From NCBI RefSeq assembly GCF_016811105.1, contig NZ_JAFBGM010000001.1, forward strand, positions 2,670,126 through 2,734,125: a stretch of DNA of 64,000 nt. The letters are read 5' to 3'. The translations under genes and the position numbers were made by a program. The notes under the pieces were generated by a model, which did not search any database, was not told where the DNA came from, and was given only the letters and a program-made list of their open reading frames with translations. Shown here one piece after another: positions 1 to 64,000 of this stretch. The stretch comes from Aurantibacter crassamenti. Lineage in GTDB: Bacteria > Bacteroidota > Bacteroidia > Flavobacteriales > Flavobacteriaceae. How positions within the stretch are numbered: the stretch's first letter is position 1; each line of letters starts with the position of its first letter.

Positions 1-433
1 CAATGTCAATGCCTTTGAAATGTATATTTTGCTTAAATTTTAATGCATCAACATCAATGGTAGCAATTTGTTTTTCTTCATCAAGTATAAGGTCTTCATA
101 GCGAATCACGGTATCTACACCAAAGGGTAAAATAGCACCCGTCATTACCTCAATACAATTTTGTTTTTCTTGTAATGTTTTTTGAGGACTTCCTGCTGGG
201 GCCACAGCTTCAATTTTAAATTCACGTTGCCCATTTTTAAATTGCTCGTGCAGTATAGCAATTCCGTCCATTGTAACTCGGTCAAATGGAGGGAAGGCGC
301 GATCAGCAATTAAATCTTCAGCAAGATAATGTCCAATGCAAGCTTCTATATTTTTAGTTTCAACATTAAAATTGCTAACATTAGCATCTAGTATTGCAAG
401 TGCTTGTTGATACGTGATAAATGAATTTTCCAT
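1..433 (-). CDS. moeA: Molybdopterin molybdenumtransferase MoeA, N-terminal part (runs off left edge)
   Basis: MoeA inserts molybdate into adenylylated molybdopterin in the last step of molybdenum cofactor synthesis. The reverse strand from an ATG at 433 gives 144 codons with no stop before the window edge. It contains the family signature around FPPFDRVTMDGIAI (about residues 44-57) and MTGAILPFGVDTVIRYED further on, as in the MoeA substrate-binding region. The gene starts one base after the moaA stop, and a GGAGG Shine-Dalgarno lies inside the end of moaA, so the two are co-transcribed and probably translationally coupled. The C-terminal domains are outside the window. Confidence 0.92.
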   Translation of the reverse strand, partial: MENSFITYQQALAILDANVSNFNVETKNIEACIGHYLAEDLIADRAFPPFDRVTMDGIAILHEQFKNGQREFKIEAVAPAGSPQKTLQEKQNCIEVMTGAILPFGVDTVIRYEDLILDEEKQIATIDVDALKFKQNIHFKGIDI

Positions 434-434
434 A

Positions 435-1418
435 TTATCCTCCAATACTACTCATACTTTGCATTGCTGTTTCTGGAGCTTTTCTCATTTTTTCCGCTTC
501 AAAACCATCTTTAGGCTTTAATCGAATAATTTCAGAAAACTTATCAGCTAAATCGGCATCAGAAACTCCTGCACGCATAAAATCACGAATGTTAAAAACG
601 CCATCGTCATACAAACAACTTTTTATTTTACCTTTTGCAGAAATTCGCAACCTATTACAAGTATTACAAAAGGTTCGAGAAAATGCAGCAATAACGCCAA
701 TATTACCTTTATAGCCCGCTACAGAAAGTAAATTAGCCGTGTCGCCATGTTTACTGGGTATTTCTTTTAAATCTGAATAATGTGCTCTTAAATCGGCATA
801 AATATCTTTGGCGGAATACATTTCAAGATTTTCTTTATACCCACCATTAAAAGGCATTTCTTCAATGAAACGAACATCAACATTATAATTCTTTGTAAGT
901 TCAGCTAATGCAATGATATCTTCAGTATTTATTCCTTTCATAATAACAGCATTCAGTTTTACTTGAAATCCGTTATCAATTAATAAATGAAAAGTCTGCA
1001 TCACTTTTTCAAAATCGTTTCTACGGGTGATTTTATGAAAACGTTCAGCATTTAATGAATCAATACTTAAGTTAATTTTAGTGATACCTAATTCTTTAAG
1101 CCTAACAATATGCTTTTGTAAAAGCGTACCATTAGTAGTAATGTGAATGGAATTGAAAGCATCAATTTCGGCAGTATGTTCTAGAAGTTTAATAAAATCT
1201 TTACGTAAAAATGGTTCACCACCTGTGAAACGTACTTTGCTAAAGCCAAGTTGTCCCAGAACTCTTAATAATCGAGTAATTTCTTCGTAACTCAGCAAAT
1301 CTTTTTTAGGCTCGTAAACGATACCTTCAGCTGGCATGCAATAAAAGCAACGAAGATTGCACCGGTCTGTAACGGCGATTCGCACGTAATCTATTTGCCT
1401 ATTGAAAGAATCAGTCAC
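435..1418 (-). CDS. moaA: GTP 3',8-cyclase MoaA (radical SAM)
   Basis: MoaA with MoaC converts GTP to cyclic pyranopterin monophosphate, the first step of molybdenum cofactor synthesis. The 327-residue product has the radical-SAM cluster motif CNLRCFYC (C20, C24, C27), the GGEP SAM-binding motif near residue 66, and the C-terminal second-cluster motif CNTCNRLR with a following cysteine. It ends in the conserved Gly-Gly tail that in MoaA reaches the active site. Length is normal for the family. The start is GTG at 1418; no ATG lies upstream in frame near it. It is the first gene of a moaA-moeA operon and diverges from the XdhC-type gene. Confidence 0.96.
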   Translation of the reverse strand: MTDSFNRQIDYVRIAVTDRCNLRCFYCMPAEGIVYEPKKDLLSYEEITRLLRVLGQLGFSKVRFTGGEPFLRKDFIKLLEHTAEIDAFNSIHITTNGTLLQKHIVRLKELGITKINLSIDSLNAERFHKITRRNDFEKVMQTFHLLIDNGFQVKLNAVIMKGINTEDIIALAELTKNYNVDVRFIEEMPFNGGYKENLEMYSAKDIYADLRAHYSDLKEIPSKHGDTANLLSVAGYKGNIGVIAAFSRTFCNTCNRLRISAKGKIKSCLYDDGVFNIRDFMRAGVSDADLADKFSEIIRLKPKDGFEAEKMRKAPETAMQSMSSIGG

Positions 1419-1432
1419 GTATTATAAATTTG
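1402..1432 (+). promoter_or_regulatory. Candidate promoter for the XdhC-type gene
   Basis: TTG at 1402-1404 is followed after 20 bases by TAAATTTG at 1425-1432. This fits the Bacteroidota pattern TTG-N(about 20)-TAnnTTTG. Transcription would start near 1436 and leave a leader of about 80 bases. The element overlaps the 5' end of moaA on the opposite strand. Confidence 0.4.
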
Positions 1433-1484
1433 AGATAGTGCAAAGTACGAACTTTCGTGATAATCAAATCACATAATTTGCTCA

Positions 1485-1492
1485 CAAACCTA
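1485..1492 (-). promoter_or_regulatory. Candidate -7 element for moaA-moeA
   Basis: On the reverse strand this reads TAGGTTTG, a match to TAnnTTTG, about 67 bases before the moaA GTG. I see no clear TTG at the -33 distance, so support is weak. Confidence 0.25.
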
Positions 1493-1516
1493 TTATTTTA
1501 ATAACTTGCTCTTAGT

Positions 1517-2527
1517 ATGACACATGAATTAAAAAATATTGTAGCAGCATTTTTAGTAGCAAAAAGGAAGCGTTTGAAAACCGCTATGGCTACGGTAGTA
1601 GATTTAGATGGGTCTTCGTATCGAAAACCAGGTGTACGCATGTTATTGCAAGAAGATGGTTTATTGACTGGCGCAGTAAGTGGTGGATGCGTGGAAAAGG
1701 AAATATTAAATCAAGCGCAAAGTGTTTTTACAAGTGGTATCGCTAAGATGATGACTTATGATGGGCGTTATCGATTGGGTTGTGAAGGCATATTATATAT
1801 TTTAATTGAACCCTTTAATCCTAATGAAGAATTTTTAAAAGCATTTGGGAGTATTCTAGATAAACGTATAGATTTTAATATTACATCTTATTATCTAAAG
1901 GATGTAGGGGAGAATGAAAATATGGGCACGTTATTTAATTTATTAGGTGCAGAATATTCCCTTAGAGAATCATTTAAAAAGAAAGAGGGTTTTTTAGTTT
2001 TCAAGGAAATAAAAAAACCTTGTTTTCAATTGGTGATTGTTGGTGCCGAACATGATGCTGTACAGTTGGGGTTATTTGCATCAAATACTGGATGGGAAGT
2101 CACTGTTGTAGCCGCGGCATCGGAAGAAAAAACAAAGGCAGATTTTCCGGGAATTAAACAAATGTTATCGGTAGAGCCAGAAATGTTTTCTGCCGAAATT
2201 GTTGATGAAAACACAGCCGTTATATTAATGACACATAGTTACGTTCGTGATTTAAAGTACTTATTAGCATTAAAAGATTCGTTACCAATATATCTAGGTA
2301 TTTTGGGGCCTTCCAAACGACGAGAAAAATTGTTAAACGAACTTATTGAAAGAACTCCCGAGGTAAATGAGGAATTATTAAATCGAGTTTATGGTCCGTC
2401 AGGAATTAATATAGGGGCGGAAACAGCGCAGGAAATTGCAGTATCCATATTAGCAGAAATCCTTTCGGTAGTACGCAATCAGAAGCCCATTTTACTGAAG
2501 GATAAATTAGGCGGGATACACAGTTAA
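1517..2527 (+). CDS. XdhC/CoxI family molybdoenzyme maturation protein
   Basis: The family matures molybdenum hydroxylases such as xanthine dehydrogenase by handling and sulfurating the cofactor. The 336-residue product has the N-terminal CoxI-type domain (VVDLDGSSYRKPGVRMLL, then SGGCVEKEI with the conserved Cys, about residues 27-65). It also has a C-terminal Rossmann-like XdhC domain starting near IVGAEHDAVQLG (about residue 176) and containing THSYVRDL and LGILGPSKRR. No molybdenum hydroxylase subunit is visible here, but the divergent moaA-moeA operon fits a cofactor role. It converges on the DUF3810 gene with 17 bases between stops and no visible terminator. Confidence 0.88.
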   Translation: MTHELKNIVAAFLVAKRKRLKTAMATVVDLDGSSYRKPGVRMLLQEDGLLTGAVSGGCVEKEILNQAQSVFTSGIAKMMTYDGRYRLGCEGILYILIEPFNPNEEFLKAFGSILDKRIDFNITSYYLKDVGENENMGTLFNLLGAEYSLRESFKKKEGFLVFKEIKKPCFQLVIVGAEHDAVQLGLFASNTGWEVTVVAAASEEKTKADFPGIKQMLSVEPEMFSAEIVDENTAVILMTHSYVRDLKYLLALKDSLPIYLGILGPSKRREKLLNELIERTPEVNEELLNRVYGPSGINIGAETAQEIAVSILAEILSVVRNQKPILLKDKLGGIHS

Positions 2528-2544
2528 ACTTTTACCTAAAAAAA

Positions 2545-3612
2545 TTAGAGCGGATATTTCTGATGATAATTAATTAGCAAGGCTACCACTTTGCTATAAC
2601 TTTCAATACCATCTTTTTGATTATTTGCTTTAAGGAAGGAATTAAATACCGATTTAAAAACAGGTTCTAAGGGGTTTGCATGTGCCAACCAAAAATCAGT
2701 TACTTCTTGGTAGTTTTTTAATATTCCGGGATTTAATGTTGCATATAAACGGTTGAAGGTTTCCTTGTCATTGACTTGTAAGTCATTTAAACAATACCCA
2801 ATCATATAGGTATAAGCCGAGTATTGAAAATATAAGTCTTCATTGCTTATTGCGGCTAAGTACCCAATAAAATTTGTTTCGTTTTCTGCAGAATATCCCA
2901 ATTGATGTCCAACTTCATGACTGCCAATAAAAGGAAATCTAAATTTCGGAATTAGACCATTTACTTGTGCTTCATTGGTAAACGGATTTAAATAACCACC
3001 ATATCCCATGTAAGTAAGTGCAGTACTAAATAATGATTTTTTAATACTAGGAGCAGGGTAGTGCCATTCAGGATATTTTAAACCTAAATTCTTGTATCCG
3101 ATTTCGGTCATTTTTAATACTTCACTTTTTGAATAAGGAAAATTAACCGCTAGTGCTGTATCAGAGGTGATTTGAAATTGTAGGGTATTTGATTTTTCAA
3201 TTAATGCACTTGTAAATTCAACAAGCTCAGATTGCGTATAAGTAATTTCAATATTTAAGTGTTTGTTGATGGGTTGCCTGTGATAGTTTAGTCCCCATAA
3301 AAGATGAAAAGTGAAATAGGCTATAGATAAAACCATTACTATATCACGAGCAAAAGATAAAAGATTGTACCGTATTTTCTGTCTATTTCTAATTAGATAT
3401 TTAAGTGCTAAAATGATTAAAATAGCATAAAGAATATCACCTACCGAGAAAGGTATCCAACCTAAAAGGGTCCTAAATATTTGGCTGATTAATGGGTAGA
3501 TGCCATTGCTATAATAGTTCTCAATTAAATCAGGTTTGCTCGCTAACCATTTCACCAAAAGAATTTGAGGTACAATAGCGATTGCAATTAAATTTTTTAA
3601 TGATAATCTCAT
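2545..3612 (-). CDS. DUF3810 family membrane protein with HExxH motif
   Basis: A 355-residue membrane protein of the DUF3810 family, found widely in Bacteroidota and of unknown function. Hydrophobic segments lie near residues 8-25, 40-70 and 85-105, followed by a long soluble part. That part carries GSHEVGHQLGYSAENE around residue 231, a HExxH motif with a downstream acidic residue as in zinc metallopeptidases. A peptidase role is inferred from the motif only. The gene lies downstream of the cyclophilin-FKBP gene on the same strand, with a strong terminator between them, so it probably has its own transcription. Confidence 0.82.
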   Translation of the reverse strand: MRLSLKNLIAIAIVPQILLVKWLASKPDLIENYYSNGIYPLISQIFRTLLGWIPFSVGDILYAILIILALKYLIRNRQKIRYNLLSFARDIVMVLSIAYFTFHLLWGLNYHRQPINKHLNIEITYTQSELVEFTSALIEKSNTLQFQITSDTALAVNFPYSKSEVLKMTEIGYKNLGLKYPEWHYPAPSIKKSLFSTALTYMGYGGYLNPFTNEAQVNGLIPKFRFPFIGSHEVGHQLGYSAENETNFIGYLAAISNEDLYFQYSAYTYMIGYCLNDLQVNDKETFNRLYATLNPGILKNYQEVTDFWLAHANPLEPVFKSVFNSFLKANNQKDGIESYSKVVALLINYHQKYPL

Positions 3613-3626
3613 AGCAATAATGGAGT

Positions 3627-3659
3627 AAAAAAAAGAGGCTTGTTTTACAAGCCTCTTTT
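3627..3659 (-). terminator. Rho-independent terminator after the cyclophilin-FKBP gene
   Basis: A 12-base-pair perfect stem (AAAAGAGGCTTG at 3631-3642, complement at 3648-3659) with the 5-base loop 3643-3647. On the reverse strand it is followed by a U-run (A-run at 3627-3634 on the forward strand). It sits 4 bases past the stop of the gene at 3663. Confidence 0.85.
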
Positions 3660-3662
3660 TCT

Positions 3663-4814
3663 TTAGTTATTTGGAGCTTGTGCTAAACCCGAAATTTCTA
3701 AATCAAATATCAAATCAGAACTTGGAGGAATAACCTGTCCTAAACCTTGCGCACCATAGCCTAAATGTGGCGGAATGAATACTCGAACTTTATCACCAAT
3801 TTTCATGCTAAGCATTGCTTCTTTAAATCCGGCAATTACCCCAGCATCCGGACTACAAACCAACGGCATTGGCGAATAAGGATTGTTCTCATCAAAGATG
3901 CCATATTTTTGTGCAACATCGGCGTAATTACTATCAAATAAAGAACCATCAGGTAAATATCCTGCATAGTAAATCAGTACTTTTTGCCCAATTTTAGGTT
4001 TTTCTTCAGTACCCTCTTTAAGCTTTAGAATTTTAAGTCCAGAAGGTAATTCTTCAGCTTTAGTTTTTTGCTCAGCCATTTCTGTTGCGAATTCTGCTTT
4101 CATTTTGTTGAGGGCTGCTATTTTAGCTTCTTCATCAGCAAAATATTGTGTCATAACTTCAACTGCATCGAAATTTTTAGCTTCTTTACCATTTCTAATA
4201 ATGGTTACTGTTTTCATTGCAACTGGGTCAATTGGTTTATCGCCTGGTGCTACTTTTACATTGGCTATTGAATCTAAAACATCCATACCTTCAACAACCT
4301 CACCAAAAACAGTATGGCAGCTCACTCTTGGGTTTTTACATTGCTTAAGAAAACCATTTGCATAGCCGTCTAAATGTGGAGTAGCTTTATGTGTGATAAA
4401 AAATTGACTTCCGTTAGTTTGAAAACCTGAATTTGCCATTGAAAGAATTCCAGCTTTATCATGATGTAAAGAATCAGTTAACTCATCAGCAAATTTGTAT
4501 CCTGGGTTACCAGTACCTGTAGCTGTTGGGTCACCACCTTGAATCATAAAATCTTTCATAACTCTGTGGAAAGTTACGCCGTCGTAATATTTTTTTCCTT
4601 TAAAGTTCTCGCTCACAAACGGACTAGTACCTTCAGCCAGTGTAACGAAATTGGCAACAGTAACAGGAGTCAAATCTTTTTCAAGTTTAACAATCATGTC
4701 ACCTTTATCAGTTTGAATATTAGCAAAGAGGCCATCGCCTAAATCGGAATATTGGCTTTTACAACTACTAAATAACACCGCAACTAGTGCGATTAATAGA
4801 CTTGTTTTCTTCAT
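3663..4814 (-). CDS. Cyclophilin-FKBP fusion peptidylprolyl isomerase lipoprotein
   Basis: A 383-residue lipoprotein joining two unrelated prolyl isomerase folds. After a signal peptide with lipobox VLFSSC (Cys18) comes a cyclophilin domain (about residues 30-225; FHRVMKDFMIQGGDPTATGTG, then NGSQFFIT). Next are a charged, probably helical linker and an FKBP domain (about residues 262-378; GQKVLIYYAGYLPDGSLFDS, GFKEAMLSMKIGDKVRVFIP, LGYGAQG). It should act in the periplasm or at the outer membrane as a folding helper. It follows gldI, another FKBP-type lipoprotein, on the same strand with 73 bases between. A terminator follows it directly. Confidence 0.92.
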   Translation of the reverse strand: MKKTSLLIALVAVLFSSCKSQYSDLGDGLFANIQTDKGDMIVKLEKDLTPVTVANFVTLAEGTSPFVSENFKGKKYYDGVTFHRVMKDFMIQGGDPTATGTGNPGYKFADELTDSLHHDKAGILSMANSGFQTNGSQFFITHKATPHLDGYANGFLKQCKNPRVSCHTVFGEVVEGMDVLDSIANVKVAPGDKPIDPVAMKTVTIIRNGKEAKNFDAVEVMTQYFADEEAKIAALNKMKAEFATEMAEQKTKAEELPSGLKILKLKEGTEEKPKIGQKVLIYYAGYLPDGSLFDSNYADVAQKYGIFDENNPYSPMPLVCSPDAGVIAGFKEAMLSMKIGDKVRVFIPPHLGYGAQGLGQVIPPSSDLIFDLEISGLAQAPNN

Positions 4815-4887
4815 ATTCTAATCTTAAATTTAAATTACGTTTATTAGGTTAAATGATTTCTTATTGACTAAAAGGGAACGTGAGATT

Positions 4888-5439
4888 TTATCTGATACTA
4901 TCTTGTGGTTTCTCAATTTTAATAACAGCAAGAGTTGATTTTAGCGGTACGTTAGCTCCAATTTTTTCATGATCACCAGGGTAGCCATAAGCAAACGACG
5001 AAGGAAATAAAAATGTTGCTGTCTCATTTTCTTTCAAAAGTTTAACAGCATCACGCAGACCTTGAAACAATTCTTGCTTATCTACTTTATACGTTATGAT
5101 ACCAATATCCTGCATAGAATAAATAGTGTCATTATCAAAAGAAATAAGATTGTACGTCATAGTCACCAAGTCATTTGTTTGAGCTGTGTTGATGTCTTGT
5201 TCGTTTTTCTTTATATAGGTAAACCATGAGCCGCTAGAACTTATTTGATACGTGTTGGCAGTATCATTTGCTATAATTTCTTGTATCAATTTTTCTTCAC
5301 GTTCTAATAACAATCTGCTTCGTTCAGCAGATTTTTTATAAAAACTAGCAGAGGTAACTTTTACAGGTTTTCTAGGTTCTGGACCACCACAACTAACCAC
5401 TAAAACCATTATGAGAAGAATTAGAAATACATTTCTCAT
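4888..5439 (-). CDS. gldI: Gliding motility-associated FKBP-type lipoprotein GldI
   Basis: GldI is a lipoprotein with a peptidylprolyl isomerase (FKBP-like) domain. It is required for gliding in Flavobacterium johnsoniae and is thought to help fold envelope or T9SS components. The 183-residue product has a signal peptide with lipobox VLVVSCGG (Cys17), a charged helical stretch (about 35-55) and the FKBP region (about 85-178; LFQGLRDAVKLLKENETATF, SFAYGYPGD, SLAVIKIEK-like end). Its ATG overlaps the stop of the DHH phosphoesterase gene as ATGA, indicating coupling. It supports a gliding/T9SS organism, as does the large sorting-domain protein at 42728-51250. Confidence 0.9.
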   Translation of the reverse strand: MRNVFLILLIMVLVVSCGGPEPRKPVKVTSASFYKKSAERSRLLLEREEKLIQEIIANDTANTYQISSSGSWFTYIKKNEQDINTAQTNDLVTMTYNLISFDNDTIYSMQDIGIITYKVDKQELFQGLRDAVKLLKENETATFLFPSSFAYGYPGDHEKIGANVPLKSTLAVIKIEKPQDSIR

Positions 5440-6449
5440 GCTAAATCATTTTTATAGTTTTCTAATAATTTCGTGAATTTTTCAACCGTTTCGTTAATTG
5501 ATAAATCACTTTTTCCACCAGCAGCATTGTCATGACCACCACCTTCAAAATGATTTCTAGCAAATTGATTTACCGAAAATTCGCCAACTGATCGGAATGA
5601 AATTTTGATAATTCCTTCTTCACTATTCTCGATAAAAATCACAGCAAATTTAATTCCTTTTAAGGTTAAGCCGTAATTTACAAATCCTTCTGTATCACCT
5701 TTTTTATAATTACAAGAATTAAGTTCATCTTGTGTAAGTGTGATATAAGCCGTGTGATAATCTTCTAACAACACCATGTTATTCAGTGCAATGCCTAGTA
5801 GCTTCATTCTACTGGGGCTATTGGTATCATATATATGGTGATGTATCTCAGTGTTCTGGGCACCTTTATCCATGAGTTCAGCAACAACTCTGTGTGTTTT
5901 ACTTGTTGTAGAACGAAATTTAAAAGAACCAGTATCGGTCATAATTCCGGTATACAAACAAGTAGCTATTTCTGGAGTGATTTTATCGGTTTCATCTAAA
6001 TACGCAATGAAATTATAAATCATTTCACATGTAGAGCTCATTCTCACATCAGAATAGGTGATTTTGGCATAATCTGAAGGTGATTGATGATGGTCAATCA
6101 TAATAAAATCTGCCGTAGCAGAATCTAAAAAATCTTGCATTTGACCAGTTCTGCTGAAGTGATTAAAATCTAAAGTAAAGATTAATGAAGCAGCTGATAT
6201 TTTTTCTCTCGCTTGAGAATTTTCTTTTTCAAAATTAAGAATGTGCTCGTTACCTGGTATCCATTTTAAAAAATCAGGGAAGTCATTTGGTGAAACCACA
6301 ACAACATCTTGCTGTTTACGCTTTAAAAAATGCCATAAAGCCACAGTAGATCCAATGGCATCACCATCTGGGTTTTTGTGAGGTACTATGACAATTTTTT
6401 GGGGTGTTGAAATTAGTTCTTTTACCGCCTGTATATCCTGCAAATTCAT
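5436..6449 (-). CDS. DHH/DHHA1 phosphoesterase (NrnA-like)
   Basis: DHH-DHHA1 proteins of this size degrade short oligoribonucleotides and/or pAp or cyclic dinucleotides with manganese ions. The 337-residue product has HKNPDGDAIGS (about 24-34), the DHH motif in MIDHHQSPSD (about 116-125) and the C-terminal DHHA1 glycine-rich motif GGGHDNAAGG (about 304-313). This order matches NrnA. It is the first gene of an apparent operon with gldI, with a 4-base stop/start overlap. A TATCTTTG element just before the ATG suggests a very short or absent leader. Substrate choice cannot be read from the sequence. Confidence 0.9.
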   Translation of the reverse strand: MNLQDIQAVKELISTPQKIVIVPHKNPDGDAIGSTVALWHFLKRKQQDVVVVSPNDFPDFLKWIPGNEHILNFEKENSQAREKISAASLIFTLDFNHFSRTGQMQDFLDSATADFIMIDHHQSPSDYAKITYSDVRMSSTCEMIYNFIAYLDETDKITPEIATCLYTGIMTDTGSFKFRSTTSKTHRVVAELMDKGAQNTEIHHHIYDTNSPSRMKLLGIALNNMVLLEDYHTAYITLTQDELNSCNYKKGDTEGFVNYGLTLKGIKFAVIFIENSEEGIIKISFRSVGEFSVNQFARNHFEGGGHDNAAGGKSDLSINETVEKFTKLLENYKNDLA

Positions 6450-6454
6450 GGGCG

Positions 6455-6462
6455 CAAAGATA
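6455..6462 (-). promoter_or_regulatory. Candidate -7 element, nearly leaderless, for the DHH-gldI operon
   Basis: Reverse-strand TATCTTTG, a full match to TAnnTTTG, ends 5 bases before the ATG at 6449. Transcription would begin at or next to the start codon. A clear -33 TTG is not seen. Confidence 0.4.
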
Positions 6463-6580
6463 CAACTATTAACATATTCAGAAATAGAAGTGTCTAAAAA
6501 TAGTGCTAAGCTCTTATAAGGCTCAAGGGGTTGAAATATATTAAAATAGATATTGGTGGTAATAGCAGAAATTGAAAAGG

Positions 6581-6611
6581 TTGTGGGTTCTTATGAAGAA
6601 CCGTATTTTTG
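6581..6611 (+). promoter_or_regulatory. Candidate promoter of ndk
   Basis: TTG at 6581-6583, 20 bases, then TATTTTTG at 6604-6611. This is one of the best matches in the window to the Bacteroidota consensus. Transcription from about 6615 would leave a leader of about 13 bases before the ATG at 6628. That decides the ndk start against the longer frame that opens with TTG at 6553. Confidence 0.6.
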
Positions 6612-6627
6612 CAAAAAATTTTATAGT

Positions 6628-7047
6628 ATGACTACCAATAGAACGTTTACCATGATTAAGCCTGATGCCGTTGAAAATGGACATATAGGTGCTATTTTAG
6701 ACAAAATAGCTTCAGCCGGATTCAAAATTGTGGCATTAAAATATACACAACTAAGCAAAAGAGATGCGCAAGAATTTTATGCCGTGCATAAAGAGCGCCC
6801 ATTTTATGGTGAATTGGTTGAATTTATGACCAGAGGCCCAATTGTTTCTGCAATTTTAGAGAAAGACAATGCAGTTGAAGATTTTCGTGCATTAATTGGA
6901 GCTACAAACCCAGCAGAGGCTGCAGAAGGTACAATTCGCAAGTTATTTGCTACCGATATTGCTGAAAATGCTGTTCACGGTTCTGATAGTGATGAAAATG
7001 CGGCTATTGAAGGTACATTTCACTTTGCAGGCAGAGATATTTACTAG
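6628..7047 (+). CDS. ndk: Nucleoside diphosphate kinase
   Basis: Ndk transfers the terminal phosphate of ATP to other nucleoside diphosphates through a phosphohistidine. The 139-residue product starts [15 protein letters not shown]. It has the active-site segment NAVHGSDS with His117, the residue that is phosphorylated, and ends normally. The frame is open back to a TTG at 6553, but that extension contains the promoter's -7 element and is not conserved in the family, so I use the ATG at 6628. A terminator hairpin follows at 7071. It diverges from the DHH-gldI operon. Confidence 0.96.
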
Positions 7048-7070
7048 TTTACCGTAAGAATACATATTTT

Positions 7071-7108
7071 AAAATCTGTTAGACCTAAGGGTTTGACAGA
7101 TTTTTTTT
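7071..7108 (+). terminator. Rho-independent terminator of ndk
   Basis: AAAATCTGTTAGACC pairs with GGGTTTGACAGATTTT across a short loop. The long stem contains two G-U wobbles and is followed directly by a run of T to 7108. Confidence 0.75.
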
Positions 7109-7243
7109 GTTCGTTATTAATGGTCTGTATAAGCATTACTAATGGCTAAGTGAAAGCTAATTTTATGTCTAAAAAGGGACTAACCAATTCTGAGTAGTTT
7201 TGAACATTAATAATCGGCGATATTTGTGGTAAGATAATGAAAG

Positions 7244-7807
7244 CTACAATTTATTATTGTTAACAAATGCTTCATCTAATTCTTTATATAAGTTTAATGA
7301 TTTTTCACTTTCTGTTTTGATGTTTTCATATAGGGAGTTAGCAATTACACGAATAGCGTGTTTTTCTGCATCTGTGAGATTAGGATATTTATATTCACTT
7401 TCATTCATATGATAAAGTATTCTTTTTTTTCTAGTGTGAAATAAATCTAATTCATTCCTTTCTTTGCAAATCTGCTTTAATTGTCCTTCCCAATCAAGAT
7501 AGTTTTTGTTTTCACTTTTTCTTCTTTTATTACAGTCATTGCACACTGGTGCTATATTTCCTGGGTGATGTAATCCGTATTCAGTTCTATTGAACATTAT
7601 TAAATGTTCGACTTGTAACTTTAAATCTCCTCTTTCACAATAAGAGCATTTTCCATAAAAATATATGTCCCTAATTTTCTCCCAATCTTTTTTTCCTTTT
7701 CCAGAGCCAGTATTAAAGGATTTTTTAAGATAATACTCTCCAATTTTGGTCAATAAGGCCCTAACTGCAGTGTTTGCTGAATCAGAAGTGGTATTGTATA
7801 CAGCCAT
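7244..7807 (-). CDS. HNH endonuclease family protein (orphan)
   Basis: A 187-residue protein with a zinc-type HNH nuclease core. CSYCERGD (about residues 54-61) is followed by VEHLIMFNRTEYGLHHPGNI, then APVCNDCNKRRKS. Two CxxC pairs bracket the EH and N positions, as in HNH proteins with a treble-clef zinc finger. Flanking regions are lysine-rich and helical. No methyltransferase, ATPase or other restriction or defence partner is next to it. It lies between ndk and the recF group, 76 bases downstream of the DUF721 gene on the same strand. Its target is unknown; a nuclease role follows from the motif. It may be a recent insertion. Confidence 0.8.
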   Translation of the reverse strand: MAVYNTTSDSANTAVRALLTKIGEYYLKKSFNTGSGKGKKDWEKIRDIYFYGKCSYCERGDLKLQVEHLIMFNRTEYGLHHPGNIAPVCNDCNKRRKSENKNYLDWEGQLKQICKERNELDLFHTRKKRILYHMNESEYKYPNLTDAEKHAIRVIANSLYENIKTESEKSLNLYKELDEAFVNNNKL

Positions 7808-7883
7808 ATTTCTGAGATATTTAAGTCGTTTTTAATTAGTTCAAATTGTAGCTAACCAATAATAAAAACTAGTTACTATTAAG

Positions 7884-8180
7884 TTACCTTAAAACCAATC
7901 TTCGCACTAAATCCTTACCAAGTTCTTCGTTGAGCATTGAAATTATCTTTGATTTGCCCATGCTGAGTTCTTCACGTAGCACTGATGATGAAAGTGAAAC
8001 ATATAAAGTGCTATCACGTAATTCTACGGCGGTGGTATAATTGTTAACCCCGTTACCCATTAATTTCACCCAAGCTTCACGCGCATCAACCTTGTCTATT
8101 CCTTTTTCAAGGCGATTTTCTTTGATAAATTCATTTAAGGCCTGGCCCATGTTAATATGTTCATTTCTTCGTTTGGCCAT
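7884..8180 (-). CDS. DUF721 (DciA-like) protein
   Basis: A 98-residue DUF721 protein. The family includes DciA, which helps load the replicative helicase in bacteria lacking DnaC or DnaI, and it is often encoded near recF. The sequence shows the typical alpha-beta pattern: AWVKLMGNGVNNYTT, then LRDSTLYVSLSSSVLREELS and a C-terminal strand ending in VRRLVLR. Its ATG shares one base with the stop of the upstream lipoprotein gene (TAATG), so the three genes recF, lipoprotein and DUF721 form one operon. The helicase-loading role is inferred from family and context. Confidence 0.85.
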   Translation of the reverse strand: MAKRRNEHINMGQALNEFIKENRLEKGIDKVDAREAWVKLMGNGVNNYTTAVELRDSTLYVSLSSSVLREELSMGKSKIISMLNEELGKDLVRRLVLR

Positions 8181-8611
8181 TATTTTTGAATATTAATTGG
8201 TTCAAACCGCTTATAGCGATAGGTGAGTCCGTCTAAATTTCGCACTGTAAATTCACTTTCAGATAGGCTAACTATTTGTTCTGAGCGTTGTTCTACCAAA
8301 TTTGAACTACTATCATTTGTATAATTAATAGAATAGCCATTTTCGCTTTCTATTATTACGAACATGTCAGCATCATTTGACGTATCAAAAGTACCATCAA
8401 ATTTAGGTTGCACCTTTTTTCGATATCCTTTTTGGTCTTCTAATTTAATAAAATCGACGCTAGTATTAACGCCGTATTCTTTAGTGTTTCCATCGGGGAA
8501 AATTACTTCTGATATTTCCCAATAACCATTCAGCAAAGGAAGTTCGTTTTCAGTTAATTTGCCTTTGCATCCAAAGACAAGAATTAGTAGTAAAACGGTC
8601 AATTTTCTCAT
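8180..8611 (-). CDS. Small lipoprotein, possibly lipocalin-like
   Basis: A 143-residue lipoprotein starting MRKLTVLLLILVFGCKGK (lipobox VFGC, Cys15). The mature part begins LNGYWEISEVIFPDGNTKEY, resembling the opening of small lipocalin-like lipoproteins, followed by beta-strand-rich sequence. A longer frame exists upstream, but it lies within recF and would destroy the signal peptide, so I chose the ATG at 8611, one base after the recF stop. It sits between recF and DUF721 in one operon. The lipocalin assignment is tentative and the function is unknown. Confidence 0.75.
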   Translation of the reverse strand: MRKLTVLLLILVFGCKGKLTENELPLLNGYWEISEVIFPDGNTKEYGVNTSVDFIKLEDQKGYRKKVQPKFDGTFDTSNDADMFVIIESENGYSINYTNDSSSNLVEQRSEQIVSLSESEFTVRNLDGLTYRYKRFEPINIQK

Positions 8612-8612
8612 T

Positions 8613-9692
8613 CTACAATTTAAAAATTTTATAAGATTGATGTATATTTTTAACGATGTTCTCTGTGCGATCTGCATGCGTATCACTAAGAAAAATTTGT
8701 CCAAAATTTTCATTGTCTACTAAAGCAATGATATGGGCGACTCTATTTTCATCTAACTTATCAAAAATATCATCCAACAATAAAATAGGTGTAGTCTTTG
8801 CCTGCTCTTTAATAAAATAGAATTGCGCAAATTTTAATGCTATTAAAAACGATTTTTGCTGTCCTTGGCTACCAAATTTTTTAATAGGATGTTCTTCAAT
8901 TTCGAAACTCAAATCATCTTTATGTACCCCTACAGATGTGTATTGCAACGCTCGATCTCGTTCAATATTTTTTTCAAGTAGGGTTAACATGTTTTCTTCA
9001 GACACTTTACTTTGATAGCTTAATGAAACTTCTTCATTGCCACCAGAAATTTCTTCATATTGCTTTTTAAAAATCGGAATAAAAATGGCCATAAAAGCCT
9101 CGCGTTTTTCAAAAATTATTTGACCATATTCATTCAATTGCTCATTGTAGACTGCTAATGCTTTGGCGTCAAAAGTTCTATTTACAGCAAAGTATTTTAA
9201 AAGCGCATTACGCTGTGTTAAAACCTTATTGTATTTTAATAATGCTTCTAAATATGATTTGTCTGATTGTGATATAACGCCGTCAATAAACTTTCTACGG
9301 GTATCACTACCTTCTATAATAAGATCGCGATCAGCAGGTGAAATTATTACCAATGGCAATAAACCAATATGATCCGAAAGACGATCATATAATTTACCAT
9401 TGCGTTTGATAACTTTTTTGGCTCCTTTTTTTAAGCTGCATACAATTTTCTCACTGCGGTCTTTTAGTGTGAATTCTCCGTCAATCACAAAAAACTGTTC
9501 GCCATGTTTGATATTCTGGCTACTAATTGGGTTGAAATAACTTTTGCCGAAAGCAAGGTGATAAACAGAATCTAAAATATTGGTTTTGCCGATGCCATTT
9601 GCCCCTACAAAACAGTTGATTTTCGCATCAAACTCAAAATCAGATGAGTCAAAATTCTTGTAATTAAGTAGCGAAAGTTTGTCGAGACGCAT
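8613..9692 (-). CDS. recF: DNA replication and repair protein RecF
   Basis: RecF binds gapped DNA and, with RecO and RecR, loads RecA at single-strand gaps. The 359-residue product has the SMC-like ATPase layout: Walker A GANGIGKT (residues 30-37), the RecF signature around [14 protein letters not shown] signature [17 protein letters not shown] (about 265-281) and Walker [15 protein letters not shown]. Length is normal. It heads an operon with a small lipoprotein and the DUF721 gene and diverges from the TPR protein gene. Confidence 0.96.
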
Positions 9693-9777
9693 TTTTTAAA
9701 GTGTTTTTTGAAGATAAGGGTGTGCAAATTATCGAAAAATAACGGATAAATTCATCTCTGGTTTTCGATAAAAACTT

Positions 9778-9785
9778 TATTTTTG
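9778..9785 (+). promoter_or_regulatory. Candidate -7 element for the TPR protein-ribH operon
   Basis: TATTTTTG matches TAnnTTTG and lies 20 bases before the ATG at 9806. The -33 region offers only CTG at 9758-9760, so the upstream half is imperfect. Confidence 0.4.
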
Positions 9786-9805
9786 CGCGATAATCAAAAA
9801 TTCTA

Positions 9806-10573
9806 ATGGCAACATACAAGAAAAGAGGGGACAAACCTAAAAATAAAGTTGAAGAACAACAGCTTGATACACAAGAAAGTACTACTGCTGAAGTATTTAG
9901 CACATTAGACGAAAGTGCTTCTAGAACGGAAGCCTGGGTAGCTAAAAACCAAAACTATATTTTAGGTATAATTGGTGTAATTGCGGTAGGTGTTCTTGGT
10001 TATTTGGCGTACAACCAGTTTGTACAAGGCCCAAAAGAAGCGAATGCAGCAAATGAAATGTATTATCCTCAACAATATTTTGATGAGGCATTGAGTAATA
10101 CAACAGCTAAAGATTCACTTTTTAATCTTGCGCTTAACGGTGGTGAAGGTAAATACGGGTTTTTAGATATAATTGATGAGTATGCGGGTACAAAATCTGC
10201 TAATCTTGCAAATTATTCTGCAGGTATGGCATATTTGAATATGCAGAAATACCAAGAAGCAATAGGTCATCTTGAAAAATTTTCATCAGAAGATGCAATT
10301 CTCGGTGCTTTAGCTAAGGGTGGTTTAGGTGATGCGTTTATGCAATTAAATCAACCTGGTGATGCACTTGGTTATTATGAAAGTGCAATGAATCATAGCC
10401 TTAACGATTATACAACACCTAAATTTTTATACAAAGCAGGTGTTGCAGCTTTAGAATTAGGACAAAAAGACAAAGCACTTCAGTATTTTGAAAGAGTAAA
10501 AAATGATTTTTCAAAATCTGACGAAGCTAGTACAATTGATGCTTTTATAGGTATGGCTAAAAGTGGTAAATAA
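9806..10573 (+). CDS. Membrane-anchored tetratricopeptide repeat protein (YfgM-like layout)
   Basis: A 255-residue protein with a hydrophilic N-terminus of about 48 residues, one membrane helix (about 50-69) and a C-terminal part made of TPR-like helical pairs. Examples are SAGMAYLNMQKYQEAIGHLEK, GLGDAFMQLNQPGDALGYYE and AGVAALELGQKDKALQYFERVK. This architecture resembles YfgM-type proteins, which act as membrane-bound scaffolds or periplasmic chaperone partners. That role is an analogy only. It is followed 6 bases later by ribH, so the two are co-transcribed. Confidence 0.85.
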   Translation: MATYKKRGDKPKNKVEEQQLDTQESTTAEVFSTLDESASRTEAWVAKNQNYILGIIGVIAVGVLGYLAYNQFVQGPKEANAANEMYYPQQYFDEALSNTTAKDSLFNLALNGGEGKYGFLDIIDEYAGTKSANLANYSAGMAYLNMQKYQEAIGHLEKFSSEDAILGALAKGGLGDAFMQLNQPGDALGYYESAMNHSLNDYTTPKFLYKAGVAALELGQKDKALQYFERVKNDFSKSDEASTIDAFIGMAKSGK

Positions 10574-10579
10574 GCACTA

Positions 10580-11062
10580 ATGGCTACAGCGAATAAAAAT
10601 CTATCATTTTACGATAAAAATAAAATTCCGAATGCGAAGTCTCTTCGATTCGGAATTGTTGTTTCTGAATGGAACGATGAAATAACGGAAGGCCTTTTTT
10701 CTGGTGCTGAAGCTGCGCTTTTAGATTGTGGGGCTCAGACTGAAAACATCATTAGGTGGAATGTACCTGGAAGCTATGAATTGACCTATGGCTGTAAAAA
10801 AATGCTCACCTCCAATGAAGTTGATGCCGTAATTGCAATTGGTAGCGTAATTCAGGGTGAAACCAAACATTTTGATTTTGTATGTAGTGGCGTTGCTCAG
10901 GGCATTAAAGATTTAAATGTAAAATATGATACTCCGGTAATTTTCTGTGTTCTTACAGATAATAACATGCAACAAGCCATTGATCGCAGTGGTGGTAAGC
11001 ATGGTAATAAAGGTGCAGAAGCGGCAATTGCTGCTATTAAAATGGCAACTTTAGGAGCTTAA
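10580..11062 (+). CDS. ribH: 6,7-dimethyl-8-ribityllumazine synthase
   Basis: RibH condenses 5-amino-6-ribitylaminouracil with 3,4-dihydroxybutanone phosphate to lumazine, the penultimate riboflavin step. The 160-residue product shows FGIVVSEWNDEIT, the WNVPGSYELTYG substrate loop and AIGSVIQGETKHFDFVC with His97, the general acid/base. It ends with DNNMQQAIDRSGG and the usual helical tail. No other riboflavin gene is in the window. Confidence 0.96.
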   Translation: MATANKNLSFYDKNKIPNAKSLRFGIVVSEWNDEITEGLFSGAEAALLDCGAQTENIIRWNVPGSYELTYGCKKMLTSNEVDAVIAIGSVIQGETKHFDFVCSGVAQGIKDLNVKYDTPVIFCVLTDNNMQQAIDRSGGKHGNKGAEAAIAAIKMATLGA

Positions 11063-11193
11063 TAGCAACTTAGAATCTTAAGTTTTAACTTGCTAAGACT
11101 GCAGATTCAGTGCTTTCTTACCCAATATACTTTGTAAAACTTACTATTAACAAAATTTGGCTGTTGAAATACGGCATATTTTTTGATTTTAAT

Positions 11194-11201
11194 TAACTTT
11201 G
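11194..11201 (+). promoter_or_regulatory. Candidate -7 element for the mutL operon
   Basis: TAACTTTG matches TAnnTTTG and ends 6 bases before the ATG at 11208, implying a leader of only a few bases. No TTG at the usual -33 spacing was found. Confidence 0.4.
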
Positions 11202-11207
11202 GAATCT

Positions 11208-11507
11208 ATGAGTTTTCTTAGAAAATTTACGAAGTTAGGTAAGAACAAGACGTTCGATTATTCTCCGCGTTACTATGACGATAAGGGGGAAGGTAGTCCG
11301 TATAAGTTAGAACACCGATTTGATAAGTATAGAACTACAGCTCATGTAACTAGAGGTCTCAAGGGTAAATTTGGCAATGCAATAGAAGATATGCGCAAAG
11401 AAGGTGATAAAAACCTGAGGTTGCGAATGATTGTAATTATAGCAATTTTGCTTTTTGCTTTTCTATATGTTATAGATTTTGATATTTCTATATTTTTTCC
11501 GCAATAA
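11208..11507 (+). CDS. Small conserved membrane protein upstream of mutL
   Basis: A 99-residue protein: a long basic hydrophilic N-terminus (MSFLRKFTKLG, then many Lys/Arg/Tyr) and a single C-terminal membrane helix (about residues 75-93, MIVIIAILLFAFLYVI). That suggests a tail-anchored inner-membrane protein facing the cytoplasm. I do not recognise a characterised family. The start is the ATG at 11208, since an alternative TTG at 11199 overlaps the candidate -7 element. Its stop overlaps the mutL start by one base (TAATG). Confidence 0.72.
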   Translation: MSFLRKFTKLGKNKTFDYSPRYYDDKGEGSPYKLEHRFDKYRTTAHVTRGLKGKFGNAIEDMRKEGDKNLRLRMIVIIAILLFAFLYVIDFDISIFFPQ

Positions 11508-13348
11508 TGGCAGATATCATAAAACTTTTGCCTGACCATGTTGCGAATCAAATTGCTGCAGGTGAGGTTGTTCAAAGACCTGCTTCTGTTGTAAAAGAGC
11601 TGTTGGAAAATGCTATTGATGCGGGGGCAAGTACTATAAAACTTATCGTAAAAGAAGGTGGTAAAACCTTAATTCAGGTTGTAGATGACGGTATTGGCAT
11701 GAGTGTTACTGATGCTCGTTTAAGTTTTGAACGACATGCTACATCAAAAATTCAAAGTGCAGAAGATCTTTTTAAATTAGGTACAAAAGGCTTTCGTGGT
11801 GAAGCATTGGCATCAATTGCGGCCATAGCACATGTTGAAATGCAAACGAAGCCTGAACAAGATGAAATAGGTACACATTTAAAAATTGAAGGAAGTAAGA
11901 TTATTTTTCAAGAAACTTGCGCTACACCTAAGGGTACTTCAATTTCAGTAAAACATTTATTTTTCAATATTCCGGCTCGGCGAAATTTTTTGAAGTCGAA
12001 TCAGGTAGAATTACGACATATCACCGATGAGTTTCATAGGGTAGCTTTAGCACATCCGCAGATAGCTTTTCAATATTATTATAACGGCAGTGAGTTGTTT
12101 AATTTACCTAGCTCTAATTTAAGACAGCGTATTGTTGGTGTTTTTGGCACACGTGCAAATCAAAAATTAGTGCCTGTTGAAGAAGAAACACAGGTTGTCA
12201 AAATTTCTGGTTTTATTAATAAACCTGAATTTGCTAAGAAGAGTAGGGGTGAGCAGTTTTTCTTTGTCAATAATCGTTTTATTAAAAGTCCGTATTTGAA
12301 TCATGCTATAGTAGCGGCTTTTGAGGGACTCATAAAATCAGGTACACACCCTGGTTATTTTTTATATTTAGATGTAGATCCAGGTAGTATTGATATCAAT
12401 ATTCATCCTACAAAAACCGAAGTTAAGTTTGATGATGAACATACACTTTATGCAATTATCAGGTCAACTGTAAAACATAGTTTGGGTCAGTTTAGTGTGG
12501 TTCCTGCACTTGATTTTGAACAAGATCAAAATCTTGAAGTACCGTATTCATATACTAATAAAGGAGCTGAAATTCCGAAGGTTGAAGTAGATTCAGCTTA
12601 TAATCCATTTGCAGAAAGTAAAAGTAATACCGCGCAAATGCCTCGAAAAAAATCAACAAAAGGTTGGGAAAGTCTTTATGTAGGTCTTGAATCAAAAGTG
12701 GGGCAAGATGTTGATTTTAGTAGTTTGAGTTTTGAGTCAGAAACAATAACAGGATCTGTTTTTGAAAACGACGAAGATGAATTATTATCAGTAAGTACCA
12801 CCTTTCAATTACATAGAAAGTATGTGGTAACTACTGTTCGGTCAGGTATGTTAATTATTGATCAAGGTAGAGCGCATCAGCGTGTATTGTATGAGCGTTT
12901 CTTAAAGCACGGTACCTCGGCAGATGCCGTGAGCCAACAATTATTATTCCCCTTAGAATTAAGTTTTACGAAAAACGAGATTGGCGAATTAGCTTTAATA
13001 AAAGAAGATTTACACGCGTTGGGTTTTGCCTTTGGTGAATTAAATGACGAATCTGTGCAGATAAAAGGTGTGCCTGTTTCCATGACGGAAACCGACGTAG
13101 CACAAGTGTTAGATCAGCTTTTAACCGACTTTAGAGAACAAACTGTAGGTGAGAGTTTTTCGCAAACTGATCGGTTGTCAAAATCATTAAGCAAGGCTTT
13201 GGCAATTAAAACTGGTGATCAATTAGATCAAGATTCGCAGTTGGCGTTGGTTAATGATTTATTTGCATGTAAAGAAACAACGGTAAGTCCATTTAATAAA
13301 AGAATTTATATTACAATTACAGAGAACGATATTTCTAATAAATTTTAA
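11507..13348 (+). CDS. mutL: DNA mismatch repair protein MutL
   Basis: MutL couples MutS mismatch recognition to strand removal. The 613-residue product has the GHKL ATPase motifs ELLENAIDAGA (32-42), DDGIGM and GTKGFRGEALASI, then the transducer domain, a variable linker and a C-terminal dimerisation domain. In the C-terminal domain the place of the endonuclease motif DQHA(x)2E(x)4E is occupied by DQGRAHQRVLYE (from Asp452). The usual CPHGRP near the end reads SPFNKR. The metal-binding residues are thus mostly changed, so nicking activity is doubtful. It is coupled to the small membrane gene upstream and followed 3 bases later by a rhomboid gene. Confidence 0.96.
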   Translation: MADIIKLLPDHVANQIAAGEVVQRPASVVKELLENAIDAGASTIKLIVKEGGKTLIQVVDDGIGMSVTDARLSFERHATSKIQSAEDLFKLGTKGFRGEALASIAAIAHVEMQTKPEQDEIGTHLKIEGSKIIFQETCATPKGTSISVKHLFFNIPARRNFLKSNQVELRHITDEFHRVALAHPQIAFQYYYNGSELFNLPSSNLRQRIVGVFGTRANQKLVPVEEETQVVKISGFINKPEFAKKSRGEQFFFVNNRFIKSPYLNHAIVAAFEGLIKSGTHPGYFLYLDVDPGSIDINIHPTKTEVKFDDEHTLYAIIRSTVKHSLGQFSVVPALDFEQDQNLEVPYSYTNKGAEIPKVEVDSAYNPFAESKSNTAQMPRKKSTKGWESLYVGLESKVGQDVDFSSLSFESETITGSVFENDEDELLSVSTTFQLHRKYVVTTVRSGMLIIDQGRAHQRVLYERFLKHGTSADAVSQQLLFPLELSFTKNEIGELALIKEDLHALGFAFGELNDESVQIKGVPVSMTETDVAQVLDQLLTDFREQTVGESFSQTDRLSKSLSKALAIKTGDQLDQDSQLALVNDLFACKETTVSPFNKRIYITITENDISNKF

Positions 13349-13351
13349 TAG

Positions 13352-14101
13352 ATGAATTTTCAAATTACAGATACTGTAAAACATTTGCTAATTATAAATG
13401 TGCTCTTTTTTGTGGCCACTCAAATTTATGGTGATCAAATGTATCAATGGTTTGCACTGTGGTTTCCTCAGAATGCAAATTTTGGTTTTTGGCAGATTGC
13501 TACGCACATGTTTATGCACGGTGGCTTTTCACATATCTTGTTCAACATGTTTGGTCTGTGGATGTTTGGTACGCCTGTAGAACGTAGTTTAGGCAAGAAC
13601 AAGTTTATATTTTTGTATTTCTCTGCAGGTTTAGGAGCAGTACTATTTCAATTGGGTTATTATTATTTCAATTACCTTCCTGCTTTTACTGAATTGGTTG
13701 ATTCTGGTTTAACAGGATTACAAGTGATTGATATGCTGACAACAAATCAGACCAATGTAGAATTAGTGGGTAATCAATTGGCATTATTGCAAGAGTTATA
13801 TCCTATTTATAATGCCTCAATGGTAGGAGCTTCTGGATGTATTATGGGTATTTTAGCAGCTTTTGGCATGATGAACCCAAATGCTGAATTAATGATGATA
13901 TTTTTACCCATTCCAATAAAAGCTAAATATTTTATACCAGGTATTATTTTGTTAGATGTTATTTCTGCCGTTAGTGGACAGTCCTTTTTTAGTCCTAGTA
14001 ATACGGCTTATATGGCCCATGTTGGCGGCGCAATTATTGGTGCTATAATGATGTGGTTTTGGAAAAAAAATAGTTTTAATGATAGACGATGGGACCGTTA
14101 A
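13352..14101 (+). CDS. Rhomboid family intramembrane serine protease (first of two)
   Basis: A 249-residue polytopic membrane protein of the rhomboid family, which cleaves substrates within the membrane. Seen: HMFMHGGFSHILFNMFGLW, the catalytic GASG with Ser161 and the catalytic His223 in YMAHVGGAIIGA. The fold is complete, with six or so hydrophobic segments and a loop insertion (about 108-150) between core helices. It follows mutL by 3 bases and precedes a second, diverged rhomboid by 94 bases. Substrates are unknown. Confidence 0.93.
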   Translation: MNFQITDTVKHLLIINVLFFVATQIYGDQMYQWFALWFPQNANFGFWQIATHMFMHGGFSHILFNMFGLWMFGTPVERSLGKNKFIFLYFSAGLGAVLFQLGYYYFNYLPAFTELVDSGLTGLQVIDMLTTNQTNVELVGNQLALLQELYPIYNASMVGASGCIMGILAAFGMMNPNAELMMIFLPIPIKAKYFIPGIILLDVISAVSGQSFFSPSNTAYMAHVGGAIIGAIMMWFWKKNSFNDRRWDR

Positions 14102-14195
14102 TTTTTATAGTTAACGTATAAATTGATACAAAGCAGTTTTGATTGATGTATTATTATCGATTAATAAATTGAGGGAAATAGCAGAGAAGAAATAA

Positions 14196-15077
14196 ATGAA
14201 TACAGGCGGACTAGGATATAAATACACCACATTAAGCATTGCTGAAAAGCTAATTGCAATCAACGTTTTGATTTATATAGTCAACGCATTGATACCATTT
14301 TTGTTAGGCCTGCCAAAGAATGGTATTGACCGCTGGTTTGAATTGCCTAAGGAGTTTTTTGATTTTTTGAGTCAACCGTGGTCGCTTATAACGTATTCCT
14401 TTTTTCATGGTAGTTTAATGCATCTCTTGTTTAATATGCTGCTATTGTATTTTTCTGGACGCATATTCTTGAATCTTTTTAATCATCGAAAGTTTGTCAA
14501 TGTATATTTCTTAGGAGTAATTGCAGGGGGACTTTTATTTATGTTCAGTTATAATGTAATGCCCGGTCTATTGGGTATTGCCACTTCTGGAATAATTGGT
14601 GCTTCAGCCGGTGTTACAGCTGTGCTAATATTTATCTGTACCTACATGCCCAATCAAGAAGTACGTGTGATTTTTTTTAATATAAAGTTGTGGTATTTAG
14701 GTGCTTTTGTTGTGTTGTCAGATTTAATACAGATTCCGTACGGCACTAATGCAGGGGGTCATATTGCACATTTAGGTGGTGCACTTTTAGGCTATATGTA
14801 TGCAAGACAATTGGCTAATGGCAAAGATATTGGAGAAGGATTTTCTAGACTTGTTGATGGTATAACTAATATGTTCAAAGGAAAAGAAAAAAAGGCACCA
14901 ATGAAAACGGTATATAAAAAACAAAAAGCTTCTCCGGCGAAAAAAACGGTCAATTACGAAAAGGAAAGTCATCAGCGTAAAATTGATTCTATTTTAGATA
15001 AAATAAGTAAGTCCGGATACGAGAGTCTTTCGAAGGCAGAAAAAGATTTCTTGTTTAAGGCAGGTAAAGAAGATTGA
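14196..15077 (+). CDS. Rhomboid family intramembrane serine protease (second of two) with charged C-terminal tail
   Basis: A 293-residue rhomboid with SFFHGSLMHLLFNMLLLYFSG, catalytic GASAG with Ser137 and His192 in GGHIAHLGGALLGY. After the membrane core (to about residue 205) comes a basic cytoplasmic tail of about 85 residues with KGKEKKAPMK and a final helical segment ESLSKAEKDFLFKAG. The same kind of short ending occurs in other Bacteroidota rhomboids. It differs enough from its neighbour to be an old paralogue rather than a fresh duplication. The EEP-family gene begins 4 bases after its stop. Confidence 0.93.
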   Translation: MNTGGLGYKYTTLSIAEKLIAINVLIYIVNALIPFLLGLPKNGIDRWFELPKEFFDFLSQPWSLITYSFFHGSLMHLLFNMLLLYFSGRIFLNLFNHRKFVNVYFLGVIAGGLLFMFSYNVMPGLLGIATSGIIGASAGVTAVLIFICTYMPNQEVRVIFFNIKLWYLGAFVVLSDLIQIPYGTNAGGHIAHLGGALLGYMYARQLANGKDIGEGFSRLVDGITNMFKGKEKKAPMKTVYKKQKASPAKKTVNYEKESHQRKIDSILDKISKSGYESLSKAEKDFLFKAGKED

Positions 15078-15081
15078 CACA

Positions 15082-16107
15082 ATGAAGAAATTGTCCTTTA
15101 TAAATAAGGTCATCTTTACCATAAATGTATTAGTAGCCCTGCTATTACTAATGGCATGTTTATGTCCGTTTGTTTCTGTTAGTACTATTTCTTTCTTACC
15201 ATTTCTAGGTTTAGCATCACCCGTATTAGTTATCGTAAACCTTATCTTTTTAATGTATTGGCTTTTACAATTTAAGAGACAATTTACACTTTCTTTCTTT
15301 GTCTTACTTCTAGGGTATTTTACATTGGGCACTTTTATACGATTTGGAGATAATTCAAAAGAAGAATTGAAAACCGACTTAACAATTTTGAGTTATAATG
15401 TACGCGGATTAAATAAGTTTGAAGATATTGAGAGTAACACCGTATTCGAGGATATAGAGTCTTTAGTTGAAAATAGTGGTGCTGATATAGTTTGTCTTCA
15501 AGAATCAGCTAACGCCTATACAATGCGGAGTTTTGATTATCCACATAAATATGCTTCAGAAAGGCCGACTGGTGAAATTAAAACATCATTAAGTATATTT
15601 TCTAAATACCCAATTATTAAGGCTGAAACATTGTATTTTCCAAATACCGTAAATAATGCATGTTATGTAGATGTTTTGGTACAGAATGATACGATACGGG
15701 TGTATAGCTTACACATGCAATCACTAGGTATAACCCCTGGCAGTGGTATCATAAGAAAGAGTTCTTCTCAGAAATTATACAAGAAACTAACTTCAAAGTT
15801 TGAAAAGCAAGAGAAGCAGGCATCTATTATTGCGGAACATAGTAAATCTGTTTCTTATAAAACTATTATTTGTGGAGACTTCAATAATAACCAGTATTCT
15901 AGGACGTACAACTTAATTAAAGGGAATAAAAAAGATACTTTTGATGAAGTTGGTCAAGGTTACGGTAGAACCTTTAATTTTCATCGAATACCTGTTCGAA
16001 TTGATTTCATCTTAGCTGACCCTAGATTTGAGGTTGTAACTCATAAGAATTTTAATGAAGTGTACTCCGATCACTTTCCAATTATGGCATCATTCCGTTT
16101 AAATTAA
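15082..16107 (+). CDS. Endonuclease/exonuclease/phosphatase (EEP) family protein with membrane anchor
   Basis: A 341-residue protein with two to three N-terminal membrane helices (about residues 9-75), then an EEP domain. The domain has LTILSYNVRGLN (about 97-108), VCLQESA with the metal-binding Glu, ICGDFNN and the terminal YSDHFPIMASF with the catalytic Asp-His pair. These residues suggest an active metal-dependent phosphoesterase facing the periplasm or cytoplasm; the substrate (nucleic acid, lipid or sugar phosphate) cannot be told. It is the last gene of the mutL-rhomboid operon and overlaps the convergent DUF6122 gene by 9 bases. Confidence 0.88.
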   Translation: MKKLSFINKVIFTINVLVALLLLMACLCPFVSVSTISFLPFLGLASPVLVIVNLIFLMYWLLQFKRQFTLSFFVLLLGYFTLGTFIRFGDNSKEELKTDLTILSYNVRGLNKFEDIESNTVFEDIESLVENSGADIVCLQESANAYTMRSFDYPHKYASERPTGEIKTSLSIFSKYPIIKAETLYFPNTVNNACYVDVLVQNDTIRVYSLHMQSLGITPGSGIIRKSSSQKLYKKLTSKFEKQEKQASIIAEHSKSVSYKTIICGDFNNNQYSRTYNLIKGNKKDTFDEVGQGYGRTFNFHRIPVRIDFILADPRFEVVTHKNFNEVYSDHFPIMASFRLN

Positions 16108-16410
16108 CCAGCAATCGGTTAAGTCGGCCAACATATGAATTAATAGTGCTAAGCCAATAATTCTAGTCTTCTTGATAAACAGCAATATAAAATAGATTGC
16201 TATGGCCCAATAGGTGTGAAGCGGGTGAAAACCAATACTGCATCGGTTTGGTGAAAAAATAGGATCTGCAAGAAGATGGTCAACATCTATTAGTATTCCT
16301 GCAAGTAAAATCAAAATAACCTGAGTTCTTTTTTCCTTCGGAAAAAATAGAAGTCCAATTGCAATCGGAACAATAAAATGTATTCCGTAATGTAATAGAA
16401 ATCTAAGCAT
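16099..16410 (-). CDS. DUF6122 family small membrane protein
   Basis: A 103-residue protein of four hydrophobic segments with polar motifs: LLHYGIHFIVPIAIG at the N-terminus, then GILIDVDHLLADPIFSPNRCSIGFHPLHTYWA and an end with LIHMLADLTDCW. The DVDHL and HPLHT residues resemble metal-binding positions in membrane-bound metal-dependent hydrolases (YdjM-like), but catalysis is unproven. Its start overlaps the WbqC gene by 8 bases, so they share a transcript. Its end overlaps the convergent EEP gene by 9 bases. Confidence 0.8.
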   Translation of the reverse strand: MLRFLLHYGIHFIVPIAIGLLFFPKEKRTQVILILLAGILIDVDHLLADPIFSPNRCSIGFHPLHTYWAIAIYFILLFIKKTRIIGLALLIHMLADLTDCWLI

Positions 16411-17035
16411 CGAAAAAGCTTAAATCTTGAGATTTTAAATACTGAACTGAGTTTGGCCCTTCGTTAAATAAAAGATCAAGAATACTTCTATTTTCTAGAA
16501 AGTCATTTCTATCACTAAAAACTTGTTCATATTTACGCTGTGAAAACTCTCTTTTTTTTCTAGCATTAACCAAAAACCGAGCATCCAAAAACCCATCAGG
16601 GGCTTTCTCATATTGAGTGGTCATGTTAATTGAAGATTCAAGTTGTAGGCACTCTAAAATTGTGGTTGTAGTTTTAATATTATAATCAAGTAATAAATCA
16701 AAGGTATTGTTATAGAGAGGAGCTATTTCATCTTCATAGAATTCAAAATAGGGTGAAGTACGATAGGCTGTCTGTAACGTACGCCAATGTTGTCTTTGCC
16801 ATTCATAACTATTTTCAATTTGCACATCTTTGTACTTCTGTCTACCTTGTTTTCCGCCAACATGTTTTATAGGAATACTGAGTAAATGATGCCCTTGATC
16901 GTTGCAAATTTCACATCGATTTCTATACGTTTGTTTTTGAAAATTATCTTCAACTTCCCAAACAACATCATTTTGAATTAATGTTGCAAAGCTTAAAATA
17001 TTTGGAAAATATGTAGGGTGTAAAAGAGTTTTCAC
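16403..17035 (-). CDS. WbqC family protein
   Basis: A 210-residue member of the WbqC family, found near O-antigen and other glycan genes and of unsettled function. Diagnostic segments: HPTYFPNILSFATLIQNDVV at the start, QKQTYRNRCEI, LLSIPIKHVGGKQGRQKYKD, then WQRQHWRTLQTAYRTSPYFEFY. The start is GTG at 17035. It lies 82 bases downstream of lepB on the same strand, and in my recollection this neighbourhood is common in flavobacteria. Confidence 0.88.
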   Translation of the reverse strand: MKTLLHPTYFPNILSFATLIQNDVVWEVEDNFQKQTYRNRCEICNDQGHHLLSIPIKHVGGKQGRQKYKDVQIENSYEWQRQHWRTLQTAYRTSPYFEFYEDEIAPLYNNTFDLLLDYNIKTTTTILECLQLESSINMTTQYEKAPDGFLDARFLVNARKKREFSQRKYEQVFSDRNDFLENRSILDLLFNEGPNSVQYLKSQDLSFFDA

Positions 17036-17117
17036 TGATTAAATTAAATATTTATTAACTAAGCCAAAAAGAGATATTGTGCTTTTTAGTAAACCAAATT
17101 TAAAATTTCTACGGGGT

Positions 17118-18818
17118 TTACTCTTTTGATTTTTTCTTCTTCCAAAAATAATCACCCACAAAATAAAGCACTAAGGCAATTAAGAAATATTTGAAATATG
17201 AAACTGGTTCTCCGCTGCCATGCACAGTTGTGAATATACGGTCCCATCGAGGGCGCCAGTTAATCATACCTTCTTTGAAATTGTCAAAGCTCATCCAGAT
17301 GAATATAGGTGTGCCTACTATATGATTTTCTGGTACGTAACCCCAAGCACGACTATCTTCTGAACCATCACGATTATCACCCATCATCCAGTAGTAATCT
17401 TGCTTGAAAGTATAACTTTCAGCCACTTCACCATTAATGGTCACTTGATTACCTTTTACACCAACAGTATTGCCTTCATAATCACGTATGATTTTCTTAT
17501 ATAACGGAAGAACCTTGAGATTTAATTCTACTGTTTTTCCTTTCTTAGGAATATATATTGGACCCAATTGATTGGTGTTCCAAGGGTAGTCTGCACTTTG
17601 AGGGAAAACATTATAACCTGCTGTGCCTTTAGGTAAAATTACACGAACTACTGAATCAATTTGGGCATTCGCTTTTAAAGCTGCTACCATTTCGTCAGTC
17701 AACTTTGCTTGTCGTGATAAACTACTTTCTTCGGTAATTGCAATTCCATTTTTACGTATTACCGATACAGGTATACCACTTTCTTTGGTATAAATTTCTT
17801 GCTTACCATCTTCTCTAGGTTTAACACCCATGACATATTTATTCAATACATCAGCTTGTTGGGCAGTTAAATTACCAACAATGTATTTTCTAGTAAAATC
17901 TGTGACACCAATTTCTGCTAGAAATTTAGATGAGACTCCTTTTTTAGCATAAATTTCATGATCATACATAGGTTTAGCACGATATGGTAATATATTTTGT
18001 TTACCATTGATGAAAACAAAACTGTCTCTTACCTCAAGTGTATCACCGGGTAAACCTACGCAGCGTTTTACATAATTTGATTTCTTGTCAATAGGCTTGT
18101 CAACACCTTTTTCACTTCTATGAAATCTTCTTACGGTATCTGCAGGCCAACTGAAAACAACAATTTCATTGCGCTTAATCTTTTTAAAACCTGGCAATCT
18201 CATATACGGTAATTGCGGTTTATTTAAGTATGATTTTACACCCAGTACAGGTATGGTATCATGCACCATTGGAGCAGCTACAGTGGTCATTGGTAAACGA
18301 GCACCATAATGAAACTTACTTACAAACAGTAAATCGCCAATACGTAAAGTTCGCTCTAATGATCCTGTAGGAATTACATAGGGTTGAATAAAATATGTAT
18401 GAACTATTGTTGCAGCAACTATTGCAAAGACAATAGAACTTACCCATTCGCCCATTGCTGTTCTAGGGTTTAAATCACGATTTTCAACATATTTTACATC
18501 TAAAGCATAATTTACGTAGTAGATGTAAAAACCTAGAGAAAGAATAACTGCCCAAGTTTCCCACAGTTTATTTCTACCAAAACTTCGTATTGTCTCAACC
18601 CATATTACCGGAAACATTAATAGGTTAATAATAGGTATGAATAGAAGCACAACCCACCATTTTGGTCGGTTTATGATTTTCATTAATACAATTGCATTGT
18701 ATACAGGTATTGCTGCTTCCCATGCTTTTCTACCAGCTTTTACATAAAGTTTCCAAGTGCCCAAAAAGTGGATAACTTGAACAATTAGTATAAAAATAAT
18801 CCACTGTGTTCCGTTCAT
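17118..18818 (-). CDS. lepB: Signal peptidase I, large Bacteroidota type
   Basis: LepB removes signal peptides at the periplasmic face of the inner membrane. The 566-residue product has several N-terminal membrane helices (about residues 5-105) and a further one at 127-145. Then come catalytic Ser153 in IPTGSLERTL and general-base Lys251 in NYVKRCVGLPGDT, and the late box GDNRDGSEDSRAWGYVPENHIVG (about 480-502). A C-terminal membrane helix (about 540-557) is present. It is about twice the size of E. coli LepB because of a large insertion between the Lys box and the GDN box, usual in this phylum. Confidence 0.95.
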   Translation of the reverse strand: MNGTQWIIFILIVQVIHFLGTWKLYVKAGRKAWEAAIPVYNAIVLMKIINRPKWWVVLLFIPIINLLMFPVIWVETIRSFGRNKLWETWAVILSLGFYIYYVNYALDVKYVENRDLNPRTAMGEWVSSIVFAIVAATIVHTYFIQPYVIPTGSLERTLRIGDLLFVSKFHYGARLPMTTVAAPMVHDTIPVLGVKSYLNKPQLPYMRLPGFKKIKRNEIVVFSWPADTVRRFHRSEKGVDKPIDKKSNYVKRCVGLPGDTLEVRDSFVFINGKQNILPYRAKPMYDHEIYAKKGVSSKFLAEIGVTDFTRKYIVGNLTAQQADVLNKYVMGVKPREDGKQEIYTKESGIPVSVIRKNGIAITEESSLSRQAKLTDEMVAALKANAQIDSVVRVILPKGTAGYNVFPQSADYPWNTNQLGPIYIPKKGKTVELNLKVLPLYKKIIRDYEGNTVGVKGNQVTINGEVAESYTFKQDYYWMMGDNRDGSEDSRAWGYVPENHIVGTPIFIWMSFDNFKEGMINWRPRWDRIFTTVHGSGEPVSYFKYFLIALVLYFVGDYFWKKKKSKE

Positions 18819-18917
18819 AAGTAAAAGGTATTGGTACTACTATATTTGATTGTAGGCTTTGGTAAACTACTAGTTGTTATGCAATTAAGCATTTTAATTG
18901 GTATTATATTGCATTTG

Positions 18918-19619
18918 TTAACCAAGGTTTAACACATCTTTCATAGAGAACACTCCTGTTTTTCCATGAATCCACTCGGCAGCTATAACCGCACCTAGAG
19001 CAAAACCTTGTCGATTATGTGCTGTGTGTTTTATTTCAATAGAATCAATTTCACTCTTATAATCTACAGTGTGGGTACCAGGAGTTGTACCAATTCTTTT
19101 TGATGTAATAGGTATTTTAGATTTATCTGTTCCGTCTAATTCCCATGCCTTAAAATCAGAATTTGCAATTACCCCTTCAGCGAGTGTGATGGCTGTTCCA
19201 CTAGGTGCATCTAATTTTTGTGTGTGATGAATTTCTTCTAATGAAATATTATAATCTTTTAGATTATTCATCATTTTAGCCAAATATTCATTTAATTCAA
19301 AAAATACATTTACACCCAAACTAAAGTTAGAAGCGTAAATGAAAGCACCTTTTTTTTCATTGCAAAGTGCAACGGTATTTTCATAATTTTCTAACCATCC
19401 TGTAGTTCCTGAGATAATAGGGACGTCATTTTCAAGGCATTGACTAATATTTTGAAATGCAGCTGTAGGCATGCTAAAATCAATTGCTACATCAATTTTA
19501 CTAAAATCAGGACTGTCTGAATCTACATCAATTTTGGCAACTATTTCATGATTTCTAGATAAGGCGACTTGTTCAATCATCTTTCCCATTTTGCCGTATC
19601 CGAAGAGTGCTATCCTCAT
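18918..19619 (-). CDS. dapB: 4-hydroxy-tetrahydrodipicolinate reductase
   Basis: DapB reduces the dihydrodipicolinate precursor with NAD(P)H in lysine and diaminopimelate synthesis. The 233-residue product has the nucleotide-binding FGYGKMGKM near the N-terminus, SGTTGW, and the catalytic segment EEIHHTQKLDAPSGTAITLA with the His-His and Lys residues. It lies 3 bases after the DUF5683 gene and about 100 bases before lepB on the same strand, within the par-dapB-lepB block. Confidence 0.95.
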   Translation of the reverse strand: MRIALFGYGKMGKMIEQVALSRNHEIVAKIDVDSDSPDFSKIDVAIDFSMPTAAFQNISQCLENDVPIISGTTGWLENYENTVALCNEKKGAFIYASNFSLGVNVFFELNEYLAKMMNNLKDYNISLEEIHHTQKLDAPSGTAITLAEGVIANSDFKAWELDGTDKSKIPITSKRIGTTPGTHTVDYKSEIDSIEIKHTAHNRQGFALGAVIAAEWIHGKTGVFSMKDVLNLG

Positions 19620-19622
19620 AAA

Positions 19623-20270
19623 TTAAAATTTAATTACTAATGCCATGCCGTAATTCGGACTCATGGTCACAGGGTCAATATCCATAAAAGGTTCAAAATC
19701 TAAACTAAGATCTTCGTCAACATTGAATTGTTTTAAGTGCGCATCAACATTAGCATCAACAATATTTAAGGCATATAAAGCAATTGTTGCAACGAGCCAT
19801 AAATCACGATCATTTTGAAAACGTTCTTGCTGGTTTTCTAAAACTTCATCGCTGAAATCGGGCTCTGCGCCAACAGCATTATTATTGTCGCGGTCATAAA
19901 ATTCATCATCAGTAAAACCTGCTTGCCTTCTTTTAAACGCTGTTCTGAATCGATCATACCAGCCGTCATTCCAAGAATACATATAGATTCCACCACCAAT
20001 AGCGCCATAAACTATTGGAACTTTCCAATAGCGTTTGTTATAAATTTGACCTAATCCAGGAAACACAGCAGAATAGAATGCTGCTTTACTTGGCGCTAAA
20101 GGATTTATAGGTTTCTTTTTTACAATAATCGAATCTTGAAGCACAATGCCTTCTTCACGTAAATCCGTTTGAAGTGAATCTATTTCTTTATTCTTAGGTT
20201 TCTGCTCTTGCGCATTCCCCAATCCCATAAAAAAAAGAATTACCAAAAAAGATAGGAGGAGTTTACGCAC
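19623..20270 (-). CDS. DUF5683 family protein
   Basis: A 215-residue protein with a signal peptide (MRKLLLSFLVILFFMGLGNAQ) and the DUF5683 core PLAPSKAAFYSAVFPGLGQIYNKRYWKVPIVYGAIGG (in two pieces about residues 57-93). This has a TM2-like GLGQIYN turn and two membrane helices. Function is unknown. The start is GTG at 20270, overlapping the parB stop by 8 bases, so it is translated with parB and followed closely by dapB. This gene order is common in Bacteroidota. Confidence 0.85.
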   Translation of the reverse strand: MRKLLLSFLVILFFMGLGNAQEQKPKNKEIDSLQTDLREEGIVLQDSIIVKKKPINPLAPSKAAFYSAVFPGLGQIYNKRYWKVPIVYGAIGGGIYMYSWNDGWYDRFRTAFKRRQAGFTDDEFYDRDNNNAVGAEPDFSDEVLENQQERFQNDRDLWLVATIALYALNIVDANVDAHLKQFNVDEDLSLDFEPFMDIDPVTMSPNYGMALVIKF

Positions 20271-21165
20271 CAGTAATTGCTTTTTTGATTCTGTTGAAAT
20301 CTTCTTCAGAAGTAAAAGGTATGGTAATTTTACCTTTTCCTTTTGCTGATGTTTTTATGGAAATAGCTGCGTCTAAGAATTTTTCTAATTCGGTTTTTCC
20401 ACTTCTCGAAAATGCTGGTGCTACACTTTTTGTAGCTGCATTTACACTAGTGTTACCACCTTCTTTTAGCAATTTAACCGCTTTCTCAGTATCGCGAACT
20501 GAAAGTCCGAGGCCAACTATTTTTTCATAGAGTGCAATTTGGCTTTTTCTATCTTCAATATTCACCAATGCTCTACCGTGACCCATACTAACAAAACCAT
20601 CTCTAATTCCCGTTTGAATTATAGGGTCTAGTTTTAACAAGCGCATGTAATTTGCGATTGTTGAGCGTTTTTTTCCGATGCGATCGCTTAATTTTTCTTG
20701 TGTTAATTGAATTTCATCAATTAATCGCTGATACGATAAAGCAATTTCAATGGGGTCTAAATCTTGTCTTTGAATATTTTCAACCAAGGCCATTTCTAGT
20801 GATTCTTGGTCATTTGCAATTCTAATATACGATGGTATGGTTGCAAGACCTACTAGTTTTGAAGCGCGATGTCTTCTTTCACCAGAGACTAACTGATATT
20901 TATTGAATTCTAATTTTCGAACCGTAATGGGTTGAATAACGCCCAGTTCTCTAATTGATGTTGCTAATTCATGTAACGCTTCATCATTAAAATTAGATCG
21001 TGGTTGAAATGGGTTAACCTCAATAGCATCAATGTCAATTTCTACAATATTACCAACAACTTTATCTGCATTTTTATCCGATACAGATTGTATATCATTT
21101 TCAGGGTCTTTCAATAGTGCTGAAAGTCCTCTGCCTAGCGCTTGTTTTTTGGTAGCTTTTGCCAT
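20263..21165 (-). CDS. parB: Chromosome partitioning protein ParB
   Basis: ParB binds parS sites, spreads as a CTP-dependent clamp and works with ParA in chromosome segregation. The 300-residue product has the N-terminal ALGRGLSALL motif and the CTP-binding boxes NPFQPRSNF and GERRHR (95-100). A helix-turn-helix follows (LTQEKLSDRIGKKRSTIANYMRLLKL in two pieces, about 153-178) and then a C-terminal dimerisation segment. Its ATG shares one base with the parA stop (TAATG). Confidence 0.95.
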   Translation of the reverse strand: MAKATKKQALGRGLSALLKDPENDIQSVSDKNADKVVGNIVEIDIDAIEVNPFQPRSNFNDEALHELATSIRELGVIQPITVRKLEFNKYQLVSGERRHRASKLVGLATIPSYIRIANDQESLEMALVENIQRQDLDPIEIALSYQRLIDEIQLTQEKLSDRIGKKRSTIANYMRLLKLDPIIQTGIRDGFVSMGHGRALVNIEDRKSQIALYEKIVGLGLSVRDTEKAVKLLKEGGNTSVNAATKSVAPAFSRSGKTELEKFLDAAISIKTSAKGKGKITIPFTSEEDFNRIKKAITGA

Positions 21166-21938
21166 TATGCCAATTCCATATTTTTCTTAACAACTTCATT
21201 TGCTAAGTTGAGATAATTTGTAGCGCCTTTACTGCTAGCGTCGTATTTTATAATGCTCTCACCATAACTAGGTGCTTCACTTAATCGAACGTTTCGTTGA
21301 ATAATAGTATCAAAAACCATATCAGCAAAGTGTTTGCGTACTTCTTCTACAACTTGATTTGATAAGCGAAGCCTTGAGTCATACATGGTCAATAACATTC
21401 CTTCAATATCCAATTCTGGATTATGAATTTTCTGCACACTTTTTATAGTGTTTAATAATTTACCTAATCCTTCCAGAGCAAAATATTCACATTGAATAGG
21501 TATAATCACTGAATCTGCAGCAGTTAATGCATTTAAGGTTAAAAGACCCAAAGAAGGTGCACAATCAATAAGAATATAATCATACGAACTTTTTAATTCG
21601 GTGATTGCCTTCTTCATCATGTATTCACGCTCATCTTTATCAACCAATTCAATTTCAATTGCGACTAAATCTATATGCGACGGAATCAAATCAACATTGG
21701 GTGATTCTGTAGCGATGATTGTTTCTCGAGCAGTCATAGAATGCTCAAGTAATTGATACGTGCCAGATTCAACACTGTCTACATCAATACCAAGACCAGA
21801 TGTAGCATTGGCTTGAGGATCTGCATCAATGAGTAATACTTTCTTTTCAAGCACACCAAGTGAAGCGGCCAAGTTAACTGTAGTAGTAGTTTTGCCAACC
21901 CCGCCCTTCTGATTTGCTATTGCAATTATTTTACCCAT
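21165..21938 (-). CDS. parA: Chromosome partitioning ATPase ParA (Soj)
   Basis: ParA is a DNA-binding ATPase that positions ParB-parS complexes. The 257-residue product opens with MGKIIAIANQKGGVGKTTTT, the deviant Walker A with its signature lysine, and has DYILIDCAPSLGLLTLNAL as Walker B. Two further in-frame starts (21950 and next codon) would add MMLV-like residues; the ATG at 21938 gives the usual N-terminus. It is the first gene of parA-parB-DUF5683-dapB. Confidence 0.95.
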   Translation of the reverse strand: MGKIIAIANQKGGVGKTTTTVNLAASLGVLEKKVLLIDADPQANATSGLGIDVDSVESGTYQLLEHSMTARETIIATESPNVDLIPSHIDLVAIEIELVDKDEREYMMKKAITELKSSYDYILIDCAPSLGLLTLNALTAADSVIIPIQCEYFALEGLGKLLNTIKSVQKIHNPELDIEGMLLTMYDSRLRLSNQVVEEVRKHFADMVFDTIIQRNVRLSEAPSYGESIIKYDASSKGATNYLNLANEVVKKNMELA

Positions 21939-22172
21939 GACCAACATCATTTAGGGGATAAAAATACGATTAATAATTAGGGTAAAAAATGAATTTTGTT
22001 AACACAAAGTGAATAACTATAGTGGCTGCGTTAAAGTTGGTTAAAGAAATAAAGGAATTAGTATTTGGTAAGAGTCGAAGTTCAAGTAAACAGTGTATCA
22101 AAAACTAACTTCATGAAAATACCTACCACACTCGTATATTTTTCTTATCTGAATACACCAAGTTGTTAAACC

Positions 22173-22499
22173 TTAATCTTTAGTATTGAGGCTATCTTCA
22201 TACTCTATCAGAAATATTTCTTCTTCTTTTTTCTTTAAGTAGTACTGTTCTCGAGCAAATTTTTCCATTTCCTCTGGGTCAGAGAGTTTTTCAATTATTT
22301 TTTTGTCATTCGCAATTTCTTCTTTTAAAAACTGTTGCGTTTTTTCCAGACCCTTTATTTGTTTTCTGAGTTCTAAATGAATTAATAATGAATTGGTATC
22401 GAAAAATACCATCCATATAACAAATGCACTAAGCACCAATACATACATATTGGTCAATAAGCTAAACCACTTTTTCTTTTTAAGATCTTTATAGCCCAT
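22173..22499 (-). CDS. FtsB/DivIC family septum formation initiator
   Basis: A 108-residue bitopic protein: a basic N-terminus, one membrane helix (about 15-33), a coiled coil (about 38-76; LRKQIKGLEKTQQFLKEEI) and the family ending EEMEKFAREQYYLKKKEEEIF. FtsB/DivIC joins FtsL and FtsQ/DivIB at the division septum. Its ATG follows the udk stop directly. The 234 bases between it and parA hold no gene, clear terminator or parS-like site that I can see. Confidence 0.9.
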   Translation of the reverse strand: MGYKDLKKKKWFSLLTNMYVLVLSAFVIWMVFFDTNSLLIHLELRKQIKGLEKTQQFLKEEIANDKKIIEKLSDPEEMEKFAREQYYLKKKEEEIFLIEYEDSLNTKD

Positions 22500-23111
22500 T
22501 TATTGCTCTAATTTTTGATTGATAACACCTCTAACTATATCAACTGCTACTGTATTATATTTATTATTCGGAATAATAATATCTGCATATTCTTTGCTAG
22601 GTTCAATGAATTGCAAATGCATTGGTTTGATATTCGTTTGGTACTTTTCTAAGGTTTCATCTAAATTCCACCCGCGCTCATTAACATCTCGTTTTAATCT
22701 TCGAATAAGACGTTCATCAGAATCAGCATGCACAAAGATTTTAATGTCTAACATTTTGCGAATTCTCGCATTGGTTAAAATTAAAATACCTTCAACAATT
22801 AGCACCTTACATGGTGGTGTAAGAATTGTTTTTGCTGTACGATTACATTCTAAAAAAGAATATACAGGTTGATTAATAGATGTACCAGCTCTTAATAGTG
22901 TAAGATGCTCTTCAAGTAATTCAAAATCAATTGACTGTGGATGGTCAAAATTTGTTTTCCTACGTTCTTCTAAAGTGAGATGTGATAAGTCATTGTAATA
23001 TGAGTCTTGAGATATGACACTAACCTCACCAATAGGTAGTTCATTGATGATTTGGTTTACAACAGTGGTTTTACCACAGCCTGTACCTCCTGCAATTCCT
23101 ATGATTAGCAT
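22500..23111 (-). CDS. udk: Uridine kinase
   Basis: Udk phosphorylates uridine and cytidine in pyrimidine salvage. The 203-residue product has the P-loop GIAGGTGCGKTT (5-16), SQDSYYNDLSHL, NFDHPQSIDFELL and the RRLKRDVNERGW segment of the lid. Length is normal. It is co-transcribed with the FtsB/DivIC gene directly after it. A TACTTTTG element lies just upstream. Confidence 0.95.
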   Translation of the reverse strand: MLIIGIAGGTGCGKTTVVNQIINELPIGEVSVISQDSYYNDLSHLTLEERRKTNFDHPQSIDFELLEEHLTLLRAGTSINQPVYSFLECNRTAKTILTPPCKVLIVEGILILTNARIRKMLDIKIFVHADSDERLIRRLKRDVNERGWNLDETLEKYQTNIKPMHLQFIEPSKEYADIIIPNNKYNTVAVDIVRGVINQKLEQ

Positions 23112-23127
23112 TCTCTGTAATTTTTGT

Positions 23128-23135
23128 CAAAAGTA
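23128..23135 (-). promoter_or_regulatory. Candidate -7 element for udk
   Basis: Reverse-strand TACTTTTG, a full TAnnTTTG match, 16 bases before the ATG. The -33 TTG is not evident. Confidence 0.35.
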
Positions 23136-23264
23136 CATATTTGCCCTAAGAAACTAAACCACTATGTGATAAGTTGTACGTATTGTTTTTATATGGAAGT
23201 ATTAAATAAAGGTAAAAGTTAGAAATTATAGCCGTATATAATTTAGGGTCTTCAAGCATATAAC

Positions 23265-23272
23265 TACTTTTG
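23265..23272 (+). promoter_or_regulatory. Candidate -7 element, leaderless, for the Bcr/CflA-type exporter
   Basis: TACTTTTG ends 4 bases before the ATG at 23277, so transcription would begin at the start codon itself. No TTG at -33. Confidence 0.38.
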
Positions 23273-23276
23273 CAGG

Positions 23277-24494
23277 ATGCAAAATCAGGATGTAAAACCA
23301 AACTTTGAGTTTGTAGCTTTAATGGCTGCTTTAATGTCAATTGTAGCACTTGCACTCGATGCTATATTACCTGCAATTTCAACTATTGGTATAGACATCA
23401 ATAGCGTAGATCCTATTAAAAATCAATTATTGATTACCATGATTTTTTTAGGTCTAGGTATTGGTCAATTGTTTTTTGGTCCGTTATCAGACAGTTATGG
23501 TAGAAAACCAATCGTTTACACTGGTTTTATCTTATTTGTTGGTGCTAGTATAATTTGCATTTTCGCTCCTAATTTAGAGGTAATGATAGCTGGTAGAGTG
23601 CTTCAGGGAATAGCTCTTTCAGCACCTAGAACTATGGCAATTTCAATTATAAGGGATACGTACAAAGGTGATTATATGGCGCGTGTAATGTCTTTTGTCA
23701 CTGCTTTTTTTATTTTGATACCAGTTGTTGCTCCAGCAATAGGAAAATGGATAATGGACAGTTACGGATGGCAAGCAATTTTTTATGTACAATTATTTTT
23801 TGCGCTTGTTGTTGCTATTTGGTTTTGGAAAAGACAAGTCGAGACGCTAAAGCCAGAATATAAAATTCCGTTTAAAGCAAGTGTTTTTGTAAGTGGATTA
23901 AAAGAATTTTTAAAGCACCGAGAGACAGTAGCTTTTACATTTATTTCGGGTTTTGTTACAGGTGCATTTTTAGTCTATTTAAGTGGCTCGCAACATGTCT
24001 TTGAAGATCAATATGGTTTGGCAGAAGAGTTCCCTTATATTTTTGCAGGATTGTCTGTTTCTATTGGCCTGTCAACTTTTTTGAATGGTACGTTGGTATT
24101 GCGATTTGGTATGCGAAAATTATCATTTATGGCGCTTTTTGCTTTCTGTTTGATAGCATTACTTTACGTTGGTTTATTTTGGGGAAAACCAAACCCTAGT
24201 GTGGCAGTTTTGATAGCATTTTTGTCATTTCAATTTTTCTGTTTAGGATTTCTTTGGGGAAATTTTCGATCCATTGCCATGGAGCCAATAGGACATATTG
24301 CTGGTATTGGGGCAGCCATTAATGGTTTTATTTCCACAGTTATATCGGTACCGATTGCACAATATATTAGCACATTTGTTGATGATACAGTTTGGCCATT
24401 ATTTCTCGGTTTGGCATTATGTGGATTGATTTCAATATTGATATTTGTAGTTTTTGGTGATAAACCGTTGTTGGCGAGAAGAATTCGAAGCTAA
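23277..24494 (+). CDS. Bcr/CflA-type multidrug efflux MFS transporter
   Basis: A 405-residue major facilitator protein with twelve hydrophobic segments. The start resembles Bcr/CflA drug-proton antiporters: LDAILPAISTIG in the first helix region, the MFS signature GPLSDSYGRKPIVYTG after helix two, and RVLQGIALSAPRTMAISIIRD, similar to the Bcr motif RxxQ(G/A). Substrate range cannot be told. It stands alone between udk (divergent) and acs (convergent), with the acs terminator between. Confidence 0.88.
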   Translation: MQNQDVKPNFEFVALMAALMSIVALALDAILPAISTIGIDINSVDPIKNQLLITMIFLGLGIGQLFFGPLSDSYGRKPIVYTGFILFVGASIICIFAPNLEVMIAGRVLQGIALSAPRTMAISIIRDTYKGDYMARVMSFVTAFFILIPVVAPAIGKWIMDSYGWQAIFYVQLFFALVVAIWFWKRQVETLKPEYKIPFKASVFVSGLKEFLKHRETVAFTFISGFVTGAFLVYLSGSQHVFEDQYGLAEEFPYIFAGLSVSIGLSTFLNGTLVLRFGMRKLSFMALFAFCLIALLYVGLFWGKPNPSVAVLIAFLSFQFFCLGFLWGNFRSIAMEPIGHIAGIGAAINGFISTVISVPIAQYISTFVDDTVWPLFLGLALCGLISILIFVVFGDKPLLARRIRS

Positions 24495-24552
24495 TGATTT
24501 GTATATGCATTAAACATCAAATATTTTAAAACGTATTTCTTGATTAAATACT

Positions 24553-24588
24553 AAAAAAACCTCCTTTCAAATAAATGAAAAGAGGTTT
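24553..24588 (-). terminator. Rho-independent terminator after acs
   Basis: AAACCTCCTTTC (24557-24568) pairs with GAAAAGAGGTTT (24577-24588) with one mismatch and an 8-base loop. On the reverse strand it is followed by seven U. It may also slow transcription arriving from the exporter gene. Confidence 0.75.
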
Positions 24589-24610
24589 GTAGAGTAAATA
24601 GTTCTTTAAA

Positions 24611-26518
24611 CTACAGAACGTTATCCATGATTTCCTTAACAATTTCAGGATTTAAAAGTGTACTGGTATCTCCTAAATTAGAGGTGTCATTACTTGCGAT
24701 TTTACGAAGAATACGACGCATAATTTTACCACTTCTAGTTTTAGGAAGTCCGGTTACAAACTGAATTTTATCCAATTTTGCAATTGGCCCAATGTGTTCA
24801 GTGATCTGTTGGTTAATTTCATTTCGAAGGTTATCACGATCTCTACTTTCTCCTGTTTCTTTAAGAATAACGTAGCCATACAACGCGTTACCTTTTACAT
24901 CATGTGGGAAACCTACAATTGCACTTTCTGCTACAGCTGGATGCTCGTTTATCGAATCTTCAATAGGTGCAGTACCTAAATTATGACCCGATACAATGAT
25001 GACATCATCAACTCTACCTGTTATTCTGTAGTAACCGACGGCATCTCTCAGCGCGCCATCTCCGGTAAAATACATGTTTTTATAGGCTGAGAAATACGTG
25101 TCTCTATAACGGTCGTGGTTGCCCCAAATAGTTCTAGCTATTGATGGCCACGGGAATTTAATACACAATCGACCATCTACTTGATTACCTTTAATTTCAT
25201 TGCCTTCTTCATCCATCAATGCAGGCTGAATACCTATGAATGGTAGGGTTGCGTAAGTTGGAGTAGTAGGGGTCACATAAGGAATAGGGGTAATCATCAT
25301 ACCGCCAGTTTCTGTTTGCCACCATGTATCTATAATGGGGCTTTTCTTTTTGCCGATATTATTGTTATACCAATGCCAAGCTTCTTCATTAATAGGCTCA
25401 CCAACGGAACCTAAAACTTTTAAAGAAGACAAATCGTGTTTTTCTACAAAGTCTAAATTTTGTTTTGCAAGTGCACGAATAGCTGTTGGTGCTGTATAAA
25501 ACTGATTCACCTTATGTTTTTCTACAACTTCCCAAAAACGACCATAATCAGGATAAGAAGGTACGCCCTCAAACATTACAGTTGTTGCGCCATTAGCTAA
25601 AGGTCCATAAACGATATATGAATGTCCGGTTATCCAACCGATATCAGCTGTACACCAATACACGTCATTTTCTTTGTATTGAAAAGCATTCTTAAAAGTA
25701 TATGCGGTGTAGACCATATATCCGCCAGTAGTATGCACCATACCCTTTGGCTTGCCAGTTGAACCAGAAGTATAAAGAATGAAAAGTGGATCTTCAGCAT
25801 CCATTATTTCAGCTACACAATCCGCATAAGCTTCATCTAAAAGTGGTTGCAACCATTGATCACGGCCCTTTTTCATTTGAATATCAGAATTGATTCGCTT
25901 TGCAACCAAAACATTTTCAACTCCAGGGCAATCTTCTAATGCTTTGTCAACGATTCCTTTTAAATCTATTGTTTTACTTCCACGGTAAGAACCGTCAGAA
26001 CAGATAACCATTTTGCAATCTGAATCATTTATTCTAGTGGAAAGAGCATTGGCTGAGAAACCAGCAAAAACTACAGAGTGAATAGCCCCGATTCTAGCAC
26101 AAGCTAATAGCGAAACTGCCAAATCAGGAATCATTGGTAAATAGATACAAACACGATCACCTTTTTTAATTCCGTGATTTAATAACACATTTGCCATGCG
26201 ACAAACACGTTCATGTAATTCTCTATATGAGATATGTTGAGCTTCTTCTTTTGGGTCATTGGGTTCAAAAAGAATAGCTGTTTTTTCACCGCGTGTCGGA
26301 AGATGCCTGTCAATACAGTTTTCTGTAATATTTAGTTTTGCACCTTCGAACCATTTAATTTCTGGTTTGCTAAAATCCCAGCTTAAAACATTATCCCATT
26401 TTTTCCTCCAAACAAAATGCTCCTCAGCAATTTCTTCCCAAAATGCTTCTGGGTTTCTTACAGATTTACGATATACTTGATAGTATTCTTCTAAATGTTT
26501 TATGTGGTAGTTACTCAT
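24611..26518 (-). CDS. acs: Acetate-CoA ligase (acetyl-CoA synthetase)
   Basis: Acs activates acetate to acetyl-CoA through acetyl-AMP. The 635-residue product has the adenylation motif YTSGSTGKPKGMVHTTGG (about 249-266), DTWWQTETGG, the hinge and GRVDDVIIVSGHNLGT. The C-terminal KTRSGKIMRRILRK carries the lysine (near residue 605) acetylated by Pat-type enzymes in characterised homologues. It follows the DUF779 gene by 29 bases and belongs to a set for two-carbon compounds with the aldehyde dehydrogenase and the symporter. Confidence 0.95.
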   Translation of the reverse strand: MSNYHIKHLEEYYQVYRKSVRNPEAFWEEIAEEHFVWRKKWDNVLSWDFSKPEIKWFEGAKLNITENCIDRHLPTRGEKTAILFEPNDPKEEAQHISYRELHERVCRMANVLLNHGIKKGDRVCIYLPMIPDLAVSLLACARIGAIHSVVFAGFSANALSTRINDSDCKMVICSDGSYRGSKTIDLKGIVDKALEDCPGVENVLVAKRINSDIQMKKGRDQWLQPLLDEAYADCVAEIMDAEDPLFILYTSGSTGKPKGMVHTTGGYMVYTAYTFKNAFQYKENDVYWCTADIGWITGHSYIVYGPLANGATTVMFEGVPSYPDYGRFWEVVEKHKVNQFYTAPTAIRALAKQNLDFVEKHDLSSLKVLGSVGEPINEEAWHWYNNNIGKKKSPIIDTWWQTETGGMMITPIPYVTPTTPTYATLPFIGIQPALMDEEGNEIKGNQVDGRLCIKFPWPSIARTIWGNHDRYRDTYFSAYKNMYFTGDGALRDAVGYYRITGRVDDVIIVSGHNLGTAPIEDSINEHPAVAESAIVGFPHDVKGNALYGYVILKETGESRDRDNLRNEINQQITEHIGPIAKLDKIQFVTGLPKTRSGKIMRRILRKIASNDTSNLGDTSTLLNPEIVKEIMDNVL

Positions 26519-26547
26519 TAAGTTAGTTTAAAAAATGAGTAAGCAAT

Positions 26548-26913
26548 TTAAGATAAATGTGAGGAATTAAAAAAGGTATTTTCATCTTCTGTTAATAATC
26601 TTGAAAGAACAATAAAACGAAGCCCAAGAGGAATCTCAAGAGAAAAGCTAGATCCTCTACCTTCCGTAATATCAATTGTTAGATGGGTATGTTTCCAATA
26701 TTCAAATTGATCTATGTTCATGTAAAAATTGACGTCTTCAATTTGACCAAGAAGTACGTCACTTTCATCAAGATACATATCATCTTCTTCAAAAATCATG
26801 GGTGATGAGCCATCACAACAGCCTCCGCTTTGATGAAAAATAAGCTTACCATGCCTTTTTTTCAATTGGCGTACAACTTCAGCTGCTTTCTCAGTAATTG
26901 CTACTCGTTGCAT
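26548..26913 (-). CDS. DUF779 family protein
   Basis: A 121-residue DUF779 protein. This family is typically encoded next to an aldehyde dehydrogenase of the ExaC/AcoD type, as here. It has the conserved HQSGGCCDGSSPMIFE (Cys-Cys, about residues 27-42) and the FEYWKHTHLTIDITEGRGSSFSLE segment (in two pieces about 70-93). The paired cysteines may bind a metal or react with aldehyde; this is not established. It lies between aldh and acs on the same strand, but a hairpin terminator separates it from aldh. Confidence 0.88.
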   Translation of the reverse strand: MQRVAITEKAAEVVRQLKKRHGKLIFHQSGGCCDGSSPMIFEEDDMYLDESDVLLGQIEDVNFYMNIDQFEYWKHTHLTIDITEGRGSSFSLEIPLGLRFIVLSRLLTEDENTFFNSSHLS

Positions 26914-26925
26914 AAATAATAGTTT

Positions 26926-26956
26926 AAAAAGGCTGAATTTTAATAAAACTCAGCCT
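26926..26956 (-). terminator. Terminator or attenuator between aldehyde dehydrogenase and DUF779
   Basis: AGGCTGA (26930-26936) and TCAGCCT (26950-26956) form a stem around an A/T-rich loop that can extend the pairing. On the reverse strand a U-run follows. It probably ends most aldh transcripts while allowing some readthrough. Confidence 0.65.
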
Positions 26957-26981
26957 AAAGTATTTTTAAGATAACTATTTT

Positions 26982-28481
26982 CTAAAAGAAACCTAGTTTG
27001 TTCTTATCGTATGAGATAAGCATGTTCTTGGTTTGTCTGTAATAATTCATCATCATTAAATGATTCTCTCTACCAAATCCAGATTTTTTGTAGCCACCAA
27101 ATGGCGCGTGAGCTGGATACGCGTGATAACAGTTCACCCAAACTCTACCAGCTTTTATGGCACGAGGTATTTGATACAATTGATGAGCATCGCGCGTCCA
27201 AACTCCGGCTCCCAGTCCATAAAGCGTATCGTTTGCAATTTCTATAGCTTCTGCTTCGTCTTTAAATTTTGTAACACAAACTACAGGCCCAAAAATTTCT
27301 TCTTGAAATATTCTCATTTTATTATGGCCTTCTAAAATAGTCGGTTGAATGTAAAAACCGCTTGCCAAGTCGCCATCAAGTTTATTCGCTGACCCACCCG
27401 CTAAAACTTTAGCTCCTTCTTCAACACCAATTTTTAAATACGATTGAATTTTTTCATACTGATCATTTGATGCTTGTGCACCAACCATTGTACTAGTGTC
27501 ATAAGGGTTGTCTTGAATAATGGCATTGGTTCGGGCAACAACACGCTCCATAAATGCATCATAAATGTCTTCTTGCACCAATAAACGAGAAGGACAAGTA
27601 CAGACCTCTCCTTGATTAAAAGCAAATAGAACAGCACCTTCAATGGCTTTATCTAAAAATGCATCATCTTCATCCATAACTGAATTAAAGAAAACGTTAG
27701 GTGATTTTCCACCCAATTCCATAGTAACCGGATTCAAATTTTTTGATGCGTATTGCATAATAAGTTGTCCGGTTGTAGTCTCACCAGTAAATGCAACTTT
27801 ATCAATTTTTGAGCTAGCGGCCAATGGTTTTCCAGCTTCGGGGCCAAAACCATGTATTACATTAAGTACACCAGGAGGAAATACGTCAGCAATTTTCTCC
27901 ATTAATAAAGTAGCCGTTGAAGGTGTTTGCTCTGCCGGTTTTAATACCACACAGTTGCCAGTTGCTAGGGCAGGAGGTAATTTCCATGAGAGCATTAGTA
28001 GAGGAAAATTCCAAGGAATTATTTGACCAACTACACCTAGTGGCTCTTTAATATTCATTGACAGTGTATTGGCATCTAGTTCAGTTGCACTGCCTTCTTC
28101 AGCACGTATGCATGCAGCAAAATAGCGCCAATGATCTACTGCAAGTGGAATGTCAGCATTCAAAGTTTCGCGTATTGGCTTTCCGTTATCACAGGTTTCG
28201 ACCAAAGCAAATTCTTCAAGATTTTCTTCAATAATATCAGCTACTTTATTTAGTAGCGCTGCCCGTTCGCCGGCGGAAGTATTTCCCCATGAATCTTTTG
28301 CAGCATTCGCAGCATCTAAAGCCATTTCAACATCTTCTTTTTGTGAACGAGGATATTTAGCTATTAAACTATTATCAACTGGTGAGGTATTATCAAAATA
28401 TTGTCCGCCTATGGGCGCCTCAAATTTTCCATTTATGAAATTGGAATATTTCTCTTTGAACTTTGGTTTTGAATAACTCAT
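26982..28481 (-). CDS. NAD-dependent aldehyde dehydrogenase, ExaC/AcoD type
   Basis: A 499-residue aldehyde dehydrogenase that should oxidise acetaldehyde or similar short aldehydes to acids. Seen: [16 protein letters not shown] with the NAD-site Asn, [10 protein letters not shown], the general-base Glu in [13 protein letters not shown], the nucleophile region [14 protein letters not shown], and the end [14 protein letters not shown]. Overall pattern and the DUF779 neighbour place it with acetaldehyde dehydrogenases. The divergent AraC-type gene is its likely activator. Confidence 0.93.
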
Positions 28482-28694
28482 ACTTATTTTTTTAGATTAA
28501 AGTTATCTGGGTATTCATTTCTTAAGTTAGTTTGTGATTTGTTGAATCAGCAAAATATACCCGTAACTATTGTTAAATATTAAATTTTTATAAATATATT
28601 TTATTAAATAAGGATATTGTTGCACGTATTTATTATAAATTAGAACATATCTATTATTCCGATATTTTGAAATGATAATTTGGTATTATTGAAT

Positions 28695-29627
28695 ATGAAA
28701 CAATTGTTGAGACATCATTCGAGCACGAGAAAGCTTACTACTTTGGTTGAAAACAAGACCACGTACAATGCAAAGTATGCTGAGTTGAATATCTATGAAA
28801 CTTTTGAAATAGCTGAGAAAGTAGTTTTGAATTTCGATTATCCCGTAATTGCAAGCATGCTTACAGGAAAAAAAGTTATGCATATTGAAGACATAAAACC
28901 TTTTGATTTTTACCCTGGCGAATCTGTTGTGATGCCTGCGAAAAAAGATATGGTAATTGATTTTCCATTAGCAAACTTAAATTCGCCAACCCAATGTTTG
29001 GCCTTGGGACTGGATGCCCATAAAATTGATGAAGTAGTGCAACATTTTAATTATGCAGTTGCCATAGAAAATGAGAATAATGATTGGTCATTAGATAACG
29101 CCGCTTCTCATTTAATTAATAATACAGATGTAAATATTTTGGTAGAACGTATGGTAAATACATTTACCAATAACAATAAATCAAAAGATGTATTACTTGA
29201 TTTAATGATTCAGGAACTGATTATTCGGTTGCTTCAGACAAAGGCTAAATCAATAATTCTGAATGATTGTGAGAATATGATTGATGATACTAGAATAGGA
29301 ATGGTTATTAAGTACATAAAAGATAACCTCACCGATAAAGCTATAAGTGTTGAACATTTAGCTGAAAAGGCTTGTTTGAGCGCATCACATTTTCATAAAA
29401 AATTTAAAAATACTTTAGGCATTTCACCTATTGATTATATCAACTCAGAGAAAATCAAATTCGCCAAAAAGTTAATTAAAGAATCTAAAGACTTTACAAT
29501 TGCTGAAATAGCCTATAAATCAGGTTTCAACAATACAAGTTACTTCAATAGGCAATTTAAAAAGATGGAGTTAATGACACCGCAACAGTTTAAAAACTCC
29601 ATCACTGATTCAACGCAAAGAATTTAG
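28695..29627 (+). CDS. AraC family transcriptional regulator, likely of the aldehyde dehydrogenase genes
   Basis: A 310-residue regulator with an AraC-type N-terminal sensing domain (about residues 1-195) and a C-terminal double helix-turn-helix: LAEKACLSASHFHKKFKNTL and then IAEIAYKSGFNNTSYFNRQF, ending in TPQQFKNS. The start is the ATG at 28695 (MKQLLRHHSS); the frame opens slightly earlier with a TTG. It diverges from aldh across 213 bases that should hold the shared control region. No clear TAnnTTTG element was found there. Its stop overlaps the convergent symporter stop by 4 bases. Confidence 0.9.
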   Translation: MKQLLRHHSSTRKLTTLVENKTTYNAKYAELNIYETFEIAEKVVLNFDYPVIASMLTGKKVMHIEDIKPFDFYPGESVVMPAKKDMVIDFPLANLNSPTQCLALGLDAHKIDEVVQHFNYAVAIENENNDWSLDNAASHLINNTDVNILVERMVNTFTNNNKSKDVLLDLMIQELIIRLLQTKAKSIILNDCENMIDDTRIGMVIKYIKDNLTDKAISVEHLAEKACLSASHFHKKFKNTLGISPIDYINSEKIKFAKKLIKESKDFTIAEIAYKSGFNNTSYFNRQFKKMELMTPQQFKNSITDSTQRI

Positions 29628-31336
29628 TGGCCCGTTGCTTCACCAGCACCACTTGGTATTCTGATATCTTCAACTATTCTCTGTACATTTTCAGGCGGCT
29701 CTGGCGTGAACTTCATAATAACAATAGAAACTATAAAGTTTACGAGCATAGCAACACTTCCAAAACCTTCAGGTGAGATTCCGAACCACCAACTGGCTTT
29801 CAGACCTTCTACCGCTTCTTTACCGCCATCAAAAATGCCGAATTTAAATTTGAGCATGTAAAACAACATTAAAGAAATACCGATTACCATACCTGCAATG
29901 GCACCTTCTTTATTCATCTTCTTATAAAAAATTCCAAGTACGATTGCCGGAAAAAACGATGCAGCGGCTAAACCAAACGCAAGTGCCACAACTGCAGCTA
30001 CAAAGCCTGGCGGATTTATACCAAAATAACCAGCGATAACAACAGCAACAGTTGCTGCACCTCTCGCAGCCCATAGTTCACCTTTTTCTGAAATATTAGG
30101 ATTAATAACTTTTTTAATTAAATCATGTGAAACAGATGCTGAGATTACCAGTAACAAACCAGCTGCGGTCGAAAGTGCAGCAGCAAGTGAACCTGCGGCT
30201 ACTAATGCAATGACCCAAGCAGGTAAATCTGCAATTTCAGGATTCGCCAAGACCATAATATCTCTATTTACATCTAGCTCATTAATATTTTTGTCGGCAA
30301 CATATTGAATTTTACCATCTCCGTTTTTATCATCAAATTTGATTAAGCCGGTTATCTCCCATTTTGAAAACCATTCTGGCATATCAGCATAAGGTTTGTT
30401 ATTTACTGTGTCGATTAAGTTTGTGCGTGCAAAAACTGAAACAGCAGGTGCAGCAGTATATAAAATAGCGATAAGTAATAATGCCCAACCTGCTGATTTA
30501 CGAGCATCTTTTACACGTTTTACGGTAAAGAAGCGTACGATTACATGGGGTAAGCCCGCGGTACCTACCATTAAGGCTAAGGTGATTGCAAAAACATCAA
30601 TCATTGATTTTGACCCACTTGTATATTCGTCAAAACCTAGTTCTGTTGATAGTCCGTCTAGTTTATCCATTAGAAAAACACCAGAACCATCATTCAAAGT
30701 AGCTCCCATACCCAATTGCGGAATAGGATTTCCTGTCATCTGAAAAGAGATAAAAATAGCAGGTACCATAAAGGCAAATATTAAAACACAATATTGCGCC
30801 ACTTGTGTATAGGTAATACCTTTCATCCCACCTAAAACCGCATAAAAAAGAACGATTACCATTCCGATTACTACGCCAGTATCCATATCAACTTCAAGAA
30901 AACGGGAGAATACAAGGCCAACACCTTGCATTTGACCAGCTACATAGGTGAACGATACTATTAAAGCGCAAAAGACGGCAACCATTCGTGCTGTTTTTGA
31001 ATAATATCGATCGCCAATAAAATCGGGAACAGTAAACTTTCCAAATTTTCGTAAATACGGGGCTAGGAGTAAGGCTAAGAGTACATATCCACCCGTCCAA
31101 CCCATTAAATAAACGGAGCCATCGTAACCTGCGAATGAAATGATACCAGCCATTGAAATAAAAGAAGCAGCAGACATCCAATCCGCAGCCGTGGCCATTC
31201 CGTTTGCAAGTGGAGAAACACCACCGCCTGCAACATAAAATTCTTTTGTGGAGCCTGCTCGCGACCAAATTGCAATACCGATATAAAGAGAAAAAGTTAT
31301 TCCTACTAAAATATACGTCCAAGTTTGAACACTCAT
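29624..31336 (-). CDS. Sodium:solute symporter, acetate-type (ActP-like)
   Basis: A 570-residue sodium:solute symporter family protein with about thirteen membrane helices. Motifs near the N-terminus (GSTKEFYVAGGGVSPLANG, then ATAADWMSAASFISMAG) match cation/acetate symporters. An inserted hydrophilic loop (about residues 310-365) contains DDKNGDGKIQ, a calcium-binding-like EF-hand loop. The DUF4212 gene 83 bases upstream is the usual small partner of this subfamily. Acetate or another short organic acid as substrate is inferred from the family and from acs nearby. Confidence 0.9.
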   Translation of the reverse strand: MSVQTWTYILVGITFSLYIGIAIWSRAGSTKEFYVAGGGVSPLANGMATAADWMSAASFISMAGIISFAGYDGSVYLMGWTGGYVLLALLLAPYLRKFGKFTVPDFIGDRYYSKTARMVAVFCALIVSFTYVAGQMQGVGLVFSRFLEVDMDTGVVIGMVIVLFYAVLGGMKGITYTQVAQYCVLIFAFMVPAIFISFQMTGNPIPQLGMGATLNDGSGVFLMDKLDGLSTELGFDEYTSGSKSMIDVFAITLALMVGTAGLPHVIVRFFTVKRVKDARKSAGWALLLIAILYTAAPAVSVFARTNLIDTVNNKPYADMPEWFSKWEITGLIKFDDKNGDGKIQYVADKNINELDVNRDIMVLANPEIADLPAWVIALVAAGSLAAALSTAAGLLLVISASVSHDLIKKVINPNISEKGELWAARGAATVAVVIAGYFGINPPGFVAAVVALAFGLAAASFFPAIVLGIFYKKMNKEGAIAGMVIGISLMLFYMLKFKFGIFDGGKEAVEGLKASWWFGISPEGFGSVAMLVNFIVSIVIMKFTPEPPENVQRIVEDIRIPSGAGEATGH

Positions 31337-31419
31337 AAGTTTGGTTTTATAGGTATTCCCGATGCATAGGGAATCTGTTGGTATTAAATTTTGATTGTTT
31401 TATTGGGATGACCTAATAC

Positions 31420-31680
31420 TTATTCATCGTAGCCATACTTTTTGTCTAGCTTGTTCATTAAGCGAACATATACAAAGATCAGAGCAACAAATATATAGAT
31501 AGAACCTTGTTGTGCAAACCAGAAGCCTAGTTTGAACCCACCAAGTCTAATAGTATCTAATGCGTCTTTAAAAAGAATGCCTGCGCCGTAAGAAACTATA
31601 AACCAAATAGCTAGAAGTATAAACAGATACCTTACATTTTCTTTCCAATAGGCAGTTGCCTTTTTTTGTTTCTCTGACAT
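31420..31680 (-). CDS. DUF4212 small membrane protein, partner of the symporter
   Basis: An 86-residue protein with two membrane helices (about 15-35 and 52-70). Recognised family features are YWKENVRYLFILLAIWFIVS and GFWFAQQGSIYIFVALIFVY. DUF4212 genes are usually placed just before ActP-like symporters and may encode an accessory subunit. This is the first gene of the pair. A 21-base tandem repeat lies 54-95 bases upstream. Confidence 0.88.
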   Translation of the reverse strand: MSEKQKKATAYWKENVRYLFILLAIWFIVSYGAGILFKDALDTIRLGGFKLGFWFAQQGSIYIFVALIFVYVRLMNKLDKKYGYDE

Positions 31681-31733
31681 GAATCGTTTGGTTGTTTGAA
31701 CTGTCTAATATAGCAAAATACATTTGCTTCTTG

Positions 31734-31775
31734 CTATGCATTATCCACTTTTTACTATGCGTTATCGACTTTACG
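31734..31775. repeat. Two tandem 21-base units upstream of the DUF4212-symporter pair
   Basis: Units at 31734-31754 and 31755-31775 both begin CTATGC and agree at 16 of the first 18 bases, ending differently. The 21-base period equals two DNA turns, so both units would face one side of the helix. The second unit runs over the anmK stop codon. It could be an operator; nothing else is known. Confidence 0.5.
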
Positions 31776-32847
31776 CAGGTAAATAAATTACACCGCTAGA
31801 AGAGTTTGTTGCAGCTCCTGTCACTGAATTAAGCACATTGATTTCATTTTCAATGCGTAAAACCCCCATTAAGGCAAAAACAAGGGCCTCTTTAAATTCA
31901 ATTAGTTCGCTGCTGGTTTTAATTATCTTAACTGAATCACCCAGTTTTTTCTGTAAAGTGTCAATAAGAAAGGTGTTGAGAGCGCCCCCACCGGTAATAA
32001 GTAACGTATTGTTTTGAGAACTACAGTGTTTTTTTATTTGAATTGCCACTTGATCACAAATATGATGTATACTGGTGTGCAGCAAGTTTGACATAGAATC
32101 TTCGGTTCTATCAACTATTGGTACTACTTTTTCAACAAACCATTCATAACCAATTGATTTTGGTATGGGTAGTTTGTAGTATTCAAGTGCATTTAAACTG
32201 TCAAGCATTTTGTTATTTAGTACGCCGCTTTTAGCAAGCAACCCGCCATCATCATAAGCTAAATCGTGCTTACGTGTAATATAATTTAGAATCATATTTG
32301 CCAAACCAATGTCATATGCAATTCGCTTTTCATTCTTTTCAAAAGATACATTACTTATGCCACCTAGGTTTAAGCAAAAATCATATTGTCCAAAAAAGAG
32401 TTTGTCGCCAATGGGCACCAATGGCGCACCTTGGCCACCTAAGGCAACATCATTTGTACGAAAATCACAAATTACAGTTTGACCACTTGCATTTGCTAGA
32501 TGTTGGCCTGAACCAATTTGAAAAGTGAGTCCGTTTTCGGGTTGGTGATGTGTAGTATGACCATGACTAGCAATAGCATCAATTGTTAAATTGTTTTCTT
32601 CAATAAATTTTTTCGCTTGCTCACCTAGCCATGTGCCATAATGATTATGAAATATTAGAAGGTCAGCAGCCGACAAATAGATGGAGTTCTTTAATGCATC
32701 TTCCATTTCTTGCGTGTACGATACGCTTTTGGTTTTTTTAATATCGAATTTCCAAGATGACTGTGTTTGCCAAATAGTGCAATATGCTAGGTCTAATCCG
32801 TCTAAAGATGTACCTGACATAAGGCCTAAAATATTGTATGTTTTCAT
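31771..32847 (-). CDS. anmK: Anhydro-N-acetylmuramic acid kinase
   Basis: AnmK opens the 1,6-anhydro ring of anhydro-MurNAc from wall turnover and phosphorylates it to MurNAc-6-phosphate. The 358-residue product starts with the diagnostic GLMSGTSLDGLD ATP-binding motif (about 8-19) and has ASHGHTTHHQPE, CDFRTNDVALGGQGAPLVP and the late ITGGGALNTFL. Its ATG overlaps the GH3 stop as ATGA. The GH3 enzyme, the AmpG-like carrier and MurQ nearby make up the same recycling route. Confidence 0.96.
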   Translation of the reverse strand: MKTYNILGLMSGTSLDGLDLAYCTIWQTQSSWKFDIKKTKSVSYTQEMEDALKNSIYLSAADLLIFHNHYGTWLGEQAKKFIEENNLTIDAIASHGHTTHHQPENGLTFQIGSGQHLANASGQTVICDFRTNDVALGGQGAPLVPIGDKLFFGQYDFCLNLGGISNVSFEKNEKRIAYDIGLANMILNYITRKHDLAYDDGGLLAKSGVLNNKMLDSLNALEYYKLPIPKSIGYEWFVEKVVPIVDRTEDSMSNLLHTSIHHICDQVAIQIKKHCSSQNNTLLITGGGALNTFLIDTLQKKLGDSVKIIKTSSELIEFKEALVFALMGVLRIENEINVLNSVTGAATNSSSGVIYLPA

Positions 32848-34430
32848 TTGCTTGGTGCTATATTAAAAGGAATTCTACCTTTTGCTTCAAAGTTTCCTAA
32901 AAAGTGTTCGGCCGCAACCTCTTGAAATACATGAAAATTTTGATAAGCCAGCACAACTGATTGTGCCTTTTTAAAGTTCAAAATATTCAATACATACGGA
33001 TTGCCAAATAGATATAGAATAACATTTTTTGATTCTAATAATGTATTTATTGATTCTAACTCTTCATTTGAGAAGCCGAAATTATCAGTTGGTTTTACTT
33101 GTGGCGGAAAGAGTGCTAATAGTATATTTTTAACGTCAAAAGTCTCACTGTCAGATAGTTGTAATGATCTAAACTGTTTATTTGTATTAATTTGTTTAAA
33201 AAATTGACAGTCAGGGAGTTGCATGTTGCTTATCCCTGTAAATATTTCAGCTGAAAAATCTTTGATGATAGCTGAACTTCCATTTAAAATTGATAGACTT
33301 TTTTCAGCAATTTTTTTATTTAGAGCATCACTATTTATAATAGTTTGCTCTGTGTTGATTGATTCAATTTGAAATGCTTTTTCTTTAAGATGCCATATAC
33401 GCTTGAAGCTATCTTCAATTTGATTTTGAGTTGCTTTTTCTTCAATAAGTTTTATTCCTTCTAACGTATTTTCAGCAAAACAGAGTACGTCATTACCAGC
33501 ATCAAATGCAAGCCATTCTAATTCACCTTTCAAGGGATATTTATTTGAAACAGCGTGCATATTTAGCGCATCTGAAATTACAACACCATCAAACCCCATT
33601 TCATTTCGAAGAAGGCCCTTAATAATGTCTTTTGAAATACTCGATGAAATTGTATTGTCATTAGCTAATGTTGGAACTGATAAATGGCCTACCATTACTG
33701 AATCAACACCTTCATTAATTAATTTTTGAAAAGAATAAAGTTCATTTTCGATTAATTCTTGTTTCGATTTGTTTATTATGGGAAGCCCTAAATGCGAATC
33801 GGTAGCCGTATCACCATGGCCGGGAAAATGTTTAATACTAGTTAAAACACCTTCACTTTCAGTTCCCTTAACATATGCGGTAGCTTTTGCTGTAACATTT
33901 TGTTTATCCTCACCAAAAGAACGATATCCAATTACTGGGTTTTTAGGATTATTATTAATATCTACGCATGGTGCTAAATTCCAATGAATACCCGCAGCTA
34001 TACAATCAAGAGCAATATTTCTTCCGACCTCAAAAATCAAATCATCATTATTTACCATGGCACCTAATGTAATGGCATAGGGGTATTGTGTGGTGTTTTC
34101 AATACGCATTGCCAAACCCCATTCAGCATCAATTGCTATTAGTAATGGATGTTTTGAAACAGATTGATATCTATTAATTAATTTTTTAAGTGTACTAAGA
34201 CTATTCTCATTATAAAGCACTTTCTTTTTGCCTTCAAAATTTGTCGCTGCACTAGCACGTGAATGAAAAAAACATAGTCCGCCAACACCATATTTTTTTA
34301 TAAGCTCCTCAAGTTGTTGAATTTCTTCTTCTGAGTCATTAATAAAAGCAGCGGGCATAAATAATTGTCCAATTTTTTCTACGACAGAAAGCGAGACAGT
34401 AGCTTTAGAATATGTGTTTATTTTACGCAT
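32844..34430 (-). CDS. Glycoside hydrolase family 3 beta-N-acetylhexosaminidase (NagZ-like)
   Basis: A 528-residue GH3 protein with KHFPGHGDTATDSHLGLP, which holds the His-Asp dyad typical of NagZ-type hexosaminidases, and the nucleophile Asp in DGVVISDALNM. After the barrel (about residues 1-345) there is an additional C-terminal domain of about 180 residues, as in two-domain members and unlike the short E. coli NagZ. The ATG at 34430 is chosen over an upstream TTG at 34454. It overlaps the end of the carrier gene by 8 bases. It lacks an evident signal peptide, so it probably cuts GlcNAc from anhydro-muropeptides in the cytoplasm. Confidence 0.9.
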   Translation of the reverse strand: MRKINTYSKATVSLSVVEKIGQLFMPAAFINDSEEEIQQLEELIKKYGVGGLCFFHSRASAATNFEGKKKVLYNENSLSTLKKLINRYQSVSKHPLLIAIDAEWGLAMRIENTTQYPYAITLGAMVNNDDLIFEVGRNIALDCIAAGIHWNLAPCVDINNNPKNPVIGYRSFGEDKQNVTAKATAYVKGTESEGVLTSIKHFPGHGDTATDSHLGLPIINKSKQELIENELYSFQKLINEGVDSVMVGHLSVPTLANDNTISSSISKDIIKGLLRNEMGFDGVVISDALNMHAVSNKYPLKGELEWLAFDAGNDVLCFAENTLEGIKLIEEKATQNQIEDSFKRIWHLKEKAFQIESINTEQTIINSDALNKKIAEKSLSILNGSSAIIKDFSAEIFTGISNMQLPDCQFFKQINTNKQFRSLQLSDSETFDVKNILLALFPPQVKPTDNFGFSNEELESINTLLESKNVILYLFGNPYVLNILNFKKAQSVVLAYQNFHVFQEVAAEHFLGNFEAKGRIPFNIAPSK

Positions 34431-35697
34431 TCGATTGATTTGATTTCTTTCCAAAATCAGAAGGGTACTTAATAAATTTCAATAGAAAAACAGCAGGTAA
34501 AGCAGCAATTACTACCCAAACAAAAAAGCCATCATACCCTAACCATTGTTGCATGTAACCACTTATCATACCAGGTAGCATCATACCTAACGCCATAAAA
34601 CCTGTAGCAATCGCGTAATGTGAAGTTTTTGATTTTCCATCGGCAATATAGATGAGATACATTAAAAAAGCTGCAAACCCAAAACCATATCCAAACTTTT
34701 CAAAAACGATAGTCGCCGTAACAGCATAAATATTAGTGGTTTTTGTTATTGCAAGTAAAGCATATAAAATGTTAGGTACGTTCAAAGATAAAATCATTGG
34801 AAGCATCCATCGTTTTAAACCATCTCTTGAAATTAATATTCCTCCAAGAATTCCACCTATAGACAACATAATAACACCTACGGTTCCAAAAAGAATACCC
34901 AATTGTTGAGTGGAGTACCCTAGACCTCCTTTTTCACTAGAATCTAACAGAAAAGGAGATGCCATTTTAACAAGCTGTGATTCACCTAAACGATAGGTAA
35001 GTATAAATGCAAGTGCAATACCAATGCCTGGTTTATTAAAAAATGAGGAAAAGACTTCAAGGAAACCTTTTGGTTTTTCAGTGCGAATAGCTGCGGAGGA
35101 TTCATACTTTGGTGCAACAAAAAAGTTTGAAATAGTAAGTGCTAACATTAAAAAGGCCGAGGCGGTCATTGTAATACTCCATGCTTTTGAGTTGTCTCCA
35201 TATTTTTGTTCTAGAAATCCTGCTAAGAACACAATTAAGCCTTCACCAGTAACCATTGCCAATCGATAGAAGGTACTGCGCATGCCCACAAAAAATGATT
35301 GTTTCTTTTCGGTTAATCCAATCATATAATAACCATCGGAAGCAATGTCATTTGTGGCTGACGTAAAAGCAGCCATCCAGAAGCAGGCTAGGGTAGTGGT
35401 GAAAAACATGTTGGTTGGTATAGTAAGACCGACACCTAATAGAGCTATTGCAATTAAAAGTTGCATACTTAAAAACCAGTTCCGTTTGGTACTCTTCAAA
35501 TCAACAAAAGGGCTCCATAGTGGTTTAAGCACCCAGGGTAAGTATAATAAGCTGGTATAAAGACCAATATCTTCATTGCTGACTCCGAGTTGTTTGTACA
35601 TAATGACCGAAACGGTGACAACCATTACATACGGTAAACCTTGTGTAAAATATAAAATAGGCACCCATGCCCAAGCCTTTTTGTCTTTTTGAATCAT
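34423..35697 (-). CDS. AmpG-like MFS permease, likely for muropeptides
   Basis: A 424-residue transporter with about twelve membrane helices. The opening WVPILYFTQGLPYVMV and the following LGLYTSLLYLPWVLKPLWSP-like stretch (here DIGLYTSLLYLPWVLKPLWS) match the AmpG/PAT branch of the major facilitator superfamily. AmpG brings GlcNAc-anhydroMurNAc peptides into the cytoplasm. Position directly before the GH3 enzyme and AnmK supports that substrate here. It is 56 bases downstream of the DigH-like gene on the same strand. Confidence 0.87.
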   Translation of the reverse strand: MIQKDKKAWAWVPILYFTQGLPYVMVVTVSVIMYKQLGVSNEDIGLYTSLLYLPWVLKPLWSPFVDLKSTKRNWFLSMQLLIAIALLGVGLTIPTNMFFTTTLACFWMAAFTSATNDIASDGYYMIGLTEKKQSFFVGMRSTFYRLAMVTGEGLIVFLAGFLEQKYGDNSKAWSITMTASAFLMLALTISNFFVAPKYESSAAIRTEKPKGFLEVFSSFFNKPGIGIALAFILTYRLGESQLVKMASPFLLDSSEKGGLGYSTQQLGILFGTVGVIMLSIGGILGGILISRDGLKRWMLPMILSLNVPNILYALLAITKTTNIYAVTATIVFEKFGYGFGFAAFLMYLIYIADGKSKTSHYAIATGFMALGMMLPGMISGYMQQWLGYDGFFVWVVIAALPAVFLLKFIKYPSDFGKKSNQSNA

Positions 35698-35753
35698 AAT
35701 TCAATTAAAGAAATATCTGTAACTCGATATTCTGTTTTTAGCACTTTTATTTT

Positions 35754-37262
35754 CTATTTATGTTTTAAATGTACAATTACTGGCTCAGATTTTCTACCGA
35801 AGTAATCAATAAAAGTCAGTGCTACATATTTTTTGTGATGCGATATTTCTGAAGGAATAGAAATAGAACTGTTCTCGTTTACAATTACTTTTGTTAATAG
35901 TTTTTTAATGGAATATTCAGTTCTCTTTTTCTTACCAGAAGGATAAACCAGCGCGTAACGATACCCCTCCAAGTTTTTAAAGATCAGATCAGTAAACACA
36001 TTGTTTTCTTCAATACCTTTAAGTTCAATGTTTTTCAAAGAATTGGTGCCAGAGTTAATGACTACGGGTGTTAAAGCTTTTCTTTTGTAATATTTTTTTT
36101 GAAGATTAGTGACTATATCATCATTGTTTTTCATTAGGCTTTTAGCGCTAAAAAAGACATTACCTTTTACATTTTCTGTATTTCTAGCAAGATTTAATTG
36201 TTTGGGTAGTTCTTTTGGGTCGTCCCAAGCTTTATCACTATTATTTCTGATTTTATAAGGACCATTGCCAATATATAGATTGGTATTTTGACTATTTAAT
36301 GACCACCAATCAACAATTTTTCGATGTGATGCAACAGACAAATCCATACTCCAATATACTTGTGGAATTAAATAATCAAGCCACCCTTCTTTCATCCATA
36401 ACAAAGGATCAGCATAAAGATTTTCATAAGTAGTTTGGCCTGCTTTAGTATCTGATCCATTTGGATCGGTTGCTTTGTTTTTCCAAACACCAAAAGGGCT
36501 AACACCAAATTGCACCCATGGTTTTCTGTTTTTTATGGTTGTATAGCTGGTTTTAATTAGAGAGTCCATATTTGAACGTCTCCAATCATCAATTGACTGA
36601 TTTGGTAGTTTGTGAAAGTTATAAGTCAATGAATCATTAAAGACTTCATCTTTTATTGTATAAGGGTAAAAATAGTCATCAAAGTGAATTGCATCAATAT
36701 CAAAATTGGTAACAATTTCATCAATTACAGATGCCATTCGATCACGAACTTCAGGTATACCAGGATTGTAATAGTATTTTTTACCATACTTCAACATCCA
36801 TTCAGGGTGGAGGTTATAATCATGAATAGGACTTAATATTTCTGTTTTTAGGTCAAATGTCGCACGGTAAGGATTAAGCCAAGCATGAAATTCCATTCCT
36901 CTAACATGCGCCTCATCAATCATCCATTTTAAAATACTTTCATCAGAATTGGGTGATTGACCCTCTTTTCCAGTCAAAAATCGAGACCAAGGTGCATAAT
37001 CAGAATCATAAAAAGCATCACCAGCAGTTCTAATTTGAACTATTGCAGCATTGAAATTTAAATCATCATAAAAATCTAGAATTTTAAGATAATCAAGTTT
37101 TTGCTTTTCAATAGCATCATTTCCGTTTTTAGGCCAGTCGATATTTACAACTGTTGCCACCCAAAAACCTCTAAACTCTCTTTCTGGTTGCGGAATTGGT
37201 TTAAAAACCGAACAAGAATGTATAGTAACTACAAGAAGAATAAAAAGTAACTTTCTAATCAT
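35754..37262 (-). CDS. GHL10 (DigH-like) glycoside hydrolase lipoprotein
   Basis: A 502-residue lipoprotein (signal peptide with TIHSC, Cys17) with the glycosyl-hydrolase-like 10 domain: FRGFWVATVVNIDWP, NFNAAIVQIRTAGDAFYDS, EFHAWLNPYRATFD, IDAIHFDDYFYPY and DYLIPQVYWSMDL. E. coli DigH of this family cuts peptidoglycan glycan strands stripped of peptides. Gene context here (muropeptide uptake and sugar recycling) fits that. A C-terminal beta-rich domain follows (about 410-500). The start is the ATG at 37262; an upstream TTG adds three residues only. Confidence 0.88.
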   Translation of the reverse strand: MIRKLLFILLVVTIHSCSVFKPIPQPEREFRGFWVATVVNIDWPKNGNDAIEKQKLDYLKILDFYDDLNFNAAIVQIRTAGDAFYDSDYAPWSRFLTGKEGQSPNSDESILKWMIDEAHVRGMEFHAWLNPYRATFDLKTEILSPIHDYNLHPEWMLKYGKKYYYNPGIPEVRDRMASVIDEIVTNFDIDAIHFDDYFYPYTIKDEVFNDSLTYNFHKLPNQSIDDWRRSNMDSLIKTSYTTIKNRKPWVQFGVSPFGVWKNKATDPNGSDTKAGQTTYENLYADPLLWMKEGWLDYLIPQVYWSMDLSVASHRKIVDWWSLNSQNTNLYIGNGPYKIRNNSDKAWDDPKELPKQLNLARNTENVKGNVFFSAKSLMKNNDDIVTNLQKKYYKRKALTPVVINSGTNSLKNIELKGIEENNVFTDLIFKNLEGYRYALVYPSGKKKRTEYSIKKLLTKVIVNENSSISIPSEISHHKKYVALTFIDYFGRKSEPVIVHLKHK

Positions 37263-37269
37263 AAATAAC

Positions 37270-37304
37270 AAAAAAGGCCTATTTGCATTTAAAAATAGGC
37301 CTTT
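37270..37304 (-). terminator. Rho-independent terminator after nagB
   Basis: AAAGGCCTATTT (37273-37284) pairs perfectly with AAATAGGCCTTT (37293-37304) around an 8-base A/T-rich loop; a U-run follows on the reverse strand. It separates nagB from the four genes downstream and leaves 8 bases before the DigH-like ATG. Confidence 0.8.
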
Positions 37305-37323
37305 AAGAACAGTAAATTAATAA

Positions 37324-39249
37324 TTAATCGAATTTATGTCTAACAAAAGCTTCCATTGCAGCATAATCAGAAAGACCAAGTGCTTTATATCTTGCAGCGG
37401 TATCCTTATTTCGCTCTTCAGCTCTCATCCAGAATTCTCTTGCATCATCACCTTGAAACATAACACCATCTTTTTGAGATTGATGGCAAAATATTGCATA
37501 ACGCTTTTTAAGCACTTGCCCTGGACTCATAGGTACAGCCATCTCAATTTCATTGATGTCCCACTCATGCCAAGCACCTCTATATAACCACAACCAGCAA
37601 TCTTTCATAAATTCGTCTGATTGTAAACGCTTCATTGCTTCAAAAACAGCATCAAGACATACTTTATGTGTACCATGTGGATCAGCTAAATCACCAGCAG
37701 CAAAAATTTGATGTGGTTTAACTTCTCTAATGTAATCCATCATTATTTTAACATCTGCCTCAGATAAGTTGTCCTTTTTAATAGTACCAGTTTCGTAAAA
37801 AGGAAGGTCAAGAAAGCGAACGTTTGCATCATCAAGACCAACATATCTAGTTGCAGCATATGATTCGCCACGCCTAATATTTCCTTTTAATTTTCTAACA
37901 TCTAAGGTATCAAAGCTACTTTCGTTTTTAGCCTTTATAGAATCAATTATGTGTTGTGCCTCATCTGAAGGACTAATGCGTTTGGCGATTTCGGCATAAC
38001 GAATGGCATCAGTATCTGAAACGGCTATATTACCTGAAGTTTGATAAGCAACATGTACATCATGACCCTGCTCAACTAAACGATCAAAAGTACCGCCCAT
38101 TGAAATTACATCATCGTCAGGGTGCGGGCTAAAAATAATAACTCTCTTTTTAACTGGTAGGGCTCTTTCGGGTCTGCTAGTGTCATCAGCATTAGGTTTT
38201 CCACCTGGCCAACCTGTAATTGTATGTTGTAATCTATTGAACATTTTTATATTCAAATCATAAGAGTCTTGAACAGATAATAAGCCCGACATTCCATTGT
38301 CATTGTAATCTTTATCTGTTAAGCTTAAAATTGATTTTTCGGTTTGATTACAAAGCCAAACAATTGCTTTTGCAGTTAAACTTTCTGTCCACTCTAATGA
38401 TTCATCTACTAACCATGGTGTTTTATTTCTTGTCAATTGACCACCAGCACCGGCATCAAGAACAAAAGTGCAATTTTTATGCTCCTGTAAATAGGTAGCG
38501 GGTACGTATGATGAAATTTCACCTTCAACAGTTTTTTTAATAATGTTCGCCTTGTTTTCACCCCAACCAAGCAAAACAATTCGTTTAGCACTCATCACCG
38601 TTGAAATACCCATGGTAATTGCTTTTCTAGGCACATTGTCTATTCCTAAAAAGGCAGGCGCAGCATCAACTTTTGTAATATGGTCAAGTGTGATAACTCG
38701 GGTACCAGAATTGTGGTGAGACCCAGGTTCGTTGAAACCTACGTGTCCCGTTCTACCAATACCGAGCAGTTGAAAGTCAAGTCCGCCGAATTTTTTTATA
38801 GCTTCTTCATAAGCCAGACAATAGTCGATAACAAATTCTTTAGCTACTGTTCCGTCAGGGATATGAATGTTTTCACTAGGTATGTCAATATGATTGAATA
38901 GGTGTTCATGCATGAAGTACCAATAACTCTGGCGGTTATCTTTCTCCATTGGTAAATATTCATCAAGATTAAAGGTAATCACATTAGAAAAGCTCAAGCC
39001 TTCCTCTTTATGCATTCTCACAAGTTCTTCATAAACTCGAATGGGAGAGGAGCCAGTAGCTAAACCTAGTACACAATTCTTTTTAGATTTTTGTTTTTTA
39101 CGAATAAGCGCCGCAATTTCGTGGGCTACTTTAATTGAAGCTTTGTTAGAATCTTCAAAAATTACATTGTGTATTTTTTCAAAGCGAGTTTCTTCAAAGT
39201 GGCCTACCGGTTTATGGCTAATGTCTATTCCAGTTTTTTTTTGTTTCAT
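37324..39249 (-). CDS. nagB: Glucosamine-6-phosphate deaminase fused to a PIG-L deacetylase-like domain
   Basis: A 641-residue two-domain protein. The N-terminal domain (about residues 15-275) is NagB, which turns glucosamine-6-phosphate into fructose-6-phosphate and ammonia: LGLATGSSPIRVYEEL, FNLDEYLPM, GIGRTGHVGFNEPGSH. After a linker of about 95 residues comes a PIG-L/LmbE domain with IIFSPHPDDDVISMGG (near 377) and ADPHGTHKV (near 525). These supply the zinc ligands of that superfamily, which deacetylates GlcNAc-containing substrates. Fusions of this size are known in Bacteroidota. Two ATGs are possible (39267, 39249); I use the second. It diverges from the DeoR-type regulator. Confidence 0.93.
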   Translation of the reverse strand: MKQKKTGIDISHKPVGHFEETRFEKIHNVIFEDSNKASIKVAHEIAALIRKKQKSKKNCVLGLATGSSPIRVYEELVRMHKEEGLSFSNVITFNLDEYLPMEKDNRQSYWYFMHEHLFNHIDIPSENIHIPDGTVAKEFVIDYCLAYEEAIKKFGGLDFQLLGIGRTGHVGFNEPGSHHNSGTRVITLDHITKVDAAPAFLGIDNVPRKAITMGISTVMSAKRIVLLGWGENKANIIKKTVEGEISSYVPATYLQEHKNCTFVLDAGAGGQLTRNKTPWLVDESLEWTESLTAKAIVWLCNQTEKSILSLTDKDYNDNGMSGLLSVQDSYDLNIKMFNRLQHTITGWPGGKPNADDTSRPERALPVKKRVIIFSPHPDDDVISMGGTFDRLVEQGHDVHVAYQTSGNIAVSDTDAIRYAEIAKRISPSDEAQHIIDSIKAKNESSFDTLDVRKLKGNIRRGESYAATRYVGLDDANVRFLDLPFYETGTIKKDNLSEADVKIMMDYIREVKPHQIFAAGDLADPHGTHKVCLDAVFEAMKRLQSDEFMKDCWLWLYRGAWHEWDINEIEMAVPMSPGQVLKKRYAIFCHQSQKDGVMFQGDDAREFWMRAEERNKDTAARYKALGLSDYAAMEAFVRHKFD

Positions 39250-39296
39250 TATCAAAGTTGCTAGCATGTGTTGTGGACTTAATTTTTTGAATCATG

Positions 39297-39304
39297 CAAA
39301 TGTA
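39297..39304 (-). promoter_or_regulatory. Candidate -7 element for nagB
   Basis: Reverse-strand TACATTTG matches TAnnTTTG. The start of transcription near 39293 would give a leader of about 26 or 44 bases depending on the ATG used. No clean -33 TTG. Confidence 0.35.
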
Positions 39305-39344
39305 GGCAATAAATTGAATTTTTGCAGCTTTATGCTTTTTATTT

Positions 39345-39400
39345 TGCTGTTTTATGCTCTTTTTAAAGAAAATGCAATTATAAAACAGAATAAAACAGCA
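39345..39400. promoter_or_regulatory. Inverted-repeat operator, likely for the DeoR-type regulator
   Basis: TGCTGTTTTAT at 39345-39355 recurs exactly, inverted, as ATAAAACAGCA at 39390-39400. Partial copies lie beside both arms: TTTATGCT on the left arm, and TAAAACAG twice (39381-39388 and 39391-39398) on the right. The right arm covers the -33 region of the regulator promoter, consistent with autorepression. The left arm lies upstream of the nagB promoter. Confidence 0.6.
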
Positions 39401-39416
39401 TAATAGTATAATTCAT

Positions 39417-39424
39417 TATCTTTG
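39417..39424 (+). promoter_or_regulatory. Candidate -7 element for the DeoR-murQ operon
   Basis: TATCTTTG, a full TAnnTTTG match, 33 bases before the ATG at 39457. The -33 position is occupied by the right arm of the operator and lacks TTG. Confidence 0.5.
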
Positions 39425-39456
39425 CCACTTTAAATTAGGATTTTAGTAATCATTAC

Positions 39457-40206
39457 ATGTTAAAAGAAGAAAGACAACAAACTATTTTAAGTGTAGTAGA
39501 ACTGCATAATCGCATATTATTGACTGATATTGCAGAATCATTAGATGTATCTATTGATACTATTCGGCGCGATGTAAAAGAATTGGATGCTGAGAATAAA
39601 CTTAAGAAAGTTCATGGTGGAGCCATATCCTTGGGTTTTACCACAAATAGTGTTAAAAATCAAAATATTTATCGATTAGAACAGAAGACTAGGATTGCCG
39701 AAAAAGCAATAACCTTACTTAAAGATGGTTCGGTAATATTTGTTGATGGAGGCACTACATGTAACGAATTAGCAAGGTTAATACCTTCAAATTTAGATTT
39801 AACATGTTTTACCCATAGTATACCTGTTGCTATGGAGTTGTTAGCAAAACCAAACGTAACTGTCATATTAATAGGAGGGCAAGTTTCAAAAGAGTCACAA
39901 ATATCTATTGGTGCAAATGCAATTCATAATCTTTCAGAAATAAAAGTAGATTATAGTTTTATCGGCACGGGTTATGTTGATTCTTTTTATGGACTCACAG
40001 AATTCGACTGGGATATTGTGCAAGTGAAAAAAGCAATTATAAAATGTTCTAAAAAAACAGTGTTGCTATCCATTTCTGAAAAATTGAATTCTCAGCATCG
40101 CTATAAGTCCTGTGATATTAACGCGATAAATACAATGATTACTGAATTAGAGCCTGAAAATGAACTTCTCAATTCTTTTAGAAACCACGATATTCGAATA
40201 TTATAA
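39457..40206 (+). CDS. DeoR/GlpR family transcriptional regulator of amino-sugar genes
   Basis: A 249-residue regulator. The N-terminal DeoR helix-turn-helix (about 5-58) reads LLTDIAESLDVSIDTIRRDVKELD followed by KVHGGA, the family hinge. The C-terminal sugar-phosphate sensing domain has FVDGGTTCNELARLIP and the later IGTGYVD. Such regulators sense phosphosugars. With nagB divergent and murQ 7 bases downstream, a GlcNAc-6-phosphate or glucosamine-6-phosphate signal is a reasonable inference. The inverted repeat at 39345-39400 is its probable binding site. Confidence 0.92.
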   Translation: MLKEERQQTILSVVELHNRILLTDIAESLDVSIDTIRRDVKELDAENKLKKVHGGAISLGFTTNSVKNQNIYRLEQKTRIAEKAITLLKDGSVIFVDGGTTCNELARLIPSNLDLTCFTHSIPVAMELLAKPNVTVILIGGQVSKESQISIGANAIHNLSEIKVDYSFIGTGYVDSFYGLTEFDWDIVQVKKAIIKCSKKTVLLSISEKLNSQHRYKSCDINAINTMITELEPENELLNSFRNHDIRIL

Positions 40207-40212
40207 ATAACT

Positions 40213-41022
40213 ATGAATTATATTAAAATCACAGAAACCCCTTCAAATCATGATAATTTAGAACAGTTAGACACTGTTTCAATTCTAAATAAGATGAATG
40301 AAGAAGACAAAAAAGTTGCTGATGCAGTTGCTGAGGTAATTCCGCAAATTACCATTTTAGTAGATGCATTGGCAGAACGCTTTGAAAAAGGCGGTCGATT
40401 GTTTTATATAGGTGCTGGTACTAGTGGGCGATTAGGTGTTTTAGATGCTTCTGAAATACCACCAACATATGGTATGCCGCATGAAAGGGTAGTGGGCATT
40501 ATTGCGGGTGGTGATATTGCAATTCGTAAATCAGTTGAAAATGCTGAGGATGATATAAATCAGGCATGGAAAGATTTAATGGTGCATAATATTACAGATT
40601 TAGATGTGGTAGTTGGTATAGCTGCTTCTGGCACAACACCCTATGTTTTAGGAGGATTAGCTGAAGCTAAGAAAAATGGAATACTTACTGCTGGTGTAAC
40701 TAATAATCCGGGTTCACCTTTAGCTGAAGCTGCTGATATTGCTATTGCTATGAATGTTGGACCTGAATTTGTAACCGGAAGTACGCGTATGAAAAGTGGT
40801 ACTTCTCAAAAATTAGCACTGAATATGATTTCAACTGCCCTGATGATAAAAATCGGTCGGGTAAAAGGGAACAAAATGGTTAACATGCAATTAAGTAATG
40901 TTAAACTAGTGGATAGAGGCGTACGCTATGTGTCTGAAGGGTTGGGTATTGAATATGCCGCAGCAGAAAAACTTCTTAAAGAGCATGGGTCTGTAAAAGC
41001 AGCTTTAGATGCCGGTGCTTAG
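40213..41022 (+). CDS. murQ: N-acetylmuramic acid 6-phosphate etherase
   Basis: MurQ removes the lactyl ether from MurNAc-6-phosphate, giving GlcNAc-6-phosphate and D-lactate. The 269-residue SIS-domain product has GRLFYIGAGTSGRLGVLDAS, the catalytic-region PPTYGMPHERV, AGGDIAIRKSVENAEDD, GIAASGTTPYVLGGL and TGSTRMKSGTSQK. It is slightly shorter than the roughly 300-residue E. coli enzyme but has all these motifs. It takes the product of AnmK and feeds the NagB step. Confidence 0.96.
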   Translation: MNYIKITETPSNHDNLEQLDTVSILNKMNEEDKKVADAVAEVIPQITILVDALAERFEKGGRLFYIGAGTSGRLGVLDASEIPPTYGMPHERVVGIIAGGDIAIRKSVENAEDDINQAWKDLMVHNITDLDVVVGIAASGTTPYVLGGLAEAKKNGILTAGVTNNPGSPLAEAADIAIAMNVGPEFVTGSTRMKSGTSQKLALNMISTALMIKIGRVKGNKMVNMQLSNVKLVDRGVRYVSEGLGIEYAAAEKLLKEHGSVKAALDAGA

Positions 41023-41025
41023 CTA

Positions 41026-41427
41026 TTATTTCTGAATAGCCTCAACCTCTTCTACTGTTACTATTTTATCGGAAGTATTTCCCCAAGAATTTAAAATGTA
41101 ATTCATGACATCAGCAATTTCATCATCCTCTAATCCGGGGCTGGGCATTGCACTGTTGTAAGTAACTCCATTTACAACAATCTCAGCCTGTTGTCCGAAT
41201 TTTACCCCGCGAATACTGGCCGCTCTATTTTGCAGTAAATAGTCTGATTTTGCTAAAGGAGGAAACGTACTTACCACACCCTCACCAGCTTCTAAATGGC
41301 AGGTCACACAGAAATCTGCATATATTTCATTACCGCGTTGCATACTGGCTTCTAGAGCAGGGTCTTGAAAAAAATAAAGACTCAAGCCGATTACTGCAAG
41401 TATATAAGAAGTCAGAAATATTTTCAT
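41026..41427 (-). CDS. Membrane-anchored c-type cytochrome
   Basis: A 133-residue single-heme cytochrome c with an N-terminal hydrophobic segment (about 3-20) that acts as signal or anchor. The heme motif CVTCH (Cys40-His44) is followed by a Met ligand probably in NSAMPSPGLEDDEIADVMNYI. It follows the PQQ sugar dehydrogenase gene by 42 bases on the same strand and is the natural electron acceptor. The ATG at 41427 is used; one codon upstream is TTG. It converges on murQ with 3 bases between. Confidence 0.9.
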   Translation of the reverse strand: MKIFLTSYILAVIGLSLYFFQDPALEASMQRGNEIYADFCVTCHLEAGEGVVSTFPPLAKSDYLLQNRAASIRGVKFGQQAEIVVNGVTYNSAMPSPGLEDDEIADVMNYILNSWGNTSDKIVTVEEVEAIQK

Positions 41428-41469
41428 CAAAACATAAATATTAAAATTGAAAAATTTTAAGTGAAAGCT

Positions 41470-42594
41470 TTATTTTTTAGGAACCAATTTATATACTCCC
41501 TTACCTTCAACACCAACATAAATTAACCCGTCAGGGCCTTGAACTACATCACGTACACGACCTAAGCCTTTAATTAGTTCAATTCTGTCGGTTACTTTAG
41601 TACCGTTAAGTTTTAGAAGCTCGAGGTATTGGAATTTTAATGAACCAACTAATAATGAACCATTCCAATCTGCACCATAATTATCCGTTGTAATAAAGGC
41701 CATTCCGCTGGGTGCAATTGAAGGCAACCAATAGTGAATAGGCTGCTCCATACCGTCCATTGCAGTTTTGTCTGTAATTGGAGTGCCACTATAATTGACA
41801 CCATAAGTAATTACTGGCCAGCCATAATTAGCACCGGGTTTAATAATGTTTATTTCATCACCACCTTTTGGTCCATGCTCATTATCCCAAATATCTCCAG
41901 TTTTTGGATTTTTTATTAAACCCTGCGGATTTCTATGTCCGTAACTATAAATTGCAGTTTTTGCACCTTCTGTACCTACAAACGGATTGTCTTCAGGAAT
42001 TCTTCCATCGTCATAAAAACGATATATTTTGCCCCCATCTCGAGTAATATCTTGAGGATTATCATCTCTTGCACCTCTTTCTCCAATGCTCAAATACACA
42101 TAACCTTTATCATCAAATTCGATGCGTGAGCCAAAATGCTGTCCCTTTGTAGTATTAGGTGAACCTTTGTATAGTAATTGACTGTTAGTTAATGAGTTGT
42201 CTGATATTTTAGCGCGAGTAAAAGCAGTATGTCCACCTTTTTCTTCGCCTTCTTCTGACGCATAAGAAAGATAAATCCAACCATTATTTTCATAGTCAGG
42301 GTGTACTGCTACATCTAAAAGTCCGCCTTGACCTCTAGAATAAACTTCAGGTACATTTGAAAGTGTATTCTTCTGCCCATCTTTGAAAAGAATCAATTCA
42401 CCCGATTTTTCAGTAATTAACATACTTCCATCTGGTAAAAAGGCAATGCCCCAAGGAATAGCAACGTCTTCTACCAATAATTCAGGAGTAAACGGAGTGT
42501 CAGAAATTGTAGCTACTTGATTAGCAGTATCCTGTCCGCAAGAAAAATTGAACGCTACAACGATTAAATAAAGGGCTGCAATACTATTCTTCAT
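41470..42594 (-). CDS. PQQ-dependent sugar dehydrogenase lipoprotein
   Basis: A 374-residue protein of the soluble aldose/glucose dehydrogenase (GSDH, Asd-type) family: a six-bladed propeller using PQQ and calcium to oxidise sugars. A signal peptide with FNFSC (Cys19) makes it a lipoprotein. Seen: VAIPWGIAFLPDGSMLITEK, GGLLDVAVHPDYENNGWIYL, YSYGHRNPQGL and NEHGPKGGDEIN, which carry the family calcium and substrate residues. No pqq synthesis genes are in the window, so PQQ may come from elsewhere in the genome or outside. Confidence 0.92.
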   Translation of the reverse strand: MKNSIAALYLIVVAFNFSCGQDTANQVATISDTPFTPELLVEDVAIPWGIAFLPDGSMLITEKSGELILFKDGQKNTLSNVPEVYSRGQGGLLDVAVHPDYENNGWIYLSYASEEGEEKGGHTAFTRAKISDNSLTNSQLLYKGSPNTTKGQHFGSRIEFDDKGYVYLSIGERGARDDNPQDITRDGGKIYRFYDDGRIPEDNPFVGTEGAKTAIYSYGHRNPQGLIKNPKTGDIWDNEHGPKGGDEINIIKPGANYGWPVITYGVNYSGTPITDKTAMDGMEQPIHYWLPSIAPSGMAFITTDNYGADWNGSLLVGSLKFQYLELLKLNGTKVTDRIELIKGLGRVRDVVQGPDGLIYVGVEGKGVYKLVPKK

Positions 42595-42727
42595 AATTTG
42601 ACGTTTAAATAATATTATAAATATAAGGTGCTAATAGTGCCTAAAGATAAAAAATATAAGTTCAAACCATTACCCTAAGAATATCAAGATCCCAAATCGA
42701 CATATTCTAAAAAATTAGCCTTAACCT

Positions 42728-45700
42728 ATGCTCCCTAAAAAAACAAAGCATCTTTTGTATGCGCTACTGTTGATTTTCTCTTCAATAGTAGGTACATCGG
42801 CAATAGCTAACACTAGTGTTTTAGAATTACTTTCTGAGGTTTCTATCGCTTTTAAAAGCAAAACTACTGAAGCTAACAAAACAGTAGCAGCCGAGACTAA
42901 AACTACATTCAAGAAAAATACGTTAAAAAACGCGAGTGCAATTGTAGCCAATGCCCCAATGTTTATTACTGTTTTTGCAGCACCTGATGATACCAATGTT
43001 TGTGGTACTGATGGTTTAGAAGTAGCGCTTTTTAATCTATGTGGTGATTCTGACAACCGAATTATCACCTTAACAGGAAGCCCCAACCCTAGTGCGCAAT
43101 GGCAAATTTTGGGTGGATCTTGTTCGCCAGACTTAACGGATGCTTGCCCTAATCAATCAGCGAGTTGTTACACAACGGTTCACACCGGAAGTGATTATAC
43201 ACTAAATGCAGCGTCTATACCAGCAGGTACTGGTGCTGAATTTCGTGTTTTAATAGGAGGGGTAGCACATTACTTTGAGGTAAAGAAGAGTACAATAACC
43301 CAATCATTCGTTAAAAAAGATTTTATCTGTGGGGTAGATGGTGAGATTCAAATTACGGGACTTTCAAGTGCTTATGAATTTAGTATGAATAGTGGTAGTG
43401 GGTTTGGCCCATGGCAAGGACCTATTTTCGGTAATCTTAGTCCTGGCACCTACAACGTTAAAGCTAGATTAAGAAATACAGCAGGAGCATGTGAATATCC
43501 TTATGCACCAATAACCATTAATCAATTAGATATGGGTATTGATGTTACTTTTGTAGATGCCCAATGTTCTGGTGATACAGGTTCTGTTACCGTTACCGTT
43601 ACCGGTGGAGTACCAGGTCCTTTTAAATACACATTATTAGATGAAAATTTAGTTGCACAAGAATTTACATCATTTATAGCAGATAACCCATACACATTTT
43701 CAGCAGTAAGTTTTGGTTCATATACGGTACAAGTAGAAACACAACAATGTACTGGTGATCCAGGAAACGGTATTGATCCTCCTAGAGAGAATCGAGATAC
43801 TTCTAATAATCCAATTGTTATCGGAAATGGTTTAGATGCATTAGATGCATCCACCGAAGTAAACAGCAGTTTTGGCTGCTCAACAATTTCAGATGTTGAC
43901 ATCACTGTAAATACAACAGGAGGCTCTGCCCCGTATACGTTCACCGTAAATGGAGGGCCATCTCAGCCATCATATACAGGTTCAACAACTTATACCGTAT
44001 CATCAGCTGGTACTTATGATTTTATTATAACAGATAGTAATGGGTGTACAATTCCGGCATCTGCAAGTGTTGAAAGTTTAGATCCACCAGATGTAACTGC
44101 AAATGGTATTGATGGCACTTGTTCAAATGGAGGAGCAAAAATTAATTTTAATATTATTGACCCAAAAGGTTACAACCTGACATATCGTGTTAATTCTGGT
44201 GACCCATGGGACACCAACCCTCAAATTTCTGTTCCTGCTGGAACTTATAATGATATTGAAGTTCGTTACCAACAAGGTGGTTTTGAATGTACAATACCAT
44301 TGCCATCTGTAACGGTTACGAATGTTGGTGTAATTTCTGGTTCATCTTCTAAAGTTTCAGATCGTACGTGTGATGGTAGTGGAGGTGTGAATGGTGGTCA
44401 AATTGATTTTGTTGGTCCATTTACAGGTGGATCGGGTAGTGGTTACGTTTTTAGTATTGATGGAACCAATTTTACAGGAACAACATCATATACGAATCTT
44501 GGGCCAGGAACCTATACACCAATGATTGAAGACGGTGGTGGATGCCGTTTAGAATTGACACCTATTACAATACTTGATGTTGATCCTCCAACGGATATTG
44601 ATTTTGTATCCTCAGATAGTAATTGTACTAGCAATACAGTAGATGTGCAAATTGTACCAACTAGTAGTGCATTAATTACTAATTACAGTATAATTAGTCC
44701 CGCTTCTGAAGCACATGATAATTTTGGAAACGACACTTTCGATGACCTAGATGCTTCGCAATCGTATATTTTTCAAATTACCGATGCCAATAATTGTACG
44801 TATACAGAAGGATATTCTCCTAATATAATAAGTAGTATACGTGCTAGAGTTAAATCAGGCGGAGATTTAAAGGTTTGTACAGGAGCTACTGATGGTACAG
44901 GCACCTTTTTAATAGATGGTTTTGCTAATAATTATACCTATAATATAAATGGAGGTGCAGAAAGTGGACCTCAAAATGACTCTGAAGTTGTATTACCCCC
45001 TTCAGGAGCGGGCATCTATACAATAACAATTACAGATGATGATACAGGTTGTACTGATACAGCATCATTTGAAATAGAAGAACCAACAAATGCAATTGCA
45101 TTAACGGGTAATGTAACTGCTATGACATGTGCTAATGGTAATTTAGGGCGTGTAGTAGCTCAAGCAACAGGAGGTTGGGGTAGTAATAGATATGAGTTAG
45201 CATACCCAGATGGTACTACCACAGCTGGCCCTAAAGCTGGTACAGTTTTCAGTAATTTGGGGCAAACAGGTACATATACCTTAACTGTAGAAGATGTTGA
45301 GGGCTGCTCAGCTACGTTTGATTTTGATTTAACTTCATTAGACGCACCAACTTTAGCTTTTGATGCTGCTGGTTCAGATTTATGTTTTGTTGCAGGCACC
45401 GGTGCAACCATTGTTGTAAACTCTACTGCTGGCACAGCTGCCCTTGGTACGCATCAATACAGAATTAATGGAGGAGCATTACAAGGTTCTGCAACCTTTA
45501 CAAATCTTAGCCCTGGAAACCATACGATTGAAGTAGTTGATGGTAATAACTGTAGTGATAATATTAATATTACAGTAAATCCTCAATTAAGAGTGAATAC
45601 TAGTATTACAGGGGAGATACCCTGTGGTGGAGCAGACGGACAAATAACCGTTGAGGTTACTGGAGGATATTTGACTAACGCCACGCCTAAATCTTATGAG

Positions 45701-48700
45701 GTAAGTAGCGATAATGGTACAACATTTGGAGCGCCAATACCATTAACATCAAATACATTTGCCTATGATACAAACACACCTGGTGACTATATTTTCCGGG
45801 TTTCAGATAATGAAAATTGTGTAGCGGAGTCAAATCCAATTACATTAAATCCACCTGTAAATATTGATCCCGCAGCTGTTGATATTATACCAGTGAGTTG
45901 TGGTAGTGCGAATAATGGTGTTGTAACTATAACGCCAGATGCAACTAGTGGAATTCCACCTTATGAAATTAGTTTTAATGGTGGTACTTTTGGAACACAG
46001 TCTGTTTTCTCAAATCTAGCGGCTGGTACATATCCTTATTTAGTAAGAGATTCAAGAGGTTGTACAACTGTTCCGGCAGATGCTATTGTAGGAACAGATA
46101 CAACTAGTGCGCCAAATGCAACAGTTACCGAAGAACCAGCAACATGTAGTGCAGGCCCAGTTAGTGGTGGGGTGAATATCATTGCTATGTCACCCGGTAG
46201 TCCAAACTATACCTTTATTGTAGAAGATGTTTTAGGGGTAGAACAGGCACGATTAGAAAATGTATCAACTTTTCCAACACAAATTTTAAGCCCTAATTTG
46301 ATTCCAGGAACTTATACGGTTGTTACCATTGATGCAAATGGTTGCCGTGATGAAGATACTGTTACAATTACAGAACCTAACCTTTCGGTTGTACCTGATG
46401 GGGTAATACCTGTTTGTTCAGATACAGGCTTTACTGATACTGTAGAAATATTTGGTGGTACCGGATCTTTTCTTATTCGTTTAGAAAATGACCCATCAGC
46501 ACCAGTTCCTCCTAACGCAGGACTTAGAAGACATACTTTTAGTGGATTACAGTATGGAGTTACTTACACTGTAGAAGTAACAGATACCCGTGGAGATCCG
46601 GATCCCGCAAATTGGTGTATTTATTTTGAAGAAATTCCACCGACTAGTGGTCCAACGCTATTAGAAGTCACAGCTACATCAACACCCGATTTTTGTGATG
46701 TAAATAGGAATGGAGAAATAACCTATACCATTGACAATTTCACCCTTGGAGATAATTTACAAGTTGAAATCTTAGATAATACTAATGGTACACAATCAAT
46801 TATTGAAACAGTAACTCCTTTGACTGTACCTTATTCTAATACCCATTTGGCAATTGCTGGTGATTATCAAATTATTGTTACAAATCTAGCAGATGATTGT
46901 AGTACAGCTACAAGTATCATTGTTGAACAAAATTTACCAGGAATTGATATAATTGCTGAAGAGCCAGCAACATGTAATTCTCCAGGTCAGATTGTGGTTC
47001 AAGGTAATAATGGTGATGGCGGTCCTTATGAATTTGCATTTATGGATTCTGGTAGTACCCCGTCAGCTGGAGATTGGACCACCAATACTTCGTTTATTGC
47101 AGTTGCAAATACGTATGATGTTTATGTGCGTGATAGCAGTGGTTGTACCTCTTTTGCTATTGCTACGGTTGTACAATCTGATCCTGTTTTACCTGCACCA
47201 ATTTCATTTGTAGATAACCAGTGTGTAGTTACAGCAACTGCTTTTGATATTCGAGTTACAATTCCAAATACAGTTGACACCCCAAGATTTACTTTAGGCG
47301 GTGATGAGCGTTTGGCACCTGACGTTGTTGATAATGGAACACATTGGGAATACACGTATACAGTTGCAAGTCCAGGCACTTATTTTATAGATGTAGTTGA
47401 TGCCAATGGTTGTACAAGTCAAGGAACAGCAGTTGTTTATGATTTCTTGTCAATTTCTGCTTCATTTAGTACTGAACCATCGTGTAATGCTGCTGATGGT
47501 ATTATTGAGATACTTCCTATTGGTGGTAGTAATCAGTTCAGTTATCAATTACAAGATAGTGGAGGCGTTGATATTGGAGCACCAATTTTAGGTGATCGCA
47601 ATCAAGGTGAAATTACAAATGTAGCACCAGGTTCATATATAGTTGAGGTTACGGATACTGAGACAAATTGTGTAGTAACAGCTACTATCAATTTAGACGC
47701 TGCAACACCACCAATTATAGATACGATACATGAAAATGATATTTCTTGTGAAGGGGAAAATGATGGTAGTATAGATATTATTTTACAAACAGGTACTGAT
47801 GTTGATGGCCCAATTGTTTATTCAATTTTTGAGGCTGGTACAACAACACTTGCCAAGCCTTCTAATGCTTCAGGGTCTTTTATAGATTTGGTTCCTGGTT
47901 TTTATGATATTGAAGTGCGAACCGATAGAAATTGTATTGCTGTAAGACAAGATATTGAAATTGAAGAACCAGCATTATTTTCAATTTCAGCTAGTGCCCC
48001 AGATTTTGCTTGTGAACCAGGTGCAAACCGATACAGTTCTACAATAATAACCGTAGCTATAGATAACCCTGGAACGTCAGGTCTTGGTCCAGATTACCAA
48101 TATAGCATTACGGGCTTTTCGAATTACCAATCTGCGAATACTTTTGAGATTGTAGATAATGGAGATCCTGCTGGACAAACAATAACGGTTTATGCAATAG
48201 ATGCAAACGGTTGTCAATCATCTACAAATGTTTCAATTGCGGCACCAAGCGACGTAACTCCAACCCTTACAGTTGTCAGTGCATTAAATTGTAGAGACGA
48301 TGAAAGAGTGCGTATAACTGTTCCAGCTTCACAAACTACAAGTTTTACAGTATCCACAATTTCAGCGGTTGCAATTGCACCAGTAACTAATGCACCCGGT
48401 AATGATTTTGTAGAGATTGACTTGCCAGTATCTGGTGATTATTTATTTGAGGTTGAAGATTTAGTTGGTGGTTGTACATATCCATTACCTATACATACGG
48501 TAAGTGAACCTATTTTGCCAACAGTTGTTATTACTGAAACCAAACCAATTTCATGTTTTGGAACCAGTGATGGTGAAATTTCAATTGAAGTAACTGATTA
48601 TACAGGTGTTTATACGTATAATGTTTATAGTGGAAGTGACCCAGGCAAGACTACCGTTTTAGCAACAGGTTCTTTTGATACAGCTAACAATCCAGAAACC

Positions 48701-51250
48701 ATAACAGGTTTAGCTGGTGGTAATGTCTTTGTTGAAGTGATATCGGTAGCTATGCCATTTTGTAGTGCAGAAAGTAATGTAACAACTATTCGTTCACCAA
48801 ATGGAGCACTTGATTTAAGTGCTGTTGAAGTGGGTAATGTTGGTTGTAATGAAGACACTGGGCATATTGAAGCAACAGGCGTCAATGGATGGGATACTGT
48901 AGCTTATGAATACAGGTTACTCCGCGATGATGGGACTGGTTATGTTGAAATAGTTTCATTTGGAACTGACAATGAATTTGAAACCTTAGCTAGTGGTGAT
49001 TATAGAGTAGAAATTAGAGATGTAGAAGGATGTCGAGATACTTTTGATATCACACTAGATCCTATTCCAGGAATTCAAGCCGGTATTCGAGAGCCTCAGG
49101 CACTTGTTTGTCCTAACGGTAACAATGCAATATTAGAAGCTTTTGACCCAACAACAGGAGATGAAACTTCGGCAACAGCTGGTGCAACAGGTGGTTTTCC
49201 TGGTGCTGGCTATAATTATAGACTATTATACCTAAATAGTGATGACAATACTGATATTGCCTCAACAAGTGGATTGCAGAATTCACCAACTTTTATAGGT
49301 ACAAGTGGTGGTTATATTAGCGGAGGTTGGTATGCTATAGAAGTATCCTCAAGTTTTAATTGTGTAGGCGTAACAGTTCCTTATTTTGTAAATCCACCGC
49401 CGCCGGTTCAACCTAAATTGATTCAAACAGCAGTACCAGGTTGTGGTGGTCAAGGTGAAATACAATTGAGCATTGAAAATTATAACCCAGCGTTTACGTA
49501 TGAAATTCAACCTCTAGAAAACGGTGTAGTTGCAGGGCCATACTCTGATATGACAGGTCAATCGATGCTCTTTTTAAGAAATGCGGGTATTAGCTATCAA
49601 TTTGATGTACGTAAAAAGAATGCATCTAATACATGTTTAGCTGTTAGAACAGGTGGTATTACAATGACAGATGCTGCTGCAATTGAATTTTTACCAAACT
49701 CACCAGTAGATGATATTTCTTGTTCAGGTGAATTAGATGGTCGAATAGAATCGTTTGCTAACGGTGGCGTAGGTGGTAATCAATTTTACTTATATAGTGG
49801 TGATCCAGTTGATGCATTTAGTCCGGCTGCTTCGGCTACCTTAATAAGAGGTCCACAAGACCATGGAACATTTGAAGGCTTAGATGCAGGAAGTGATTAT
49901 TATATTACTGTTACAAGTGGAGCAACTTGTAGTGCTATTGCAGGTCCGTTTGAGATTACGAGACCAGAACCAATAGTGTTTGATGCAACACCTGGACCTA
50001 TTTCTTGTTTTGGAGAGTCAGACGGAAGCATTACAATTGAAGTTAATAGTGGTGGAGTTGGTTTACTTCAGTTCGCATTGGGTCCTAATTTTAATGAATT
50101 CTTTAGTGATGTAACAACACCAGGGATGTATACTTTTGAAGATTTAGCTGCTGGTAGTTATGAAATTTTAATTCAGGATGAAAATGGATGTTTTGAAAAA
50201 GATTTTATAACTGTAGTTGAACCAGCGGAGTTAATTATATCAGATATAACAACATCGCCAGAAACTTGTATTGGTTTTGCAGATGGTACTGTACAATTGA
50301 CTATTACTGGAGGTACACCTTTTGTTGATACATCTACTTCGGTTCAGTATTATCAAACGAAAATAGTTGGTCCTAATTCTGATGGAACTGAAATTTTTGA
50401 AAGAAATGACAATCTTTATTTTGACAATTTAGTAGGAGGAGAAAGTTATATTATAATTGTGCAAGATGCTAACTTCTGCTTTACAGATGTTATAATTCCG
50501 ATTACAATTGGAGTTGATTTAACGGCTGAACCGGTTATTCAATATGGTTGTGAAGGAATTTTCCCGAACAGTACCGTATCAATCAGTATGCAAGATGCAA
50601 GTTTATATCCAGATTTATTGTTCGCTTTAGATCCTGTAAATCCATCTGATGCTACAAGTGCAAATGCAACAGCTACATTTACTTGGGGAGACCTTGATGC
50701 TGGTGATCACACTGTATATATCTATCATCAAAATGGATGTACAAACTCGGTAGACTTTACTATGGAGTCTTATGACCCATTGACATTGACAGCTGAGAAA
50801 ACAGGCCCGAATGAAGTTACTGCAATTGCCGAAGGTGGTTATGGCGGTTATGTATATTCTTTTCAAGGTGAATCTCAAGGTGATGATAATGTCTACACCA
50901 CAAATGAAAGTGAAGTAGTTACCATTCAGGTAACAGATCAAACTGGATGTGTTGCAGTAGTAACTATACCTTTTGAGTTTACTGGAATGTTAGAAATACC
51001 AAATTTCTTTACACCAGATGGTGATGGAAATAACGACGTTTGGTTCCCTAACAATAGAAACTTTTTTCCAAATATCGAAGTCATAATTTATGATAGATAT
51101 GGTAGAGTTGTAGCTCGCTTAGATCAAGTTACTTCTTGGGATGGAACTTATGAAAGCAAACCTGTACCCTCTGGTGATTATTGGTATGAAGTAAATGCCA
51201 ACGATAAGAGTAAAATGCATTATATAGGTCACTTTACACTCTACAGATAA
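42728..51250 (+). CDS. Giant SprB-like repeat surface protein with T9SS type B sorting domain
   Basis: A 2840-residue exported protein. It has a Sec signal peptide (about 1-28), a variable N-terminal region to about 195, then about 28 diverged units of roughly 80-100 residues. Each unit has the pattern Cys-x-Gly-x-x-Asp-Gly-x-Ile, a GG-aromatic turn, and an ending like GxYxVxVxDxxGC. This is the SprB-type repeat of adhesins moved along the cell during gliding. The C-terminus (from about 2755, LEIPNFFTPDGDGNNDVWFP) is the gliding-associated CHU_C domain, the type B signal of the type IX secretion system. No porP/sprF-type gene follows, and the next feature is a strong terminator. Confidence 0.93.
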   Translation: MLPKKTKHLLYALLLIFSSIVGTSAIANTSVLELLSEVSIAFKSKTTEANKTVAAETKTTFKKNTLKNASAIVANAPMFITVFAAPDDTNVCGTDGLEVALFNLCGDSDNRIITLTGSPNPSAQWQILGGSCSPDLTDACPNQSASCYTTVHTGSDYTLNAASIPAGTGAEFRVLIGGVAHYFEVKKSTITQSFVKKDFICGVDGEIQITGLSSAYEFSMNSGSGFGPWQGPIFGNLSPGTYNVKARLRNTAGACEYPYAPITINQLDMGIDVTFVDAQCSGDTGSVTVTVTGGVPGPFKYTLLDENLVAQEFTSFIADNPYTFSAVSFGSYTVQVETQQCTGDPGNGIDPPRENRDTSNNPIVIGNGLDALDASTEVNSSFGCSTISDVDITVNTTGGSAPYTFTVNGGPSQPSYTGSTTYTVSSAGTYDFIITDSNGCTIPASASVESLDPPDVTANGIDGTCSNGGAKINFNIIDPKGYNLTYRVNSGDPWDTNPQISVPAGTYNDIEVRYQQGGFECTIPLPSVTVTNVGVISGSSSKVSDRTCDGSGGVNGGQIDFVGPFTGGSGSGYVFSIDGTNFTGTTSYTNLGPGTYTPMIEDGGGCRLELTPITILDVDPPTDIDFVSSDSNCTSNTVDVQIVPTSSALITNYSIISPASEAHDNFGNDTFDDLDASQSYIFQITDANNCTYTEGYSPNIISSIRARVKSGGDLKVCTGATDGTGTFLIDGFANNYTYNINGGAESGPQNDSEVVLPPSGAGIYTITITDDDTGCTDTASFEIEEPTNAIALTGNVTAMTCANGNLGRVVAQATGGWGSNRYELAYPDGTTTAGPKAGTVFSNLGQTGTYTLTVEDVEGCSATFDFDLTSLDAPTLAFDAAGSDLCFVAGTGATIVVNSTAGTAALGTHQYRINGGALQGSATFTNLSPGNHTIEVVDGNNCSDNINITVNPQLRVNTSITGEIPCGGADGQITVEVTGGYLTNATPKSYEVSSDNGTTFGAPIPLTSNTFAYDTNTPGDYIFRVSDNENCVAESNPITLNPPVNIDPAAVDIIPVSCGSANNGVVTITPDATSGIPPYEISFNGGTFGTQSVFSNLAAGTYPYLVRDSRGCTTVPADAIVGTDTTSAPNATVTEEPATCSAGPVSGGVNIIAMSPGSPNYTFIVEDVLGVEQARLENVSTFPTQILSPNLIPGTYTVVTIDANGCRDEDTVTITEPNLSVVPDGVIPVCSDTGFTDTVEIFGGTGSFLIRLENDPSAPVPPNAGLRRHTFSGLQYGVTYTVEVTDTRGDPDPANWCIYFEEIPPTSGPTLLEVTATSTPDFCDVNRNGEITYTIDNFTLGDNLQVEILDNTNGTQSIIETVTPLTVPYSNTHLAIAGDYQIIVTNLADDCSTATSIIVEQNLPGIDIIAEEPATCNSPGQIVVQGNNGDGGPYEFAFMDSGSTPSAGDWTTNTSFIAVANTYDVYVRDSSGCTSFAIATVVQSDPVLPAPISFVDNQCVVTATAFDIRVTIPNTVDTPRFTLGGDERLAPDVVDNGTHWEYTYTVASPGTYFIDVVDANGCTSQGTAVVYDFLSISASFSTEPSCNAADGIIEILPIGGSNQFSYQLQDSGGVDIGAPILGDRNQGEITNVAPGSYIVEVTDTETNCVVTATINLDAATPPIIDTIHENDISCEGENDGSIDIILQTGTDVDGPIVYSIFEAGTTTLAKPSNASGSFIDLVPGFYDIEVRTDRNCIAVRQDIEIEEPALFSISASAPDFACEPGANRYSSTIITVAIDNPGTSGLGPDYQYSITGFSNYQSANTFEIVDNGDPAGQTITVYAIDANGCQSSTNVSIAAPSDVTPTLTVVSALNCRDDERVRITVPASQTTSFTVSTISAVAIAPVTNAPGNDFVEIDLPVSGDYLFEVEDLVGGCTYPLPIHTVSEPILPTVVITETKPISCFGTSDGEISIEVTDYTGVYTYNVYSGSDPGKTTVLATGSFDTANNPETITGLAGGNVFVEVISVAMPFCSAESNVTTIRSPNGALDLSAVEVGNVGCNEDTGHIEATGVNGWDTVAYEYRLLRDDGTGYVEIVSFGTDNEFETLASGDYRVEIRDVEGCRDTFDITLDPIPGIQAGIREPQALVCPNGNNAILEAFDPTTGDETSATAGATGGFPGAGYNYRLLYLNSDDNTDIASTSGLQNSPTFIGTSGGYISGGWYAIEVSSSFNCVGVTVPYFVNPPPPVQPKLIQTAVPGCGGQGEIQLSIENYNPAFTYEIQPLENGVVAGPYSDMTGQSMLFLRNAGISYQFDVRKKNASNTCLAVRTGGITMTDAAAIEFLPNSPVDDISCSGELDGRIESFANGGVGGNQFYLYSGDPVDAFSPAASATLIRGPQDHGTFEGLDAGSDYYITVTSGATCSAIAGPFEITRPEPIVFDATPGPISCFGESDGSITIEVNSGGVGLLQFALGPNFNEFFSDVTTPGMYTFEDLAAGSYEILIQDENGCFEKDFITVVEPAELIISDITTSPETCIGFADGTVQLTITGGTPFVDTSTSVQYYQTKIVGPNSDGTEIFERNDNLYFDNLVGGESYIIIVQDANFCFTDVIIPITIGVDLTAEPVIQYGCEGIFPNSTVSISMQDASLYPDLLFALDPVNPSDATSANATATFTWGDLDAGDHTVYIYHQNGCTNSVDFTMESYDPLTLTAEKTGPNEVTAIAEGGYGGYVYSFQGESQGDDNVYTTNESEVVTIQVTDQTGCVAVVTIPFEFTGMLEIPNFFTPDGDGNNDVWFPNNRNFFPNIEVIIYDRYGRVVARLDQVTSWDGTYESKPVPSGDYWYEVNANDKSKMHYIGHFTLYR

Positions 51251-51272
51251 ATACAAGTAATATAATTAACGG

Positions 51273-51298
51273 GCGCTCAACGAGCGCCCTTTTTTTGT
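51273..51298 (+). terminator. Rho-independent terminator of the giant surface protein gene
   Basis: Perfect 8-base-pair GC-rich stem GGGCGCTC/GAGCGCCC with AAC loop, then seven T. The strongest terminator in the window; it makes the gene monocistronic. Confidence 0.92.
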
Positions 51299-51328
51299 AC
51301 TCATAAATCTTCTAATATTTTATGTATC

Positions 51329-51347
51329 TTTTCCTTTCAAAGGAAAA
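51329..51347 (+). promoter_or_regulatory. Inverted repeat covering the ribosome binding site of the esterase gene
   Basis: TTTTCCTTT-C-AAAGGAAAA is a perfect 9-base inverted repeat whose right arm is the Shine-Dalgarno (AAAGGAAAA) 3 bases before the ATG at 51350. As RNA it could fold with a minimal loop and hide the site. A TATCTTTT sequence at 51325-51332, close to TAnnTTTG, overlaps the left arm, so an operator is an alternative reading. Confidence 0.45.
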
Positions 51348-51349
51348 AG

Positions 51350-52066
51350 ATGAAATCGATAGTACTATTATTCATAGCATGTGTGCTAATGCAAAGTTGT
51401 AAAGCACAATCTAAGTCTATGTTGATTGATGCTAGCTATGAATCAATTGTAAAGGAAGATTTTCATTATTATTTATACTATCCTGAATCGTATGAAAGTG
51501 ATGAAAATAAAGATTTCCCAATACTCTTATTTCTTCATGGTGGTGGCGAATCTGGTGGTGAACTTGAAGAAGTAAAATCTAATGGTCCGCCGAAACTTAT
51601 TGCAGAAGGAAATGAATTTCCCTTTCTTATTCTAGCACCACAAAATCCGCACAAAAAAAAATGGTGGAACACTCAAGCTTTAATAGAATTGTTAGATGAG
51701 GTCGTGGCGAACAATCGCGTTGATAAAAAAAGAATTTACCTTACCGGTCTAAGTAGAGGTGGAGGTGCTGCGTGGGAACTGGCGGTACAATATCCTGAGA
51801 AATTTGCAGCATTAGCGGTGGTGTGTGGTATGGCGCCATTACCTTATGCTAGTTGGTTAGATAAAGAAATGCCAATATGGGTTTTTCATGGTACAGAAGA
51901 CCAATCAATTCCTTTTTCTGAATCTAAAGAAATGGTTGAGAAATTGAAGGCAATAGGTCATGATGTAAAATTCACAGCATACGAAGGTGTAGGTCATAAT
52001 TCATGGGAAAAAGCATATACAACTGAAGCACTTTATAAGTGGTTTATTGATCAAAAAAGAAAATAA
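51350..52066 (+). CDS. Alpha/beta hydrolase lipoprotein (carboxylesterase-like)
   Basis: A 238-residue hydrolase with a lipoprotein signal (VLMQSC, Cys17). It has the oxyanion segment LLFLHGGGESGG, the nucleophile elbow GLSRG with Ser135, Asp184 in HGTEDQSIPF and His216 in GVGHNSW, a complete catalytic triad. The pattern resembles secreted carbohydrate esterases and dienelactone-hydrolase-like esterases. It starts a two-gene unit with a sulfatase 17 bases downstream, suggesting removal of acyl and sulfate groups from polysaccharides; that is inference. Confidence 0.88.
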   Translation: MKSIVLLFIACVLMQSCKAQSKSMLIDASYESIVKEDFHYYLYYPESYESDENKDFPILLFLHGGGESGGELEEVKSNGPPKLIAEGNEFPFLILAPQNPHKKKWWNTQALIELLDEVVANNRVDKKRIYLTGLSRGGGAAWELAVQYPEKFAALAVVCGMAPLPYASWLDKEMPIWVFHGTEDQSIPFSESKEMVEKLKAIGHDVKFTAYEGVGHNSWEKAYTTEALYKWFIDQKRK

Positions 52067-52083
52067 TCATAAGAAAATATCAT

Positions 52084-53571
52084 ATGAATTTAAGAGGAAT
52101 TAGTGTCGTAATATTAGTATTTACATTTGTTTTAAGTGGATATGCCAATACTACTGACCCAGTATTGAAAAGCAAAAAAAAACCTAGAAATGTAATTTTC
52201 ATATTGACGGATGATCATCGGTATGACTATATGGGTTTCACTGGTAAAGTGCCTTGGTTAGAAACACCGAATATGGATAAGTTAGCCGAAGAAGGTGCCT
52301 ATTTACCCAACACTTTTGTTACCACTTCTTTGTGCTCGCCAAGTAGAGCTTCTATATTGACAGGTCAGTTTTCGCATGCCCATACAATTGTAGACAATCA
52401 GGCACCAGATCCAGGCAACCTCACGTATTTTCCACAGTATTTAGAAAAAGCTGGCTATCAAACAAGTTTTTTTGGTAAATGGCATATGGGAAATCATGGT
52501 GATGAGCCACAACCAGGGTTTACACATTGGGAAAGCTTCCCTGGTCAAGGTGTTTATTACAATCCAACACTTAACATAAATGGAAAAAGAACAGCATATA
52601 AAGATTCAACCTACATTACTGATTTATTAACTGAGCATGCAATAGATTGGCTTGATAAACGAGATAAGAAAAAACCGTTTTTTCTTTATTTATCGCATAA
52701 AGCGGTACATGCCGGATTTAAACCAGCTAAAAGACATAAAGGAAAGTACAAAGGAAAAAGAATTGCTTTACCATCAACATATGACCAAACAAAAACTGGA
52801 GCTTATAAAGATTTAAAATGGCCACAATGGGTTGCGGATCAAAGAATTAGTTGGCATGGAGTTGATTATATGTACCATGAAAATAACGGTATTTATGATA
52901 TGGTTGTAGATTATTGCGAAACTCTTTTAGGTGTTGATGAAAGTGTTGGTACCGTTATGGATTATCTTAAAAAAGAAGGGTTAGATGAATCTACTTTGGT
53001 CATATATATGGGAGATAATGGTTTTAGCTGGGGAGAACATGGTTTAATTGATAAAAGACATTTCTATGAAGAATCGGTGAAAGTACCATTGTTGGTTCGT
53101 TGTCCAGAATTATTCGATGGTGGACAAACACCGAAACAAATGGTGCAAAATATTGATATAGGGCCTACTGTTTTGGGTGAGGCAGGGGTGAAGCAACCAG
53201 AGAATATGCCTGGTGTATCATTTATTCCAATCTTGACAGGCGATAAAAGTGCACCTACCAGAAAAGAAGTTTTTTATGAATATTATTGGGAGTATGATTT
53301 TCCGATGACCCCAACGGTTTTCGGAATGCGAACTGATAAGTATAAATACATGAAGTTTCAAGGTATTTGGGATCGCAATGAGCTATATGATTTAGAAAAT
53401 GACCCTGAAGAAATGTACAACCTAATTGCAGATCCTAATAAACAGGATGTTGCTAAGTCAATGTCAATTGCAATTTATGATTGGTTAGAACAAACCAAAG
53501 GAATGCAGATTCCGTTGAAACGCACTGTTAAATATCGTTCGGGTGATTTTAAGCATAAAAATGAATATTAA
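52084..53571 (+). CDS. Secreted S1 family sulfatase
   Basis: A 495-residue sulfatase with a signal peptide (about 1-21). Calcium-binding Asp43-Asp44 in ILTDDHRYDY are followed by the modification motif CSPSRAS, where Cys84 would become formylglycine, in SLCSPSRASILTG. GKWHMGN and YMGDNGFSWGEHG complete the metal and substrate sites. The sequence resembles N-acetylglucosamine-6-sulfatase-like and other polysaccharide sulfatases; the exact S1 subfamily needs a search. No formylglycine-generating enzyme is in the window. It forms a unit with the esterase gene. Confidence 0.93.
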   Translation: MNLRGISVVILVFTFVLSGYANTTDPVLKSKKKPRNVIFILTDDHRYDYMGFTGKVPWLETPNMDKLAEEGAYLPNTFVTTSLCSPSRASILTGQFSHAHTIVDNQAPDPGNLTYFPQYLEKAGYQTSFFGKWHMGNHGDEPQPGFTHWESFPGQGVYYNPTLNINGKRTAYKDSTYITDLLTEHAIDWLDKRDKKKPFFLYLSHKAVHAGFKPAKRHKGKYKGKRIALPSTYDQTKTGAYKDLKWPQWVADQRISWHGVDYMYHENNGIYDMVVDYCETLLGVDESVGTVMDYLKKEGLDESTLVIYMGDNGFSWGEHGLIDKRHFYEESVKVPLLVRCPELFDGGQTPKQMVQNIDIGPTVLGEAGVKQPENMPGVSFIPILTGDKSAPTRKEVFYEYYWEYDFPMTPTVFGMRTDKYKYMKFQGIWDRNELYDLENDPEEMYNLIADPNKQDVAKSMSIAIYDWLEQTKGMQIPLKRTVKYRSGDFKHKNEY

Positions 53572-53592
53572 AAAAGAAATAATCTTGTTGGT

Positions 53593-55125
53593 TTAGGGAA
53601 TAGTTGTGTTGTCTAAAATCATTATATCAACATCAGATTTAAGCCAATAATTCATTAAACTATCTGGAGTTTTATTAAAGGCATAAGTGAATGAACTTAA
53701 TACAATATCTAAATCACCATCACTGTTAAAATCACCAGTGTCCATTAATAACCATTTGCCTTGAGTTGTATTTTTAGTTGTAAATGGTTTAAAATGAAAG
53801 TCTTTCGAGTTGATGTTTTCTAAATATAAAAATGAAAATTCGGGCTTCTTTTGATAGTCAGGAAATGTTGATAGTACCCCAAAATCTATATCACCATCTT
53901 GATCAAAATCATGTGCTACTAATCTTGTAGCACCATTTATTGGACAGAAATACTTTTCTTCAAACTTATTTTCGCCATCATTAATATAAATTCGAAGTCC
54001 ATGATATGGTTTTGGCACAAAACTTTTATCAGCATTATCACCATGTGCAGTAATAATATCATCATCGCCATCACCGTCATAATCTAATAATTCAAACCAA
54101 CTTGTTCCGTATACCGGACTGAATTTAATAACAGGGTCTGCGTTAAATTCTAAACTATCTTGTTGATATAAAATAGTTATACTTTCCCGCCCTTGTGAGG
54201 CTAGAGTGACTAAATCTAACTTACCGTCATTGTTCATGTCTTTAGCAATAGTACGAATCGTTCCTGGTTGGTTTAATAGTGTTTTTTTTTGGCGATTTAG
54301 GCCGGTAACAGTGTACAATAATGATAATGACCCTGTAAGATGGCCAAATTCTGAAACCACTATTTCTTTCTGCCCATTATTGTTTAAGTCCTTTACTAAA
54401 GTGTTAACAGGTCTGTGAAGTGTAAATGGCAGTTGTTCAATCTTATTTTTCGAATGTATATCAATATTACCTTTTTTAATTTCAGATGGATGTAGTATGC
54501 CAACTAACGTAACCAATTCTATTTCATCTGCTTTAAAATAGTCTGTAATAGGTGTTGATTTTTGTAGAATAGTTTTAATGCTATTTTCCATGGCATTGTA
54601 TTCTAATAATTTACCGCTTGTGTCAGCCAAAAGAATAGTATTATTAGATTGATTGTATTTTAAAAAGGTAATATAAGAGCCAAGAGTGCTATCAATATTA
54701 ATTTGTTTAGAGGTAAATTGAATTAGTTCACTTGGGTTTTGAATAGTGCCTTCTGCCTCTAAAGAATCTGGAGCCATTCGTATTATATAGTCTTTTAAAA
54801 GAGTCCAATCTTGTAATGATAATTGGGGCTGATTTGGATAAATACCTGTTTGTCTCATTGCAATTTGTTCACTGACTGAATGTGATTTATAAGGGTCGTT
54901 AGAATTATCAATTAATCCCATTAATGCGGCCATTTCAGGTAGCACACCTGTTTTCCATATTTTTTTAGGTAAAGCATTAATGTCTGGTAACTCATGACAA
55001 CGAGCACATTGCGTTTTGAACAAAATTTCTGCTTTTTCATCAGAAGGTGAGGTGCACGAAACAATTACTATTGCATAAAACAAGAACAGTATTTTAATTA
55101 AAAGACTATTTGTTTTTCGGTTCAT
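53593..55125 (-). CDS. Cytochrome c-type heme plus FG-GAP/VCBS repeat lipoprotein
   Basis: A 510-residue lipoprotein (signal with IVIVSC, Cys24). One heme-binding motif CARCH (about residues 40-44) lies in a short cytochrome c-like region ending near residue 115 (LQDWTLLKDYIIRMAP). The rest is a beta-propeller of FG-GAP/VCBS repeats with calcium-binding loops such as DLNNNGQKEIV, DMNNDGKLDLVT, DYDGDGDDDIITA, DFDQDGDIDFGV and DFNSDGDLDIVL. Such proteins are frequent in marine Bacteroidota; their function is unknown. It converges on the sulfatase gene with 21 bases between. Confidence 0.88.
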   Translation of the reverse strand: MNRKTNSLLIKILFLFYAIVIVSCTSPSDEKAEILFKTQCARCHELPDINALPKKIWKTGVLPEMAALMGLIDNSNDPYKSHSVSEQIAMRQTGIYPNQPQLSLQDWTLLKDYIIRMAPDSLEAEGTIQNPSELIQFTSKQINIDSTLGSYITFLKYNQSNNTILLADTSGKLLEYNAMENSIKTILQKSTPITDYFKADEIELVTLVGILHPSEIKKGNIDIHSKNKIEQLPFTLHRPVNTLVKDLNNNGQKEIVVSEFGHLTGSLSLLYTVTGLNRQKKTLLNQPGTIRTIAKDMNNDGKLDLVTLASQGRESITILYQQDSLEFNADPVIKFSPVYGTSWFELLDYDGDGDDDIITAHGDNADKSFVPKPYHGLRIYINDGENKFEEKYFCPINGATRLVAHDFDQDGDIDFGVLSTFPDYQKKPEFSFLYLENINSKDFHFKPFTTKNTTQGKWLLMDTGDFNSDGDLDIVLSSFTYAFNKTPDSLMNYWLKSDVDIMILDNTTIP

Positions 55126-55233
55126 TGGTTGTGTTGTATGTTGGCTTTAAAGTCTGGTCTTATCTACTTGTTTGTTAGAGCATATTATAATTTCTAAAGC
55201 TGCCCATTTATTTATTGCAATCGTAATTAGACT

Positions 55234-56415
55234 TTAATTAATTTTTTTACATTTTAGAATAATTAATTTTTCATCTAAAATCTTACTAAAAAATAAATAT
55301 TGATTTCCACCATCTTGTATTTTTAATTTTTTTCGAATAAGCATCACACTATCAGGAAAGTTGCGTGTGGTCACATTTGCTTTCTGAATATTCAATTTTT
55401 TAAAAGCAATTTTGTTATAAGGTAAAATAGTTTCAATTAAAAATCGTCTACCCGGAAAATCAATCAACGTTTCAGATGTATATAAATGACTGTGTTCATG
55501 CAATTTTTTTAGAGACAATTGCTCACCTATTAATTTGAAGGCACCAGACTTTAAAATAGCAGCATTCGGTTCATACAAATATTGCAAGGGCTCTGAGAGG
55601 TTAGTAATAGCTTTTGCCTCAGCTTCAAAATTAAAATCAAAAGTTTGGTTATTCTCTTTTTTTAAATTGATTGTCTTTATTGTAATAGAACCATTATAGT
55701 CTTTCTTTAGTAACCACAATAATTCTTTAACCTCATTATTTACAGCGATAACATGAATTTCGGCAACATTTGAAAGCTCATTAATACCTAGAGATAAATC
55801 ATGTAGTGGTGAAGTTTTCACTAAAATAGTATCAGTTTTTTCAAAAAGAATTTCAAGATGTTCGATAATATTTGGTGAACAATCTTCAAACTTAAATACC
55901 TTACCTTTTAAATCATTTCTACGTGAAGGGTCAATATAAATACAATCAAATTGACGTTTTGATTCTTTGACAAATGAAATTCCATCTTGAATTATCGAAA
56001 GTACATTTGTTGCATTTAGAATATTAAAGTTATGGCTCGCAATTTCAGCCAATTCCACGTCAATTTCACAATGGAAAACTTCACTAATTTTTTTTGAAAA
56101 AAAGTAACTATCTACTCCAAAACCACCAGTCACATCTACCAGTGAATTTCCAGTTACAATTTGCGATTTATACAGAGCAGTCAACTCAGAAGATGTTTGC
56201 TCAACATTGAGCTTTTTAGGATAATAAATACCTACAGAGTTAAACCAAGTGGGTAACTTTTTTTTGCACTTTTTTTTTGATTCTATTTGTTGCGCTAGTT
56301 CTTTTTGTGAAACCCCAACAAATTCTTGTTTCTTTAATAAAATCGACATTAAGTCGATATTTGTATTATTTTTTATAAAAACCTGTATATCAGTATTTAA
56401 GAGTAGTTTGTTCAA
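55234..56415 (-). CDS. SAM-dependent methyltransferase with THUMP-like domain
   Basis: A 393-residue protein with a class I methyltransferase core (VDVTGGFGVDSYFFSKK as the SAM motif near residue 90; FDCIYIDPSRR as the catalytic-strand motif). A C-terminal THUMP-like domain follows (AAILKSGAFKLIGEQL, then LHEHSHLYTS and FPGRRFLIE). RNA is the expected substrate but the target base is unknown. It starts with TTG at 56415, since the next ATG is 21 codons in. It follows the AI-2E gene by 7 bases. Confidence 0.86.
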   Translation of the reverse strand: MNKLLLNTDIQVFIKNNTNIDLMSILLKKQEFVGVSQKELAQQIESKKKCKKKLPTWFNSVGIYYPKKLNVEQTSSELTALYKSQIVTGNSLVDVTGGFGVDSYFFSKKISEVFHCEIDVELAEIASHNFNILNATNVLSIIQDGISFVKESKRQFDCIYIDPSRRNDLKGKVFKFEDCSPNIIEHLEILFEKTDTILVKTSPLHDLSLGINELSNVAEIHVIAVNNEVKELLWLLKKDYNGSITIKTINLKKENNQTFDFNFEAEAKAITNLSEPLQYLYEPNAAILKSGAFKLIGEQLSLKKLHEHSHLYTSETLIDFPGRRFLIETILPYNKIAFKKLNIQKANVTTRNFPDSVMLIRKKLKIQDGGNQYLFFSKILDEKLIILKCKKIN

Positions 56416-56422
56416 ATTTTAG

Positions 56423-57511
56423 CTATAAGTCTTTAGTTAAAGATTTGACAGTCTTATTATCTGCTAAAAATTCCTTTAAAATTACTTTAATAGCAGTGTA
56501 TCCGGGTACTGCGACAATCATTCCAACTACTCCAAAAAGTAATCCTGCAATTATAATTACAAGAAATATTTCTAATGGATGTGATTTTACACTATTCGAA
56601 AATATTAAAGGTTGTGAGAAGAAATTATCTACCAATTGACCAATGGTTAAACCTATTAAAATATATCCTGTTTTAGGAAGTATAACCGTACTAAAATCTG
56701 AACCTAAATTACTGGTCATTGTCAGTACGATCATTAGGCCTCCACCAATTATTGGACCTACGTATGGAATTACATTAAATAGCGCACATAAAAATGCAAT
56801 TACGATGGCGTTTTCAATACCAACAATTAATAGAACTATAGTGTAAATGACAAAAAGAATTAGAATCTGAAGTAAAAGACCAACAAAATACCGTGATAAT
56901 AGATTGTTTATTTTATCAATTGATTTAATGGTGCGTTGTTCGTTACGATCAGGTACAAAAGCGAGAATACCAGATTGAAATAATTTGCTGTCTTTTAAAA
57001 AGAAGAATGAAATAAAAAGCACTGAAAAAAGACCTATGCTCAAGTCTCCTAAAGTTCCCATTAATGAGTTCAGAAAATTGGGGATAAATCCAAAATCAAG
57101 ATTAGCGAAAATCTTAGATTCTTTGATGCTTTTTTCTATATCATTTGGGCTAAGCCCTAAGTACTGGGTGATTTCTCTATAAAGGCCTTCTACATTTTGT
57201 TGTAAATCTTCAATATTAAGCAGTGATAGGTTTTTACCTTGCTCAGCCAATAGCGGAACAAAAAGCGCCAATATACCAACGAAAACACCAAGAATTAAGA
57301 GCATTGTGAGTACTACAGCTAAGGTGTTGGGGAATTTCAATTTTCGTCTTAAAAATAGAATTACCGGCCTACCAATTAAGGCTATAACGGCGGCTATTGC
57401 TAAATAAGCCAAAACAGATTCTATTTTATATAGAAAGTACAGGCCTAGTGCAATAGCAAAAAGAATACCGATGGCTCTTAGAATACCTTTTGAAATAATT
57501 TTTGCTGTCAT
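56423..57511 (-). CDS. AI-2E family (PerM-like) transporter
   Basis: A 362-residue membrane protein with seven or eight hydrophobic segments. It has the family features LGLYFLYKIESVLAYLAIAAV at the start, a soluble part (about 85-145), then GIENAIVIAFLCALFNVIPYVGPIIGG and the closing NSVKSHPLEIFLVIIIAGLL. Family members include exporters for diverse small molecules and Na+/H+ antiporters, so an AI-2 role must not be assumed. It follows DUF4159 by 3 bases and precedes the methyltransferase gene. Confidence 0.88.
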   Translation of the reverse strand: MTAKIISKGILRAIGILFAIALGLYFLYKIESVLAYLAIAAVIALIGRPVILFLRRKLKFPNTLAVVLTMLLILGVFVGILALFVPLLAEQGKNLSLLNIEDLQQNVEGLYREITQYLGLSPNDIEKSIKESKIFANLDFGFIPNFLNSLMGTLGDLSIGLFSVLFISFFFLKDSKLFQSGILAFVPDRNEQRTIKSIDKINNLLSRYFVGLLLQILILFVIYTIVLLIVGIENAIVIAFLCALFNVIPYVGPIIGGGLMIVLTMTSNLGSDFSTVILPKTGYILIGLTIGQLVDNFFSQPLIFSNSVKSHPLEIFLVIIIAGLLFGVVGMIVAVPGYTAIKVILKEFLADNKTVKSLTKDL

Positions 57512-57514
57512 TTG

Positions 57515-58165
57515 CTAATTCTTAAAAGCATAAGAAATAATATTTGCACCCATTTGTAGTGCTTTTTCACGTACTTCTGCGGGGTCATTGTGTACAGATG
57601 AATCTTCCCAGCCATCGCCTAAATCACTTTCAAAAGTAAAAAGTAATACTAGTCTATTTTCATAGGTAATGCCAAAAGCTTGTGGTCGTTTGCCATCATG
57701 CTCATGAATTTTAGGTAGACCTTCAGAAAATTTAAAGTTTTGTTTGAAAATAGGATGATCTACACCCAATTCTTCAAGTTGCGTATTTGGAAACACTTTT
57801 GAAATTTCTTTTTCAAGATAAGGCCGCATACCATAATTATCATCAATATGTAAAAACCCACCAGCTAAGAGATAAGTTCTTAAATTTTCAGCTTCCTCGG
57901 TAGAAAACACCACATTGCCATGGCCGGTCATATGTAGAAAAGGATATTGAAATAAAGATGAACTACCCACTTCAACGGCCTCAACCTTTTCTTTTAAGTT
58001 GGTATTAATAGTTAAATTACAATAGCGAATTAAATTTGGTAATGCAGTTGGGTTCGAATACCAATCACCACCACCATTGTACTTTAGTATTGCTAATTCT
58101 TGCGCATGAATGGGTAGTGCACAAAAAACTAAGCAAATGATGAGTACTAATTTATACGCTTTCAT
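57515..58165 (-). CDS. DUF4159 family exported protein
   Basis: A 216-residue exported protein: signal peptide about 1-21 (ending PIHAQE), then the DUF4159 domain with LAILKYNGGGDWYSNPTALP, FLHMTGHGNVVFSTEEAENLRTYL and GGFLHIDDNYGM. The GGFLHIDD segment resembles glutamine-amidotransferase-like folds. Function is unknown. First gene of a three-gene operon with the AI-2E-type transporter and the methyltransferase. Confidence 0.86.
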   Translation of the reverse strand: MKAYKLVLIICLVFCALPIHAQELAILKYNGGGDWYSNPTALPNLIRYCNLTINTNLKEKVEAVEVGSSSLFQYPFLHMTGHGNVVFSTEEAENLRTYLLAGGFLHIDDNYGMRPYLEKEISKVFPNTQLEELGVDHPIFKQNFKFSEGLPKIHEHDGKRPQAFGITYENRLVLLFTFESDLGDGWEDSSVHNDPAEVREKALQMGANIISYAFKN

Positions 58166-58193
58166 AATTGATGAAATTAAATCAATATAATTC

Positions 58194-58201
58194 CAAATTT
58201 A
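58194..58201 (-). promoter_or_regulatory. Candidate -7 element for the DUF4159 operon
   Basis: Reverse-strand TAAATTTG, a full TAnnTTTG match, 28 bases before the ATG at 58165. No clear TTG at -33. Confidence 0.35.
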
Positions 58202-58234
58202 GTCATAATCATATTGATTGTTGACTGAGTATAA

Positions 58235-58942
58235 TTAAGCATTGTTAATGACTGCGACAGTTGCACAAGCGACTAAAGCAGCAGTTTCTGTGCGCAATCT
58301 ATTTTTGCCTAACGATACGGGTAAAAAACCTTTTTTTAGCGCAAGATCAATCTCGTTAGCACTAAAATCACCTTCAGGTCCAATAAGAACGGTAACATCA
58401 TTATCTGCCGCTACTCTTCTTTTTAATTCCATTTTTTCACCTTCTTCACAATGTGCAATAAACAAAAGTCCATTTTTTTCTAATTCGAGGTAATCTGTGT
58501 ATTTAATGGCCTGATTTAATTTGGGTAAATATGCCTGTAATGATTGTTTCATAGCCGATTGCAAAACTTTTTGCATGCGCTCAATTTTTATAATTTTTCG
58601 TTCAGAATGTTCGCAAATAATAGGGGTGATTTCATTAACGCCTATCTCTGTAGCTTTTTCAAGAAACCATTCAAAACGATCATTCATCTTGGTTGGTGCA
58701 ACAACCAAATGCAAATAATGCATGGTTTTATGCTTTTTCTCTCTTGAAATTATTTCGGCCTTGCATCTTTTTATACTAGCATCAATAATTCTTGCTTGAT
58801 AAATATAGCCCTTGCCATTAGTGATATAGAGTTCATCATCAACTTTTTTTCTCAGTACTTTAATAATATGCTTACTCTCTTCAGATGAAAAAGAAAATTG
58901 AGAAATAGAGTTATCAATTTCAGGATTATAAAAAAGTTGCAT
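58235..58942 (-). CDS. rsmE: 16S rRNA (uracil(1498)-N(3))-methyltransferase
   Basis: RsmE methylates U1498 of 16S rRNA. The 235-residue product has an N-terminal PUA-like part (HIIKVLRKKVDDELYITNGKG) and a SPOUT knot domain with WFLEKATEIGVNEI, LIGPEGDFSANEI and the SAM-binding SLGKNRLRTETAAL near the C-terminus. It lies 26 bases after tsaD on the same strand. Confidence 0.95.
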   Translation of the reverse strand: MQLFYNPEIDNSISQFSFSSEESKHIIKVLRKKVDDELYITNGKGYIYQARIIDASIKRCKAEIISREKKHKTMHYLHLVVAPTKMNDRFEWFLEKATEIGVNEITPIICEHSERKIIKIERMQKVLQSAMKQSLQAYLPKLNQAIKYTDYLELEKNGLLFIAHCEEGEKMELKRRVAADNDVTVLIGPEGDFSANEIDLALKKGFLPVSLGKNRLRTETAALVACATVAVINNA

Positions 58943-58968
58943 TTTGGTGTTTTTTACAATTTTAGGTG

Positions 58969-60000
58969 TTATTCACTTAGGCGGTATCTCGGTTGGGCTG
59001 TAATGTTTTGATCAGAAAAATGACCTTGCTTGTATTTTAAATGTCCAACTATACCAATCATTGCCGCATTATCTGTGCAATACTCAAATTTAGGAATAAA
59101 CGTTGACCATCCTTTAGTTTTTTCGGCATCTTTCAAAGCTTTTCTAATTCCTGAATTAGCAGAAACTCCACCGCCTATGGCAATTTTTTTAATTCCGGTT
59201 TGTTTTACGGCCTTATTAAGTTTATCCATCAAAATGGAAATTATAGTATATTGAATGGATGCACAAATGTCATTTAGATTTTCATTTACAAAATCTGGAT
59301 TTTCTTTCACGGCCTTTTGCGTAAAATATAAAATACTTGTTTTTAACCCACTAAAGCTAAAATTAAGTCCGTCTACTTTTGGCTTTGGAAATTTGAATTT
59401 AAGTGGATTTCCTTCATTGGCATATTTGTCTATAAGTGGTCCGCCAGGGTAGCGTAGCCCTAAAATTTTAGCACTTTTATCAAATGCTTCTCCTACTGCA
59501 TCATCTAAACTTTCACCTAAAATTTCCATATCAAAATAATCTTTAACCAAAACAATTTGTGTGTGACCCCCACTAATAGTCATAGCTAAAAAAGGAAATT
59601 CAGGCATTTTTGAAATATCATCGTCTTCAATAAAGTGCGCTAAAATATGGGCTTGCATATGGTTCACCTCAATAAGTGGAATGCTTAAGCCGAGTGCTAA
59701 AGATTTTGCAAAAGAGGTGCCCACCAAAAGTGAACCCATAAGACCCGGTCCGCGTGTAAAAGCTATGGCAGATAATTGTTTTTTGTCGATATTTGCTTTA
59801 GCTAAGGCTTGATGTACAACTGGAACTATATTTTGTTGATGTGCCCTTGATGCAAGTTCGGGAACAACACCACCATATTGCTCATGTATTTTTTGTGTAG
59901 CAACAACATTGCTAATAACCTTCTGATTGATTAAAACAGCAGCCGCTGTGTCATCACAAGAAGATTCAATAGCTAAAATATAAATAGTTTCGTTTTCCAC
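58969..60000 (-). CDS. tsaD: tRNA N6-adenosine threonylcarbamoyltransferase TsaD
   Basis: TsaD transfers the threonylcarbamoyl group to A37 of ANN-decoding tRNAs with TsaB, TsaC and TsaE. The 343-residue product has the family start ILAIESSCDDTAAAV, RGPGLMGSLLVG, the metal-binding NHMQAHILAH, SGGHTQIVLV and the late GGGVSANSGIR. It starts with GTG at 60000. Divergent from the TamB-like gene. Confidence 0.96.
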   Translation of the reverse strand: MENETIYILAIESSCDDTAAAVLINQKVISNVVATQKIHEQYGGVVPELASRAHQQNIVPVVHQALAKANIDKKQLSAIAFTRGPGLMGSLLVGTSFAKSLALGLSIPLIEVNHMQAHILAHFIEDDDISKMPEFPFLAMTISGGHTQIVLVKDYFDMEILGESLDDAVGEAFDKSAKILGLRYPGGPLIDKYANEGNPLKFKFPKPKVDGLNFSFSGLKTSILYFTQKAVKENPDFVNENLNDICASIQYTIISILMDKLNKAVKQTGIKKIAIGGGVSANSGIRKALKDAEKTKGWSTFIPKFEYCTDNAAMIGIVGHLKYKQGHFSDQNITAQPRYRLSE

Positions 60001-60025
60001 TTAGTTTGGAATAAATATTGGAGTA

Positions 60026-60053
60026 CAAAAGTAAAACATAAAAGCGCTATCAA
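60026..60053 (-). promoter_or_regulatory. Candidate promoter of tsaD-rsmE
   Basis: Reverse-strand TTG (60053-60051), 17 bases, then TACTTTTG (60033-60026). Both halves fit the Bacteroidota pattern, and a leader of about 22 bases would result. It overlaps the likely start of the TamB-like gene on the other strand. Confidence 0.45.
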
Positions 60054-63000
60054 AAAACTGAGAAAAATACTGGTCAGAACACTATTGGTGTTAGTTCTCA
60101 TATGCGTTTTAAGCACTATAATTCTCTCGTTGCCCATTGTTCAAACTCGTTTCGCTAAATACGCGACAACCTCAATAAACAAAGAGTTTGGTACAAATAT
60201 TAATATTGCTAAATTAAGAGTTTCTTTGATTTCTTGGGATACAGCTCTTGAAGGTGTTTATATTGAAGACTTTAGAAAAGACACACTTTTTTATGTTAAT
60301 GAACTTACTACATCTGTTTTGAGTGTCAAAAATATGATGGATGGTAAGTTAGAATTCGGTGAAATTGATATTGATAAGCTAGATTTTAAATTAATAAAAT
60401 ATCAAGATAGTATAAGCACAAACCTTGAAGTATTTATTGATAAATTAGATGATGGTGAGCCAAGAATACCAGGAACACCACCTTTCTTTTTTTCTTCCTC
60501 TAATGTAAATATTGCCAATAGTCATTTTCGTTTGATAGACGAAAACCAAGATAATATAAATGTTCTTGATTTTCAAAAGCTGAACATTACTGGTGATAAT
60601 TTTCAAATTTTAGGGCCTGAAGTAGATGTTGATATTAAAGCTATGAATTTTAGTAGCGATAGGGGTATTGATGTAAGTAATCTAATCACAGAATTTAAGT
60701 ATACCAAGCAGCAAATGCGCTTTGATTCTTTAACTATTAAAACACCACAATCTGAACTTTTAGGTAGTTTAAGGTTCGATTATGAACGAAAAGATTTTGC
60801 CGATTTTTTTAACAAAGTTGAAGTTAATGCACAGTTTGAAGAATCAGAAGTTGCTTTTGATGAAATCAATATGCTTTACAATAGATTTGGGAAAGGAAAT
60901 AAAGCAATTTTTTCTTCAAATATTAGTGGTGTATTAAATGATTTAAACACGAATGATCTTTTTGTTGCATCAAACAATACCGGTATTCGTGGTGATTTTA
61001 ATTTCAAAAATTTATTTACAAAATCGCAGCCTTTTTCAATGGATGGTAAGTTGAAAAATGTGACTACAAGTTATTATGAGCTCCGTTCTTTATTGCCGAA
61101 TATTCTAGGGCAATCTTGGCCAACTTCATTTCGTAAACTAGGTCAGTTTACTATTCGTGGTGATGCCTATGTAACAGAAACTTCGATCAGTGCCAAAGTA
61201 AATTTGAATACTGCAATTGGCAGTAGTTACGCAGATTTAGATATGACTAATATTAATCATATTGATAATGCTGCATACAAAGGTTTTATCTCATTGATTG
61301 ATTTTGATTTGGGTGATTTTGTTGAAAACAAAAGTCTAGGTAAAGCAACGTTAGATTTTAATGTTGAGGGTAAAGGTTTTGTGCAAAAGAACTTGAATAC
61401 TGAAATTATTGGTCAAGTGTATTCGCTTGTTTTTAATGGGTATGAATATAATGATTTAAAGGTTTCAGGACTTTTAAAAGAACAACTTTTTGACGGTTCT
61501 TTAGTAAGTAATGATAAGAATGTACAATTCAGTTTTAAAGGATTAGCAGACTTAGGAAACAATCTTAATAATTTCAATTTTATCGCTTCTGTTGATTATA
61601 TGGATCTTAAGAAGTTAAATTTCATAAATGACAGTATTTCTATTTTTAGAGGTAATGTAAATATGGATATTTCCGGAAACTCGCTTGATGATTTTGTGGG
61701 CGATATAAAATTCACGAAAACCATTTTTGAGAACAAGAATGACACCTATTATTTTGAAGATTTTAAGGTGTCATCATCCTTTGAAAAAGATTCAATACGA
61801 GTCATTGATATAAATTCTCCAGATATAATTACAGGTTATATGAAAGGTAAGTTCATGGTAAGTGAACTTGGTAAATTGGTGCAAAATTCAATAGGTAGTA
61901 TTTATACAAATTATCGTCCTTTTAAAATATCTGATGGGCAAACTTTGAATTTTAATTTTAAAATTTATAATAAGATTGTAGATGTATTTTTTCCAGAAGT
62001 CAAATTCGATCCAAATACATTTATTAAGGGTAATATTATTGCCGATGATGGTGATTTTAAGTTGAATTTTAGATCACCAAGTATTGCTGCATATGGCAAT
62101 CAAGCAGATCAAATTAATGTCACTATAGATAACAAAAACCCCTTATTTAACACCTTTATATCTGTAGGTGATTTATCTACCGCATATTATGATGTAAAAG
62201 ATTTTAATTTAATAAACACCACGTTAAAAGACACCCTCTTTTTTAGAACTGAATTTACCGGAGGCAGTGAATATAATGACAGTTATAAGCTAAATTTTTA
62301 TCACACCTTTAATAATGAAAATAAGTCAGTAATAGGTCTTAAAACTTCAGATGTTAGCTTTAAAGGAAATACATGGGTATTGAATAAAGATGGTAATACG
62401 CAAAACAAAGTAGTTCTTAATCGAACATTAGATAGTATTAGTATTCAAGAAATTGTAATGCACAATAGTGAAGATGAAGAAATACGCCTCAAAGGGCAGT
62501 TGGCTGATTCAACATACAAAGATTTAGAATTACAATTTAAAATAGTATCGCTAAATAAAATTACACCTGGGGTAGACAGTCTTAGGCTTCAAGGTGAAGT
62601 AAATGGTAAGCTACATGTGCTTCAGAAAGATGATATTTATTTGCCAACTTCAAACTTAGCAATAAACGAATTTGGTATTAATGATATTCGTTTAGGCGAT
62701 TTAACTATTGGTATTGTCGGTAATCGTGATTTAACAGATTTTGTTGTGAATTCACAAATTACAGATAAGGGTATTGAAAAAATGGGCGTAGTTGGTAACA
62801 TCAAAAATCAAGGTGATTTGCCTGAAGCAAATCTCCTAGTTAATTTTACCAATTTTGATATTGAACCATTTGCCCCGTTAGGTCAAGGAATTATAGGTGA
62901 TATTCGGGGTGATTTGAATGGTAACGCAAGAATACAAGGTGTTGTAAATAATCCGGAGTTTAGTGGAATCTTAACTTTAGACAATGCTGGTATTGGAATT

Positions 63001-64000
63001 CCTTTTTTAAATACAAACTACAGTTTTGCAAATAATTCACGGGTAAACCTTGATAAACATACTTTCGATTTCGATAATATCGCGTTAACCGATGTAGCCA
63101 CAGGCTCAAAAGCAACCATTGACGGAACAATAAGTCATGATTTTTTTAAGGCATGGGCACTTGATTTAAATGTAGATACCAAAAACGACCGATTTCTATT
63201 GTTAAATACTTCGTATGAAGAAGAGGTGCTATATTACGGTACTGCATATTTAAACGGAAAAGGTAGAATATTTGGCTCAACTAAAGCTTTAAATATTACT
63301 GTTGATGGAAAAACCGCTCGAGGTACTTCATTGAAAATTCCGTTGAGTGATGTAGCCACCGTTGGCGATTATTCATTCATCAATTTTGTTGATAAAACAG
63401 CTGTAGAAGAGCAAGATGAACAGCGTGTATTAGATACTTATCAAGGCATTCAAATGGATTTTGACCTCGATATTACAGATGAAGCAGAAGTTGAGATAGT
63501 TACAGATACACAAACAGGAAGTTCTTTGAAAGGTACTGGTGAAGGGCCTATGTTAATGCGAATTAATACCAAAGGAGATTTTCAAATGTTCGGCGAATAC
63601 GCGGTTGTGACGGGTGAATTTAATTATAAATTGGGCGGTGTTATCAATAAGAAGTTTACGGTTGAGCCAGGTGGAAGTATTTATTGGAATGGTCCACCAT
63701 TGGGTGCAGAGGTAAATATGAAAGCTGTTTATTCGCTAAATGCAAACCCTGCTCCGTTATTAGATAGTCAGTACACTAGAAGAATACCAACTGATGTGGT
63801 TATTTTAATGCGTGGTGAGCTAGAGAATATGGATATTGAATTTGATATTGAATTCCCTAGTACAAATTCTATAGTAAAATCTGAACTAGAGTATCGCTTG
63901 CAAGATCCTACCATTGAAGAGAAAAATGCTATTTTTCTGCTAGCTCAAGGATCTTTTGTAAATGATCAAAGCGGATTAAGTTCTCAAGCTGTAACCGGTA
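60049..64000 (+). CDS. TamB-like translocation and assembly module protein (runs off right edge)
   Basis: TamB-type proteins bridge inner and outer membranes and are linked to lipid transport and outer-membrane assembly. The frame is open from 59977 to the window end without a stop. It begins with a basic stretch KKLRKILVRT and one membrane helix (LLVLVLICVLSTIILSLPIV), then long beta-strand-rich repeats. The end region has the DUF490-like TNSIVKSELEYRLQDPTIEE and FLLAQGSFVND. No ATG precedes the membrane helix. I mark 60049 (ATC, aligned with an expected M-K-K-L-R-K start), but TTG at 60085 is the first ordinary start codon. The last residues lie outside the window. Confidence 0.85.
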   Translation, partial: MKKLRKILVRTLLVLVLICVLSTIILSLPIVQTRFAKYATTSINKEFGTNINIAKLRVSLISWDTALEGVYIEDFRKDTLFYVNELTTSVLSVKNMMDGKLEFGEIDIDKLDFKLIKYQDSISTNLEVFIDKLDDGEPRIPGTPPFFFSSSNVNIANSHFRLIDENQDNINVLDFQKLNITGDNFQILGPEVDVDIKAMNFSSDRGIDVSNLITEFKYTKQQMRFDSLTIKTPQSELLGSLRFDYERKDFADFFNKVEVNAQFEESEVAFDEINMLYNRFGKGNKAIFSSNISGVLNDLNTNDLFVASNNTGIRGDFNFKNLFTKSQPFSMDGKLKNVTTSYYELRSLLPNILGQSWPTSFRKLGQFTIRGDAYVTETSISAKVNLNTAIGSSYADLDMTNINHIDNAAYKGFISLIDFDLGDFVENKSLGKATLDFNVEGKGFVQKNLNTEIIGQVYSLVFNGYEYNDLKVSGLLKEQLFDGSLVSNDKNVQFSFKGLADLGNNLNNFNFIASVDYMDLKKLNFINDSISIFRGNVNMDISGNSLDDFVGDIKFTKTIFENKNDTYYFEDFKVSSSFEKDSIRVIDINSPDIITGYMKGKFMVSELGKLVQNSIGSIYTNYRPFKISDGQTLNFNFKIYNKIVDVFFPEVKFDPNTFIKGNIIADDGDFKLNFRSPSIAAYGNQADQINVTIDNKNPLFNTFISVGDLSTAYYDVKDFNLINTTLKDTLFFRTEFTGGSEYNDSYKLNFYHTFNNENKSVIGLKTSDVSFKGNTWVLNKDGNTQNKVVLNRTLDSISIQEIVMHNSEDEEIRLKGQLADSTYKDLELQFKIVSLNKITPGVDSLRLQGEVNGKLHVLQKDDIYLPTSNLAINEFGINDIRLGDLTIGIVGNRDLTDFVVNSQITDKGIEKMGVVGNIKNQGDLPEANLLVNFTNFDIEPFAPLGQGIIGDIRGDLNGNARIQGVVNNPEFSGILTLDNAGIGIPFLNTNYSFANNSRVNLDKHTFDFDNIALTDVATGSKATIDGTISHDFFKAWALDLNVDTKNDRFLLLNTSYEEEVLYYGTAYLNGKGRIFGSTKALNITVDGKTARGTSLKIPLSDVATVGDYSFINFVDKTAVEEQDEQRVLDTYQGIQMDFDLDITDEAEVEIVTDTQTGSSLKGTGEGPMLMRINTKGDFQMFGEYAVVTGEFNYKLGGVINKKFTVEPGGSIYWNGPPLGAEVNMKAVYSLNANPAPLLDSQYTRRIPTDVVILMRGELENMDIEFDIEFPSTNSIVKSELEYRLQDPTIEEKNAIFLLAQGSFVNDQSGLSSQAVTG

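Follow-up and report, generated by a model that had tools for sequence, protein, structure and literature searches.

A NagB-PIG-L fusion protein of Aurantibacter crassamenti as a candidate replacement for the GlcNAc-6-phosphate deacetylase NagA in Bacteroidota

Introduction

Which enzyme removes the acetyl group from GlcNAc-6-phosphate in Aurantibacter crassamenti? The question is raised by a locus in the stretch of its genome analysed here (64,000 nucleotides, hereafter the window), where a gene for MurQ, the predicted source of GlcNAc-6-phosphate, lies close to a gene for a NagB protein, the substrate of which is glucosamine-6-phosphate. Both in the use of amino sugars and in cell-wall recycling, deacetylation of GlcNAc-6-phosphate is a key step, and its loss may be harmful. 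Construction of a Caulobacter mutant devoid of both nagA genes was not possible, and the authors, in the part of the article consulted, link this to build-up of GlcNAc-6-phosphate (PMC13046382). According to the sections consulted of another article, four of five bacteria that use glucosamine through NagX also need NagA (PMC9007349); the fifth NagX panel there appears to be that of Echinicola vietnamensis, a Bacteroidota. A sequence-only reading of the window had proposed that the C-terminal half of the NagB protein may supply the deacetylase step. Here we examine this proposal with profile searches, genome comparisons and structure models.

Results

The open reading frame of the fusion was confirmed (Table 1); its second in-frame Met, at 39249, is as plausible a start as the one at 39267. 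The protein had been read as a NagB with a C-terminal PIG-L/LmbE domain and intact catalytic motifs, and Pfam and motif reading agree with this. It passes the NagB profile TIGR00502 (252.6 bits, cut-off 236.9), and the catalytic D102, H175 and E180 are all present. The roles of these residues, and of R190 and K239, we take to be those of their counterparts in E. coli NagB. In the HPDDD motif, H382 and D385 are presumed metal ligands and D384 the presumed general base, by analogy with MshB. The fusion is a full-length match to the NCBIfam family NF002557 (PRK02122, 'glucosamine-6-phosphate deaminase-like protein'), aligning from residue 8 to 646 with positions 5-652 of the 653 in the profile, far above the cut-off of 384 bits; the fusion architecture is thus already known. 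The name of this family covers the deaminase only, and the entry gives the C-terminal half no deacetylase role. The NagA profile TIGR00221 is absent from the 10 NCBIfam families matched by the protein. The cut-offs for bacillithiol deacetylases are not reached either (BshB1, 36 versus 182.5 bits; BshB2, 29 versus 195.25 bits).

Table 1. Features of the fusion gene and its surroundings (window coordinates)
Feature	Position	Strand	Evidence or remark
AnmK, anhydro-MurNAc kinase	31771..32847	-	PF03702, 212.5 bits
GH3 beta-N-acetylhexosaminidase, NagZ-like	32844..34454	-	PF00933, 254.1 bits; NagZ-like name inferred
AmpG-like MFS transporter	34423..35697	-	PF07690, 66.5 bits; AmpG name inferred
GHL10 family protein	35754..37271	-	PF02638, 216.5 bits
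Terminator-like hairpin	37273..37304	-	12 pairs, T-rich tail, just 3' of the fusion; weak (1 found, 1.5 expected in shuffles)
NagB-PIG-L fusion	37324..39267	-	647 aa, alternative start 39249; NF002557, 1055.7 bits
HQSQ motif	37474..37485	-	aa 595-598; conserved
PIG-L/LmbE de-N-acetylase domain	37636..38136	-	aa 378-544; PF02585, 67.1 bits, cut-off 28.2
DPHGTH motif	37666..37683	-	aa 529-534 (H531, H534)
HPDDD motif	38110..38124	-	aa 382-386; proposed metal ligands H382, D385; proposed general base D384
NagB (glucosamine-6-phosphate deaminase) domain	38473..39153	-	aa 39-265; PF01182, 80.5 bits, cut-off 27
NagB active-site stretch GHVGFNEP	38725..38748	-	aa 174-181 (H175, E180)
DeoR-type regulator	39457..40206	+	PF00455/PF08220; divergent from the fusion
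MurQ, MurNAc-6-phosphate etherase	40213..41022	+	SIS domains; genome's best TIGR00274 match, E = 3.8e-93; GlcNAc-6-phosphate source

The fusion gene is divergent from a DeoR-murQ pair and is followed by the hairpin and then by the GHL10, AmpG-like, GH3/NagZ-like and AnmK genes. No nagA is found among the Pfam-annotated neighbours, as had been noted from the letters alone. The locus is conserved in near relatives, the nearest named ones being Kriegella, Maribacter and Zobellia. Complete flanks of 6 kb were available for 69 near-relative loci; MurQ is found in 44 of them, DeoR in 43, NagZ in 43, AmpG in 41, GHL10 in 35 and AnmK in 33; 24 loci, including those of Aquimarina, Capnocytophaga and Flavobacterium, have none of the six. 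Where present, AmpG is always downstream on the same strand (41/41), and MurQ is upstream on the opposite strand in 43 of the 44 loci that bear it. Within flanks of up to 5 kb on each side of the 150 fusion loci sampled across the phylum, the counts are 27 for GH20, 14 for AmpG-like, 13 for NagP-like, 11 for AnmK, 9 for GH18 and 7 for MurQ. At least one gene of the GH20, GH18, NagP-like, AnmK, MurQ, AmpG-like, ROK, NagK-like or GHL10 kinds is present in 66 of these loci: 45 of the 112 in genomes without nagA over the cut-off and 21 of the 38 in genomes with it. For most neighbour clusters, one representative was named by Pfam; the NagP-like and AmpG-like proteins matched the general MFS model only, the NagK-like ones matched nothing at 1e-8, and these names are inferred. 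Between the divergent fusion and DeoR genes, the promoter region (window 39320-39405) holds a 21-nt direct repeat and inverted repeats, possibly an operator. Its TAAAACA/TGTTTTA pairs are not conserved, being found in 6 of 69 relatives versus a background of 1.8%.

The whole A. crassamenti genome (4.52 Mb, 2 contigs, completeness 99.69) was searched for NagA. The expectation of a missing nagA held for an ordinary one, subject to the caveat that one divergent, apparently exported NagA-like protein passes the cut-off. This single TIGR00221 match (233.4 versus 225.65 bits; G000:C1:1193973-1194962) raises the possibility that the divergent protein is the working deacetylase in Aurantibacter and that the PIG-L half is dispensable. 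The protein keeps the metal-site motifs HLEGPY, GH, THL, DGFH and SDA and the Arg of REPG, a NagB-like gene lies nearby (137.7 bits, under the cut-off of 236.9), and the genus-mate has the protein too. Nevertheless, an N-terminal signal peptide is apparent by eye in both genus members, the start in A. crassamenti lying just after the upstream gene; the protein is thus a poor candidate for a cytoplasmic step. Both members also share two motif changes: FNAM, which reads N-[AS]-M in all 30 phylum NagA proteins compared, is replaced by GNGC, and the REPG of many phylum NagA proteins by RHHN. The neighbours, judged by eye, look like TRAP, Nramp-type, Gfo/Idh and sulfatase genes, not genes of wall recycling, and among 40 fusion-bearing relatives, 30 give no match to such a protein that exceeds 36 bits. 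An ordinary NagA was rejected for A. crassamenti on the basis of the signal peptide seen by eye, the GNGC and RHHN changes and the unlike neighbours, and we regard the divergent protein as a very unlikely source of the activity. Homologues of this class in L229 (G107) and L230 (G182) show similar motif changes and no obvious signal peptide. Bacillithiol deacetylase was likewise rejected as a filler of the gap, as A. crassamenti has a separate BshB1 (298.5 bits); the two other PIG-L matches of the genome carry apparent signal sequences, as judged by eye. The PIG-L half of the fusion is supported, from sequence comparison, as the best cytoplasmic candidate for the missing step. As a separate observation, the locus of the divergent protein (L109:2936-8535, at about 1.19 Mb of C1) looks like one for amino-sugar use, with NagA-like, NagB-like and Nramp-type genes, two Gfo/Idh-like genes with apparent signal sequences, and a TRAP-like transporter and a sulfatase-like gene beside them. 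In the genus-mate, too, the NagA-like gene is accompanied by the NagB-like one.

The distribution of the genes was analysed in 296 Bacteroidota genomes, each at least 90% complete. The fusion (NF002557) is over its cut-off in 121 of them, nagA (TIGR00221) in 43 and murQ in 204 (211 at the looser line of E < 1e-40). At that looser line, MurQ accompanies the fusion in 120 of 121 genomes. Of the fusion genomes, 97 are without nagA over the cut-off and 24, including A. crassamenti with its divergent match, have one; 91 have no NagA-like match above 100 bits, among them 90 of the 120 with MurQ. In 20 of the 26 fusion-holding families no sampled fusion genome has nagA over the cut-off; in the others it is found in 6/23 (f1), 7/7 (f3), 7/9 (f4), 1/5 (f5), 2/2 (f10) and 1/28 (f23) fusion genomes. 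A strict anti-correlation between fusion and nagA was not found in this sample: in f1, nagA is present in 6/23 fusion genomes and in 0/7 others. The comparison was therefore made among genomes with a NagB. Those with a stand-alone NagB only (26, all passing TIGR00502) have nagA in 16 cases, so that nagA is absent from 97/121 fusion genomes versus 10/26 stand-alone-NagB genomes (Fisher p = 4.9e-5, ignoring phylogeny). The remaining 149 genomes, which have no fusion and no strong stand-alone NagB, include 65 with MurQ and 3 with nagA. In 62 of these 65 MurQ genomes nagA is not over the cut-off, and 54 are also without the type II protein described below. Genomes without a typical NagB can thus hold MurQ and lack nagA as well, which weakens the argument from a metabolic dead end; MurQ without nagA by itself demands no replacement enzyme.

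Among named relatives with the fusion (40 genomes, corresponding to 40 of the 80 relative loci and overlapping the phylum sample at L236/G182, L294/G107 and L304/G021), 7 have a TIGR00221 match over the cut-off, 3 one of 168-218 bits and 30 nothing above 36 bits. Alignments A1 and A4 cover 38 and 62 of the 80 relative loci, respectively. NagA is reported by annotation in two Flavobacteriaceae, as far as the consulted parts of the articles go (PMC4324048, PMC10942906), which argues against a general absence of NagA. One of them is Maribacter halichondriae, the genome paper of which lists NagA in its consulted part (PMC10942906); our search found in this genome only a NagA-like stretch of 168 bits in a 351-aa frame and a 34-bit piece in a second frame of 134 aa. 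True NagA genes near the fusion were seen only in L096 (G068), 83 bp away from an intact copy, and in L088 (G245), 5.2 kb away, the distances being between matched stretches. Further rows that seemed to place NagA near the fusion (L201, L080, L135, L075, L174, L188, L108 and L150) were excluded since they came from one of the five NagA queries, which was a wrong open reading frame (L060).

The conservation of both active sites was counted in 150 fusion copies; these come from 114 fusion-bearing genomes, all but seven of the 121. H382, D384, D385, H531, H534 and H595 are all present in 142 copies; H382 and D385 are changed in none, and D384 is kept in 146. On the NagB side, D102, H175, E180, R190 and K239 are complete in 147 copies. 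We took the counts from this set and not from alignment A2 (28 chosen copies minus the altered L103, L142 and L203, plus the split G219 gene), as membership of A2 was selected for intact sites. A different explanation makes the PIG-L half a non-catalytic regulatory or stability domain; in its favour, four copies of genus g85 (L103, L123, L161 and L170) persist with D384A, without the general base. They form one clade (support 0.988), so that a single event is probable, and each is a duplicate in a genome that holds another, intact copy. The intact site in 142 of 150 copies also speaks against this explanation, as do G230 and G238 (genus g37; L129 and L172), where the NagB half is the degraded one (D102Y, H175N) and the PIG-L site is intact. 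We find a purely non-catalytic role highly improbable. In G215, too, a changed NagB site (D102N) goes with an intact PIG-L site. The other altered PIG-L copies carry H531N (G146 and one G214 copy) or a change at the H595 position (the second copy of G103, and G268). Loss of the PIG-L site wherever nagA is present was considered as a rule and is not general: in f3, f4 and f10, the families in which most fusion genomes hold nagA, the site is intact in 22 of the 23 copies examined. The only altered copies in nagA genomes are one in G214 (H531N) and one in G171 (D384A, H534Y); the remaining six are in genomes without nagA over the cut-off. The D384A clade of g85 is possibly a NagB-only version of the fusion.

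The PIG-L half (aa 365-647) was modelled with a mean pLDDT of 76.1, the catalytic-motif blocks averaging only 54-81. The model matches MshB (Z 16.7, rmsd 3.8, 217 residues aligned), diacetylchitobiose deacetylase (Z 16.1, rmsd 3.5, 213 aligned) and BshB (Z 15.7, rmsd 3.3, 197 aligned). Among the 22 structure matches with Z of at least 14 are 20 named or putative deacetylases, TT1542 and GalB, a hydratase (Z 15.2), an example of other chemistry on this fold. At the sequence level, the nearest solved relatives are GlcNAc-type deacetylases, chiefly diacetylchitobiose deacetylase from Pyrococcus; in the profile comparison, diacetylchitobiose deacetylase is the top solved match (E 4.1e-10). No argument rests on the full-length model, which came from a shallow alignment (mean pLDDT 63.6); in a Foldseek search with it, NagB structures took the top ranks, and diacetylchitobiose deacetylase appeared from rank 47 on. 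The archaeal diacetylchitobiose deacetylase (Dac; 3we7, 8bgn) is of the same superfamily, the closest solved sequence and likewise an enzyme of amino-sugar breakdown. It differs from the fusion in being stand-alone and in its substrate, diacetylchitobiose according to the entry titles, and shares 21-23% identity over the model alignment. MshB and BshB, deacetylases of thiol pathways, share the fold of the PIG-L half; the fusion fails the BshB1 cut-off. NagA (TIGR00221) would share with the PIG-L half the proposed reaction and the place in the pathway, and is unrelated in sequence; it has an amidohydrolase fold, unrelated to the PIG-L fold.

These relatives bear on a further explanation, that the PIG-L half deacetylates a different sugar, be it free GlcNAc, chitobiose or a side product, and that an unrecognised enzyme deacetylates GlcNAc-6-phosphate. 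Judging partly from entry titles, the solved proteins nearest to the PIG-L half have GlcNAc compounds without a phosphate group as substrates. Moreover, nagA stands alongside an intact PIG-L site in three families and adjoins the fusion in G068. Against this, MurQ yields a 6-phosphate and 90 of 120 MurQ-bearing fusion genomes are without a NagA-like match above 100 bits; 43 of 69 near-relative loci have MurQ upstream, on the strand opposite to the fusion; and fusion or adjacency to NagB favours a phosphosugar, as the substrate of NagB is a 6-phosphate. Action on another sugar is, on balance, rather unlikely, and deacetylation of GlcNAc-6-phosphate is the reading that we retain.

Two other arrangements of the same domains were found. 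In G219 (L366:611-2286), a nagB gene (263 aa) is followed 23 bp on, on the same strand and measured between listed open reading frame ends, by a 286-aa PIG-L gene. The latter has HPDDD and DPHGTH and, among NCBIfam families, matches NF002557 best, in the C-terminal half of the profile (263.4 bits); MurQ is present in this genome and nagA over the cut-off is absent. A longer NagB-PIG-L protein of about 785 aa, named type II here (L367:919-3276, L375-L394), occurs in 27 of the 296 genomes with matches of at least 739 bits, and never together with the NF002557 fusion (0 of 121 fusion genomes). By hhalign (probability 99.0, E 6.7e-18), the C-terminal half of type II is a relative of the PIG-L half. 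HHDD and PDTH are found in 20/20 aligned type II proteins, the H531 position not being His; in the NagB half, FNEPGS is replaced by FNVxGS or FNIxGS in 20/20, with loss of the catalytic Glu. Alignment A3 covers 16 of these 20 proteins. The type II gene lies 196-4553 bp from murQ in at least 8 genomes (about 200 bp in G132 and G236). Among stand-alone-NagB genomes, 8 of the 10 without nagA carry it, versus 6 of the 16 with nagA (Fisher p = 0.051). The two exceptions among the 10 are G219, with its split pair, and G148, the one genome that has neither a split pair nor type II. The type II protein as a handler of GlcNAc-6-phosphate is a lead, not a result.

Discussion

In the proposed pathway, AnmK would convert anhydro-MurNAc to MurNAc-6-phosphate, which MurQ would convert to GlcNAc-6-phosphate. 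The PIG-L domain, with a putative metal site formed by H382, D385 and H534 and with D384 as the base, would then deacetylate GlcNAc-6-phosphate to glucosamine-6-phosphate, from which the NagB domain would make fructose-6-phosphate and ammonia. Judging from its motifs, the PIG-L half has a competent metal site; binding of a phosphosugar is putative, and comparison of sequences and motifs did not identify a phosphate-binding residue in this half. That the substrate is GlcNAc-6-phosphate we infer from the place in the pathway, the gene content of the genomes, and the fusion or adjacency to NagB; the order of the two reactions and a possible channelling from one domain to the other are likewise proposals.

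The idea that the fusion fills the NagA step stands as far as the 97 of 121 fusion genomes without nagA, the intact site in 142 of 150 copies, the split pair and the conserved locus go; as a rule for all bearers of the fusion it does not, as nagA coexists with it in some families. The PIG-L half is hence not always the sole deacetylase, and where nagA coexists (f3, f4 and f10; adjacent in G068) it may be redundant or specialised. In many Bacteroidota, we propose, the PIG-L half is probably a widespread non-orthologous replacement of NagA. The broader statement that much of the phylum is without NagA and that a PIG-L protein, whether fused to NagB, adjacent to it or of the 785-aa type II, handles GlcNAc-6-phosphate is one that we hold with no lean for or against.

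Pathway reconstructions should show a gap in the 97 fusion genomes in which nagA is not over the cut-off. If the PIG-L half does the step, hundreds of genomes would gain a complete pathway (341 stretches encoding a relative were found in the relatives search), a PIG-L enzyme would gain a phosphosugar substrate, and the way in which many Bacteroidota cope without the textbook deacetylase NagA would be explained. In the fused form, glucosamine-6-phosphate would go directly to the deaminase, and recycled wall sugar would thereby be committed to glycolysis.

A deacetylase role for the NagB-PIG-L fusion was not found in the literature searched, mostly titles and abstracts, nor in the consulted parts of PMC5127042, PMC10942906, PMC4324048, PMC9007349, PMC11378808 and PMC13046382 or by a term search of PMC3878776. 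The domains and the fusion architecture are known; the pathway role in place of NagA appears, from these comparisons, to be unrecognised. The ChiUL NagB of Flavobacterium johnsoniae (Fjoh_4557) is likewise a NagB of a Bacteroidota, in a chitin locus, and is compared here at the level of its NagB identity. According to the consulted part of the article, it was not expressible and its deletion had no effect on chitin use; F. johnsoniae has three more nagB-like genes and a separate predicted NagA, Fjoh_3974 (PMC5127042).

Two further observations concern the surroundings of the locus. Just past the end of the window, G000:C1:2736908-2737273 (L425) gives a weak BadF/NagK-type kinase match (21.5 bits, cut-off 31.5) within a 286-aa frame, a possible GlcNAc kinase. 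Within the window, 42728-51250 (plus strand) encodes a 2840-aa protein with many segments that look similar by eye; its C-terminus resembles what we take to be a type IX secretion (type B) sorting signal.
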